Positions 1 to 44,395 of a DNA stretch of 44,395 nucleotides are shown piece after piece. This stretch comes from Candidatus Angelobacter sp. Gp1-AA117. Lineage in GTDB: Bacteria > Acidobacteriota > Terriglobia > Terriglobales > Acidobacteriaceae. The notes beneath the pieces are model-generated. The model was not told the origin of the DNA and did not search any database. It saw only the letters and a list, made by a program, of their open reading frames with translations. The position numbers and the translations under genes were made by a program. Within the stretch, counting starts at the first letter, position 1; each line of letters starts with the position of its first letter. The stretch lies in contig QHVI01000064.1 of NCBI GenBank assembly GCA_003223515.1, positions 1 to 44,395 of the forward strand, read 5' to 3'.

Positions 1-659
1 AGAAAACCGTCAAAAGATGGTGAGGCCAACTGGCTCACCCGCGTGCCTTCACCAATGCCCAGGGCTTCGGCTTCCCAGCGGGCAAAATGATCCATCCCTT
101 TCAGCCGCCCCAGTATGGCTTTGGGCTTGCCCGTGGAACCGGAGGTGAAGTAGATCGAGCACGGATCATCCGGCTGGCTCTCGGTAGCCAATGCTTCTGC
201 ACTGCTCCATGCTGGCTCACTCACGCGCACGATTTCGAAACTGCTACCAGATGGGACCGGGCCACCATCAAGCACAATCACTTTTCCTGTAGTGATTATT
301 CCTGAAGTGATCTCCACCAGTTTTTCAACCAACCGCGAATCGCCGATGAAGAACTGTGGCTGCACTCCTTCCACCATGACTTGCAGACGTTTCAGCGGGA
401 AGGTTGGATCCAGCGGGCAGAAGACTGCTCCAGCTTTGAGCGTCCCAATAATGGCCATAATGACCTCGATTGGTTCACCGGCCAGAATGCCTACAATGAC
501 GCCTTTTGAAACACCCGCTCCGCGAAGCGCGCGCCCGATTCTGTCACTCCGCGCATCAAGCTCGCCATAAGTGATGCTTCTGCGGCCCGCATCCACAGCA
601 GTGGAGCCGGCAAGCCTGCTGGCTGTGCGGCTGAATAATTGATGAACACTCTCAAACAC
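1..659 (-). CDS. Nonribosomal peptide synthetase, N-terminal part of adenylation domain (runs off window)
   Basis: Minus-strand reading frame open from a GTG at 659 to the window edge (219 codons seen). GGAG lies about 10 nt before the GTG. The protein starts directly with an adenylation domain: VHQLFSRTA at the start, ITYGELDARSDRIGRALR (A1 region), LKAGAVFCPLDPTFPLKRL (A2), YFTSGSTGKPK (A3, P-loop-like, near residue 180) and ASPSFDGF (start of A4) at the cut. No condensation domain precedes it. The giant NRPS two genes upstream ends with a condensation domain, so the two proteins together appear to make one C-A module in trans. It is the third gene of the NRPS-asnB-NRPS run, 46 nt after asnB. 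Substrate specificity cannot be read because the pocket lies beyond the edge. NRPS identity is very likely; a stand-alone AMP ligase is the alternative. Confidence 0.9.
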   Translation of the reverse strand, partial: MFESVHQLFSRTASRLAGSTAVDAGRRSITYGELDARSDRIGRALRGAGVSKGVIVGILAGEPIEVIMAIIGTLKAGAVFCPLDPTFPLKRLQVMVEGVQPQFFIGDSRLVEKLVEITSGIITTGKVIVLDGGPVPSGSSFEIVRVSEPAWSSAEALATESQPDDPCSIYFTSGSTGKPKAILGRLKGMDHFARWEAEALGIGEGTRVSQLASPSFDGF

Positions 660-705
660 GAATAAAAAACTCCAAAGATTAAAGGCTGGCGCTGGTTTCA
701 GGCTC

Positions 706-2574
706 TCAGTTCAGGGAAGGTAAATGGAACAAGTCTGTGAGCAGGCCGAAGGTAAGCACGACGATCAGCAGGTCGTCTTCCAGTGCCTGATTAATGGTGA
801 ACCCAGGCTGTGAGTATTTCGACTTCAGGAACTCAACTGTATCGGGATTGAAATACCCCTGTCTCTTGATTCGGTCATAGGAAAGCTGGTCATAAACCCA
901 TGCAATCTTCTGCTGCAGAAGCGAGGGCGTGCCAGGAGCAACAAATCCAAACTTCTCCCGCTCAATGATCTCTTTCGGGACCAGATCCTGTGCGACCTTT
1001 TTCAGTATGGCTTTCTCCACGAACCCATTGAGCTTCAGATCAGGAGGAATCTGGCGGCAAAACCCGACCAGGTCGATGTCTAGAAATGGATAGCGGGCCT
1101 CAATGGAGTTTGCCATCGCCATCCGATCACCGTGATCCGCAATCAGGTGGCCTGCCAGCCTGAGTTTAAAATCAAGATAAGAGCGCTTATGCAGTGGATG
1201 CCTGCCTTCCAGCCTCTCTTTATTCACCACCGGAAAATTCGAGCACTCGAACTCATCCATGCATTCGCTTACCTGTTCGGAGTAGAGCATGGATTTAGTC
1301 TCGCGAAAGGCATACTCATCTTTCTCATAACGCAGGTCTGGATCGCCCCATAGCTTCTCGCGAACTTCATCACCAAACACCGTATCCAGGTCAGTCTTGC
1401 GCGGCTCTGCCGCCCGTCGCTTATCGAATCGGTAACCGACATAGCCGGCGAACAGCTCATCTGATCCTTCACCATTCAGCACCACCGTGATGCCGCTTTC
1501 CCGCGTCTGTTGCGAGAGGGCCAATGATGCGGTGTTGTAGGTCTCTTTCAGCGGAGACTCAGCATGATAAATCACATCACTGAGGCGGGCGGCAATATCG
1601 GTCTCCTTAAATGGAATCTCATGATGAATGGAGTCCACCGCCCTCGACATCAACTGCTGGTACTTCGCCTCGCAAATTCGCCGGTCTGAAAAGCTGATTG
1701 AAAATGAATGCCGTTGAATATTTGGCGAAACCTGCCGGATCATTGACGCGATCATCGACGAATCAAGCCCGCCGCTCAAGAAAAATCCCACCGGCACGTC
1801 CGCCTGAAGGCGGTAACGCACTGACCGTGAGAACAACTCTTTCAATGTGTCCGCATGGTACTTTTCAGGGCGGCCATCACTAGCCTCAGATTCTTTCGGG
1901 TATTCAAGGTCCCAGTATTCGGCGACTTTTACGTCACCATTTTTTACGGTGATGTGGTGGCCCGGTGGCAGGCTCTGGATTCCTTTGAATACGGTCCGCG
2001 GACTGATAGCTCCTGGAAGAGTTAAAACCTGGTCCAGCCCGGTGAGATCCACCTCACGCGGCGCCAGCGGATGCTGCAGGATGGCCTTGATCTCTGAAGC
2101 GAAAATCAGCATGCCGCCTGCAATGGTGTAATACAGCGGACAAATTCCAAACTGGTCTCTCGCAAGAAAAGCCATTTGGGCCTTCAGATCGAAAATCGCA
2201 AAGGCAAACTGGCCGTTGATCTGGTTCAGGAATTCCGTGCCATGGTCTTCATAGAGATGAACAAGCACCTCAACATCTGTGCGGCTGCGGAAGGTGTGTC
2301 CGCGCGCCAGCAATTTTTCTTTCAATTCAGGGTAGTTGTAGATCTCGCCGTTACAAACCAGGACGAGCGATTGGTCTTCATTGAAAATAGGCTGATTCCC
2401 GGTGTGCAGGTCAATAATGCTGAGCCTGCGGAACGCCAGCCCGGCGTTGTCATTCATGAAGTATCCGCTGGAATCGGGTCCCCGGTGAATGATTGCGTCC
2501 GCCATTTTTTCCAGGATGTCTTTTTCGATCCGGCGCTGGTTGCGCAGATCAATGCATCCCGCGAGACCACACAT
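706..2574 (-). CDS. asnB: Asparagine synthetase (glutamine-hydrolysing), AsnB type, inside the NRPS operon
   Basis: 622 aa, the usual length for this family. Class II glutamine amidotransferase domain at residues 1-210: catalytic Cys2 (MCGLAGCID), HRGPDSSG, CNGEIYNY and SRTDVEV for glutamine binding. Synthetase domain from about 240, with the ATP pyrophosphatase loop FFLSGGLDSS and LNGEGSDELFAGY. The family transfers glutamine amide nitrogen to beta-aspartyl-AMP. The start is ATG because Cys2 must follow it; AGGAGAGAG lies just upstream. It begins 38 nt after the giant NRPS stop and ends 46 nt before the next NRPS start, so it is almost certainly co-transcribed. By inference it either supplies Asn as a monomer or amidates a carboxyl group of the peptide. 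No key residue looks lost. Confidence 0.93.
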   Translation of the reverse strand: MCGLAGCIDLRNQRRIEKDILEKMADAIIHRGPDSSGYFMNDNAGLAFRRLSIIDLHTGNQPIFNEDQSLVLVCNGEIYNYPELKEKLLARGHTFRSRTDVEVLVHLYEDHGTEFLNQINGQFAFAIFDLKAQMAFLARDQFGICPLYYTIAGGMLIFASEIKAILQHPLAPREVDLTGLDQVLTLPGAISPRTVFKGIQSLPPGHHITVKNGDVKVAEYWDLEYPKESEASDGRPEKYHADTLKELFSRSVRYRLQADVPVGFFLSGGLDSSMIASMIRQVSPNIQRHSFSISFSDRRICEAKYQQLMSRAVDSIHHEIPFKETDIAARLSDVIYHAESPLKETYNTASLALSQQTRESGITVVLNGEGSDELFAGYVGYRFDKRRAAEPRKTDLDTVFGDEVREKLWGDPDLRYEKDEYAFRETKSMLYSEQVSECMDEFECSNFPVVNKERLEGRHPLHKRSYLDFKLRLAGHLIADHGDRMAMANSIEARYPFLDIDLVGFCRQIPPDLKLNGFVEKAILKKVAQDLVPKEIIEREKFGFVAPGTPSLLQQKIAWVYDQLSYDRIKRQGYFNPDTVEFLKSKYSQPGFTINQALEDDLLIVVLTFGLLTDLFHLPSLN

Positions 2575-2612
2575 CTGTTTCTCTCTCCTGTATTGCTATT
2601 GGTTCGTTTGAG

Positions 2613-5600
2613 TCAGTAGACTTCCAGCCCCTCATTAAATGCGGCGATCAGATCGCCGCGCTCCTGCTGGGTGCTTGCCGAAAGTGAGGACAACGGCTGT
2701 TCCGGTGCCGAGGCCATTTCCAATAACAGGCGGTGAAGTTGCCCGGCCATCCGCTTGATGGTGGAGCGCAGGAACCTGCGTTCGTTATAGACCACTTTGA
2801 GAAGCCATTCTTTTCCGGGTACGACCAGGATCGTGAGCACGTAATTATTGCGCTCGATGTTCCTCATGGCTTCCAGTTGGATTCCCCGGCCAGGTGCAAG
2901 CAGTTCCGGATCGATCGGTACATTCTGGAAGACGACAACGCTCTCGAAGAGCGGCTGGCTTCTGGGCACCGGGCTCCATCCCTGAATGTGAACCAGCGGG
3001 CTGAATTCAAACTCGCGGGCCTCAGCTTGTTGCGCCTGCAGCTCTTTCAGCCAACCTAAGACTGAAGCCTCAGGGGCAATGCGGACCCGAACTGGCAGCG
3101 TGTTGAGGAACAGGCCGACCATAGCTTCCACACCTGGCAATCCCGGCGGACGCCCTGAAGCTACAGCACCGAAAACCACATCTTCCGAGCCGCTCCTGCG
3201 TGCCAGGTGCAGCGCCCATGCTCCCTGCACCAGTGAATTCGGCGTGAGCTGATTACTCGCCGCAAAGCTCTTCAAAGTATCTGTCTCGGCTTCGCTGAAC
3301 AGCAGGGTCTCTTCACGATACTGGGCTTCGAGTTCCGCCAATCCTATCGAGGCACGATCATCTCCAAGAGGAGTTGCCCTGGAAAAACCTTGCAGCGCTC
3401 CCTGCCAGTAAGCTCTCGCTCTGCTTTCGTCCTGGCGCTGCAGCCACTGGAGATAGCCCGCCGGCGAGACCGGCGGCGGCAGTTCCACTCGCGTATTGCT
3501 GCGCAGTCCTTCATAGCAGCTCAATGCTTCGCTGAAGATAAGGGGTATTGACCAGCCATCGAGCAGAATAAGGTGGCAGCTCCAGACCAGGTGGTATTTA
3601 TTTCTTCCCACATTGATCAGAGTCAGCCGCACCAATGGCGATTGAGAAATTTGAAAGCCCCGGTGGCGGTCAGATGTGAGCAGCCAATCGAGATTTTCTT
3701 CCTGCTCCTCAGGCGTCTGCGCCGACCATTCATGCTGCTGCCAGGGCAGGATCACATTTCTGAAGACGATCTGAAATGCCTCACCCTGCGAGGTCAGCAC
3801 AAAAGCGCTGCGCAAAATCTGGTGACGATCAACCACTCGCTGGAATGCCTGGAGCAAAGTGGCTGCATCCAGGTCGCCGTGGAATGTATAGACCTGCTGG
3901 TTCAGGTACATCCCGGCTCCCGGGGCATCCAGCACATGGAAGAGCATTCCCTGCTGCAGCGCGGTGAGAGGATAAATCTCGTCAATGTCTTCTTCGCGCC
4001 CGGCAATCACCAATTCGAGCTCTCTCTGACTGATCCTGATGTGGGGGAAATCCTCGGGCGCGCGCTTTTTCTGCCCTGCAGTTCTGGAAGCCACCACAGC
4101 GGCTTCCGCTGGAATTTGAATATCTTCAGCGACCGCAGCCAACGCTGCGAGCGTCTGATGCTGAAATACCTGCAGTGCAGAGAGCTTCAACCCGACACGC
4201 AGTGCGCGGGAAACAATCTGTATGCTCAGGAGTGTGACAAAGGCCGACGGCACCATGTACTCAGGCACACGGTCTCTCAAGTACGCAGCCAGTTCGCCGG
4301 CAGAAGGCGAGTCCTTATCCGGAACTACATAGGCGATCAGGCGTTTACTTGCTCCCGGCGATTCATGCGCTAGAACTACCGCTTCACGAACGCATTCATG
4401 TTGTTGCAGCACAGACTCGATCTCACCCAGTTCGATGCGAAAACCTCTGATCTTCACCTGATGATCGATCCGGCCTTTGTATTCGATCATGCCATCTGCG
4501 AGATACCGGCAAAGATCTCCGCTGCGGTACATACGCGCTCCAGCGCGTCCGGAGTACGGATCAGGAATGAAGCGGTCGGCGGTCAGTTCCGGACGCTGCC
4601 AATATCCGCGCCCCACGCCATCGCCCCCGATCAAGAGTTCTCCTGCAACTCCCACCGGGTTAGGCTCCAGAAATTTGTCGAGAATATAAAGTTCGGTGTT
4701 CGCGATGGGGCGTCCGATCGGAGGATCTCCAGGGAATCCGGTATCCACTGGTGCGGCGCTGGCGACTACCGTAGCTTCGGTAGGTCCATAGTGATTCACC
4801 AGGGTGAAATTGAAGGTTTTTTCTGTCCGGTGCAGGCGGTCGCCACCGGTGAGCAGGTACCGCAACGGCAACTCCGTTTTCAGGTCACTGATAGTCGCTT
4901 CAGCCAGCGGCGTTGGCAGAAAACAAATCGAGATCTCATGCATCTTAAGCCACTCCGCTGGAGCTTCTTCTATCTGTGTGGATGGCAGATGCAACGATGC
5001 GCCCGCGAAAAGGTAAGGCCAGATTTCCCAGGTCGCCGCATCAAATGCAAACCCCGCAAACTGGCTGGCCTTGTCCTCCGGCGTGACTCCGTATGTGCCG
5101 TTATGCCATGAAGCCAGATTCACCAGACTGCCGTGGCTGACCATCACGCCTTTGGGCAGACCCTGCGAGCCAGAGGTATAGATCACGTAAGCCAGATTAT
5201 CGCTGGTCGCGCCTGATGCAATTGGGTGTGTGCTCTCTCCATCGATCACACTGGATTGAGTATCAAGACAGATAATTTCTGCGGCGTGCTCCGGCAGCCT
5301 CTCAAGAGAGCGCTTGTCGCTGAGCAGCACCTTCACGCCTGCATCGTTAAGGACATAAGTCAACCGTTCACCAGGATAGCGGACATCCATGGGAAGGTAT
5401 GCGGCCCCGGCTTTCAGCACACTCACGAGCGCCACAAGCATTTCCGGGCAGCGTTCCATGCAGATGCCCACCAACTGCTCCGAACCAGTTCCCAGCTTCT
5501 GCAGATAGCGCGCCAATTGGTTGCTTCTTCGATCCAGCTCTTTATAAGTGAGGTAATTGCTACCGTATGCAACCGCGATCGCGTCAGGCGTCTGCTGCGC

Positions 5601-8600
5601 CTGGCGCGCAAACAGATCATGAACACATTCTCGATCAGGATAAAGCCGTGATGTGCAGTTCCACTCCTTCAATAATTGCCGCTTCTCAGCTTCGCAGAGC
5701 AACGGCATCTCGGAGATGCGCTGCTGTGGATCGCTGGCAATAGAACCAAGCAGGGATTGCAAGTGCGCAGCCATGCGCTCCGCAGTTCCCGGATTGAACA
5801 GGTCAGTGCTGTATTCGAGTTTTCCCTGCAATCCCTGTTCGCACTCTGTAAATTGCACCGTCAGGTCAAATTTCGCGGTTTGAGTTTCAATTTCTTCCAA
5901 CTCAAGGCGCACTTTCTGCAGTTCCATCTTTCCAAGGGGCGCATTCTGCAGCACCAGCATCACCTGGAACAAAGGACTGCGGCCCAGATCACGCGAGGCA
6001 TCCGTTTCTGCAGCTATTTTTTCGAACGGCACATCCTGGTTCGCATAAGCCTCCAGCGTCGTGCTCCGGACGTTCTGCAGCAATTCGATGAATATGGGAT
6101 CACCTGAAAGCTGTGTGCGCAGCACCAGAGTATTCACAAAACAGCCAATCAATGGCTCCTCTTCTACACGCTTGCGGTTAGCGATTACCGTCCCGACAGC
6201 AATATCGGGTTGACCGCTGTATCTGGCCAGAAGTATCTTCAAAGCACCGGCCAGTACCATGAACAAGGTGGCATCCTGCTGCTGTGCAAGTTCGTTCAAC
6301 AATGCAGCCGTGCTGCGCGGGACAGAAAACTCCAACGATGCGCCCCGCCCGCTCTGCACCGCAGGCCGCGGGCGGTCCAGCGGCAGATCAAGCAACCCGG
6401 TCATGCTGCCCAATTGTCTCTTCCAGTATTCGAATTGCGCCTGGACTGCTTCTTCTATCCACTGGCGCTGCCACACGGCAATATCGGCATACTGCACGCT
6501 GAGTTCAGGTCCATTTGCTGGAGTACCTGAGGAAAACGCCTCGTAGTTCGAAGCCAACTCTCTCATGAAAATTCCCAGCGACCATCCGTCAGAAACAATA
6601 TGGTGCATGACCGCAAGCAGCGCATATTCCTCTTCATCTTTCTGCATCACTGCTATGCGCAGCAGTGGGCTTTCCTGCAGATCAAATGGGCGCTGCGCTT
6701 CCGTTTTTGCCAGCTCTCGTGCATGCGTCTGCCGGTCTTGCGCCGCTAAATGCCGCAGATCCACGTGTCGAATGCACAAAGAGATTTCAGGATGCACTAC
6801 CTGTCGTGGCTGATCTTCAGCCTGGATAAAGGTTGTTCGCAGTACCTCATGCCTGCTCACAATCCCCCAAATACTTTGTTCGAGTGCGGCGATGTTCAAC
6901 CGTCCCCAGAAATGTGCGGCATAGGCAATGTTGTATGCAGGACTCTCCGGTGCAATCTGGTGCAAAAACCATAGGCGCTGTTGCGAGAAGGACAAGGGGA
7001 GGTCCTGCTCTCGTGAAACACGCTCAATACACCGAATTGGTGTGCTGGAGCTCAGAGCAATGGCTTGTTCCACCTTCCGGGAAAGTTCTTCAACAGTCGG
7101 CGACTCAAAGACCGCCCGCAGCGGCAGCTCTACGTCGAACCGGCTTGCGATCCGGGTGACGACCTGCGTGGTCTTCAATGAATGCCCACCCAGGTGGAAG
7201 AAGTTATCAGTTACGCTGATCTGCTCCACATTCAGAACGTCCATCCAGATAGCGGCGACCGCCTGCTCCATCGCGGTGCGCGGTTTTACAAATTCCTGAC
7301 TCTTTGCAGCGCTTTGATCCGGCGCCGGAAGAGCGCGGCGATCAATCTTTCCATTGCGGGTCAAGGGCATGGACATGAGCGGCACGAAAGCCTGCGGCAG
7401 CATGTAATGAGGCAGAAAGCGCTTCAATTTCTCGCGAAGCTCCGCGATGTCGAACTCTTCAGCCCGTTTCGGAACAACATAAGCGACAATCTGCTTGTCT
7501 CCGGATCGGTCTTCTCTGGCCACCACGACAGCTTCTTTTATGCCATCATGGTCCTTGAGCGCCGCTTCAATCTCACCCAGCTCAATGCGGAATCCCCTTA
7601 CTTTCACCTGATGGTCCAGGCGGCCGAGAAATTCAATTTCTCCATTGGCACGATGACGGGCAAGATCACCGGTTTTATAGAGGCGCGTCCCTGAATTCCC
7701 GCTGACAGAATCGGGAACAAATTTCTGTGCGGTCAGATCAGGCTGGTGCAGGTAGCCGCGTGCCAGACCTGCACCGCCGATGCACAATTCACCTGCGATT
7801 CCTGCCGGAAGCAGCAGGCCGCCATCACGCGCGATGTACACAGCCGAGTTAGCGATCGGACGGCCAATCGTCGGCTGGTTCTCGCCGGCCTTCTCTACCA
7901 GGGCATAAGTTGAATACGTGGTGTCCTCTGATGGGCCGTAAAGATTGAAGACTCTGCGGATATTGGGCTTCTTGTATGCTTCCTGTACGAGATCGCGCAG
8001 GAGCGGCTCGCCTGCGAGGTTAATGGTCGTAACTGAACCAGGAATGGCGCTGTTCCGCACCAGCTCCCATAGCGCCGACGGGACAGTATTGATCAGTGTG
8101 AGCGCACCAGCATACGGTGATTGCAACAGCTCCAATGCGTCCTGCACGACAAACACCGTACCGCCGCAGCTCAAGGGCACGAACAGCTCAAACACTGAAA
8201 GGTCGAAGCAGATCGAGGTGGAAAACAACACCACGTCCAGCTCACGGCGCTCATAAACCTCTTTGGCCCAATGCACTAGCGTGGCAGCGCTCCTGTGCTC
8301 AATCGCTACACCCTTCGGCCTGCCCGTAGACCCGGAGGTATAAATCACATACGCAAGATTTTGCTCGTGGACCACCGGGCAGCCCAATATTGCCGGGCTG
8401 GGTGACGTCTCGTCTGCTGAATTGATAAAGACTTTCGCTCCCTGATATTGCGGTACTACCGCACCCAGCTGTGGCTCAGTTATCAGGGTTTTTACTTTTG
8501 CATCTTCCAGGGTGAATGCAAGCCGTTCCTGGGGATAAGCAGGATCAAGAGGTACGTATACACCTCCGGTCTTGAGAATTCCCAGCATTCCCACGATCAT

Positions 8601-11600
8601 GGGAATTCCGCGTTCCAGCAGGATTCCGACCGGAACCTCTGCGCCAACTCCCAGACGCCTTAAGTCGTGTGCCAGATTTTCTGCCTGGCTGTTTAGCTGC
8701 CCGTATGTGAGGTGCTCGCTCCTGCATTGCACTGCAATTGCATCCGGCGTCTCTTCTGCCCGGCGCTCAAACAACTGGTGCAGGCAAATTCCGGCCGGAT
8801 AATCCTTCGCAGTTGCATTGAATTCGCCGAGCAGCTCTCGCTGTTCCGCTGGAGTAAGAATTGGCAGATCAGAAATCTGCATTTCCGGATGATAAACAAT
8901 CGATTCAGCCAGGACTTTGAAATGCTCCAGCATCCGGGTAATGGTTGCTGCTTCTAATAACTCAGTGTTGTAGTTCAGCGAAATCGCCAGCGTGTTGTTG
9001 ATTTCCGCTGCGCCCAGAGTAAGGTCGAACTGGGCCGCATGCTGGCGCAGTTTGATCGGCTCCAGCACCAGCCCGTCGAGATCGCATGGTGTCCCCTGTT
9101 CTCCGAGAGCAAAGGCCGCCAGAGATGCGTGGCTGGATTTCGGCACACTCTCAAAAGCGAACATGGTCTGAAATAAAGGCGTGCGGCCGGGATCGCGCTC
9201 AGGCTGTAAGCGGTCAACCAGCATCTCAAAGGGGTAGTCTTGGTGTTCGAACGCTCCCAATACTGTCTGCCGCACATTTGACAATAATCCATGAAATGTC
9301 TGGCCAGGATGAATCCGGCTGCGAACAACCACAGTATTCACAAAATATCCGGCAATCGATTCGAAGCCGGCGCGGCTGCGTCCCATTGTGGGATACCCTG
9401 TCAGAATCTCCGGCTGACCTGTGTACTTTTGCAACAGCACTTGGTACGCAGATAGTATGAGCGTGAAAAGCGTAGCGCCGTGATTGTGCGCCAGCTTCTT
9501 CAGGCCAGCCAGAACTTCCGGGCTGATCGTCATGCTTTCAGATGCTCCATGATAACTCTGCACAGCGGGCCGGGGATGGTCCGTGGCCAGATCAAGGACC
9601 GGCAGTTCTCCGGAGAGTTGCTGCTTCCAATACGACCAAAGCTGTTCGCCTTCACGTCCCGCCAGCATCTGCGCTTGCCATGCTACATAGTCGCGATAGC
9701 TCAGCTTCAACCTCGGCAACTTAGCATTTCTGCCGCTTGCTTCTGCGTGGTAAATCTCACCCAATTCCCTGAGAAGCACTGCCAACGACCACAAATCAAC
9801 AATGATGTGGTGTGCCACAAGCAGGAGCACCTGCTGCCCTGAATCATCTGCAAACCAGCGAACCCGGAAAAGCGGGGCTTGTTCCAACCGGAAGGGCTTC
9901 TGCGCTTCTTCTTCAATCGTCTGCTGTAACTTCTCTCCAGGCCATCCAGAGACATCTGCCTGCTGGAAATCGAGAGCGGCGCCATCTTCTATGACCTGCA
10001 CCAGAGCATCCTGACCCGATTCAAACCAGGCACGCAACTGAGAATGGCGGGCGGTAAGTTTTTGAAATGCCTGCTTCAGTGCTTCAACATCAATTGGTCC
10101 GTGAACGCGCGCCGCGCCGGCTACATTGTAGGCCGCGCTTTCCGGGGCCAACCTGTGCAGGAACCACAGGGCTGCCTGTCCCCGCGAAAGAGAAAATTGT
10201 TTCTGGCTGCTGCTAGACGTGATAGTGTCAGCAGGCACGTTGCCGCGAGCTCTGGTTAGCCCGAACACCTGCGCCGCAATCTCTGAAATGCTGCTGTCCG
10301 CCAGCAGCGTGGAAACAGGAAGCGATACTCCCAATGCAGCTTCAATGTTGTGCGCCAGTTCCAGTGCCGCCAGCGAGTCTGCTCCATAGCGGACGATTGG
10401 CTGTCCCATATCAATTTCTGCACCCTTGAGACCGAGTCGTGCAGCCAGTTGGGACGCAATCCACTCCGCTACCTGTTCGCGAGTTTCAGGAGTGGCAAGC
10501 TCGTGAACCTCGGCTGTCTCTCCTGCCTGCGACTGGAAAACCACCTGCAGAGCTGCGTTGTTGAATGCTTCGCGGATCGCGCGCCGCTGGATCTTTCCGC
10601 TGGACGTCTTCAATATGCTGCCCGGCTTAATCAGGCTTAGCGCGTACACTTGCAGCTCGTGTTTTTCTGCAACAGCCTGCCGGATTGTTTCAGCGACTGC
10701 CCTGAGGTCCTGCTGGCGGTGATTCCGCGCGACTTCCTGCACAATCACCAGTCTCTCTTCACCGGCCACATCCACCGAAAATGCGGCCACCTCACCTGCC
10801 CGCAAGGATGGATGGCAGCGCTCCACGGTGCGCTCTATATCCTGAGGATAATGGTTGCGACCGCGAATGATGATCAGGTCTTTCCAGCGGCCCGTAATAA
10901 AGAGCTGCCCCTTCGCAACCAATCCCAAATCTCCGGTGCGCAGATACGGACCATCATTCTTCAAAAGAAAGTTTTTAAATGTATGGCTGGATTCCTCCGG
11001 CCGGTTCCAGTAGCCCTGTGCCACACTCGGCCCTGCAACCCAGATCTCGCCAACCGTGCCTGGCTTGCAGGCAATCATCATGTTTGGATCTACGATTCGA
11101 ATGCGCTGATCCAGCCATTCCTTTCCGCAACTGACCAATTCGGTTGCGTTTTGACTTTGTGGCAAAGCCTCAATGGAATGATTGGACTGGAGGGAATTTT
11201 TTTCGAATGCGGTAACTACCGGCCCATTCTCCCTTGTCCCGCCTGCAACAAAGAGTGTGGCTTCCGCCAGCCCATAGCAGGGATAAAAGGCGCTGCGCCG
11301 GAAGCCACAGGCGGCAAACGCAGAAACGAAACGCTCAAGTGTTGCCGGCTGCACCGGTTCAGCTCCGTTGAAGGCCACTGCCCAACTGCTCAGGTCCAGT
11401 TTTTCGCGTTCTTCGCTGCGGATCTTGCGGACACAGAGATCGTAAGCGAAGTTAGGTCCGCCACTGGTCGTGGCCCGATACTGGCTGATGGTTTGAAGCC
11501 AGCTCAACGGCCTCTGCAGGAATGCCATGGGCGAAAGAAGAATGCAGCGGGCGCCCACATACAGCGGTTGCAGCACGTTGCCAATCAGCCCCATGTCATG

Positions 11601-12275
11601 GAACAAAGGGAGCCATCCGGCTATGATCGACTCGGCACTCTGCCCGAATGCCTCCTGAATCATCTTCTGATTGTGCAGCAGATTTCCATGGCTCACCATC
11701 ACGCCTTTTGGCTTTGCCGTGGAACCCGATGTGTACTGCAGAAACGCCAGTGTCTCGCCATTCACCACCGGCTCCCGCCATGCTTCAGCCAATTCGTTGC
11801 CAATGGTATCAACCGCTCCCCAACGCCTTCCTTCCAGGAGCATGTGATGATCGGCTCGGCTCTCGATTTGCGTCAGAATGGCAGAAGTCGTCAGCACAGT
11901 GAGCGGAGTTGCGTCTTGAATGATGGCTTCAAGACGGTCAAAGCCCCGATTCATCCGCGGAGGATACGCAGGTACCGCCACCACCCGTGCATACAGGCAG
12001 CCGAAAAATGCGGTAATGTAATCCAAGCCTGCCGTAAACAGCAACAGCACCCGGCCGTCTGTAGCACCCGCCTCTTGCAGCCACGCAGCCACAGCACGCG
12101 CCCTGCGGTCGAGTTCACCAAAACTGAGGTCCGTTTCCGGGTCTGTATCTTCCGCAAGAAATGTATAAATGTTCCGCTCCGGCTGTTCAGCCGCTCTGCC
12201 GCGGAGAAGCTCGACCAGATTGCTTGCCATCTGGCGGCTTACCGCAGGCCGGATTTTAAGAGTAGGAGCATTCAT
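2613..12275 (-). CDS. Giant lipopeptide NRPS: FAAL-ACP-C-A-PCP-C-A-(deleted PCP)-C
   Basis: 3220 aa from ATG 12275; an in-frame TTG at 12290 and an ATG at 12230 (MASNLVELLRGRA, where the family usually begins) are other starts, and none has a clear SD. Domains: fatty acyl-AMP ligase about 20-590 (YTSGSTAKPKG near 180); ACP with GADSL serine at 10374-10376; starter C domain with HHIIVDL; A1 about 1160-1650 with NGKIDR lysine at 7347-7349; PCP1 with GGHSL serine at 7179-7181; C2 with HHIVSDG; A2 about 2220-2682; a PCP2 stub; C3 about 2760-3215. Pocket residues read by alignment to GrsA are DLFNNALTYK for A1 (Ala-like from memory) and DAWFLGHVV for A2 (Leu-like). It should load a fatty acid and extend it with amino acids. 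Oddities: A2 runs from VPSAFVTL straight into LSIQIVSRA, losing A10 and the PCP2 serine, and C3 has HLILLDG. No thioesterase is present here. Confidence 0.95.
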   Translation of the reverse strand: MNAPTLKIRPAVSRQMASNLVELLRGRAAEQPERNIYTFLAEDTDPETDLSFGELDRRARAVAAWLQEAGATDGRVLLLFTAGLDYITAFFGCLYARVVAVPAYPPRMNRGFDRLEAIIQDATPLTVLTTSAILTQIESRADHHMLLEGRRWGAVDTIGNELAEAWREPVVNGETLAFLQYTSGSTAKPKGVMVSHGNLLHNQKMIQEAFGQSAESIIAGWLPLFHDMGLIGNVLQPLYVGARCILLSPMAFLQRPLSWLQTISQYRATTSGGPNFAYDLCVRKIRSEEREKLDLSSWAVAFNGAEPVQPATLERFVSAFAACGFRRSAFYPCYGLAEATLFVAGGTRENGPVVTAFEKNSLQSNHSIEALPQSQNATELVSCGKEWLDQRIRIVDPNMMIACKPGTVGEIWVAGPSVAQGYWNRPEESSHTFKNFLLKNDGPYLRTGDLGLVAKGQLFITGRWKDLIIIRGRNHYPQDIERTVERCHPSLRAGEVAAFSVDVAGEERLVIVQEVARNHRQQDLRAVAETIRQAVAEKHELQVYALSLIKPGSILKTSSGKIQRRAIREAFNNAALQVVFQSQAGETAEVHELATPETREQVAEWIASQLAARLGLKGAEIDMGQPIVRYGADSLAALELAHNIEAALGVSLPVSTLLADSSISEIAAQVFGLTRARGNVPADTITSSSSQKQFSLSRGQAALWFLHRLAPESAAYNVAGAARVHGPIDVEALKQAFQKLTARHSQLRAWFESGQDALVQVIEDGAALDFQQADVSGWPGEKLQQTIEEEAQKPFRLEQAPLFRVRWFADDSGQQVLLLVAHHIIVDLWSLAVLLRELGEIYHAEASGRNAKLPRLKLSYRDYVAWQAQMLAGREGEQLWSYWKQQLSGELPVLDLATDHPRPAVQSYHGASESMTISPEVLAGLKKLAHNHGATLFTLILSAYQVLLQKYTGQPEILTGYPTMGRSRAGFESIAGYFVNTVVVRSRIHPGQTFHGLLSNVRQTVLGAFEHQDYPFEMLVDRLQPERDPGRTPLFQTMFAFESVPKSSHASLAAFALGEQGTPCDLDGLVLEPIKLRQHAAQFDLTLGAAEINNTLAISLNYNTELLEAATITRMLEHFKVLAESIVYHPEMQISDLPILTPAEQRELLGEFNATAKDYPAGICLHQLFERRAEETPDAIAVQCRSEHLTYGQLNSQAENLAHDLRRLGVGAEVPVGILLERGIPMIVGMLGILKTGGVYVPLDPAYPQERLAFTLEDAKVKTLITEPQLGAVVPQYQGAKVFINSADETSPSPAILGCPVVHEQNLAYVIYTSGSTGRPKGVAIEHRSAATLVHWAKEVYERRELDVVLFSTSICFDLSVFELFVPLSCGGTVFVVQDALELLQSPYAGALTLINTVPSALWELVRNSAIPGSVTTINLAGEPLLRDLVQEAYKKPNIRRVFNLYGPSEDTTYSTYALVEKAGENQPTIGRPIANSAVYIARDGGLLLPAGIAGELCIGGAGLARGYLHQPDLTAQKFVPDSVSGNSGTRLYKTGDLARHRANGEIEFLGRLDHQVKVRGFRIELGEIEAALKDHDGIKEAVVVAREDRSGDKQIVAYVVPKRAEEFDIAELREKLKRFLPHYMLPQAFVPLMSMPLTRNGKIDRRALPAPDQSAAKSQEFVKPRTAMEQAVAAIWMDVLNVEQISVTDNFFHLGGHSLKTTQVVTRIASRFDVELPLRAVFESPTVEELSRKVEQAIALSSSTPIRCIERVSREQDLPLSFSQQRLWFLHQIAPESPAYNIAYAAHFWGRLNIAALEQSIWGIVSRHEVLRTTFIQAEDQPRQVVHPEISLCIRHVDLRHLAAQDRQTHARELAKTEAQRPFDLQESPLLRIAVMQKDEEEYALLAVMHHIVSDGWSLGIFMRELASNYEAFSSGTPANGPELSVQYADIAVWQRQWIEEAVQAQFEYWKRQLGSMTGLLDLPLDRPRPAVQSGRGASLEFSVPRSTAALLNELAQQQDATLFMVLAGALKILLARYSGQPDIAVGTVIANRKRVEEEPLIGCFVNTLVLRTQLSGDPIFIELLQNVRSTTLEAYANQDVPFEKIAAETDASRDLGRSPLFQVMLVLQNAPLGKMELQKVRLELEEIETQTAKFDLTVQFTECEQGLQGKLEYSTDLFNPGTAERMAAHLQSLLGSIASDPQQRISEMPLLCEAEKRQLLKEWNCTSRLYPDRECVHDLFARQAQQTPDAIAVAYGSNYLTYKELDRRSNQLARYLQKLGTGSEQLVGICMERCPEMLVALVSVLKAGAAYLPMDVRYPGERLTYVLNDAGVKVLLSDKRSLERLPEHAAEIICLDTQSSVIDGESTHPIASGATSDNLAYVIYTSGSQGLPKGVMVSHGSLVNLASWHNGTYGVTPEDKASQFAGFAFDAATWEIWPYLFAGASLHLPSTQIEEAPAEWLKMHEISICFLPTPLAEATISDLKTELPLRYLLTGGDRLHRTEKTFNFTLVNHYGPTEATVVASAAPVDTGFPGDPPIGRPIANTELYILDKFLEPNPVGVAGELLIGGDGVGRGYWQRPELTADRFIPDPYSGRAGARMYRSGDLCRYLADGMIEYKGRIDHQVKIRGFRIELGEIESVLQQHECVREAVVLAHESPGASKRLIAYVVPDKDSPSAGELAAYLRDRVPEYMVPSAFVTLLSIQIVSRALRVGLKLSALQVFQHQTLAALAAVAEDIQIPAEAAVVASRTAGQKKRAPEDFPHIRISQRELELVIAGREEDIDEIYPLTALQQGMLFHVLDAPGAGMYLNQQVYTFHGDLDAATLLQAFQRVVDRHQILRSAFVLTSQGEAFQIVFRNVILPWQQHEWSAQTPEEQEENLDWLLTSDRHRGFQISQSPLVRLTLINVGRNKYHLVWSCHLILLDGWSIPLIFSEALSCYEGLRSNTRVELPPPVSPAGYLQWLQRQDESRARAYWQGALQGFSRATPLGDDRASIGLAELEAQYREETLLFSEAETDTLKSFAASNQLTPNSLVQGAWALHLARRSGSEDVVFGAVASGRPPGLPGVEAMVGLFLNTLPVRVRIAPEASVLGWLKELQAQQAEAREFEFSPLVHIQGWSPVPRSQPLFESVVVFQNVPIDPELLAPGRGIQLEAMRNIERNNYVLTILVVPGKEWLLKVVYNERRFLRSTIKRMAGQLHRLLLEMASAPEQPLSSLSASTQQERGDLIAAFNEGLEVY

Positions 12276-12488
12276 ACAGATATATGCCAAATCAGAACAC
12301 GCGAATGTTGCCCGGTCAGGTTACGTAGCAGCAACTAAAGCTATCTCATCGACATGCTTTAGCGCATCGGTGGAAGATCGGGCCTTCGGCAGCTTACACG
12401 CCATGAATAGGGCTATAGGGCTTTAGAGTTGAATGGAACTGCCGCGCCAGCTTTACGGGATGAGCTGTAGCTGAATTGAAAAGAAAAA

Positions 12489-13103
12489 CTAATTTGCGGC
12501 GTTGCTTCTCGCCCTGGGCGGTGCGATGAGCTCAAGATCATCCGGTACGCGAAACTTCAACACGGCCGTGCAGAAGTGCTTCCACTCTCGGGTTACATCG
12601 TTGAAGATCACGTTCTCTTCCTGCCAGATGGACTTTGTGACCACAAAATTCTCATGCAAATACACGATTGAGCTGTCGCTGAGTGCCTGCTCCGTGCCGC
12701 TTCCATTTTCGTTCGTGTTCGCGGCTACAGTGTTCTCTTTCCAGTTAGGAAACTGGCGCAGGTCCTTCAGATGAACGGCCATGCAATATTTTCTTTGTGG
12801 TTGCGCAGGCTTCTCACCGGGAACAAGCTCCTGTGCTTCGCGCAGGAACTTTGCCGTTTCTGCCTGGCCCGCAGCCAGTGCAATCATTGCGGGAGTACGC
12901 AGGTCGCGCCCGGTCTTAAACACGTCAGCGCCGCTTTCCACCAGCAGCTTTACGGTGTCCAGGTTTCCCTTGGCAGAAGCCCAGTTCAGGGCCGTCCAAC
13001 CTTGTTTGTCTAACTGGTGGATGTCTGCACCCGCGGACAGGGCCTGCCTGATCCCCGCCACGTCGCCGCTCTTTACTGCTTCAATCAATTCCATCTCGCT
13101 CAT
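12489..13103 (-). CDS. Ankyrin-repeat protein with unknown C-terminal domain
   Basis: 204 aa, no signal peptide, so cytoplasmic. Residues about 3-95 form roughly three ankyrin repeats (AVKSGDVAGIRQALSAGAD, GWTALNWASAKGNLDTVKLL, RTPAMIALAAGQAETAKFL), a protein-binding fold. Residues about 105-200 form a separate unrecognised domain containing CMAVHLKDLRQFPNWKEN, SSIVYLHENFVVTKSIW and WKHFCTAVLKFRVPDDLELI. ATG start at 13103, with AGGAG 11 nt upstream. It lies 43 nt after the MbtH-fusion gene and about 200 nt before the NRPS, on the same strand. A structural or partner role in the assembly line is inferred from position only. Confidence 0.8.
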   Translation of the reverse strand: MSEMELIEAVKSGDVAGIRQALSAGADIHQLDKQGWTALNWASAKGNLDTVKLLVESGADVFKTGRDLRTPAMIALAAGQAETAKFLREAQELVPGEKPAQPQRKYCMAVHLKDLRQFPNWKENTVAANTNENGSGTEQALSDSSIVYLHENFVVTKSIWQEENVIFNDVTREWKHFCTAVLKFRVPDDLELIAPPRARSNAAN

Positions 13104-13146
13104 GATTCTTATTTCTCCTAAAATCTACCGTTTTGCGGAACATCTT

Positions 13147-13746
13147 TTATGACTCGATAACCTGCAGATGCCCATGGCCTGAAAGCGTGGTCAGGTCAAC
13201 ATCGGCAATACACCGCACATCTTTGTAATTCAGCTTCAGAGTGCCTTCCAGGTGGACAGTGCCGACGCCCTTCGCAAAATCTGCTTTTTCCACCCGGACT
13301 GATTCCTGATCCAGCTTGATTCCGAGCTCCGTGCCGCCCCGTGTTCCGGTGAACTTGATATAAATATGGCCTTGCTGGATGCGCTTGTGGAACGCCTCGA
13401 CGCTCTTCTCCGGCCTGAGACTCACTTCTACGGATTGCTCTGGACGCGACAATCTTTTCAGCAAGTCATCTTCGGCAGGAACGATCCCAGCAGCGCTCGC
13501 CTGCTCACGTGGCATGGCATTGAATGGCGCAGCTCCTTCCATTTTCTTGCGCAGGCTGAGCGGCCTCATGTCCGTCCATACTTCGCGGATATGAGCAAGG
13601 CATTCCTCTTTCGGCCCGGATTTGCCCGCATCGTGCCAGCCCAAAGCATTGGCGCGGCCCTCCGGCCAGATCGAATACTGTTCTTCAGCATTGACCACAA
13701 CTTTGTAGGTACTGCTCTCTTCTGTGTTGCTGCTATGCAAACTCAA
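13147..13746 (-). CDS. MbtH-like NRPS accessory domain fused to an unknown C-terminal domain
   Basis: 199 aa, against about 70 aa for normal MbtH proteins. Residues about 12-70 match the MbtH signature: [40 protein letters not shown], including the invariant Trp residues. MbtH proteins bind A domains and aid their folding and activity, so the neighbouring A domains are the expected partners. After a linker of about 35 residues, residues about 105-199 form a predicted beta-rich domain ([51 protein letters not shown]) that I do not recognise. The start codon is TTG at 13746, supported by AAGGAGATCGCT immediately upstream; no better start keeps the MbtH domain. The gene lies 64 nt after the kinase-like gene and 43 nt before the ankyrin gene. 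Confidence 0.88.
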
Positions 13747-13810
13747 AGCGATCTCCTTTTTGAAGCTATACGCGCGCCAGCGGGCGCACTTGATGATTGA
13801 ACCAATGAAT

Positions 13811-14638
13811 CTACGCGGATGCTGTCTTTCCGGCTGCCTCGATCACTTCAGTCCCGCACTCGATTCTGGAAACGTAAAACATTGCCAGGCTCTCCACCTG
13901 GGAGACGGGAAGCACCCTGGCCCGGCGCACACCATGCTTGAGCGCATGGCGGCAGGCCTGAAGTTTTGACAGCATCTCCTGGGCAATGGCCGACCTCTTA
14001 GTCAACTCCATCAGTCTTTCCGCCTCCAACCAGCGCACCACCGAGCCGTCGGCATTGGTCAGCCCTTCGGCTGTGGTGAGAAATATCAGGGCGTCAACAT
14101 TCCATCCGATGGCAAACGCGCCCGCCATCTGGTCAGGATCAAGAGTGTAGCAATTCTGATCAGCTCCCAGCCCCGCATTCTCGACCACGGGAACACCTTT
14201 GCTGTTCGAAATGATATCGAGCCAGAAGGGATCGACTGCTGCCACTTCTGCTCCCCATGCCTGTCCGGCATGGCCGTTCAATTTGCGGACGCGCAGTATG
14301 TGTCCGTCAGCGCCGCATAACCCAAAGGCAGCCACGCCTACGCCGGAAAGTATGGCGACCAGTGGCGCGCTGGCGCGTTCGGTGAGCAGCGGCAGTGTGG
14401 CATTGTGCATCTCTCCATTGACAGCAGCTTGAGTGCCATTTCCATTCAAATGGTTTTTCTGCGTGCAATAAGAGCACTCATGTAGCGCGGACTTGGTTTT
14501 GAGAATAGCATTGCCTCTGCTGAATACAATCGTGATGCGGTGGCCTTCTGATACCAACTGGGATACAACTTTGGCAAACTGGCGCAGTGCTGGTTCGTGT
14601 TCTACACCGCTGCTGCTGATTTGTATGACAAGTTTCAC
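13811..14638 (-). CDS. Acetylglutamate-kinase-like protein (amino acid kinase family), degenerate active site
   Basis: 275 aa, near the 260-300 aa of N-acetylglutamate kinase (ArgB). The C-terminal part is clearly ArgB-like: [92 protein letters not shown]. The N-terminal phosphate-binding elements are not: the KxGG signature reads VIQISSSG (Lys to Gln) and the usual HGGG reads FSRGNA. This family phosphorylates acetylglutamate; loss of these residues suggests a changed substrate or a non-catalytic role. GTG start at 14638, with GAGG about 7 nt upstream. It sits between the antiterminator and the MbtH fusion, which argues for a role in the peptide pathway and not in general arginine synthesis. 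Confidence 0.82.
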
Positions 14639-14719
14639 ACCTGGCCTCGAGGATAGGAATTAGTTGATATGGTCATTGCGCAACAGAGTGAGTGAAATAT
14701 CTGCTCGATGGTTGATATG

Positions 14720-14741
14720 GACCGTTGCTCCAGCTACGGTC
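14720..14741 (-). promoter_or_regulatory. Small hairpin in the NusG-to-NRPS leader
   Basis: Perfect 6-bp inverted repeat GACCGT / ACGGTC with a 10-nt loop, in the 278-nt untranslated gap between the NusG-like gene and the rest of the operon. NusG paralogues such as LoaP recognise RNA hairpins in operon leaders, so this is a candidate element. The stem is short and could be chance. Confidence 0.3.
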
Positions 14742-14855
14742 ACTGAAACCTGCATGACTATCTGGAATTTAGCCGGATACTACAACAAGGCAGGCTCGCG
14801 CCATTCTCAGTCCCATTCGCATTTTGCAGGTGACTGAGTAAACTTCTGAATGCCG

Positions 14856-14878
14856 GAGCCGGTCGGTTACGCCGGCTC
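14856..14878 (-). promoter_or_regulatory. Hairpin just downstream of the NusG-like gene
   Basis: Perfect 7-bp inverted repeat GAGCCGG / CCGGCTC with a 9-nt loop, about 38 nt after the NusG-like stop on the minus strand. No U-run follows, so it is not a standard intrinsic terminator. It could be an attenuation or antitermination signal at the head of the long NRPS transcript, or an mRNA processing or stability element. Confidence 0.4.
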
Positions 14879-14916
14879 ACGGGAATTTGTCTGGAGTTTG
14901 CTGTTTAAAGGGTTGC

Positions 14917-15513
14917 CTATGCCATGCCGACGGCCACAGGGCCGTCATCTCTGACGGGAACTACGGCGTATCCTTCAATTTCCACTGACATCGATCTCTG
15001 AATCAAATCCATCGAAAGGATCAATTTAAGATTGGCTCTATGTTCAACAAGCATACCTTCGCATCCAGTCAATGGTCCTTCCTGCACCCTCACCCTGGAA
15101 CCTACAGTCAAGTTCAGATACGGGTGCGGTTCAACACTCCTGCCGGTAGCGGTAATCTTTTGAATGGATTCGATCTCATGATCCGCAATGGGTATGCATC
15201 CCTTGCTGGAACCAACTACCCGGATCACTCCGAAAGTGGTGACGATTGGCACTTTTTGATTAGGATCAAAGCGGCAGAAAACGTACCCGGTAAAGAGTGG
15301 CAGGGTCACCGTCTTCTTACGGTCAGACCATTGACGGTGGCTTTCATAGAGAGGAACAAATTCTTCAAACCCTTTGTTCCGTAACATGCTGGCTGCCTTT
15401 ATTTCATGCCTGGGCCGTACCTGAAGGGCGAACCATGCATGATCTTGCTGATACAAGTGCATTACTGCTCCTGGGGGATGTGTATCGTGTGTAGCAATCA
15501 TCATCGTTCGCAT
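14917..15513 (-). CDS. Specialised NusG paralogue (RfaH/LoaP/UpxY-like transcription antiterminator)
   Basis: 198 aa. NGN domain at about residues 24-125: WFALQVRPRHEIKAASMLR, GFEEFVPLYESHRQWSDR, TLPLFTGYVFCRFD, FGVIRVVGSSKG. C-terminal KOW domain at about 135-185: GSRVRVQEGPLTGCEGMLV. The house-keeping NusG is normally next to secE and rplK; this copy heads a biosynthetic operon, which is typical of the specialised paralogues that bind RNA polymerase and suppress termination across very long operons. The start ATG 15513 has only a weak SD (AGGAACT close to the ATG); ATG 15504 or MHLYQQ are alternatives. It is first in the NRPS gene string and divergent from the regulator at 15825. Target assignment to this NRPS operon is inference from position. 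Confidence 0.9.
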   Translation of the reverse strand: MRTMMIATHDTHPPGAVMHLYQQDHAWFALQVRPRHEIKAASMLRNKGFEEFVPLYESHRQWSDRKKTVTLPLFTGYVFCRFDPNQKVPIVTTFGVIRVVGSSKGCIPIADHEIESIQKITATGRSVEPHPYLNLTVGSRVRVQEGPLTGCEGMLVEHRANLKLILSMDLIQRSMSVEIEGYAVVPVRDDGPVAVGMA

Positions 15514-15543
15514 AGTTCCTGTACAGTTAATCTAGGTGAGCAC

Positions 15544-15562
15544 AATGTTAATGGAATGTTAA
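15544..15562. promoter_or_regulatory. Direct repeat AATGTTAA x2 at 11-nt spacing
   Basis: Two identical 8-mers, AATGTTAA, separated by TGG so that they repeat every 11 nt, one helical turn, within 50 nt of the NusG-like start. Such spacing suits a protein bound on one DNA face. Operator function is inferred. Confidence 0.35.
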
Positions 15563-15626
15563 ACTCCATGATTGTTGCTGCATGCCTGCTTTAAGCGGCG
15601 CGTTTTGTTCCATTTTCAGGAATTTC

Positions 15627-15645
15627 AATTCCCAATTCGGGAATT
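15627..15645. promoter_or_regulatory. Palindrome AATTCCC-N5-GGGAATT
   Basis: Perfect 7-bp half-sites around AATTC in the divergent region. It has dimeric-operator geometry; related AATTC words surround it. The binding protein is unknown. Confidence 0.35.
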
Positions 15646-15732
15646 TCGGCCTTCCAATTCTTTAATCCCTGCATCGAAGTTGATTGGTTGTCGATATAAG
15701 TTTTAAGTTTTCTGAATGATTTCTTAAGAAGC

Positions 15733-15760
15733 ACACCTGCTGCGCTTCGTGTGCGGGTGT
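15733..15760 (+). promoter_or_regulatory. Leader hairpin before the FlgO/TolB-type gene
   Basis: ACACCTGC pairs with GCGGGTGT (one G-U pair) around a 12-nt loop, about 65 nt before the GTG start. A competing GCACAC/GTGTGC pairing overlaps it. No U-run follows. It may be an attenuator or mRNA element. Confidence 0.3.
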
Positions 15761-15824
15761 CCCTGAAGATCTAAGATAAGGGGAAGGTCGAAGCGGCCGG
15801 CCCATGAAAGTTTAGGGAGTGGCT

Positions 15825-16661
15825 GTGTTATTGGCTAGAGAAAAAGAAACAACCGTTCCAACCCACAATTTTACACTTCATAGTACACAACAGCGTGTCT
15901 GGGATTATGTAGAAAAGATAGTTACCAGCAAATCCTTTTCCGGATCGGAGTTTCTCAGGCGTTTTCTGAAGATGCTGGTGACCAAGGTCCTGCGCGAAGA
16001 GGAGCATGAAATCAAGGAATACTCTCTGGGCGTGGAGGTTTTTGGCAGAGAAAACTTTGATCCCCGGATAGATACGATTGTCCGTGTCCAGGCGCGGCGT
16101 CTAAGGCTTAAATTGCAGGAGTACTACCGCACTGAAGGACAATATGACGCAGTGCGGATTGATGTTCCTAAAGGCTCGTATGTTCCAGTCATTTCGCATC
16201 TGCCCGCCAACGGCATTACGCCTGCCAATGAGGTCTGTGCCAGCGGAGACAAGTGCCGCATTGCGGTTTTGCCATTTCTGGATCTCAGTAATCCTGATGC
16301 CGCCGACCAGACTCTTGCTGATGCGGTGACTGAGACCCTTATCAGCGCGTTGACGCTCGCAGGCAACTTCGATGTCATCGTGAGGACTTCAGTCTTTAGT
16401 TTCAAACAGAGTTTCAGAGACATCCGAAATATCGGCAAGCGTCTGAATGTGGAAGTAATTCTTGAAGGCAGTATTCAACGCTCAGGCAATCTGCTGCGTG
16501 TGAATGCCAGGCTGGCCAATGCTTCCACCGGGTTCATTCTGTGGGCCAACACTTTCGATATAAAAGCCCAGGACCGCATCGCCACCCAGGAACAGATTGC
16601 CTCCGCTATTGTGCCGCGCATACGCGACCGGCTCAGTAGCTTTTCTGCCAAGTCAGCGTGA
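15825..16661 (+). CDS. Short FlgO/TolB-type regulator-like protein
   Basis: 278 aa from GTG 15825, which has AGGGAG 5 nt upstream; GTG 15819 is also in frame but lies inside that SD. Residues about 20-120 are a conserved helical module seen at the N-terminus of many acidobacterial and proteobacterial TolB/TPR proteins: SEFLRRFLKMLV, EIKEYSLGVEVFGR, FDPRIDTIVRVQARRLRLKL, VPKGSYVPV. Residues about 140-275 resemble the TolB N-terminal/FlgO domain (RIAVLPFLDLS, EVILEGSIQRSGNLLRVNARL, GFILWANTFD). Relatives usually continue into TPR repeats; this one stops. No signal peptide or TM segment is seen. It is divergent from the NRPS operon, so it may regulate it, but that is inference. Confidence 0.75.
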   Translation: MLLAREKETTVPTHNFTLHSTQQRVWDYVEKIVTSKSFSGSEFLRRFLKMLVTKVLREEEHEIKEYSLGVEVFGRENFDPRIDTIVRVQARRLRLKLQEYYRTEGQYDAVRIDVPKGSYVPVISHLPANGITPANEVCASGDKCRIAVLPFLDLSNPDAADQTLADAVTETLISALTLAGNFDVIVRTSVFSFKQSFRDIRNIGKRLNVEVILEGSIQRSGNLLRVNARLANASTGFILWANTFDIKAQDRIATQEQIASAIVPRIRDRLSSFSAKSA

Positions 16662-16682
16662 TCCGCGAGGAGGATGGCCCCA

Positions 16683-18785
16683 TCATGCGATGAATATAGC
16701 GTGGAACGTTGCTTTTCTGCCACAGCAGCCACCCGGTTTGCCGGAACCATGGATTTCCTGAAGCGACCTCACATTGACTTCATGCAGTTGTAGCGCTGCA
16801 ATGCCATCAGCCGCTGCCCAAGCCGCAGACATGGTTGTAATGGCCGGAATCCGGTTTGTTATCGTGGCCCGGCGAATCGCTTTTTCATCAAACCACGGCT
16901 CCTGGCCCTGAGGTGTATTGACCACAAGCTGGATGCGTCCACCTTTGATCAGGTCCACAACATGAGGACGGCCCTCCTGCACTTTGTAGATGCACTTAAC
17001 CTGCAAACCGTCCCGCTCCAGGCAGGCTGCTGTTCCCTGCGTGGCCACGATCCTGAATCCCAACTCCAGGAACCGGCGGGCGAGTTCCACCACGTCCCGC
17101 TTGTCGCGGTCATTTACGCTGACGAAGACCGTTCCGGTCAGTGGCAAGATTTGCCCGGCCGACAGTTGCGCTTTGGCAAAAGCCTCACCGAAAGTTTCCG
17201 CTGATCCCATTACTTCGCCTGTGGATTTCATCTCCGGGCCGAGGATCGTATCTACACCGGGAAACTTTGACCAGGGAAATACCGGCGATTTCACAAAGTA
17301 TCCCGCGCCCGTCGAAAGATCAGCACCTTGCGCGATATTCTCCGGCAGGAACTCGCGGAGCTTGCGTCCGCTCATCAGACGCGCTGCGATTTTTGCCAGG
17401 GGAACGCCGGTGGCTTTCGACACATAGGGTACTGTGCGTGACGCGCGCGGATTCACCTCAATCACAAACACTTTATGGTTCTGCACGGCAAACTGGATGT
17501 TCACTAATCCAATCACATTCAAAGCCCGTGCCAGCCGCACGGTGTAATCGCGGATTGTATTCAGTACCGTTTCCGGAAGATCAACCGCTGGCAAAACACA
17601 TGAAGAATCACCTGAGTGTATTCCTGCCTCCTCAATGTGTTGCATGATGCCCGCGATCACCACGTCTTCGCCGTCAGCGAGCGCATCCACGTCTACCTCA
17701 ATCGCGCTCTCCAGAAAATGGTCGATTAAGACAGGCCGCTCCTGCGAATATTCGACCGCTTCTTTCATGTACCTGACCACGCTGGCCTCTTCGTAAGCCA
17801 TGACCATGGCCCGGCCTCCGAGCACGTACGACGGCCGCACCAGCACCGGGTACCGCACCGTGCGTGCACCTGCAACAGCTTCCTCTACATTGGTGGCAAT
17901 CGCGCCTGCTGGTTGCGGAATGCTTAATTCCTCCAGCAGTTTGCCAAATCGCTTCCGGTCTTCCGCCAGATCAATCGATTCGGGAGAAGTGCCTATCACA
18001 GGCACACCCGCGGCCTTGAGAGCCAGGGCCAGGGTGAGTGGCGTCTGGCCGCCAAACTGCACGATGACTCCCATGCAGGCCCCTCTCTCGGCTTCATGCT
18101 TGTAGATGGCAAGCACATCTTCGAACGTGAGCGGCTCAAAATACAAGCGGTCGCTGGTGTCGTAATCGGTCGAAACAGTTTCAGGATTGCAGTTGACCAT
18201 GATGGTTTCATAACCGTCTTCGCGCAGCGCAAATGCCGCGTGACAGCAGCAATAGTCAAACTCAATCCCCTGCCCAATGCGGTTGGGTCCGCTTCCCAGG
18301 ATGATGATCTTCTTTTTGCTGGTGGGCGGAGCTTCATCCTCATCTTCATAGGTGGAATATAGATACGGTGTGAAGCTTTCGAACTCCGCCGCGCAGGTGT
18401 CCACCAATTTGTAAACCGAATGCAGTCCATGGCTGTTCCGCAGCCGCAGGATTTCCTGATCGGTCGTACTTAAGATCAGCCCGAGCCGCTCATCGGCGAC
18501 ACCCATACGTTTTGCTTTACGCAGCAATTCCGGTGGAACAGATGCGGCATCATGCGCTGCCAGTTCTGATGACAAATCGGCAATTTCTTTCAGTTGATAC
18601 AGGAACCATGGATCGATGCCGGTCATCTCATTTAATTCCCTCGGTGACATCCCTTGGGCCAGCGCATAGCGCAAATAATTAATACGTTCCGGATGAGGAG
18701 TCACCAGACGCTGGGTCAGGATAGAGGGTTCAATCTTCTCCGCACCTCTCCGTTTTCCAGATTCCAGGGATCGCAACCCCTTCAT
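16683..18785 (-). CDS. carB: Carbamoyl-phosphate synthase large subunit, C-terminal two thirds (split carB)
   Basis: 700 aa covering the oligomerisation region, the second ATP-grasp (carbamate kinase) half and the MGS-like allosteric domain: [62 protein letters not shown], then [17 protein letters not shown]. The ATG at 18785 overlaps the stop of the preceding half as ATGA. Adding one T in the T-run at 18798-18800 joins both halves into [18 protein letters not shown], the expected continuous CarB sequence of about 1100 aa. It is therefore most likely a frameshifted carB, either real or a sequence error; a naturally split CarB, as in some other lineages, is the alternative. Last gene of carAB. 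Confidence 0.93.
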
Positions 18786-19993
18786 GAAAGCTTCCTGAAA
18801 GTCCGTCCGATGGCCATGGCTTCGCCCACGGACTTCATCTGCGGGCCCAGGGTCTCATCAGCGCCGGGGAACTTCTCAAACTGCCACTTTGGAATCTTGA
18901 CCACCACGTAATCAATTGTGGGCTCAAAACAAGCCGGCGTCTTGCGGGTAATGTCATTCTGAATTTCGTCCAGGCGGTAACCTACTGCCAGCATCGCCGC
19001 AATCTTCGCAATCGGAAATCCAGTTGCTTTGGAGGCGAGGGCCGAAGAGCGCGATACCCGTGGGTTCATCTCAATGACTACCATGTGTCCGGTGTCGGGG
19101 TTTACGTCAAACTGAATGTTTGACCCTCCCGTTTCTACCCCAATTTCGCGAATAACCCGCATTGCGGCATCGCGCATGTGCTGGTATTCACGGTCTGAAA
19201 GGGTCTGTGCCGGCGCCACAGTGATGGAATCACCCGTATGCACTCCCATGGGATCGAAGTTCTCGATCGAGCAGACAATGATGACGTTGTCGGCTATGTC
19301 ACGCATTACCTCAAGTTCGTATTCCTTCCATCCCAGCACGGATTCCTCGATCAGGACTTCGTGCACCGGCGAGAGATCGAGTCCGCGGGCCACGATCTCC
19401 AGCAACTCTTCGCGGTTGTAGGCAATGCCTCCGCCCGTCCCACCCAGCGTGAACGAAGGGCGAATAATTACGGGAAATCCGATCTTCGCGGAAAACTCCA
19501 GGCCATCTTTGAGATTGTTGACCAGAGCAGAACGCGGAACATCAAGGCCGATTTTGAGCATCGCATCCTTGAAGAGCAGGCGGTCTTCTGCCATCTTAAT
19601 GGCGGGAAGCTGCGCCCCGATCAACTCCACGTTATACTTTTCCAGTACACCGCTGTCGGAAAGTTCCACCGCAAGATTGAGCGCTGTCTGCCCGCCTACT
19701 GTTGGCAGCAGCGCAAACTTGCCTCGGCTCCTTACCTCCATCATTTCCACTTCTCTGTGGATGATCTCCTCCAGGTAGGCAGACGTAAGCGGCTCAATAT
19801 AAGTGCGGTCCGCCATCTCCGGGTCCGTCATGATGGTGGCCGGGTTGGAATTACACAGCACCACCTCGTATCCTTCATTTCTCAAGGCCTTGCAGGCCTG
19901 TGTACCCGAGTAGTCAAATTCGGCAGACTGGCCAATCACAATAGGCCCGGAGCCAATGATCAATATTTTGGAAATGTCTTTACGGCGCGGCAT
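18782..19993 (-). CDS. carB: Carbamoyl-phosphate synthase large subunit, N-terminal third (split carB)
   Basis: 403 aa with the first ATP-grasp (carboxyphosphate) domain: [66 protein letters not shown]. The frame ends GRTFRKLS and stop, where homologues continue GRTFQE and into the second half. The next four bases ATGA are shared with the start of the C-terminal piece, so translational coupling is possible. ATG 19993 directly abuts the carA stop. CarAB makes carbamoyl phosphate from glutamine, bicarbonate and 2 ATP for pyrimidine and arginine synthesis. Confidence 0.94.
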
Positions 19994-21112
19994 TTAGTTC
20001 TTCCATTCCTTCATCATCTTCATGAAATCGTGAAACAGATAATGTGAGTCGTGCGGGCCTGGAGAGGCTTCCGGGTGATATTGCACGCTGAATAATGGCA
20101 TGCTTCGATGGCGCAGCCCTTCCAGAGTGCCGTCATTCAGGTCAATGTGCGTATTCATGACTTCAGAGTCCTTCAGAGAATCAGGGGCGACAGCAAAATT
20201 GTGGTTGTGGGCCGTGATCTCGATCTTGCCGCTCTCCATCTGTTTGACCGGATGATTGCCGCCGTGGTGGCCAAACTTGAGCTTATAAGTCTTTCCATGT
20301 AGGGCCAGGCCGATCAACTGGTGCCCCAGGCAAATGCCGAAGACCGGCACTCTTCCCATGAGCCCACGTATATTTTCCTGCGCGTAATTGCAAGGTTCAG
20401 GATCGCCGGGGCCATTTGAAAGGAACACTCCGTCAGGGGCCATTCTCAGCACATCTTCCGCACTGGTCATGGCTGGAACGACCGTCACGCGGCATCCTGC
20501 ATCCACCAGCATGCGCAGGATGTTCTGTTTGATCCCGAAATCATAGGCGACAACATGGCGGCCCGGTTGGCCGTCGATGACCGGAACTGGTTGAAATTGC
20601 GAGCCCGCTGTCCAGTCGTAACGGTGTCTTGTGGTAACGATTTTGGCCAGATCGGTTCCATCCATTTTGGGAATAGAGCGGGTCTTTGCAATCAGGATCT
20701 CCACGCTCGTATCCATTGACGAAATTACGCCGCGCATTACTCCTTTGGTGCGCAGGTGGCGCACCAGGGCGCGCGTGTCGATTTCAGAGATCACCGGGAC
20801 TCTGAATCTGTCCAGGTACTCGTCCGTGACCTGCTGCGAGCGCCAGTTCGAACTGATGCGTGAGAACTCGCGGACTACCAGTCCTTCAATATATGGATGG
20901 CTGGCTTCATTGTCTTCGAAATTGGTCCCATAATTTCCTATCTCGGGATTGGTGAGGACGACAATTTGTCCAGCGTAAGAAGGGTCAGTGAAGATTTCCT
21001 GGTATCCAGTCAGTGACGTGTTGAAAACCACTTCTCCGTAACATTCACCTTTGGCGCCGAAACCTTCGCCGCGGAAGATCTTTCCATCTTCCAGCGCAAG
21101 GACTGCCTGCAT
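19994..21112 (-). CDS. carA: Carbamoyl-phosphate synthase small subunit
   Basis: 372 aa, standard length. N-terminal CarA domain ([39 protein letters not shown]) and C-terminal class I glutamine amidotransferase with the nucleophile in FGICLGHQ and the His-Glu pair in VQYHPEA. It supplies ammonia from glutamine to CarB through the intersubunit tunnel. ATG 21112 is preceded by AGGAGCCCTA, a good SD. The stop TAA is immediately followed by the carB ATG, so the two are co-translated from one operon. Confidence 0.97.
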
Positions 21113-21461
21113 TAGGGCTCCTGGGGGACGAAAAATTTTCCTGATTTTAGCATTAACTCGGAAGTAAACAGGAAGTGAACGCTCCGCATTTTTTCTGTCT
21201 ACTTTGTGAATTGCGGCCGGGGCAAATGTTAAACCAACGTTTCACCCGCGGGTTAACTTGTGCGGGCTCTCACTCCTCGAATATAACTTGAATGAGAACT
21301 CAGCCCGTGAGGATTTTGCGTCAGGGAAAAAGCTTCCTCTATCTCAGTCTTCAAATGCCCCTTTGGATGGCTCTTCATCGCACTGCTGGCATTCACATCG
21401 ACCTGAGCACTGTTTAGCAGCCTGAACAATTCGTGGGGTCTTAAGGAAAACTGGAAATTTC
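21113..21461. other. Gene-free region between carA and tRNA-Leu
   Basis: About 350 nt. It must hold the carA promoter; TGCTAAAAT (minus strand, 21144-21152) fits an extended -10 element but has no good -35 partner. No riboswitch or pyrimidine attenuator fold is apparent. A minus-strand open frame that covers this stretch and the tRNA is spurious. Confidence 0.5.
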
Positions 21462-21548
21462 TGGTGCCGAAGAAGGGACTCGAACCCCCACACCCTTGCG
21501 GGTACATGGACCTGAACCATGCGCGTCTGCCAATTCCGCCACTTCGGC
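21462..21548 (-). tRNA. tRNA-Leu (anticodon CAG)
   Basis: 87 nt including an encoded CCA. Acceptor stem GCCGAAG / CTTCGGC, discriminator A. The anticodon stem CATGG / CCATG holds loop TTCAGGT, giving anticodon CAG (reads CUG). The long variable arm (TACCCGCAAGGGTG) is typical of tRNA-Leu, and the T arm has GGGGGTTCGAGTCCC. It lies alone, 349 nt upstream of carA on the same strand. Confidence 0.97.
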
Positions 21549-21751
21549 TTGAAGGTGCGCCGGAAAACCGCTCGGCGCTGTGAAGGAAGGCTTGCCTCTC
21601 TATTTTATAGAACATCGCCAGACTGTCAAACTCGCCGGTTCCCGTCAGAACGCGTGGAGAGCCCTTCTCCCGCTGGAACTTCGCTAGTCCCAAATCCCCG
21701 CTGCGTCTGGGTCTGCGGGCAGACGAGCAAAGTGGTACTTTATCTCGTTGT

Positions 21752-22405
21752 ATGAATCTGCAGAAGAAATTTGAGGCGCTGGCACAGTACCGCTTTTACG
21801 GCATTCCTGCTGAAAACTTTGAGCTCTCCGGCTGTGAGCAATTCATGTACCTGCTGCGGGCCGGACTCAATCCTGACTCTAGAGTGCTCGACATCGGCTG
21901 CGGAGTGCTGCGCGCCGGTTATTGGCTCATCCACTTTCTCAACCCCGGCCGCTACTGCGGTATTGAACCTCATCAGGAGCGGCTGGCACTCGGCATGTAC
22001 AAGATCCTGGAACCGGAGATTTTGCAATGCAAGTGTCCCCGCTTTGACGGCAATGCCAATTTCGACACTTCGGTGTTTAACGAAAGATTCGATTTCTTCC
22101 TTGCCTACTCCATCTGGACACACGCCCCCAAAAAGCAGATTCAGGTGATGCTCGATAATTTTGTCCGCGATACCAGGCCCGGTGCGGCATTTCTGCTGAC
22201 CTATCAACCTGCGAATTGGAGATATCCGGACTACCAGGGCGATTCCTGGGTGGGAACCAGCCACGAGTCTGAAACGGCGGGTACCATCGCACATAGCTTC
22301 CGCTGGATCAAAGAGCAATGCCGGGAGCGCGGGTTGAGGATTCGGAGACTCCCCCGTGACCGGGCACAAGGGCATCGATGGCTGGAACTCAGGAAGTTTC
22401 CATAA
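21752..22405 (+). CDS. Class I SAM-dependent methyltransferase
   Basis: 217 aa. Motif I is VLDIGCGVLRAGYWLI near residue 45, followed by an acidic ribose-binding position in YCGIEPH (GIEP) and FDFFLAYSIWTH as motif IV-like sequence. These mark the Rossmann-fold methyltransferases; related proteins are often annotated only as methyltransferase domain proteins, so the substrate is unknown. ATG start at 21752, with no clear SD. It stands alone after tRNA-Leu in divergent orientation. Confidence 0.85.
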   Translation: MNLQKKFEALAQYRFYGIPAENFELSGCEQFMYLLRAGLNPDSRVLDIGCGVLRAGYWLIHFLNPGRYCGIEPHQERLALGMYKILEPEILQCKCPRFDGNANFDTSVFNERFDFFLAYSIWTHAPKKQIQVMLDNFVRDTRPGAAFLLTYQPANWRYPDYQGDSWVGTSHESETAGTIAHSFRWIKEQCRERGLRIRRLPRDRAQGHRWLELRKFP

Positions 22406-22480
22406 ATTGGCCAGAGACCAGATGAGCAATCAATAGTCGGACGGATAAACTCTGCCTCTAAACTGCATCCAATTTAAAGA

Positions 22481-23392
22481 ATGCAGAGAAGAAGGACACA
22501 TCGGACCCGCAATGAGCCGTCTGCGCCCATCACTTTCCCGGAGACTCCGGAGGGTCAGAAGCTGTCGCGTAAGGTTAACACCAGATATGAACGTACTCCG
22601 GAAACCGGACCGCCACAGAGGGATTCCCAAAAGATATCCCACAGGCGGCAAGGCAAGGCTGCACGACCTATGCCTGCCGCGCCAAAACCTGTCTCGACAC
22701 GTGGACGATATGCAGGTACCACGCAAGAAACCGTAACTGCTCCTGTAAAGCCGCTGGCCGCGCCCATGAAGCAGCAGGCTTTGCCCTTGCGGAATCCAAT
22801 GACCGCACCCGTTTCCAACTCCAGGAAGCTGCGAAAAGTAAGCACCACCATCCGTCCAACTCCGTTGCCGATGACGCCTCCAGCAGGTTTTCAGAAAGAT
22901 GAAAATGGGCTTCGGGAGATGGCGCTCAGGCACATCAGTTATGAGATCAAGATGCTGCGGGAGCTCGCAGACGCCCTGCAGGGCAAAGGCGTAGGACCAC
23001 GCACGCTCAACAATGCCCTGCTCGAATCCTTCCTCATCCATTACCGTAATCTCTATGACTTTTTCTATCCGGAATTCCCTTCGCGGAAGCGCCTCCCGCA
23101 TGATGTCGCCGCTTCTGACTATCTGCCCAATCCGAAGCAATGGCGTAAAAGGCGTCCTGATCTGGATCGCAAGCGCGTCGTGGAGAACCGCGAACGCGTG
23201 AACTGCCTGCTGGCGCACCTGACTTTACGGAGGCTCAAGTATAAGAATCGTTCTTGGCCAGACAGGAAAATGGCAAATACCATAGAGGCGCTGATTGAAG
23301 AATTCGTGAAGGAATTGCCCAGAGGACGGCGGCCGTGGTTCCGGTCAGTCATTGCCAGGACCCGGAATGTGCCGCAATTGCAAGCCGCTTGA
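22481..23392 (+). CDS. Unknown protein: disordered basic N-terminus, helical C-terminal domain
   Basis: 303 aa. Residues 1-140 are rich in Arg, Pro, Thr and Lys and look disordered. Residues about 145-300 are helical: ALRHISYEIKMLRELADAL, NALLESFLIHYRNLYDFFY, AASDYLPNPKQW, VNCLLAHLTLRRLKY, MANTIEALIEEFVKEL. The pattern of two long helices with a conserved RNLYDFFY-like segment recalls HEPN-type or related helical domains, but I cannot assign it. No SD is seen at ATG 22481; a later in-frame ATG is possible. A minus-strand frame overlaps it but shows no domain pattern. Confidence 0.6.
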   Translation: MQRRRTHRTRNEPSAPITFPETPEGQKLSRKVNTRYERTPETGPPQRDSQKISHRRQGKAARPMPAAPKPVSTRGRYAGTTQETVTAPVKPLAAPMKQQALPLRNPMTAPVSNSRKLRKVSTTIRPTPLPMTPPAGFQKDENGLREMALRHISYEIKMLRELADALQGKGVGPRTLNNALLESFLIHYRNLYDFFYPEFPSRKRLPHDVAASDYLPNPKQWRKRRPDLDRKRVVENRERVNCLLAHLTLRRLKYKNRSWPDRKMANTIEALIEEFVKELPRGRRPWFRSVIARTRNVPQLQAA

Positions 23393-23436
23393 TAGCGCAA
23401 CACAGCAACACACAACCAGCCAAAACTTTCATGGAT

Positions 23437-23456
23437 CGCAGCCTTCCCCGGCTGCG
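23437..23456. terminator. Hairpin between convergent genes
   Basis: CGCAGCC TTCCCC GGCTGCG, a perfect 7-bp G+C-rich stem with a 6-nt loop, between two convergent stop codons. No strong U-run follows on either strand. Terminator function is likely from position only. Confidence 0.5.
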
Positions 23457-23465
23457 CGGAAAGGT

Positions 23466-23945
23466 CTATTTGTTCGGGCTGTTGCTTCCGGCGGCGCCGT
23501 TGGAGGCTATGGCGTCAGTAGCGGGCTTTTCGAAGTTGAGCGTTTCCTGGGAATAATTCGGTCCAAGCCCCAGTTTGATCAGGGCGCGCGAATCAGGAAT
23601 CACTTTTGCCTGCCAGCCATTGGCTGCCTGGTATTTGACCAGGGCTGACTGGGTCGGTGCGTCCCATTTACCGCTGGGAGCGCCATCAAGATACTTTTCG
23701 CGAATCAACGCCTGCTGAATTTCCCGTATGCGATCCGGGGCTATGCTCTGCTGCCCATGCCGCTTCCATGAGCTTTTCCTGGCACGGGCTCCATGGCGTC
23801 TATGGCTTTTGCCCGATGATGAGACAGTGTGGTGCTTTGCCGGCGTTTGGGTACGCTTCGTCTTGGCCTGGCCCAAGCTCGCAAACAGCACCAGGAATGC
23901 GCTCCCCAGAACGAGTTGTCTCATCAGTAAACGCAAAGTTATCAC
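23466..23945 (-). CDS. Secreted peptidoglycan-binding-domain protein
   Basis: 159 aa. Signal peptide: hydrophobic LVLGSAFLVLFASLGQA, cleavage likely after GQA. A basic Ser/Arg/His-rich linker spans about 28-70. A peptidoglycan-binding type 1 domain spans about 72-128 (RIREIQQALIREKYLDGAP, GKWDAPTQSALVKYQAANGW). No catalytic domain is present, so it probably binds the cell wall in the periplasm. GTG start at 23945 with AAGGTGAG upstream. It lies after htrA on the same strand with a strong hairpin between them. Confidence 0.85.
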   Translation of the reverse strand: MITLRLLMRQLVLGSAFLVLFASLGQAKTKRTQTPAKHHTVSSSGKSHRRHGARARKSSWKRHGQQSIAPDRIREIQQALIREKYLDGAPSGKWDAPTQSALVKYQAANGWQAKVIPDSRALIKLGLGPNYSQETLNFEKPATDAIASNGAAGSNSPNK

Positions 23946-23963
23946 CTCACCTTAGAGCGTGAT

Positions 23964-23997
23964 GCCGGAGCATCTTTTCACAATTGGATGCTCCGGC
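23964..23997 (-). terminator. Strong hairpin downstream of htrA
   Basis: Perfect 11-bp inverted repeat GCCGGAGCATC / GATGCTCCGGC with a 12-nt loop, 26 nt after the htrA stop. The stem is strong, but no U-run follows on the minus strand; it may end or stabilise the htrA transcript. Confidence 0.55.
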
Positions 23998-24022
23998 GCT
24001 AGCTGTATGTTTTACCGCAAAG

Positions 24023-25663
24023 TTACGGAAGGGTACCCGACAGAAAAATATTACCTCCGTTCCGTCCAGGCCCGGTCCGTACCAAAAATGCTACATCCTG
24101 TCCACTTTTAAGCGCGGAAGTGGCTTTTTTGTAGTCTTCTTCGTTATTGGTGGGCTGGCGGTTAACCTGGAGAATCACATAACCGGACTGCATGCCGATA
24201 TCCTCGGCAAAGGAATTGGGCTTTACATCCACCACCAGTACGCCCCTCCCTTCAGGAATGCCCAGCCGTTGCGCCTGCTCGGGTGAGAGAGAACGCACTG
24301 TAATACCAAGCTTCGAAGGCGCCGGTTCATTGTCTTCAGCAGTCTCGTCGCTGTCGTCAGTGCGGTCGCCGAAGAGTTTGGCTCGATCTGCCACGGTGAC
24401 TGCGGCCTGTTTTTGCTGGCCATTGCGTGTATAGGTCAGGTTGATCTTGTTGCCTGGCTTGGTGGCTGAGATCGCGTTCACCATCTCATCGCCGCTCTTA
24501 ATCGGTTTATCGTTAATAGCGGTAATGGTGTCGCCGGTCTGCAATCCTGCTTGTTCTGCAGGGCTTCCCGGACGAACATTGGAGATCGTCACGCCATTTT
24601 TTACGCCATAGACGCGGGCCAGCGCCGGATTGGGGGCTGCATTGAATTCCACGCCGATAGAACCACGGGAAACTTTGTGGCTCGGACCGGTGAGCTGGTT
24701 ATAAACGTCACGTACGGTATTGGATGGCATCGCAAATCCAACACCCTGATAACCGTAAGACTGCGTGTAAATCGCGGTATTGATGCCGATGACCTCGCCC
24801 GCCATATTCACCAGTGGGCCGCCGGAGTTGCCGGGATTGATCGCTGCATCGGTCTGGATGAACGACTGGAAGCTGCGTTGCGGGTTGATGTTGCGTCCCT
24901 TCGCCGAAACAATGCCGGCGGTAACCGTCTCCTCCAAGGCAAAGGGGCTGCCGATTGCCAATACCCAGTCGCCTACTTCCATTCCTTCTGAATCGCCCAG
25001 CCGGGCTGGGGTCAGCGCATGGTCTTTCGGAGGTTCGATTTTGACGACGGCAAGATCGGTCTCGCGGTCGCTGCCAATCACCTTGGCGTCATGCAGAACG
25101 CCCGGCGGATCATCCTTGAGCTTTACCCGAATGCGGTCAGCACCGTCCACCACGTGGAAGTTGGTCACAATGTAGCCGTTGGCGTTCATGATCACGCCCG
25201 AACCCAGGGAGCGCTCGCGCCCTCCGCCAGGACCTTGTGGACCTTCACCATCATCTGGCCCCTGCCCGCCAAAGAAGCGGTCAAAGAAATCTTGGAAGGG
25301 ATCCTGCCCATTGTCATCAGGGTTATTCGGATTATTCGGGTTATTTGGATTATTCGGATTATTGCGGTCGTTGGGACGACGCATACGGCGGCGTGGCGTC
25401 TTGGGCGTGCTTTCCGAGTTGATATTCACGACTGCGGGCTCAAGCTGCTTGGCTACCTGCCGAAAGGTATTGCTGAGCTGCTGCGGTGACTGCATGGGTA
25501 GCAGGGTTGCATCGGCAGCGGGCGTGGAGCTGCCTCTCACCCCATTTCTGCTGATCACCGTTCCAATCAGAATACCTACTGTAAGGGTAAGAAGGATAAC
25601 GAGAATGGAAAGCACCCTCTGGGCTTTCATATGTGCCACCAGGGCGGCAAAGCGCGAGTTCAT
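24023..25663 (-). CDS. HtrA/DegP-family periplasmic serine protease
   Basis: 546 aa from ATG 25663, which has GGAGG 10 nt upstream; an in-frame TTG at 25699 has no such support. N-terminal membrane anchor VLSILVILLTLTVGILIG, then a low-complexity linker with five NNP repeats. Trypsin-like domain with catalytic His (NFHVV, about 168), Asp (ETDLAVV, about 205) and Ser (NPGNSGGPL, about 280), followed by two PDZ domains (from GSIGVEF, and from LGITVRSL). It degrades or refolds damaged envelope proteins. All three catalytic residues are present. Monocistronic by spacing. Confidence 0.95.
   Translation of the reverse strand: MNSRFAALVAHMKAQRVLSILVILLTLTVGILIGTVISRNGVRGSSTPAADATLLPMQSPQQLSNTFRQVAKQLEPAVVNINSESTPKTPRRRMRRPNDRNNPNNPNNPNNPNNPDDNGQDPFQDFFDRFFGGQGPDDGEGPQGPGGGRERSLGSGVIMNANGYIVTNFHVVDGADRIRVKLKDDPPGVLHDAKVIGSDRETDLAVVKIEPPKDHALTPARLGDSEGMEVGDWVLAIGSPFALEETVTAGIVSAKGRNINPQRSFQSFIQTDAAINPGNSGGPLVNMAGEVIGINTAIYTQSYGYQGVGFAMPSNTVRDVYNQLTGPSHKVSRGSIGVEFNAAPNPALARVYGVKNGVTISNVRPGSPAEQAGLQTGDTITAINDKPIKSGDEMVNAISATKPGNKINLTYTRNGQQKQAAVTVADRAKLFGDRTDDSDETAEDNEPAPSKLGITVRSLSPEQAQRLGIPEGRGVLVVDVKPNSFAEDIGMQSGYVILQVNRQPTNNEEDYKKATSALKSGQDVAFLVRTGPGRNGGNIFLSGTLP
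25319..25363 (-). repeat. In-gene 9-nt tandem repeat coding (NNP)5
   Basis: Five 9-nt units (AAT/C AAT/C CCN) in the htrA linker between the anchor and the protease domain. Such a repeat can change length by slippage in steps of three residues without breaking the frame. Confidence 0.9.
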
Positions 25664-25759
25664 ACCTGACTTTCCTCCGGCCTTTTGCGCAAACAACAAT
25701 TATAAATGGAATGGTTTGACGAAGTTAAAAGAGTCATAAACGGAGAGCACACCGGTAGA

Positions 25760-26713
25760 TTAGACGCTTGCGCGGGAACTTTCGTTATCCCGGTCTCCGG
25801 CCTCTTCGGGTTCAACCGTCCTGCCCGGATCTAACACCTCCGAGATAAGCACCCCGGCCACGATCAGCAGCGCCCCAACCCCTGCCCGCGTCCCCAGCCG
25901 CTCGCCCAAATAGACCAGGGAGGTAAGCCAAGCAAAGACCGGTTCCAGGGTAAAGATGAGTGCGGCATGGCTTGCCGGAGTAAATTGCTGTGCCCACGCC
26001 TGCACTGTAAAAGCCACCGCCGTACACAGCACGCCCGTGATTACGATTGCTGCCATGACCGTCGGCGTAAGCCGTAGGCGCGGATGCTCCACAACCGGCG
26101 CGGCAATCAGCATTAACACCGCGGCCACGGAAAGTTGCAGCACCGCAATCTGCTCAAAGGGAAAGTGGCGGGTGGCGCGCCCCAGGAAGATGATCTGGAA
26201 GGCGAATGCAACGGCACAGCCCAGACAAAGCAGATCGCCGGCGTTTATTTTGGCAAAATCGGCCATGGCTTCCTTTCCGGCAGGCACCGTCATCGAAAAC
26301 AAGCCAACAAAGGCGCAGGTGATCCCCAGCGTGCGCCAAACGTGCGTGCGTGCTCTCCAGAACAGGATCAGAAAGAGAGGCACCAGTACGGTCGAAACGC
26401 CGGTGAGAAATGCGGATTTCGAAGGCGTAGTGAACTGCAGGCCGGCAGTCTGAAGTTCATATCCAAGAAAGAGAAAAACTCCTACGATTACTCCGGCCCG
26501 CCAGGCTTGCGGGGTCCATTGAATCACCTGCTTGCGGTAGAGCACGGCCATGATGACAGCGGCCAGCGTCATGCGAATAGCGTTGAACAGCAGAGGCGAG
26601 ATCGAGACCAGCGCGGCCTTGATCAGCACAAACGTGCTCCCCCAGATAAACGTCATCAGCACCAGCAGGATGTGGGCCTTAAGCAAGCGGGCGGAATAGG
26701 GGACGCGGAGCAC
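25760..26713 (-). CDS. EamA/DMT-family membrane transporter
   Basis: 317 aa with about ten hydrophobic segments arranged as two EamA halves: HILLVLMTFIWGSTFVLIKA begins the first, INAGDLLCLGCAVAFAFQII the second. The second half ends with LEPVFAWLTSLVYLGERLG, the typical conserved Glu-Pro segment. Members export metabolites such as amino acids or nucleotides; the substrate is unknown here. GTG start at 26713. Acidic hydrophilic tail. Monocistronic. Confidence 0.92.
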   Translation of the reverse strand: MLRVPYSARLLKAHILLVLMTFIWGSTFVLIKAALVSISPLLFNAIRMTLAAVIMAVLYRKQVIQWTPQAWRAGVIVGVFLFLGYELQTAGLQFTTPSKSAFLTGVSTVLVPLFLILFWRARTHVWRTLGITCAFVGLFSMTVPAGKEAMADFAKINAGDLLCLGCAVAFAFQIIFLGRATRHFPFEQIAVLQLSVAAVLMLIAAPVVEHPRLRLTPTVMAAIVITGVLCTAVAFTVQAWAQQFTPASHAALIFTLEPVFAWLTSLVYLGERLGTRAGVGALLIVAGVLISEVLDPGRTVEPEEAGDRDNESSRASV

Positions 26714-27095
26714 AAATCACATTGATATTTTGAAATGCGTAATTGACAATTCTAAATGCAGCAGTCACAGCACATCCGATTTGCCCCCTGGTGTGGCAAA
26801 GACATGCGCAACCATGAATCAGAATTTTCTTTCTTTGCCTTGAACTGCCCTTCACGTTGTGGTTGAGTTTTGCTTTTGGTTGCGGCTCCGCGTTGCGCTC
26901 TTTGCATTGCTAACATTCGAATTCTTCTCTGTTTGCGACGAATTCTCCCGCGCAGCCAAGGGCGCGTGCGGTCCAAAGGAGCAACACACCGCCAAATTCA
27001 ATACACATCAACTACTTTTGTACCTCTGCGTCCTTTGCGTCCTCTGCGGTTAAAAGGTTTTGGTTGTGGTTTCGCTGTGGTAAATGCACCAGGAC
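26714..27095. repeat. Intergenic interspersed word-repeat mosaic, copy 1
   Basis: Gene-free 382 nt. From about 26,855 to 27,080 it is built from words shared with 39,232-39,560: CATCAACTACTTTTG (27006-27020), CTGCGTCCTTTGCGTCC, CTGCGGTTAAAAGG, TTTTGGTTGTGG and TTTGCATTGCTAACA. It is non-coding; short open frames in it are Leu/Arg/Pro artefacts of the repeat. It lies downstream of ligD and upstream of the EamA gene. Confidence 0.8.
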
Positions 27096-28904
27096 TTACG
27101 CCGCGCTGCTCTCTTCTTCAGCTTCGCGAACCGCGTGTTCTGTCGGCTTGGGAAATTCAAACACGCACTCGCGCGGCTTCTTGTCGAGGCGCAGTCCCTG
27201 GAAGATGGGCGCCCGCATCTTGATCTCGCCGCTTTCGCCTTCGTGAGTCCATTCTGAGAATTTGATCTCCGCCACCAGTTCCAGTTTCACCCAGTTAGGA
27301 CGGCGCGAAGTCTCGATTTTTCGCCCGAAGGGATTCTCATTTCTCCTGAGTTTCTGCAGCTTCTTCCACATGGTGGCGTGCGATGTCTGGTTGAATCCGC
27401 TGCCTGCCTGTCCAACATGAACGAGCTTTCCTTGCTTGTCGTACAAGCCCAGAATCAGTGATCCGAAATGTTCCCGTGAACCACGAGGATCGGTGTATCC
27501 GGCAATCACGCATTCTTGTCTGCGGGTGATCTTAATCTTGAGCCACTCGCGTGAGCGCTTCTGCAGATACAATCCTGAACGCAATTTGCCTACAATGCCT
27601 TCAAGCCCACTTTCGCGTGCTACTTCAAAAAGGGCCGTACCCTGGGCAAGATGATGATCGGAGTAGCGCAGCAATCCGGTGCCGGAGGGCACAATGTGCC
27701 GCAGCATTTCCTTGCGCTGCTCCAGCGGCACACGCATCAGGTTGTAGCCGTTCAGGTACAGCAGGTCGAAGATGTAATAAACAATGGGAACGCTGGTGTC
27801 CCGTGACCGGAACTTGCCCGGATTGGTCATCCCGGTGCGCTGCTGCATCAGGCTGAAAGAAGAGTGCCCATGTTCATCAAGAGCGACGACCTCGCCATCC
27901 AGAATCGCGCTCTCCACCTTCAGCTTTTCCAAGGCGCGGGCAATCTCCGGAAATTCTTCTGTCAGCTCATTCTGGTTGCGCGAGACCATGCGGGCATCAC
28001 TTTTCTTGAGGAAGGTGACCGCGCGGTATCCATCCCACTTGATCTCATAGAGCCACTGATCATCATTAAAGGGCCCGTCCACCAGAGTAGCCAGCATGGG
28101 ATGGATGACTGAAGGCATGGCGCTGCGATATGCGCCTTCTATCGCCGTGGCCTTTGTTTTATCCAGCTCGCCTGGCTGCTGATCTTTTTTTTTACCGGCT
28201 GCTTTCCTGCCCGCCGTGGAAGATTTCTTCACCGGCTTCGCTTTGGCTGCGGCAGTCTTTTTGGTTTTGGCCAGCGTCTCACTGAGCCATTCAGCGCCTT
28301 TGCGTGTTGCGGCTTTGCGATTGCTCTGCCATTCCGCCGAGCCTTCATCTCCCGCAATCTCATCGAGGCTGCGCCCGGTCAGTACCGAGTAATCAAACTT
28401 GTCAATATCATAGCCCGGTTGGACAGAGTGATCCTTCTTCTTGATGAGCAGCCATTCTGTGCCTTTCGAGCCCGGACGGCGGGAGCGCATCCGCGCCAGC
28501 ACAAATTCGCCCTTGAGTTTCTCGCCGTTAAGCTGGAATTTCAAATCGCCCTTTTCCAGCATCTCTGACGGATTGCCGAGCGGCTCCCATGTTCCGGTAT
28601 CCCAAACCATCACATTGCCTGCACCGTAGTTCCCTTCAGGAATATTGCCTTCGAAGTGAAAATAGGAAACCGGATGGTCTTCCACCTGCATGGCCAGCCG
28701 TTTATTGGCCGGATCGAGTGACGGCCCTTTCGGTACCGCCCACGATTTCAGAACTCCGTCCATTTCCAGGCGAAAATCGTAGTGCAGGTGAGAAGCACGG
28801 TGCTTCTGCACCACAAAGCGCTGCCGGTTGCCGCGTTCCACCTTGCCCGCCGGTTCAGGCGTCTGGTCAAAATGCCGCTTGCGGTTATATTGCTCCAGTG
28901 CCAC
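27096..28904 (-). CDS. ligD: LigD-type ATP-dependent DNA ligase with 3'-phosphoesterase domain, no polymerase domain
   Basis: 602 aa. Phosphoesterase domain at about 1-160 ([42 protein letters not shown]), Lys-rich linker at about 205-250, then the ligase domain with adenylated Lys in [36 protein letters not shown] and EWLKIK, and an OB domain ending near 580. Bacterial LigD acts with Ku in non-homologous end joining; the full form also has a polymerase domain, which is absent. Ku is not in the window. GTG start at 28904. Monocistronic. Confidence 0.93.
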
Positions 28905-29090
28905 ACCTACTTAGATGCCGGAAGACGGCTCTTGGCTTTGGCTTTCGGGTTCTTGAGATTTCTGATTGGTTGTTCGACGAGAACCTTCAATAGCTAATCC
29001 GTGAGTCTTCCACCGCGTGTGTGGGTTTAATTGGGGTGCATATTTTTTGAACGACGAGAATTTGAACGCATTCCCGTAAATTTCTGGTTT

Positions 29091-29142
29091 AGCTAAGAGC
29101 TAAGAGCCAAAAGCTAAAAGCCAATCGCCAAGGGCTAAAGGC
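29091..29142. repeat. Word array (GCTAAGAGC / AAAAGCTAAAAGCC units)
   Basis: Run of near-identical 9-12-nt units built on GCTAA(A/G)AGC and CCAA, about 40 nt before the nitroreductase start. Same style as the arrays at 29862, 30811, 33519, 37543 and 42309. Confidence 0.6.
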
Positions 29143-29180
29143 TTATTTACAATTGATCCTTCATAAAAAGGAGACCCCAA

Positions 29181-29861
29181 ATGGCGAAAGTTGCCGGTGA
29201 GAAGCCCTTCAGTGAAGTCATCAAAGACCGCCGCGCTACCAACAATTTTGAAGAAGTCCCCATACATGCGGCTGACCTGGAAAAAATCATTCGCGCTGGC
29301 CTGGAGGCTCCCAGCGGCTACAACCTGCAGCCCTGGCGTTTTATCGTAGTGCGCGAACGCGAGCAGAAGAAGAAGTTGCGGCAGGCAGCATTTGGGCAGC
29401 CCAAGGTAGAAGAAGCCAGCGCCGTAGTCGTAGCTTGCGGCGATCCCAAAGGCTGGAAGGACGGCGACCTCGAAGAGATGATCCGGCTGGCCCAAGAGCA
29501 TGGCATGAACGATGACAACCTGTTTAACACCATCCGGCAGAATGTAACGAACTTTTTGGGCGGCAATCCGGGAAAACCGGGCGGCACCGAGCCAACGTGG
29601 GACTTGTGGGTAAACCGTCACGTGATGATCGCCTTTACCACCATCATGTGGATGGCCGAAGCCCTGGGCTATGACACGGCCCCTATGGAGGGCTTCATGG
29701 AAAACCAGGTAAAACAGCTATTGCATATCCCTGAGCGTGTGCGTGTTGTGGCCATGCTCGCGATTGGCCGCCGCAAAGGCCCGGACAAACCTTATGGCGG
29801 ACGCTTCGATACCTCACGCACCATATTTGCCGAGGAGTGGGGGAAGAAGATTGAGTTTTAA
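29181..29861 (+). CDS. Nitroreductase-family FMN oxidoreductase
   Basis: 226 aa. FMN-binding signatures: KDRRATNNFEEVPI at about 15-28, and APSGYNLQPWRFIVV at about 43-57. The C-terminal region has MAEALGYDTAPMEGF and the end segment AIGRRKGPDKPYGGRF. Family members reduce nitro compounds, quinones or act in related redox steps with NAD(P)H; the native substrate is unknown. ATG 29181 with AAGGAG upstream. A word array starts right after its stop. Confidence 0.92.
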   Translation: MAKVAGEKPFSEVIKDRRATNNFEEVPIHAADLEKIIRAGLEAPSGYNLQPWRFIVVREREQKKKLRQAAFGQPKVEEASAVVVACGDPKGWKDGDLEEMIRLAQEHGMNDDNLFNTIRQNVTNFLGGNPGKPGGTEPTWDLWVNRHVMIAFTTIMWMAEALGYDTAPMEGFMENQVKQLLHIPERVRVVAMLAIGRRKGPDKPYGGRFDTSRTIFAEEWGKKIEF

Positions 29862-30369
29862 CCAATCGGGGCATCTGGAGATCGGGTCATCGGGTCATCG
29901 GAAAACCGGCGAGTACTGTCGTGTTCCCCGATTTCTCGCACTGATCAATATTTTTTTACTGCTGGCAATTTCAACCACTAACTCTCAAAACAGTCAGGCG
30001 AAAGACAATTCCTTCACCGAACAAACCGCCTCGAAGCTCCTCAATCAAGTTGCAGAGGGCCTGAATGGCCGCACAGTGAAAAAGATGCTTAGCGCTTTCG
30101 ATCTGACCAGGATGAATGGCGGCGTTGCATTCAAAGACCAGATCAGCGCGTTCTTCAATCAGACTGATTCCATCCGTGTTCATTTCAAGCTGCTGGAAGT
30201 CACAGACAACGTTACGGTAGTGGATGCCGAGATGGATATAACTCCGCACAGCGATCTTGCTCCACCGCAACATAAATACGTGCAACTCCGCTTCATCGCC
30301 GAAAATGGCCCCCACGGCTGGAAGTTTACTGACGTGCAGCCCAGAAATTTCTTCTCGCAGTCGAGTTGA
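29854..30369 (+). CDS. Unknown secreted small protein
   Basis: About 171 aa from TTG 29854, which overlaps the nitroreductase end by 8 nt; ATG 29794 is further upstream. No ATG, GTG or TTG lies close to the obvious signal sequence (LALINIFLLLAISTT near 29,940), so the start is unresolved. The mature part (ASKLLNQVAEGLNGRTVKKML, GGVAFKDQISAFFNQTDSIR, VTVVDAEMDITPHSD, KYVQLRFIAENGPHGWKFTD) resembles an NTF2/SnoaL-like fold. A GATCGGGTCATCGGG array occupies the 5' region and may have replaced the original start. Nudix gene follows 3 nt later. Confidence 0.65.
   Translation, partial: SFNQSGHLEIGSSGHRKTGEYCRVPRFLALINIFLLLAISTTNSQNSQAKDNSFTEQTASKLLNQVAEGLNGRTVKKMLSAFDLTRMNGGVAFKDQISAFFNQTDSIRVHFKLLEVTDNVTVVDAEMDITPHSDLAPPQHKYVQLRFIAENGPHGWKFTDVQPRNFFSQSS
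29862..29901. repeat. Word array (ATCGGGTC units)
   Basis: Starts immediately after the nitroreductase TAA. Units: ATCGGGGCATCTGG, then GATCGGGTC ATCGGGTC ATCGG. The inverse-orientation counterpart lies at 30811-30853, so the pair brackets the unknown gene and the Nudix gene. Confidence 0.7.
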
Positions 30370-30372
30370 TTC

Positions 30373-30810
30373 GTGAAACGTGAATATCCTGACCGGCCCA
30401 TCGTAGGTGTGGGCGCGGTGATCGTTGAAAATGGCCGGGTGTTGCTGGCTCGCCGGGGCAGGCCTCCGCTGCAAGGTCAATGGTCTTTGCCCGGAGGCGT
30501 GGTGGAACTGGGAGAGACGCTGCGTGCCGCCGCTGAACGTGAAGCACTGGAAGAAACCGGATTAGTGGTTGAAGCCGGAGAGGTGCTCGAAGTTCTGGAT
30601 CGGATCATTCCCGGCCAGACTGGTGCGCCCCAATATCACTATGTGCTGATCGACTTCCTGTGCTGCCGCCGTGGAGGCGAGTTACAAGCAGGAGGCGACG
30701 CATCCGAAGTGGCATGGGCTTCTGAAGCAGAGCTGAGCCGGTACCATTTAGAACAAATTGCCATTGAGGTAATCAAGAAGGGGTTTTATCTGGATAAGTC
30801 TCAAGGCTGA
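30373..30810 (+). CDS. Nudix hydrolase
   Basis: 145 aa, one Nudix domain. The Nudix box is complete: GGVVELGETLRAAAEREA then LEETGL, with the catalytic REALEE. It is preceded by VGVGAVIVENGRVLLARRG and WSLPGG, typical of ADP-ribose or nucleoside-diphosphate pyrophosphatases. GTG start at 30373, 3 nt after the upstream gene stop, so the two are probably co-transcribed. SD is weak. Substrate not predictable. Confidence 0.93.
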   Translation: MKREYPDRPIVGVGAVIVENGRVLLARRGRPPLQGQWSLPGGVVELGETLRAAAEREALEETGLVVEAGEVLEVLDRIIPGQTGAPQYHYVLIDFLCCRRGGELQAGGDASEVAWASEAELSRYHLEQIAIEVIKKGFYLDKSQG

Positions 30811-30853
30811 ACCCGATCACCCGATCCCCCGATCACGCGCGATCTCCCGATTC
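30811..30853. repeat. Word array (CCCGATCA units), inverse of the 29862 array
   Basis: Begins at the base after the Nudix TGA and ends at the convergent ubiX stop codon, filling the whole gap: ACCCGATCACCCGATCCC, CCGATCAC, then a GCGCGATC-CCGATT tail. Confidence 0.7.
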
Positions 30854-31453
30854 TTATCCCTTCCACTCATACGCATCCGGCTGGGGCAATCCAATAAACG
30901 CCAGCACGCGGCAGGCAAACTGGTGGGCCATCTCATCCAACCCTGCCGGACGGTTGTAGAACGTGGGGATCAGCGGATAGATCGTCGCTCCGGCCAAGGC
31001 CGCCAGATCCATGTTGCGGATGTGAATGCGGTTCAGGGGCGTCTCGCGCGTACACAGCACCAGTGGACGCTTTTCTTTCAGGCAAACATCCGCAGCGCGA
31101 TCGAGCAAGTTTGAAGCCAAACCATTAGCAATACGTGCCAAAGTCCCCATGCTGCACGGCAGGATGATCATGGCACCTGCAGGGTACGATCCGCTCGCAA
31201 TGTTAGCGCCAATGTCATCGTTGTTCTGCTGCTGAATCTTTTTCGCCTTGCCACCCAGAATCTGCTGCACCAGGTTATTGCGTCCTTTGATCGAAAGTTC
31301 TTCGGCAAAGACCCGCAAGGCATTATCAGAGACGATGAAGTTGACGTGCTTGATGCGCTGGTCGCGCTCCGCCGCCAGCAACAGGGCGCGGGTAAACGCC
31401 GCTCCGCTAGCGCCGGTGGCGGCGATGGTAAGGATTTGCGAAGGCTCTGGCAT
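30854..31453 (-). CDS. ubiX: Flavin prenyltransferase UbiX
   Basis: 199 aa from ATG 31453 (MPEPSQILTIAATGASGA), matching the family length; the frame is open further upstream but adds 51 non-conserved residues. Flavin-binding ATGASGAAF near the start, IILPCSMGTLARIANGLASNLLDRAADVCLKEKRPLVLCTRETPLN in separate conserved blocks, and TFYNRP. It prenylates FMN to make prFMN, the cofactor of UbiD-type decarboxylases. No UbiD is in the window. Convergent with the Nudix gene. Confidence 0.93.
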   Translation of the reverse strand: MPEPSQILTIAATGASGAAFTRALLLAAERDQRIKHVNFIVSDNALRVFAEELSIKGRNNLVQQILGGKAKKIQQQNNDDIGANIASGSYPAGAMIILPCSMGTLARIANGLASNLLDRAADVCLKEKRPLVLCTRETPLNRIHIRNMDLAALAGATIYPLIPTFYNRPAGLDEMAHQFACRVLAFIGLPQPDAYEWKG

Positions 31454-31753
31454 GCACTCGTCACGACCTTTGACTCCGGAAAACCGAAGAAGCACAAGGT
31501 CAAAATCTGAAGACAGTATATAAGGGACAGTCGTCTCGACGCATTCACCCGAGTAACAGCTTTTCCGGCTCAAGGTCCTGGCTTCCATCTGGCTCCCATC
31601 ATTCACAGCACCTGCTGCCGGCAGAGAATTTGGCCCTAAAATTTATTTGACAATAGAATTCCGAAGAAATCCTCGGCCTGCCGTGCTTTGTCGCTTGTTC
31701 GAGCGGGTTCAGCATTGCTAACTTCTTTGCAGCCGCTATTGCGGAGCATGCTC

Positions 31754-32689
31754 ATGAATCTGAGATTTTGCGCGTTCCTGCTTCTTGCCGTTGGCATGAT
31801 TGTATCGTTTCAATTTTCCGCCCATGCAAAACATGAAGACTTCCCCCGTTTGCCGGGTGCTGAATTGTTGACGGGATATCCTGGCGATGATCTTGCAATC
31901 ACCACTCCATCATCAACGTTGATTCTCCAGAAAGGCCACAATTCGAAGAGCGTCTTGCCCAGTATGTCGCGCGATGGCGGCATCATCGCAGCCAGTCAGT
32001 GGCGTCGGGATATTTCCCGGTCAATCTTTACCCTGGCTCTGGCTACATATTCGGTGCCGGATAAGCAATGGCGAGAATATGCAACATTGGAGTATTTCGG
32101 CTTTTTGGCCATTTCACCTGATGGCTCCAAAATGGCTTACGCCACAGCAAAACCGGATGCTCCTGGCGGTGTGCGCATATTTGTGATTGACCTGAAGACA
32201 GGAAGGGAAACTGCTAGTCCGGTCATTGGTCATCATGAGTCTATTGGCATGAGTTGGTCGCCCGACGGAAGCCGAATCGCCTTCGGCATGAGTCAATCCC
32301 CTTTTGCAGCCCCTGATCGGCCTGTAATCAAAATCCTGGAGGTGGAGACCGGCAGAACTTCTACAGTTGCGGAGGGCCAGATGCCAGCCTGGTCACCATC
32401 AGGAGAATGGATCGCCTATCTCGACCCTGAAGACCGGCCCAATCGTGTATTGATGGTCCACCCTGATGGCTCCGGGGGCAAAACCCTTGTGACTCTTGGA
32501 GGTGACAGAATATTTCACCATGCTGCGCCTATTGTCTGGTCGCCGGATTCAGCCAGGCTGCTGCTGAATGAAATTGATAATCCTGACACATATACTTTCA
32601 AAATACATCTCTTCGATCTTGCCACGCTGAAGCTGAAAACAAAATTCAAGAATACAGTGCCTGTTTATGGGTGGACAGAACTCAAATAA
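31754..32689 (+). CDS. Secreted TolB/WD40-like beta-propeller protein
   Basis: 311 aa from ATG 31754, chosen because a signal peptide starts there (MNLRFCAFLLLAVGMIV, cleavage after SAHA). The mature protein has PD40-type blades: LAISPDGSKMAYAT, MSWSPDGSRIAFGM, PAWSPSGEWIAYLD and IVWSPDSARLLLNE, each with the SPDG turn. Such periplasmic propellers bind proteins or peptidoglycan partners; no enzyme motif is visible. Divergent from ubiX. 82 nt before larB. Confidence 0.85.
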   Translation: MNLRFCAFLLLAVGMIVSFQFSAHAKHEDFPRLPGAELLTGYPGDDLAITTPSSTLILQKGHNSKSVLPSMSRDGGIIAASQWRRDISRSIFTLALATYSVPDKQWREYATLEYFGFLAISPDGSKMAYATAKPDAPGGVRIFVIDLKTGRETASPVIGHHESIGMSWSPDGSRIAFGMSQSPFAAPDRPVIKILEVETGRTSTVAEGQMPAWSPSGEWIAYLDPEDRPNRVLMVHPDGSGGKTLVTLGGDRIFHHAAPIVWSPDSARLLLNEIDNPDTYTFKIHLFDLATLKLKTKFKNTVPVYGWTELK

Positions 32690-32771
32690 CGACCGCCTGT
32701 TTGCAATTGCGGCCAGCAACACCCTATCTTTAAAGAGATTCCTCGCGCCCTTGGAATCCACATAAGAACAG

Positions 32772-33518
32772 ATGGACGCTGCCACGCTACGCAAACTCAT
32801 GCAGGATGTGAAGAAGGGGTCTCTCAGCCCCGATGAGGCGGTGGCCCGCCTGCGTCATCTTCCTTTTGAAGATCTCGGCTTTGCCAAGGTGGACCACCAC
32901 CGCAGGCTGCGCACCGGCATGCCGGAGGTAATTTTTTCACGGGGCAAGAGCCCCCAGCAGGTTGCCGGAATTTTCAAGAAGCTGGCGGCCAAAGGCAGCA
33001 ACGTGCTGGCCACCAAGGCTGACGCTGCTCATTTCCGTGCTGTCAAGAAGGTTTTAAACAAAGCTGAATACCACGAATTGGCCCAGGCCATCGTCCTCAA
33101 GCAGGACACGACGAAGTACGGCAAAGGAATGATTGCCGTAGTCTCGGCAGGAACCAGTGACATCCCGGTTGCGGAAGAAGCGCTGGTTACGGCCGATGTG
33201 ATGGGCAATGATGTGGCCCATGTTTATGATGTCGGTGTGGCCGGAATTCATCGCCTGCTGGCGAACAAAAGCGTTCTTGAAAACGCGCGGGTCGTAATCG
33301 TTTGCGCCGGAATGGAAGGTGCGCTGCCCAGCGTTGTCGGTGGACTCGTGGGCGTACCTGTGATCGCCGTTCCTACAAGCATCGGCTACGGCGCAGCCTT
33401 TAAAGGACTGGCCGCGCTGCTGGGCATGCTGAATTCCTGCGCCTCCAACGTCAGCGTGGTCAACATCGATAACGGCTTTGGGGCGGGATATGTGGCCTCA
33501 ATGATTAATCGTTTGTAA
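32772..33518 (+). CDS. larB: LarB, nickel-pincer cofactor biosynthesis (NaAD carboxylase/hydrolase)
   Basis: 248 aa, full length. The C-terminal part has the AIR-carboxylase-like (PurE-type) fold: [85 protein letters not shown]. LarB carboxylates the nicotinate ring of NaAD as the first step of the nickel-pincer cofactor of lactate racemase LarA. The partners larA, larC and larE are not in the window. Convergent with purB. Confidence 0.95.
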
Positions 33519-33640
33519 CCGGAATGGGTAAATGAGTAATTTGGTAAATGAGTAAATGAAACTTACATCGTCGGCAACCACATACCCCTTCACTCGCCCA
33601 ATTTACCCAATTACCAGCTTACTCATTTACCCATTCTGCT
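33519..33640. repeat. Word array forming a 17-bp inverted repeat between larB and purB
   Basis: Left arm AATGGGTAAATGAGTAA (33523-33539) is the exact reverse complement of 33619-33635. Extra GGTAAATGAGTAAAT and ATTTACCCAATTACC units lie between. The purB stop codon (33627-33629) is inside the right arm, and the larB stop is 4 nt before the left arm. It could fold as a bidirectional hairpin with a loop of about 79 nt. Confidence 0.8.
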
Positions 33641-34934
33641 GCTTCCCAAACACCCGCTCGAAAATCTGGTCTACGTTGCGCAACTGCCGGTCCAGGCTGA
33701 AGGCCCGCTCGATCTGTTCTTGTGGCACACGCGAGGTGATCTCCTTGTCGTTCATCACCAATTCGCGGAAATTCAGCTCTTCTTTCCAGGCGCGCATGGC
33801 GTGGCTCTGTACCAGGCGATAAGCGTCTTCACGTGACATGCCGTGCTCGGCCAGATCGAGCAGAAGCTGTCCGCTGAACACCAGCCCTCCGGTGCTCTCC
33901 AGGTTCTTCATCATGCGCTTTGGATACGCCAGCAGCGTGTCGATGAGGTTGGTGGTGCGGTTCAAGAGGTAGTCTGTGAGAATCGTGGAATCGGGCAGGA
34001 TCACGCGTTCTACCGATGAATGCGAGATATCGCGCTCGTGCCAGAGCGGCACATTCTCATAAGCAGCCTGGGAGTTGGCGCGCACCACCCGCGCCAGTCC
34101 GGAAATCTGCTCGCAGTTCACAGGGTTACGCTTGTGCGGCATGGCCGATGAGCCCTTTTGCTTTTCACTGAAATACTCTTCCGCTTCACGCACTTCTGTC
34201 CGCTGTAAGTGTCGAATTTCGGTGGCGATCTTGTCCAGGGTGGCAGTGATGACCGCGAGCGTAGCCACATAGTAGGCGTGGCGGTCCCGCTGGATTACCT
34301 GCGACGAGATAGGTGCGGGCTCCAGCCCCAGACGCCGGCAGATTTTCTCTTCCAGATCGGGTTCCAGATGGGCGAATGTGCCTACAGCGCCTGAGAGCTT
34401 GCCTACGCGCATCTCTTCGGCGGTACGTTCAAAGCGCGTGATATTGCGCACCATCTCGGCATACCAGTTTGCCAGCTTTAACCCAAAAGTGGTCGGCTCG
34501 GCATGGATGCCGTGGGTGCGTCCGATAATCGGCGTGTGCTTGAATTCGTGAGCGCGGCGGTTGAGTACATCCCGAAGCCGCTTTAAGTCTTCCAAAATCA
34601 GTTGGGAGGCTTCTTTAACCTGCAACGCCTGAGCCGTATCCACAACATCATTGGAAGTCAGGCCATAATGCAGCCAGCGGGCATGAGGGCCAATTTTTTC
34701 AGCCACTGCCGTAGTGAAGGCAATCACGTCGTGCTTCACCTCAGCCTCAATGTCCTGAATGCATTGCAGATCGAAATCGCCGCGTTCGGCAATTGCCTGC
34801 GCGGCCTCCTGCGGTACGATTCCGGCCTCTGCCAGGGTCAGGCTGGCGGCGGTTTCTACCTGCAGCCAGCAGCGGTATTTATTTTCGTCACTCCAGATGC
34901 TGCCCATCTGTGGGCGCGTATAACGGGGGATCAT
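33627..34934 (-). CDS. purB: Adenylosuccinate lyase
   Basis: 435 aa from ATG 34934 (MIPRYTRPQMGSIWSDENKY), the usual family start; a GTG at 34961 adds nine non-conserved residues. Fumarase/aspartase superfamily signature GSSAMPHKRNP is present, with catalytic-region blocks HYGLTSNDVVDTA and GRTHGIHAEPTTFG. It makes AICAR and AMP by releasing fumarate in purine synthesis. The C-terminus ends QQNG with the stop codon inside a word array. Divergent from the MarR-ClC pair. Confidence 0.97.
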   Translation of the reverse strand: MIPRYTRPQMGSIWSDENKYRCWLQVETAASLTLAEAGIVPQEAAQAIAERGDFDLQCIQDIEAEVKHDVIAFTTAVAEKIGPHARWLHYGLTSNDVVDTAQALQVKEASQLILEDLKRLRDVLNRRAHEFKHTPIIGRTHGIHAEPTTFGLKLANWYAEMVRNITRFERTAEEMRVGKLSGAVGTFAHLEPDLEEKICRRLGLEPAPISSQVIQRDRHAYYVATLAVITATLDKIATEIRHLQRTEVREAEEYFSEKQKGSSAMPHKRNPVNCEQISGLARVVRANSQAAYENVPLWHERDISHSSVERVILPDSTILTDYLLNRTTNLIDTLLAYPKRMMKNLESTGGLVFSGQLLLDLAEHGMSREDAYRLVQSHAMRAWKEELNFRELVMNDKEITSRVPQEQIERAFSLDRQLRNVDQIFERVFGKQQNG

Positions 34935-35056
34935 ATTTTGTCGGTTCCCAAGAGGGAACACCGATGATAAATGCTGGAAGATAAGTGTGCTACCTTCCCG
35001 CTTGCAGCATTAGGACGGGCACCGGATAATGTAGAGCCCACTTGAATCAGGAGGCC

Positions 35057-35085
35057 CTTTGGCGGGTGAAAAGTTTCCGCCAAAG
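35057..35085. promoter_or_regulatory. Perfect 9-bp hairpin in the purB-marR divergent region
   Basis: CTTTGGCGG / CCGCCAAAG around an 11-nt loop (GTGAAAAGTTT), extended by GGC/GCC after one mismatch. No U-run on either side. The palindromic geometry also suits a dimeric repressor such as the adjacent MarR protein. Confidence 0.45.
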
Positions 35086-35136
35086 AGCCCAGGCTCGAAT
35101 CTAGCAGATAGCCAAATTGTATCGCAGAGCGATAAA

Positions 35137-35652
35137 ATGTCAAAGGAAAAAGCGCAACCCAAACCGTTGACCGAAACTGAATATAAAGCATTGGCGGAAT
35201 TCCGTTACCAGATCCGCAAGTTCCTGCGGCACATGGAAGAGCACGCGCGCGAACTCGGGCAAAACCCGCAGCAGTACCAGGTTTTGCTGGCCATTGAGGG
35301 ACTGCCCTCGGGAGCCAGACCGATGATCAGCACGCTGGCAGAACGCATGCAGCTCAACCACAACAGTATGGTGGAGCTGGTGGACCGCTGCGAAGAACGC
35401 GGGCTGATTCGCCGCGCGCGCTCCGGGGCTGACCGCCGGCAGGTGGAACTGGTGATTACCGCTGACGGGCATGCCATCCTGCGCAAGCTGGCCAATGGGG
35501 CGCGGCAGGAATTGCGTACTATTGGGCCATCCATGGCCGAGGCGTTGCAATCTCTCTTAGAGGAACTGCATCTGCCGAAATCGGGGGCTGAAAATGGACG
35601 GCAGCGATTGGGAAAAGCGAAGAAAACGAGTCAGGAATCGAGTGAACAATAA
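35137..35652 (+). CDS. MarR-family transcriptional regulator
   Basis: 171 aa from ATG 35137 (MSKEKAQPK); an upstream TTG at 35059 lies in the hairpin and is unlikely. The winged-helix core is visible: YQVLLAIEGLP, STLAERMQLNHNSMVELVDRCEERGLIRR with the recognition helix, and the wing ARSGADRRQVELVITADGHAIL with the conserved DRR. MarR proteins bind palindromes as dimers and often respond to phenolic ligands. Overlaps the ClC gene start by 11 nt, so they form a translationally coupled pair. Likely autoregulated through the nearby palindrome. Confidence 0.92.
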   Translation: MSKEKAQPKPLTETEYKALAEFRYQIRKFLRHMEEHARELGQNPQQYQVLLAIEGLPSGARPMISTLAERMQLNHNSMVELVDRCEERGLIRRARSGADRRQVELVITADGHAILRKLANGARQELRTIGPSMAEALQSLLEELHLPKSGAENGRQRLGKAKKTSQESSEQ

Positions 35653-37498
35653 CGGAATAAGCAATCATAATCGTGCTGTACCGCCTATCGAGGCTCTTGG
35701 GGATTTCACAACTACCTGGCGGGTGCTTCCCTTATCCGCCCTTGCAATCGTCATCGGGATTATCAGCGCCTATGTCGCTGTCCTTCTGCTGAGACTTATT
35801 GGTTTTTGTACCAACCTCTTTTTTTACGGACGTCTGCGTACCGATCTCGTCTCCCCTGCGGGACATCATCTTGGATACGCGGTAGTGTTGATCCCGGTGA
35901 TCGGTGGGATCGTCGTGGGATTAATGGCCCGCTTCGGCTCAGACCGCATCCGCGGCCATGGCATTCCTGAGGCGATCGAGGCCATCCTGCTGCGCGGCGC
36001 CAAGGTTGAGCCGAAAGTGGCGTTGCTGAAGCCGATCTCGGCGGCCATTGCCATTGGTTCCGGCGGACCGTTTGGCGCGGAAGGCCCCATCATTATGACG
36101 GGCGGCGCATTCGGTTCCCTCTTCGCCCAGTTTTTTCATCTCACCAGTGCCGAGCGTAAGACGCTTCTGGTGGCTGGTGCTGCGGCTGGAATGTCCGCCA
36201 CTTTCGCGGCGCCCTTTGCCGCCGTGCTGCTCTCCATCGAACTGCTTCTATTCGAGTGGAAGCCCCGCAGCTTTATTCCCATTGTGTTTGCCAGCGTGAC
36301 GGCGGAAGCGGCCCGCATCCATCTGCTCGGGGCCGGGCCAATCTTTCCGGTGCCGGCCCATACTGTGGCTTTCAGTCCGGCGATTCTTCTCGGCTGCCTG
36401 TTTACCGGAATTCTTGCAGGCGCACTGTCCGCCGCGCTCACGGGAATGGTCTATGCAGTGGAAGATGCTTTTGTTCATATCAAGCGAATTCATTGGATGT
36501 GGTGGCCCGCGCTTGGTGGTGTTGCCATCGGCATTGGCGGTTTGATCTATCCGCGGGCCTTGGGCGTAGGCTATGACGTAATCGGCCAGGTGCTGCAGGG
36601 CGATGCCCCCGTTCGATTGATCCTGGGTGTGCTGCTGGTGAAATCAGTCATATGGGCCATATCTCTTGGCTCCGGCACTTCAGGCGGTGTGCTGGCTCCG
36701 TTGCTCATGATGGGTGGCGCCCTGGGAGCGCTGGAGGCTACCTTCCTGCCGCACCAGGGGCTGGGCTTCTGGCCGCTGATCAGCATGGGCGCAATTCTCG
36801 GTGGAACCATGCGTGCTCCGCTCACCGGCGCAATCTTCGCTTTTGAGTTGACCAACGATTACCACTCCATCCTGCCTCTGCTGATTGCCTGCATGGCCGC
36901 CCATGCGTTCACGGTTCTTACGCTCAAGCGCTCGATTCTTACCGAGAAGATCGCCCGGCACGGCCATCACCTTACCCGGGAATACCAGGTGGACCCGCTG
37001 GAATCTCTGGCCGTAAAAGACGTGATGCGCACGAACATCACTGCTTTTCCCGCAGAGACCACGCTGGTTGAACTGCGCCGTCTGCTAAGCCGCAATGAGA
37101 ACGGGCGCGGACAACGGCTGTATCCCGTCATCAGTGACGGCAATAAGCTCGTAGGCGTGTTTACGCGTGAAGACCTGCAGGCTTTCACCGCAGACGCGAA
37201 CGGCAACCTGGGTGAAAATGTCCGTCTTGCACAGCTTGTGCCCAGAGAGCCAATTGTGGCTCATCCCGATGAGCGGTTGCGTACTGTGGCCAGCCGCATG
37301 GCAATTACAGGGCATACCCGCATGCCTGTGGTGCAGCAAGGCCCTCAAGATCAGTTGCTGGGAATGGTTGCCCTTCAGGATCTGCTCAAGGCGCGCGAAC
37401 AGACCTTCATGGAGGAACAAAGCCGGGAGCGGGTATTGCGTTTGCGGCTGCTGCCTTCTTTGCGCGGGCGCAGGCGTCCACCGGATACGGCAGCGTAA
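35642..37498 (+). CDS. ClC-family chloride channel/transporter with C-terminal CBS pair
   Basis: 618 aa from GTG 35642, which has AGGA 5 nt upstream; ATG 35594 is also in frame but lacks an SD. The ClC core (about 30-440) shows GHGIPEAI, SGGPFGAEGPI with the gating Glu kept, and GSGTSGGVLAPLL for the third filter segment. Two CBS domains follow: VKDVMRTNITAFPAETTLVE and EPIVAHPDERLRTVASRMA with HTRMPVV, which usually sense adenine nucleotides. It moves chloride (or other anions), by channel or proton exchange. Coupled to the MarR regulator. Confidence 0.94.
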   Translation: MNNNGISNHNRAVPPIEALGDFTTTWRVLPLSALAIVIGIISAYVAVLLLRLIGFCTNLFFYGRLRTDLVSPAGHHLGYAVVLIPVIGGIVVGLMARFGSDRIRGHGIPEAIEAILLRGAKVEPKVALLKPISAAIAIGSGGPFGAEGPIIMTGGAFGSLFAQFFHLTSAERKTLLVAGAAAGMSATFAAPFAAVLLSIELLLFEWKPRSFIPIVFASVTAEAARIHLLGAGPIFPVPAHTVAFSPAILLGCLFTGILAGALSAALTGMVYAVEDAFVHIKRIHWMWWPALGGVAIGIGGLIYPRALGVGYDVIGQVLQGDAPVRLILGVLLVKSVIWAISLGSGTSGGVLAPLLMMGGALGALEATFLPHQGLGFWPLISMGAILGGTMRAPLTGAIFAFELTNDYHSILPLLIACMAAHAFTVLTLKRSILTEKIARHGHHLTREYQVDPLESLAVKDVMRTNITAFPAETTLVELRRLLSRNENGRGQRLYPVISDGNKLVGVFTREDLQAFTADANGNLGENVRLAQLVPREPIVAHPDERLRTVASRMAITGHTRMPVVQQGPQDQLLGMVALQDLLKAREQTFMEEQSRERVLRLRLLPSLRGRRRPPDTAA

Positions 37499-37542
37499 CT
37501 GCAATTACCGGAGAGAACGCAGCGGGATAAGAAGGAAAGTAC

Positions 37543-37566
37543 CAACTTACCCATTTACCCAATTTG
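37543..37566. repeat. Word array overlapping the permease stop codon
   Basis: On the minus strand it reads AAATTGGGTAAATGGGTAAG; the TAA in the first GGGTAA is the permease stop. Same word family as the larB-purB array. Confidence 0.65.
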
Positions 37567-38919
37567 AACGGCTGTGCCTTTCGCGCGCCTCTTTACCAGC
37601 CAATAGGCCACGGTGAGCAAAAGTGGATAAGCCGGAGCACTCCAGGCTGCGGCCCGTGACTGGTCTACCCACGCCGTGGCTGCAATCGCGGCCACAATGG
37701 CCGCAAAACCAAGAACTGAACCAAACGCGCCCAGGGGAGAACGCAATTGCATGGAAGCCAACTGCGTAGCTGAGAGCGTCTGGCGAAAACGCACGTGGGC
37801 TGCAAGCGAGACCAGCCACGCCAGCATTCCGCCGATCAACGCTGCATTGATGATGTAAAGATAGGCGTTCGGTGTGCCAAACTGCACTCCAATTGCCGCC
37901 ACGATTCCCAGCATGGAAACCAGCAGTGCAGCCATGGGAACACCTTGTGCATTCAACTCTCCCAGCTTGCGCGGCGCATAGCCATAGCGCGAGAGTGAAA
38001 ACAGCATGCGTGAAGCCACATACAAAGTCGCATTCGCTCCGGAGAGTGCTGCCGATAGCACCACCACGTTCATGATGAATTTAGCCGCCGGGATCTTTGC
38101 CACCTGAAAGACCGTTACAAACGGACTTTGTGCCACCCCGGCATTGCTCCAGGGCATCACTCCCACCAGCACTACCATGGCCCCCAGGTAAACAAAACCC
38201 AGCAGAGCGAAGGCTATGCGTGTGGCGCGTGAAATGTCTGTGCTGGAGCGTGCCTCCCCGGAAGAGATAGCCACCATTTCAATTCCCAGGAAGCTGTACA
38301 AGCCAAAGGAGGCCGCAAGCAGCGCCGCGCCCCAACCCTTAGGGGCGAATCCACCGTGGGTCGTGTATTGGGGAATAACACGGCCACCCAGCAGAAGCGC
38401 TGCACCCATCACAATGAAAAGAAAGATCGTGACCACCTTGATGAAGGCGAACCAGTACTCTAGTGTGCCGTAGTCGTGCACCGGACGAAAATTGATCAAC
38501 AAAAGCAACAGCCCGAAGATGACCATCCAGATAACAATGGGAACGTTTGGAAACCATATGCGCATGTAGGTGCCGGCTGCTACCAGCTCAGAACCAATCG
38601 CAATCACCACCGAGAACCAGTAGCCATAACGGGCCACGAATCCGGCCCAGTCGTTGAGATAGGTTTCGGCATAGACTCCGAAAGAACCCGCCGCAGGATG
38701 CACCGCAGAAAGCTCTCCCATGGCCATCGCCACGGTCCAGGCAATGAGAGCGCTGATGAGATAAGAAATGACAATCGCCGGGCCCGCCACTTGAATGGCC
38801 GCACCTGAACCGAGCAACAGGCCCGTGCCAATCGAGCCACCCACCGCCACCATGGCGATCTGTCCGGCACTCAATTGCCGCTTCAGCCCCTGCTCGCGAT
38901 TCTCAGAATCTGTTGACAT
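37555..38919 (-). CDS. Amino-acid permease (APC superfamily)
   Basis: 454 aa, twelve predicted TM segments. Starts with GQIAMVAVGGSIGTGLLLGSG, the conserved TM1 of the amino acid transporter branch, and has GELSAVHPAAGSFGVYAE, the substrate-region TM3 segment. TM6 block YSFLGIEMVAISSGEAR is also characteristic. Relatives are GABA/lysine/aromatic amino acid permeases; the substrate is not determined. ATG 38919. The tail ends TAVQIG at the stop inside a word array. Monocistronic. Confidence 0.93.
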   Translation of the reverse strand: MSTDSENREQGLKRQLSAGQIAMVAVGGSIGTGLLLGSGAAIQVAGPAIVISYLISALIAWTVAMAMGELSAVHPAAGSFGVYAETYLNDWAGFVARYGYWFSVVIAIGSELVAAGTYMRIWFPNVPIVIWMVIFGLLLLLINFRPVHDYGTLEYWFAFIKVVTIFLFIVMGAALLLGGRVIPQYTTHGGFAPKGWGAALLAASFGLYSFLGIEMVAISSGEARSSTDISRATRIAFALLGFVYLGAMVVLVGVMPWSNAGVAQSPFVTVFQVAKIPAAKFIMNVVVLSAALSGANATLYVASRMLFSLSRYGYAPRKLGELNAQGVPMAALLVSMLGIVAAIGVQFGTPNAYLYIINAALIGGMLAWLVSLAAHVRFRQTLSATQLASMQLRSPLGAFGSVLGFAAIVAAIAATAWVDQSRAAAWSAPAYPLLLTVAYWLVKRRAKGTAVQIG

Positions 38920-38977
38920 GAGTCCTAAAAAGATACCAGATCGCTACTCAAGAGATGCGCCCGAAGTACCATCGGAG

Positions 38978-39204
38978 CAGGGCAATCGCATTTGGAATTT
39001 CAGAGCCAGTGGAGCCATCCGTCCTGCGCCATAGGCATGGAACGGCCATGGATCAACGGTGCGACAAAGACATTTGGCACGATAGAGATTACTCGATTGG
39101 TTCATCCTGACGGCGTTTCGGGAGGATTGGTAATCAAAATCAATTGCATTTAGGTCGAAGAGCGGTTGTCCCCGTCAACTCTGTTTTCAAATGCGATTGC
39201 CCTG
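38978..39204. mobile_element. Putative MITE (227 bp, 17-bp perfect TIR, 10-bp target duplication)
   Basis: Left end CAGGGCAATCGCATTTG (38978-38994) is the exact inverse of the right end CAAATGCGATTGCCCTG (39188-39204). Similarity continues inward as AA..CAGAG. Directly outside both ends is ACCATCGGAG (38968-38977 and 39205-39214), a 10-bp direct repeat as left by transposition. It contains no transposase and no credible gene, so mobilisation in trans by a full-length element with the same ends is expected. TSD length suits IS4-like families, an inference. Confidence 0.8.
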
Positions 39205-39231
39205 ACCATCGGAGCAAATACATCATGAACC

Positions 39232-39560
39232 ACACTCATCAACTACTTTTGTTACCTTTGCGTCCTTTGCGTCCTTTGCGTCCTCTGCATTGCTAACAAT
39301 CAAATTTGTCTCAAGCCGCGAAGAATTCTGCTGGGCAGCTAAATGCTAATCCCATTTCTGATTCGCGCTATTCGCGTCATTCGCGGCTTATTTGCCTTCC
39401 TCTGCGCTCTCTGCGTCCTCTGCGGTTAAAGCTTTTGGTTGTGGCTCGCCACGCTGCGGTTAAAAGGTTTTGGTTGCGGCTCCCCCCGAGCTGCGTGAAT
39501 CAATGTTTATCTGTAGCGAGATTTGTCCTTTCAGCGTCATCAGCGTTCATCCGCGGCGAA
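39232..39560. repeat. Intergenic interspersed word-repeat mosaic, copy 2
   Basis: Shares CATCAACTACTTTTG (39237-39251), TTTGCGTCCTTTGCGTCC, TGCATTGCTAACA, CTGCGGTTAAAAGG and TTTTGGTTG blocks with 26,855-27,080, in a different order and number. It also holds ATTCGCGCTATTCGCGTCAT and CAGCGTCATCAGCGTTCATC words. Non-coding. Confidence 0.8.
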
Positions 39561-39694
39561 AAGATTCAATATCCGTGTAGATACCGTTCGCCTTGGCGGT
39601 TGTGACAGAGAAGAATTCCGCATAGAATACTGATACTTCACCCTCAAGCGGCCTGGTGTCGCCCCCTCCCAGAGACCGCCGAGGATATTGATTA

Positions 39695-42250
39695 ATGCCA
39701 GACATTTCCAAGCGACTCGACAAGGCGGAAAAGTATCTCCAGAAGGGCAAGCCGGAAGCTGCCTTGGAAGAATATCTTGCCGCGCTTGAAGAAGATCCGA
39801 AGAATGAGGTGGTCCGGCAAACCGCCGCCGATCTGTGCATCGCTGCCGGGCGTAACTCCGAGGCGGCCACATTGCTGGGCTATCTTTTCGATGAGCAACG
39901 AAACGATCCTACAGGCATAGTCACCTACAAAAAACTGGTCAAAGTTTCCACGCCCTCACCGCTTCAAACCTTTCACTACGCCAACCTGCTGGTGCGGAAG
40001 GACAAGCGGGAAGCCCTGGAAGCCTACCAGATAGCGCTACAGGGTTTTGAAAGACTGCGCCAGGAAAAAAATGCCCTTGCAGCAGCCAAATGCATCGTGG
40101 AGCTTTCTCCTACCTCTGCCAACCTGCAACGCGCCGGAGAGAAAGCCGCCAGCCTGGGCGAAGGCAATACCGCAGCTTTAAATTTCCTGAAGCTGGGCCT
40201 GCTTCAGGAAGAAAACTCTCCGGGCTCAGGGTTTGAGTGGTTTGCAAAAGCCTACAATCAAGATCCCGCCGACCTTGATGCCATTTTTCTTTTTGCCCGC
40301 GGCCTTTTCGCTCGCAATGCCGTGGATGAATGTATCGCGGTGCTCGATCGCGCAGTGACCAACCTGGAAAGTACCCCGGAAATGCGAGAACTGTATGCGC
40401 GCGCATTGATGGCGGCGCGGCGTCCTGCGGACGCCGAACCCTACGCCTGGGAATTGCTGGAAAATGATCCGCAACACGTCGATGAGATTGCCTCACTGGT
40501 GGGCGTCTATCTTGACATTGCCGATACCAAAGGTGCGCTGGCTCTGGCGCGGCGACTCGAACAACACGAAAGCAAGGCAAACCGGCGGCGCGAATTCATC
40601 TCCACCATGTCGGAGATGACAGACAAGCGCAGCCCCAGCATCGAATTTCTTCATTACCTGGTGGAATTGTTCAACTCTGCCAACCGGGAAAATGATTATT
40701 GCCGCACGTTGCTCAAGTTATTCCAGCTTTACTATGCTGCTGGACAATACACCCGCGCCGGTGAGGCGCTGGACCGCGCGGCTGAGGTTGATCCTTACGA
40801 AACCGGCCACAACCGGCGCCTGGAAATGCTGCGCGGCAAGATCGATCCCAACCAGTTCAACCGGATCGCCAATCGCTTCCAGGCCGTAGCCAGTTCCGTT
40901 GCAGCACCCGCCAGCGAAAGCGGTGTGCAGGAATCTGAGCCGACGGTTCTCGAAGACTTCATTTTGCAGGCGGAAATCTATCTGCAATATGGAATGCGTT
41001 CCAAAGCGGTGGAACGCCTGGAGCGTGTCAGGAAGCTCTTTCCTAACGAAGAAGAGAAGAATGAGAAGCTCATGCAGCTCTATGTCGCAGCGGGCTTGAT
41101 GGCGGCTAAGGAAAACCCGGCCACGGCTAAAGCGGCGGCTCCGCCGGGCAACTCGTCAGCCCCGGCGAAAACACCGGCTGTAACCGCTCCCCTTCCTGCA
41201 GCAGCAGCTCACGATGAAAATGCTGTCGATAATTTCGCGCGGGTAACTGAGATTACGCGCAGCATCTACCGCCAGGCCAACGTCAAAAGCGTGCTCTTCA
41301 CATCTGTGAATGAGATTGGCCGCCACTTTAATGCCAGCCGCTGCGTAGCCGGCCTCTGTACGCTGGGCAAGCCTCCCTCTGCCGCGCTGGAGTACTGCGC
41401 ACCCGGCGTAAAGCAGTCAGATGTAATGGCCATCGTGAAGCTGATTGGACTCAGCCAGCAATTAGCGGTGAATGGGCCAGTCAGTATCTCTGATGCCCCG
41501 AACGCCACCGAGCTGACGCCAGTGCGCGAATACGTCCAGTCGCTCAGCATTGAATCGCTGCTGGCCGTGCCCCTCTTCGATGGCGGCGAGCAGGCGGGAA
41601 TCCTGATTCTCGAACAGACCACGCCCCGGCAATGGCGGCATACAGACATCGTGGTGATGAAAACCATTGCCGACCAGATGGTTCTCGCCGTCAGCAACGC
41701 GCGCCTGCGCTCGCTGATGAAGACCCTGGCTGTTACCGATGAAAAGTCAGGATTACTGAAGCGCTCTTCTTATCTCGATGTTCTGCTTTCTGAAGTAAAA
41801 CGTTCGCTCCAGCAGCAGACCCCGCTCACGCTCATGCTGCTGCATTTCGGCAAGGCCTCTGCGTTGACGAAAGAGGTAGGTGAATCCAACGTGGAAAACA
41901 TGATGCAGCAGATCGGCCAGAATCTCTGCTCTCATATCCGGCAGAACGATGTAGCCGTGCGCTACGACCTCACCAGCATCGCCCTGCTGCTCTCAGATAC
42001 CAATGCCAAGAACGCCTTCCTGGTGGTGGACAAGATGCGCAAAGTCATCGGCTCCACCAAGGTGCCTGGCTCCGATCGCATTGCACCCATGACGGTGGGC
42101 ATTGCCGAAGCAGTGCTCCGGCCACAGTTCGACGCCGTGGACATCGTCACCGAAGCCATTAACCGGGTGGAAAATGCTCTGGAAGTAGCCAAAGCCGAAG
42201 GCGGCAACAAAGCCCACTCCCTCGCCGCCAATCTCCAGCCCGTGGCATAA
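39695..42250 (+). CDS. TPR-GAF-degenerate GGDEF signalling protein
   Basis: 851 aa. N-terminal TPR/helical repeats at about 5-480 (LDKAEKYLQKGKPEAALEEY, ALDRAAEVDPYETGHNRRLE), an Ala/Pro linker at about 470-510, a GAF domain at about 520-680 (TSVNEIGRHFNASRCVAGLC, LLAVPLFDGGEQAGILILE), and a GGDEF-like fold at about 685-840 (SGLLKRSSYLDVLLSEVKR). Where GGDEF should stand the sequence reads VRYDLTSIA (near residue 755), so diguanylate cyclase activity is unlikely; it may bind nucleotide or signal through protein contacts. No signal peptide or TM segment. ATG 39695. Monocistronic. Confidence 0.85.
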   Translation: MPDISKRLDKAEKYLQKGKPEAALEEYLAALEEDPKNEVVRQTAADLCIAAGRNSEAATLLGYLFDEQRNDPTGIVTYKKLVKVSTPSPLQTFHYANLLVRKDKREALEAYQIALQGFERLRQEKNALAAAKCIVELSPTSANLQRAGEKAASLGEGNTAALNFLKLGLLQEENSPGSGFEWFAKAYNQDPADLDAIFLFARGLFARNAVDECIAVLDRAVTNLESTPEMRELYARALMAARRPADAEPYAWELLENDPQHVDEIASLVGVYLDIADTKGALALARRLEQHESKANRRREFISTMSEMTDKRSPSIEFLHYLVELFNSANRENDYCRTLLKLFQLYYAAGQYTRAGEALDRAAEVDPYETGHNRRLEMLRGKIDPNQFNRIANRFQAVASSVAAPASESGVQESEPTVLEDFILQAEIYLQYGMRSKAVERLERVRKLFPNEEEKNEKLMQLYVAAGLMAAKENPATAKAAAPPGNSSAPAKTPAVTAPLPAAAAHDENAVDNFARVTEITRSIYRQANVKSVLFTSVNEIGRHFNASRCVAGLCTLGKPPSAALEYCAPGVKQSDVMAIVKLIGLSQQLAVNGPVSISDAPNATELTPVREYVQSLSIESLLAVPLFDGGEQAGILILEQTTPRQWRHTDIVVMKTIADQMVLAVSNARLRSLMKTLAVTDEKSGLLKRSSYLDVLLSEVKRSLQQQTPLTLMLLHFGKASALTKEVGESNVENMMQQIGQNLCSHIRQNDVAVRYDLTSIALLLSDTNAKNAFLVVDKMRKVIGSTKVPGSDRIAPMTVGIAEAVLRPQFDAVDIVTEAINRVENALEVAKAEGGNKAHSLAANLQPVA

Positions 42251-42308
42251 GAAGTTAACTCAACGACAGCAATACTTCCATTATCTCTGCGATTGGCTTT
42301 TGGCTGAG

Positions 42309-42335
42309 TACTAAATACTAAGTACTAACTACTTC
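42309..42335. repeat. Word array (AGTACTAA units)
   Basis: GAGTACTAAATACTAAGTAC followed by TAACTA: three or four 9-nt (A/T)AGTACTAA units, 60 nt after the TPR-GAF gene stop. Same style as the other post-stop arrays. Confidence 0.6.
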
Positions 42336-42497
42336 CTGCGGATTAAGAATGTAAGTTCCTGCTTATAAGGTATTTTCTTTAGATAACCCGCATTGCATTT
42401 CAGGATAGACTGCCCCGCAACGAATGAGCTGACGGGTTCTCCTCTGCCCGGGATAGCCATTCAGAATCCCCGTAAGGCTCGCGAGGAGTTCTAACCT

Positions 42498-42764
42498 ATG
42501 GCTACCCTGCACTGCATTAGTGGAGGCAAGAGAGTGAACACAAGAGAGATGCTGGACAAGGCAGCATCCGTAAATTACCGCATGGCTGCTGAGAATGCCT
42601 GTCTCAAGCAGCAAGTGGATACGCTGCGGTCCGCCTTGATCGAATGTCGCTCGGCGCTTTCAGCCCAATCCAGAAAGAACTTGTCTCCCAAGATCGCGCG
42701 TGTGCTCGCGAGCGTCCGTCCCAGCGCAAAAAAGCTGCGCGCCCAGGCAGCCGGGCAAAGTTAG
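42498..42764 (+). CDS. Small unknown protein, helical
   Basis: 88 aa, basic. Residues about 15-60 (MLDKAASVNYRMAAENACLKQQVDTLRSALIE) would form a long amphipathic helix, possibly a coiled coil. AGGAG lies 9 nt before ATG 42498, which supports translation. No known family recognised. The preceding 130 nt hold an AACCCG/CGGGTT pairing that might fold, but no known riboswitch consensus is met. Convergent with the PstS-like gene 2 nt away. Confidence 0.6.
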   Translation: MATLHCISGGKRVNTREMLDKAASVNYRMAAENACLKQQVDTLRSALIECRSALSAQSRKNLSPKIARVLASVRPSAKKLRAQAAGQS

Positions 42765-42766
42765 TA

Positions 42767-43225
42767 TCAATTGCCTTTGAGAATGTAACCCTGCTCTAAG
42801 GGAAGCTTGCCCTCGACCTTGATCACGTTGATCGTGCTGGTGATGGAGTAGACATCAACCAGCCCTACGGCTCCGGGAATCGTGGCTACGGTTTTCAGCA
42901 GATCTTCTTCCGAACCGACAATCACCACTGATGACTTGTGGGCCGCGATCAGGACCTTGAATTCGTCGAGTTGCAGCTTCGAAAGTTTCTGAACCGCCAT
43001 CTGCATTTCAGGAGCAGAAAGATCACGCAGCACCAGCACCACGTTCTTGCCGTCCGGCCACTTGCGGCTTTCGAATTTGAATATCTTCGTGAGATCGGCA
43101 AGCGTGAGGCCGGGCGTGGAATTCGATTTATCCACCACCACAGCCAGTTGTTTGGCTTCAGCGGCAATTCCTGACAGCAGGGCAAATAGAAGCAACAGAC
43201 ACGAATACCGGGCAAAATGCTTCAT
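42767..43225 (-). CDS. Periplasmic PstS-like substrate-binding protein (short form)
   Basis: 152 aa from ATG 43225, where a signal peptide starts (MKHFARYSCLLLLFALLSG, cleavage after AEA). The frame is open for 87 more codons upstream but these are not protein-like. The mature part LAVVVDKSNSTPGLTLADLTKIF, W(P)DGKNVVLVLRD, and ATIPGAVGLVDV is the common phosphate-binding-like (PBP) domain also found alone in small periplasmic proteins. No ABC transporter genes adjoin it, so a phosphate role is not shown. Divergent from the DoxX-like gene. Confidence 0.78.
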   Translation of the reverse strand: MKHFARYSCLLLLFALLSGIAAEAKQLAVVVDKSNSTPGLTLADLTKIFKFESRKWPDGKNVVLVLRDLSAPEMQMAVQKLSKLQLDEFKVLIAAHKSSVVIVGSEEDLLKTVATIPGAVGLVDVYSITSTINVIKVEGKLPLEQGYILKGN

Positions 43226-43503
43226 AAGTAGTTGAAACTTAAGCTCTGATGACAAATGCCACAAGGTTACAGAGGTAATGGAACCAGCGGGAGTCAAATC
43301 ATAAATCAGCCCTGCCTTCAGAATTTTGTATAGCCCCTGTCTCAATTGATCATTTCCCAAATTACCCACTTGCCAATTCCCGGGGGGGCTCCATTTCTGG
43401 CCTGGCCGCCCTGGCCTGGTATGCCGCAGGCTTGCCGTGAATAACCTAATGCACCGATTTCGGTCTAATATGATTGCCAAATTCATCTCTCCTGAAAGGT
43501 CTT
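43226..43503. other. Divergent intergenic region with word array
   Basis: 278 nt between two divergent genes. Near 43345-43382 it contains ATTTCCCAAATTACCCACTTGCCAATTCC-type words, kin to the ATTTACCCAATTACC arrays, and a GGCCTGGCC-GCCCTGG run at 43400-43420. No clear promoter seen. Confidence 0.5.
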
Positions 43504-44395
43504 ATGCAGGCACGATTGCAGGAAGAAATCCAACTCCAGACGGAACAGCAACCTGAACAGGAAACGCAGTGGAACCTCGGAAAACGGATCGCATTTCGCT
43601 TCGCGTTTGCCTACTTCGTTCTGTATAACTTCCCTTTTCCTCTCGATCTGATTCCCTATACAGGGTATATCTGGGGCTGGTATGAAGAGATGTACCACAG
43701 GCTTGTAATCTGGGTAGCCGGTCACATCCTGCACTTAAGCTACCCGATCACGGTTTTCACCAGCGGCAGCGGCGACACCACTTACAACTGGGTTCTCACC
43801 CTCTGCTTCCTGACAGTGGCCGTGGCGGCGACCATAGTATGGTCGGTGCTTGACCGCAAGCGCCCCCATTACCAGACGCTGCATCAGTGGCTGCGCATCG
43901 GCATTCGGCTGGTGCTGGCCAGTGCCCTGATCAGCTATGGCATGAACAAGGTCATCAAGCTCCAGTTCCCCGCTCCCTTTCTTTCCCGGCTGATGGGCAC
44001 TTATGGCGAATCCACTCCCATGAGCCTGCTTTGGACTTTCATGGGCGCCTCCAAGACTTACACCATCTTTGCCGGAGCCGTTGAGACTATCGGAGGCCTG
44101 CTGCTTCTGGTCCCGAGACTCACTCTTCTGGGAGCGCTGGTCAGCATGGCTGCCATGGGCAATATATTCGTACTCAACATGAGCTATGACGTGCCGGTAA
44201 AGCTCTATTCCTTCCATCTGCTGATCATGAGCGTGCTGCTCGTGATTCCTGATCTGAAGCGCATGGCTTCCCTCTTCCTGTTCAATCGCAGAGTCGAGCC
44301 TGCGCAATCCCGGCCATTGTTTCAGCGGCGCTGGCTCAACTATGGACTCCTCGGCGTGCAACTTTTGTATGGCGCCTGGTTCTTCGGGACAGCCA
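43504..44395 (+). CDS. DoxX-like integral membrane protein (runs off window)
   Basis: 297 codons seen from ATG 43504, with AAAGG upstream; the frame is open to the window end. Gln-rich start (IQLQTEQQPEQETQ), then several TM segments: RFAFAYFVLYNFPFPLDLI, WVLTLCFLTVAVAATIVW, LVLASALISYGMNKVIKLQF, YTIFAGAVETIGGLLLLVP and LLIMSVLLVIPDLKR. The GMNKVIKLQF and FAGAVETIGGLLLL segments match the DoxX-type fold. DoxX-like proteins are linked to redox or thiosulfate-related processes, but function here is unknown. Confidence 0.75.
   Translation, partial: MQARLQEEIQLQTEQQPEQETQWNLGKRIAFRFAFAYFVLYNFPFPLDLIPYTGYIWGWYEEMYHRLVIWVAGHILHLSYPITVFTSGSGDTTYNWVLTLCFLTVAVAATIVWSVLDRKRPHYQTLHQWLRIGIRLVLASALISYGMNKVIKLQFPAPFLSRLMGTYGESTPMSLLWTFMGASKTYTIFAGAVETIGGLLLLVPRLTLLGALVSMAAMGNIFVLNMSYDVPVKLYSFHLLIMSVLLVIPDLKRMASLFLFNRRVEPAQSRPLFQRRWLNYGLLGVQLLYGAWFFGTA

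Follow-up and report, generated by a model that had tools for sequence, protein, structure and literature searches.

The second module of the NRPS gene P0001, carried on the 44,395-nucleotide stretch of DNA analysed here (the window), has probably been cut short by a natural, frame-keeping deletion of about 195 bp, and the A2-PCP2-C3 segment in which the deletion lies would be catalytically retired, a reading that we hold with good confidence. Judged from its sequence, module 2 is very probably out of use, and most likely both the module and the following C3 have been retired, leaving an assembly line that yields a shorter product or none. If real, this would be an assembly line caught in the act of losing a station: the protein is still open but bears three separate lesions.

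Domain organization of P0001

P0001 is read from a TTG start codon at 12290 to a stop at 2613 on the minus strand, and no stop interrupts its 9.7 kb. Domains were placed with Pfam, with HMMs of our own and by motif, and the features that concern us are listed below.

1..659, minus strand: start of the next NRPS protein, which opens with A3 and runs off the end of the window
706..2574, minus strand: asparagine synthase of the AsnB type, lying between C3 and A3 (Pfam)
2613..12290, minus strand: NRPS gene P0001, 3225 aa, comprising a FAAL-like A domain, ACP, C1-A1-PCP1, C2-A2, a PCP2 remnant and C3
2679..3980, minus strand: C3, with the second His of HHxxxDG replaced by Leu (residue 2907, codon 3572-3570)
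4131..4229, minus strand: PCP2 remnant, model positions 42-76 of 78, serine absent (own HMMs)
4229..4230, minus strand: deletion junction, where 65 residues (195 bp) of the C190 paralogue have no counterpart
4230..5591, minus strand: A2, without A10 and with the P-loop Thr replaced by Gln (YTSGSQG, residue 2376)
5697..7007, minus strand: C2, HHIVSDG intact (own HMMs and motif)
7068..7298, minus strand: PCP1, LGGHSL intact (own HMMs and motif)
7326..8750, minus strand: A1, A10 motif NGKIDR intact (own HMMs and motif)
8856..10202, minus strand: C1 (own HMMs)
10266..10391, minus strand: ACP (partial HMM match)
10578..12137, minus strand: FAAL-like acyl-activating domain (Pfam AMP-binding and DIP2-like AMP domain; own HMMs)
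13147..13746, minus strand: ORF encoding an MbtH domain, upstream of P0001 (Pfam)

An acyl-activating domain and an ACP, followed by C, A and PCP domains in order, make P0001 a multimodular NRPS with an acyl start. We take the first domain to be of the FAAL kind, and from this start we infer an NRPS of the lipopeptide type. Two PP-binding stretches pass by themselves in Pfam, one fewer than expected from an ACP and two PCPs. C3 closes the protein at what resembles the linker to an A domain. GC3 in A2, the PCP2 remnant and C3 is 0.59-0.64, much like most of the gene, with PCP1 higher at 0.71.

The junction between A2 and PCP2

The preliminary description of this DNA had A2 running directly into PCP2 at 4229/4230, and this is what is found: codons 4232-4230 (L2687) and 4229-4227 (L2688) connect VPEYMVPSAFVTL with LSIQIVSRALRVGL, the frame being kept across the join and open over all 3225 residues, in a window that contains no N. 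With our own HMMs, the A2 match stops at model position 462 of 475, and PCP2 is covered only from 42 to 76 of 78.

The length of the missing piece was judged against a co-linear paralogue of 6450 aa on contig C190 of the source genome (G000; 6.48 Mb in 206 contigs, the window contig being C55). The two proteins align nearly end to end in MAFFT (3310 columns, 39.7% identity), with a single 65-residue gap at the join and with 49% identity (237/485) to its left and 41% (200/492) to its right. At the position of the gap the paralogue carries the A10 motif SGKPDR and GGDSI; the piece missing by comparison is the A10 lysine motif together with the carrier up to its serine. The earlier figure of 75-80 residues, or 230-250 bp, was therefore somewhat too large, the alignment giving 65 and 195. 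The distance from the P.YM.P motif to the PCP serine tells the same kind of story, with a survey median of 77 residues and about 10, by manual count, at the P0001 join.

The A10 motif carries the catalytic Lys of A domains. Both this Lys and the phosphopantetheine site of PCP2 had been said to be missing, and the alignment and the HMMs agree; in module 1, just as stated, the corresponding motifs are whole (NGKIDR at 1646 and LGGHSL at 1700). As assembled, P0001 presents the pattern of a naturally inactive module, in which the carrier serine or the catalytic residues of the A domain are gone while the gene stays open.

Further lesions in the A2-PCP2-C3 segment

The deletion is accompanied by changes on both of its sides, neither of them noticed in the preliminary description. 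The P-loop Thr of A domains belongs to the phosphate-binding loop, and among 159 A matches the residue was Thr in 138, Ser in five, and Leu, Met and Gln in one each, the Gln being that of P0001 A2 (the remaining 13 escaped the pattern). The second His of HHxxxDG is the catalytic one in C domains. An alignment of 21 related C domains, with that of the window among them, shows it in 19, the exceptions being a Tyr at locus L033 and the Leu of the window. In a wider count, it was found in 170 of 186 C matches of sufficient length, several of the 16 others being truncated or badly fitted by the search. The earlier statement that C3 remains is therefore right as to the presence of the domain, but its active site is altered.

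Neighbouring genes and relatives of C3

Downstream of P0001, module 3 is divided over two proteins with asnB in between. The same order of C3, asnB and A3 occurs on contig C58 of G001, a genome of the same genus, so that the arrangement is seen in two species (G000 and G001). The AsnB proteins of the two are 72.5% identical, the C3 domains 47% and the starts of A3 55.6% (216 aligned residues); the G001 contig starts within C3, and the comparison covers neither PCP2 nor the His motif of C3. The missing middle of the G001 cluster, with the PCP2 region, was sought in G001 and was not found assembled. An AsnB probe at E<=1e-150 recovered two of 300 family genomes (G000 and G001) and one of 396 phylum genomes (the source genome itself), both sets being samples from larger groups. 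A search of the literature for the split order of C, asnB and A led to no report that we recognised.

Among the matches listed from 41 genomes, none that covers C3 exceeded 48% identity, and the highest was that of G001. Seven further loci were 33-47% identical to A2-PCP2-C3, none of them orthologous to the whole of P0001. A match in G022 that seemed to pass through the junction proved to be an ordinary A-PCP with the A10 motif present. Most relatives of C3 in named genomes are preceded, as judged by eye, by E-type sequence, and two begin a protein. In the C190 paralogue, PCP2 passes directly to C3 with no E domain between, so the PCP2-to-C3 order of P0001 is not abnormal in itself.

The pace of change in C3 was compared by Tajima-type counts over its last ~290 residues, window versus G001, with four outgroups. 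Changes unique to the window and to G001 numbered 40:48, 36:50, 33:42 and 39:37, and C3 shows no acceleration relative to the G001 copy. This would mean that the deletion is recent, that a dead C3 is retained for structure, or that the C3 of G001 is also dead.

Contig C167 of the source genome possibly continues C55. Its ORFs for an NRPS and a carbamoyltransferase match G001:C255 along their length; they match G001:C58 about equally well, but over less length. At these loci (L052 on G001:C255 and L086 on G000:C167), a carbamoyltransferase-like gene, presumably NodU-like, adjoins related A-PCP-C-A-PCP genes, 77% identical. The window itself carries a second carA/carB copy at 16683-21112, with 76-77% DNA identity to C14:66821-72160. 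Here carB falls, as if by a frameshift, into ORFs of 403 and 700 residues with a four-base overlap, where on C14 it forms a single frame of 1121 residues; CarB is unbroken, at 1102-1167 residues, in G002, G003, G004, G006, G007, G014 and the other G000 copy. The carbamoyltransferase-like gene is possibly linked to this extra carAB copy.

Frame-keeping deletions in related NRPS genes

The genus of the source genome, of which nine genomes were seen, is rich in NRPS domains, and offers both many NRPS genes and related species to compare. An earlier survey had looked behind A8 alone and was biased to PCP losses; an HMM survey over A, PCP and C domains in the NRPS stretches of G000, G001, G003, G004, G006 and G040 added A and C losses. 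Counting losses of roughly 20 residues upward, it found 11 independent internal deletions, as follows.

In frame: C55, A2/PCP2 (P0001)
In frame: C190 ~126396, PCP core
In frame: C179 ~28845, A
In frame: C30 ~19850, A
In frame, counted once: G000:C120, G003:C15 and G006:C290, shared A
In frame: G003:C71, C, 32 residues
In frame: G003:C5, C, 28 residues
In frame: G006:C290 ~2353, A into PCP
Out of frame: C120 ~24391, PCP
Out of frame: G003:C70, C, 24 residues
Out of frame: G004:C8, C, 23 residues

Eight of the 11 keep the frame (P of at least 8/11 at 1/3 = 0.0088), and six of nine do so when two in-frame C-domain cases are taken away (P = 0.042), in what is a post hoc test on few events, limited to the NRPS stretches retrieved. 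Outside the 11 are frameshift or stop rows in G004:C28 and, twice, G006:C290, A domains without any PCP behind them (C80 and C179 ~31250-32668), and a lost A10 Lys in G003:C47. This last (L115, ~130416) has RLNRR for its A10 motif, with the PCP behind it intact. Decayed NRPS remnants also occur elsewhere in the genus, for example at G006:C290 ~2000-4700.

By a strict test, counting only A matches with room behind them, an A domain was followed by a normal PCP in 72 of 92 cases in G000, 26/35 in G003, 37/47 in G004, 19/24 in G006, 5/5 in G001 and 3/3 in G040. The flagged A matches were, by eye, mostly FAAL-like starts, A domains with methyltransferase-like insertions, or other enzymes. C-domain matches numbered 44 in G003, 47 in G004 and 28 in G006.

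One of these deletions is common to three species. The same internally deleted A domain, with ~79-95 residues absent and its motifs degenerate, is found at G000:C120 ~19025, G003:C15 ~5945 and G006:C290 ~25350, in NRPS ORFs that are 82-90% identical over 2092-2294 aligned columns; such deletions, then, do become fixed in the genus. For the three pairs, dN/dS of the dead A was 0.24, 0.30 and 0.25; by comparison, the preceding C gave 0.15-0.16, an intact A 0.11-0.15 and the PCP that follows 0.05-0.07. With these values (0.24-0.30), the shared dead A lends itself directly to the question of what keeps inactive NRPS domains in place. It is conceivable, though on balance unlikely, that the genus shortens its NRPS lines by frame-keeping deletions within domains, keeps the dead domains under purifying selection for structure or docking, and so retires modules not through decay but as a regular way of arriving at new peptides.

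Natural deletion or assembly error

The main alternative to a natural deletion is that a short-read assembler or scaffolder dropped ~195 bp of a conserved carrier-domain stretch from a gene that is in reality whole. Repeats in such clusters do cause misassemblies, according to the review PMC5484115, and MAGs of Candidatus Angelobacter, a genus resembling the source genus, are described in PMC9723581 as assembled with IDBA_UD. Moreover, the source genome shows three PCP-core losses (C55, C190 and C120), of which one is out of frame and not shared by orthologues. At C120 ~24391 (L083), 122 bp present in the G003 and G006 orthologues are missing, and the loss disrupts the reading frame of a gene that is conserved in other respects; this could mean recurrent assembly trouble with carrier domains, and no repeat was visible at the borders of the loss. 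The frameshift-like break in CarB on this contig, and the fact that the window and the next A domain end at base 1, would also fit an imperfect assembly. Against this, the reading frame is kept at the join, and a dropped segment would leave the point lesions of A2 and C3 unexplained; with these extra lesions, natural decay fits better. Collapse of a repeat at the join was also considered and rejected, as neither flank of the junction is closely duplicated in the G000 stretches examined (at best 29/32 bases on the left and 26/31 on the right). In the same stretches no repeated k-mer at the join is shared with another module, and 13-mers spanning the junction, sought elsewhere in ~0.5 Mb of G000 sequence, were not found. 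The apparent deletion could still come from a strain variant, or from an assembly error caused by a repeat within the missing piece. Taken together, we consider an assembly error improbable.

Nor does the contig appear to be foreign. A dispersed repeat of ~150-200 bp at ~26884-27084 of the window has 38 listed copies, 83-93% identical, spread over 32 other contigs of the source genome, connecting C55 to that genome, so that C55 very likely belongs to G000; the repeat gave no Rfam match at the gathering threshold. The preliminary description had left the choice between natural inactivation and a chimeric assembly. The former is favoured by the extra lesions and by the frame-keeping deletions of related NRPS genes; a chimera of two modules is unsupported, because both sides of the join are co-linear with one paralogue and no 13-mer across the join recurs in the G000 stretches examined.

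Proposed fate of module 2

An A2 without the A10 Lys, combined with a PCP2 without its phosphopantetheine site, means that module 2 should not load: to go by these motifs, A2-PCP2 should charge no residue and C3 should not condense. Predictions of the product that count modules would consequently add a residue that P0001 should be unable to load. In the course of events that we propose, the ~195-bp deletion would have taken the last part of A2 along with the first half of PCP2. A2 would be retired by the loss of its A10 Lys and its altered P-loop, PCP2 by the loss of its serine, and C3 by the loss of its second His. The chain would then stall as acyl-aminoacyl-PCP1, and the line might be non-productive or release a truncated product. 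Alternatively, C2, whose motif is intact, may condense directly with the residue on the next protein, in which case the dead A2-C3 tail would be a linker or docking surface only.

Retirement of module 2 could accordingly take either of two forms. In one, the lesions are the early pseudogene decay of a dying cluster that makes no product, a reading that we entertain tentatively. Three lesions within one segment and the decayed NRPS remnants of the genus point this way, but no stop has arisen over 9.7 kb, asnB and the split order of C3, asnB and A3 are also found in G001, and a free pseudogene would be expected to evolve faster than C3 does relative to the G001 copy. In the other form, which strikes us as rather doubtful, the line still works with module 2 skipped, the peptide is one residue shorter, and the dead tail is kept as a scaffold or for docking. 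The open frame of 3225 aa, the lack of acceleration in C3 and the other dead A domain under purifying selection in the genus are all consistent with it, as is the natural precedent of an inactive and skipped module 4 in the myxochromide S synthetase (PMC5984369). Deletion of T6 in the plipastatin synthetase, in contrast, gave no product (PMC5984369), and transfer past a C3 without its second His would have to use C2 and a partner on another protein. By analogy, product loss or truncation seems somewhat more likely than clean skipping, because the carrier deletions in plipastatin abolished or truncated the product.

Rescue in trans, with another A domain and carrier working with C3, appears very improbable. 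A-like domains are plentiful in the genome (half an A domain gave 110 matches), and the PCP behind a dead A elsewhere is strongly conserved, but here the PCP2 serine for loading is absent, as is the second His of C3. Hence, where the module had been called dead, skipped or rescued in trans, the expectation of no loading stands, but skipping by way of C3 and rescue in trans have become less likely, because the second His of C3 is Leu.

Comparison with known systems

To go by its sequence, P0001 joins the known inactive natural NRPS modules, with a set of lesions that is unusual. A natural in-frame deletion of the A10 and PCP kind was sought in the open-licence literature, and none was recognised. 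The co-linear paralogue, the NRPS on G000:C190, has the same domain order as P0001 by our own HMMs and a whole A2-PCP2-C3; its own loss is in module 3 (L038, ~126396), where the PCP core is absent, in frame, before what by eye appears to be an E domain.

Loss of an internal carrier or A domain from an otherwise kept line has been engineered in the plipastatin synthetase through deletions of T6, T7, A6 and A7 (PMC5984369). As given there, deletion of T6 left no product and deletion of T7 a truncated one, and the authors' proposal for deletion of A6 is skipping. The loss in P0001 differs in that it was found in a genome, has its borders inside domains, and removes A10 and PCP sequence together. 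Finally, module 4 of the myxochromide S synthetase, as described in PMC5984369, resembles module 2 of P0001 in being a natural module that stays in the gene but is unused. In P0001, however, parts of the A and PCP domains are physically gone, and the next C domain, which in skipping of the myxochromide type would need an intact HHxxxDG to accept from the earlier carrier, has a Leu for its second His.
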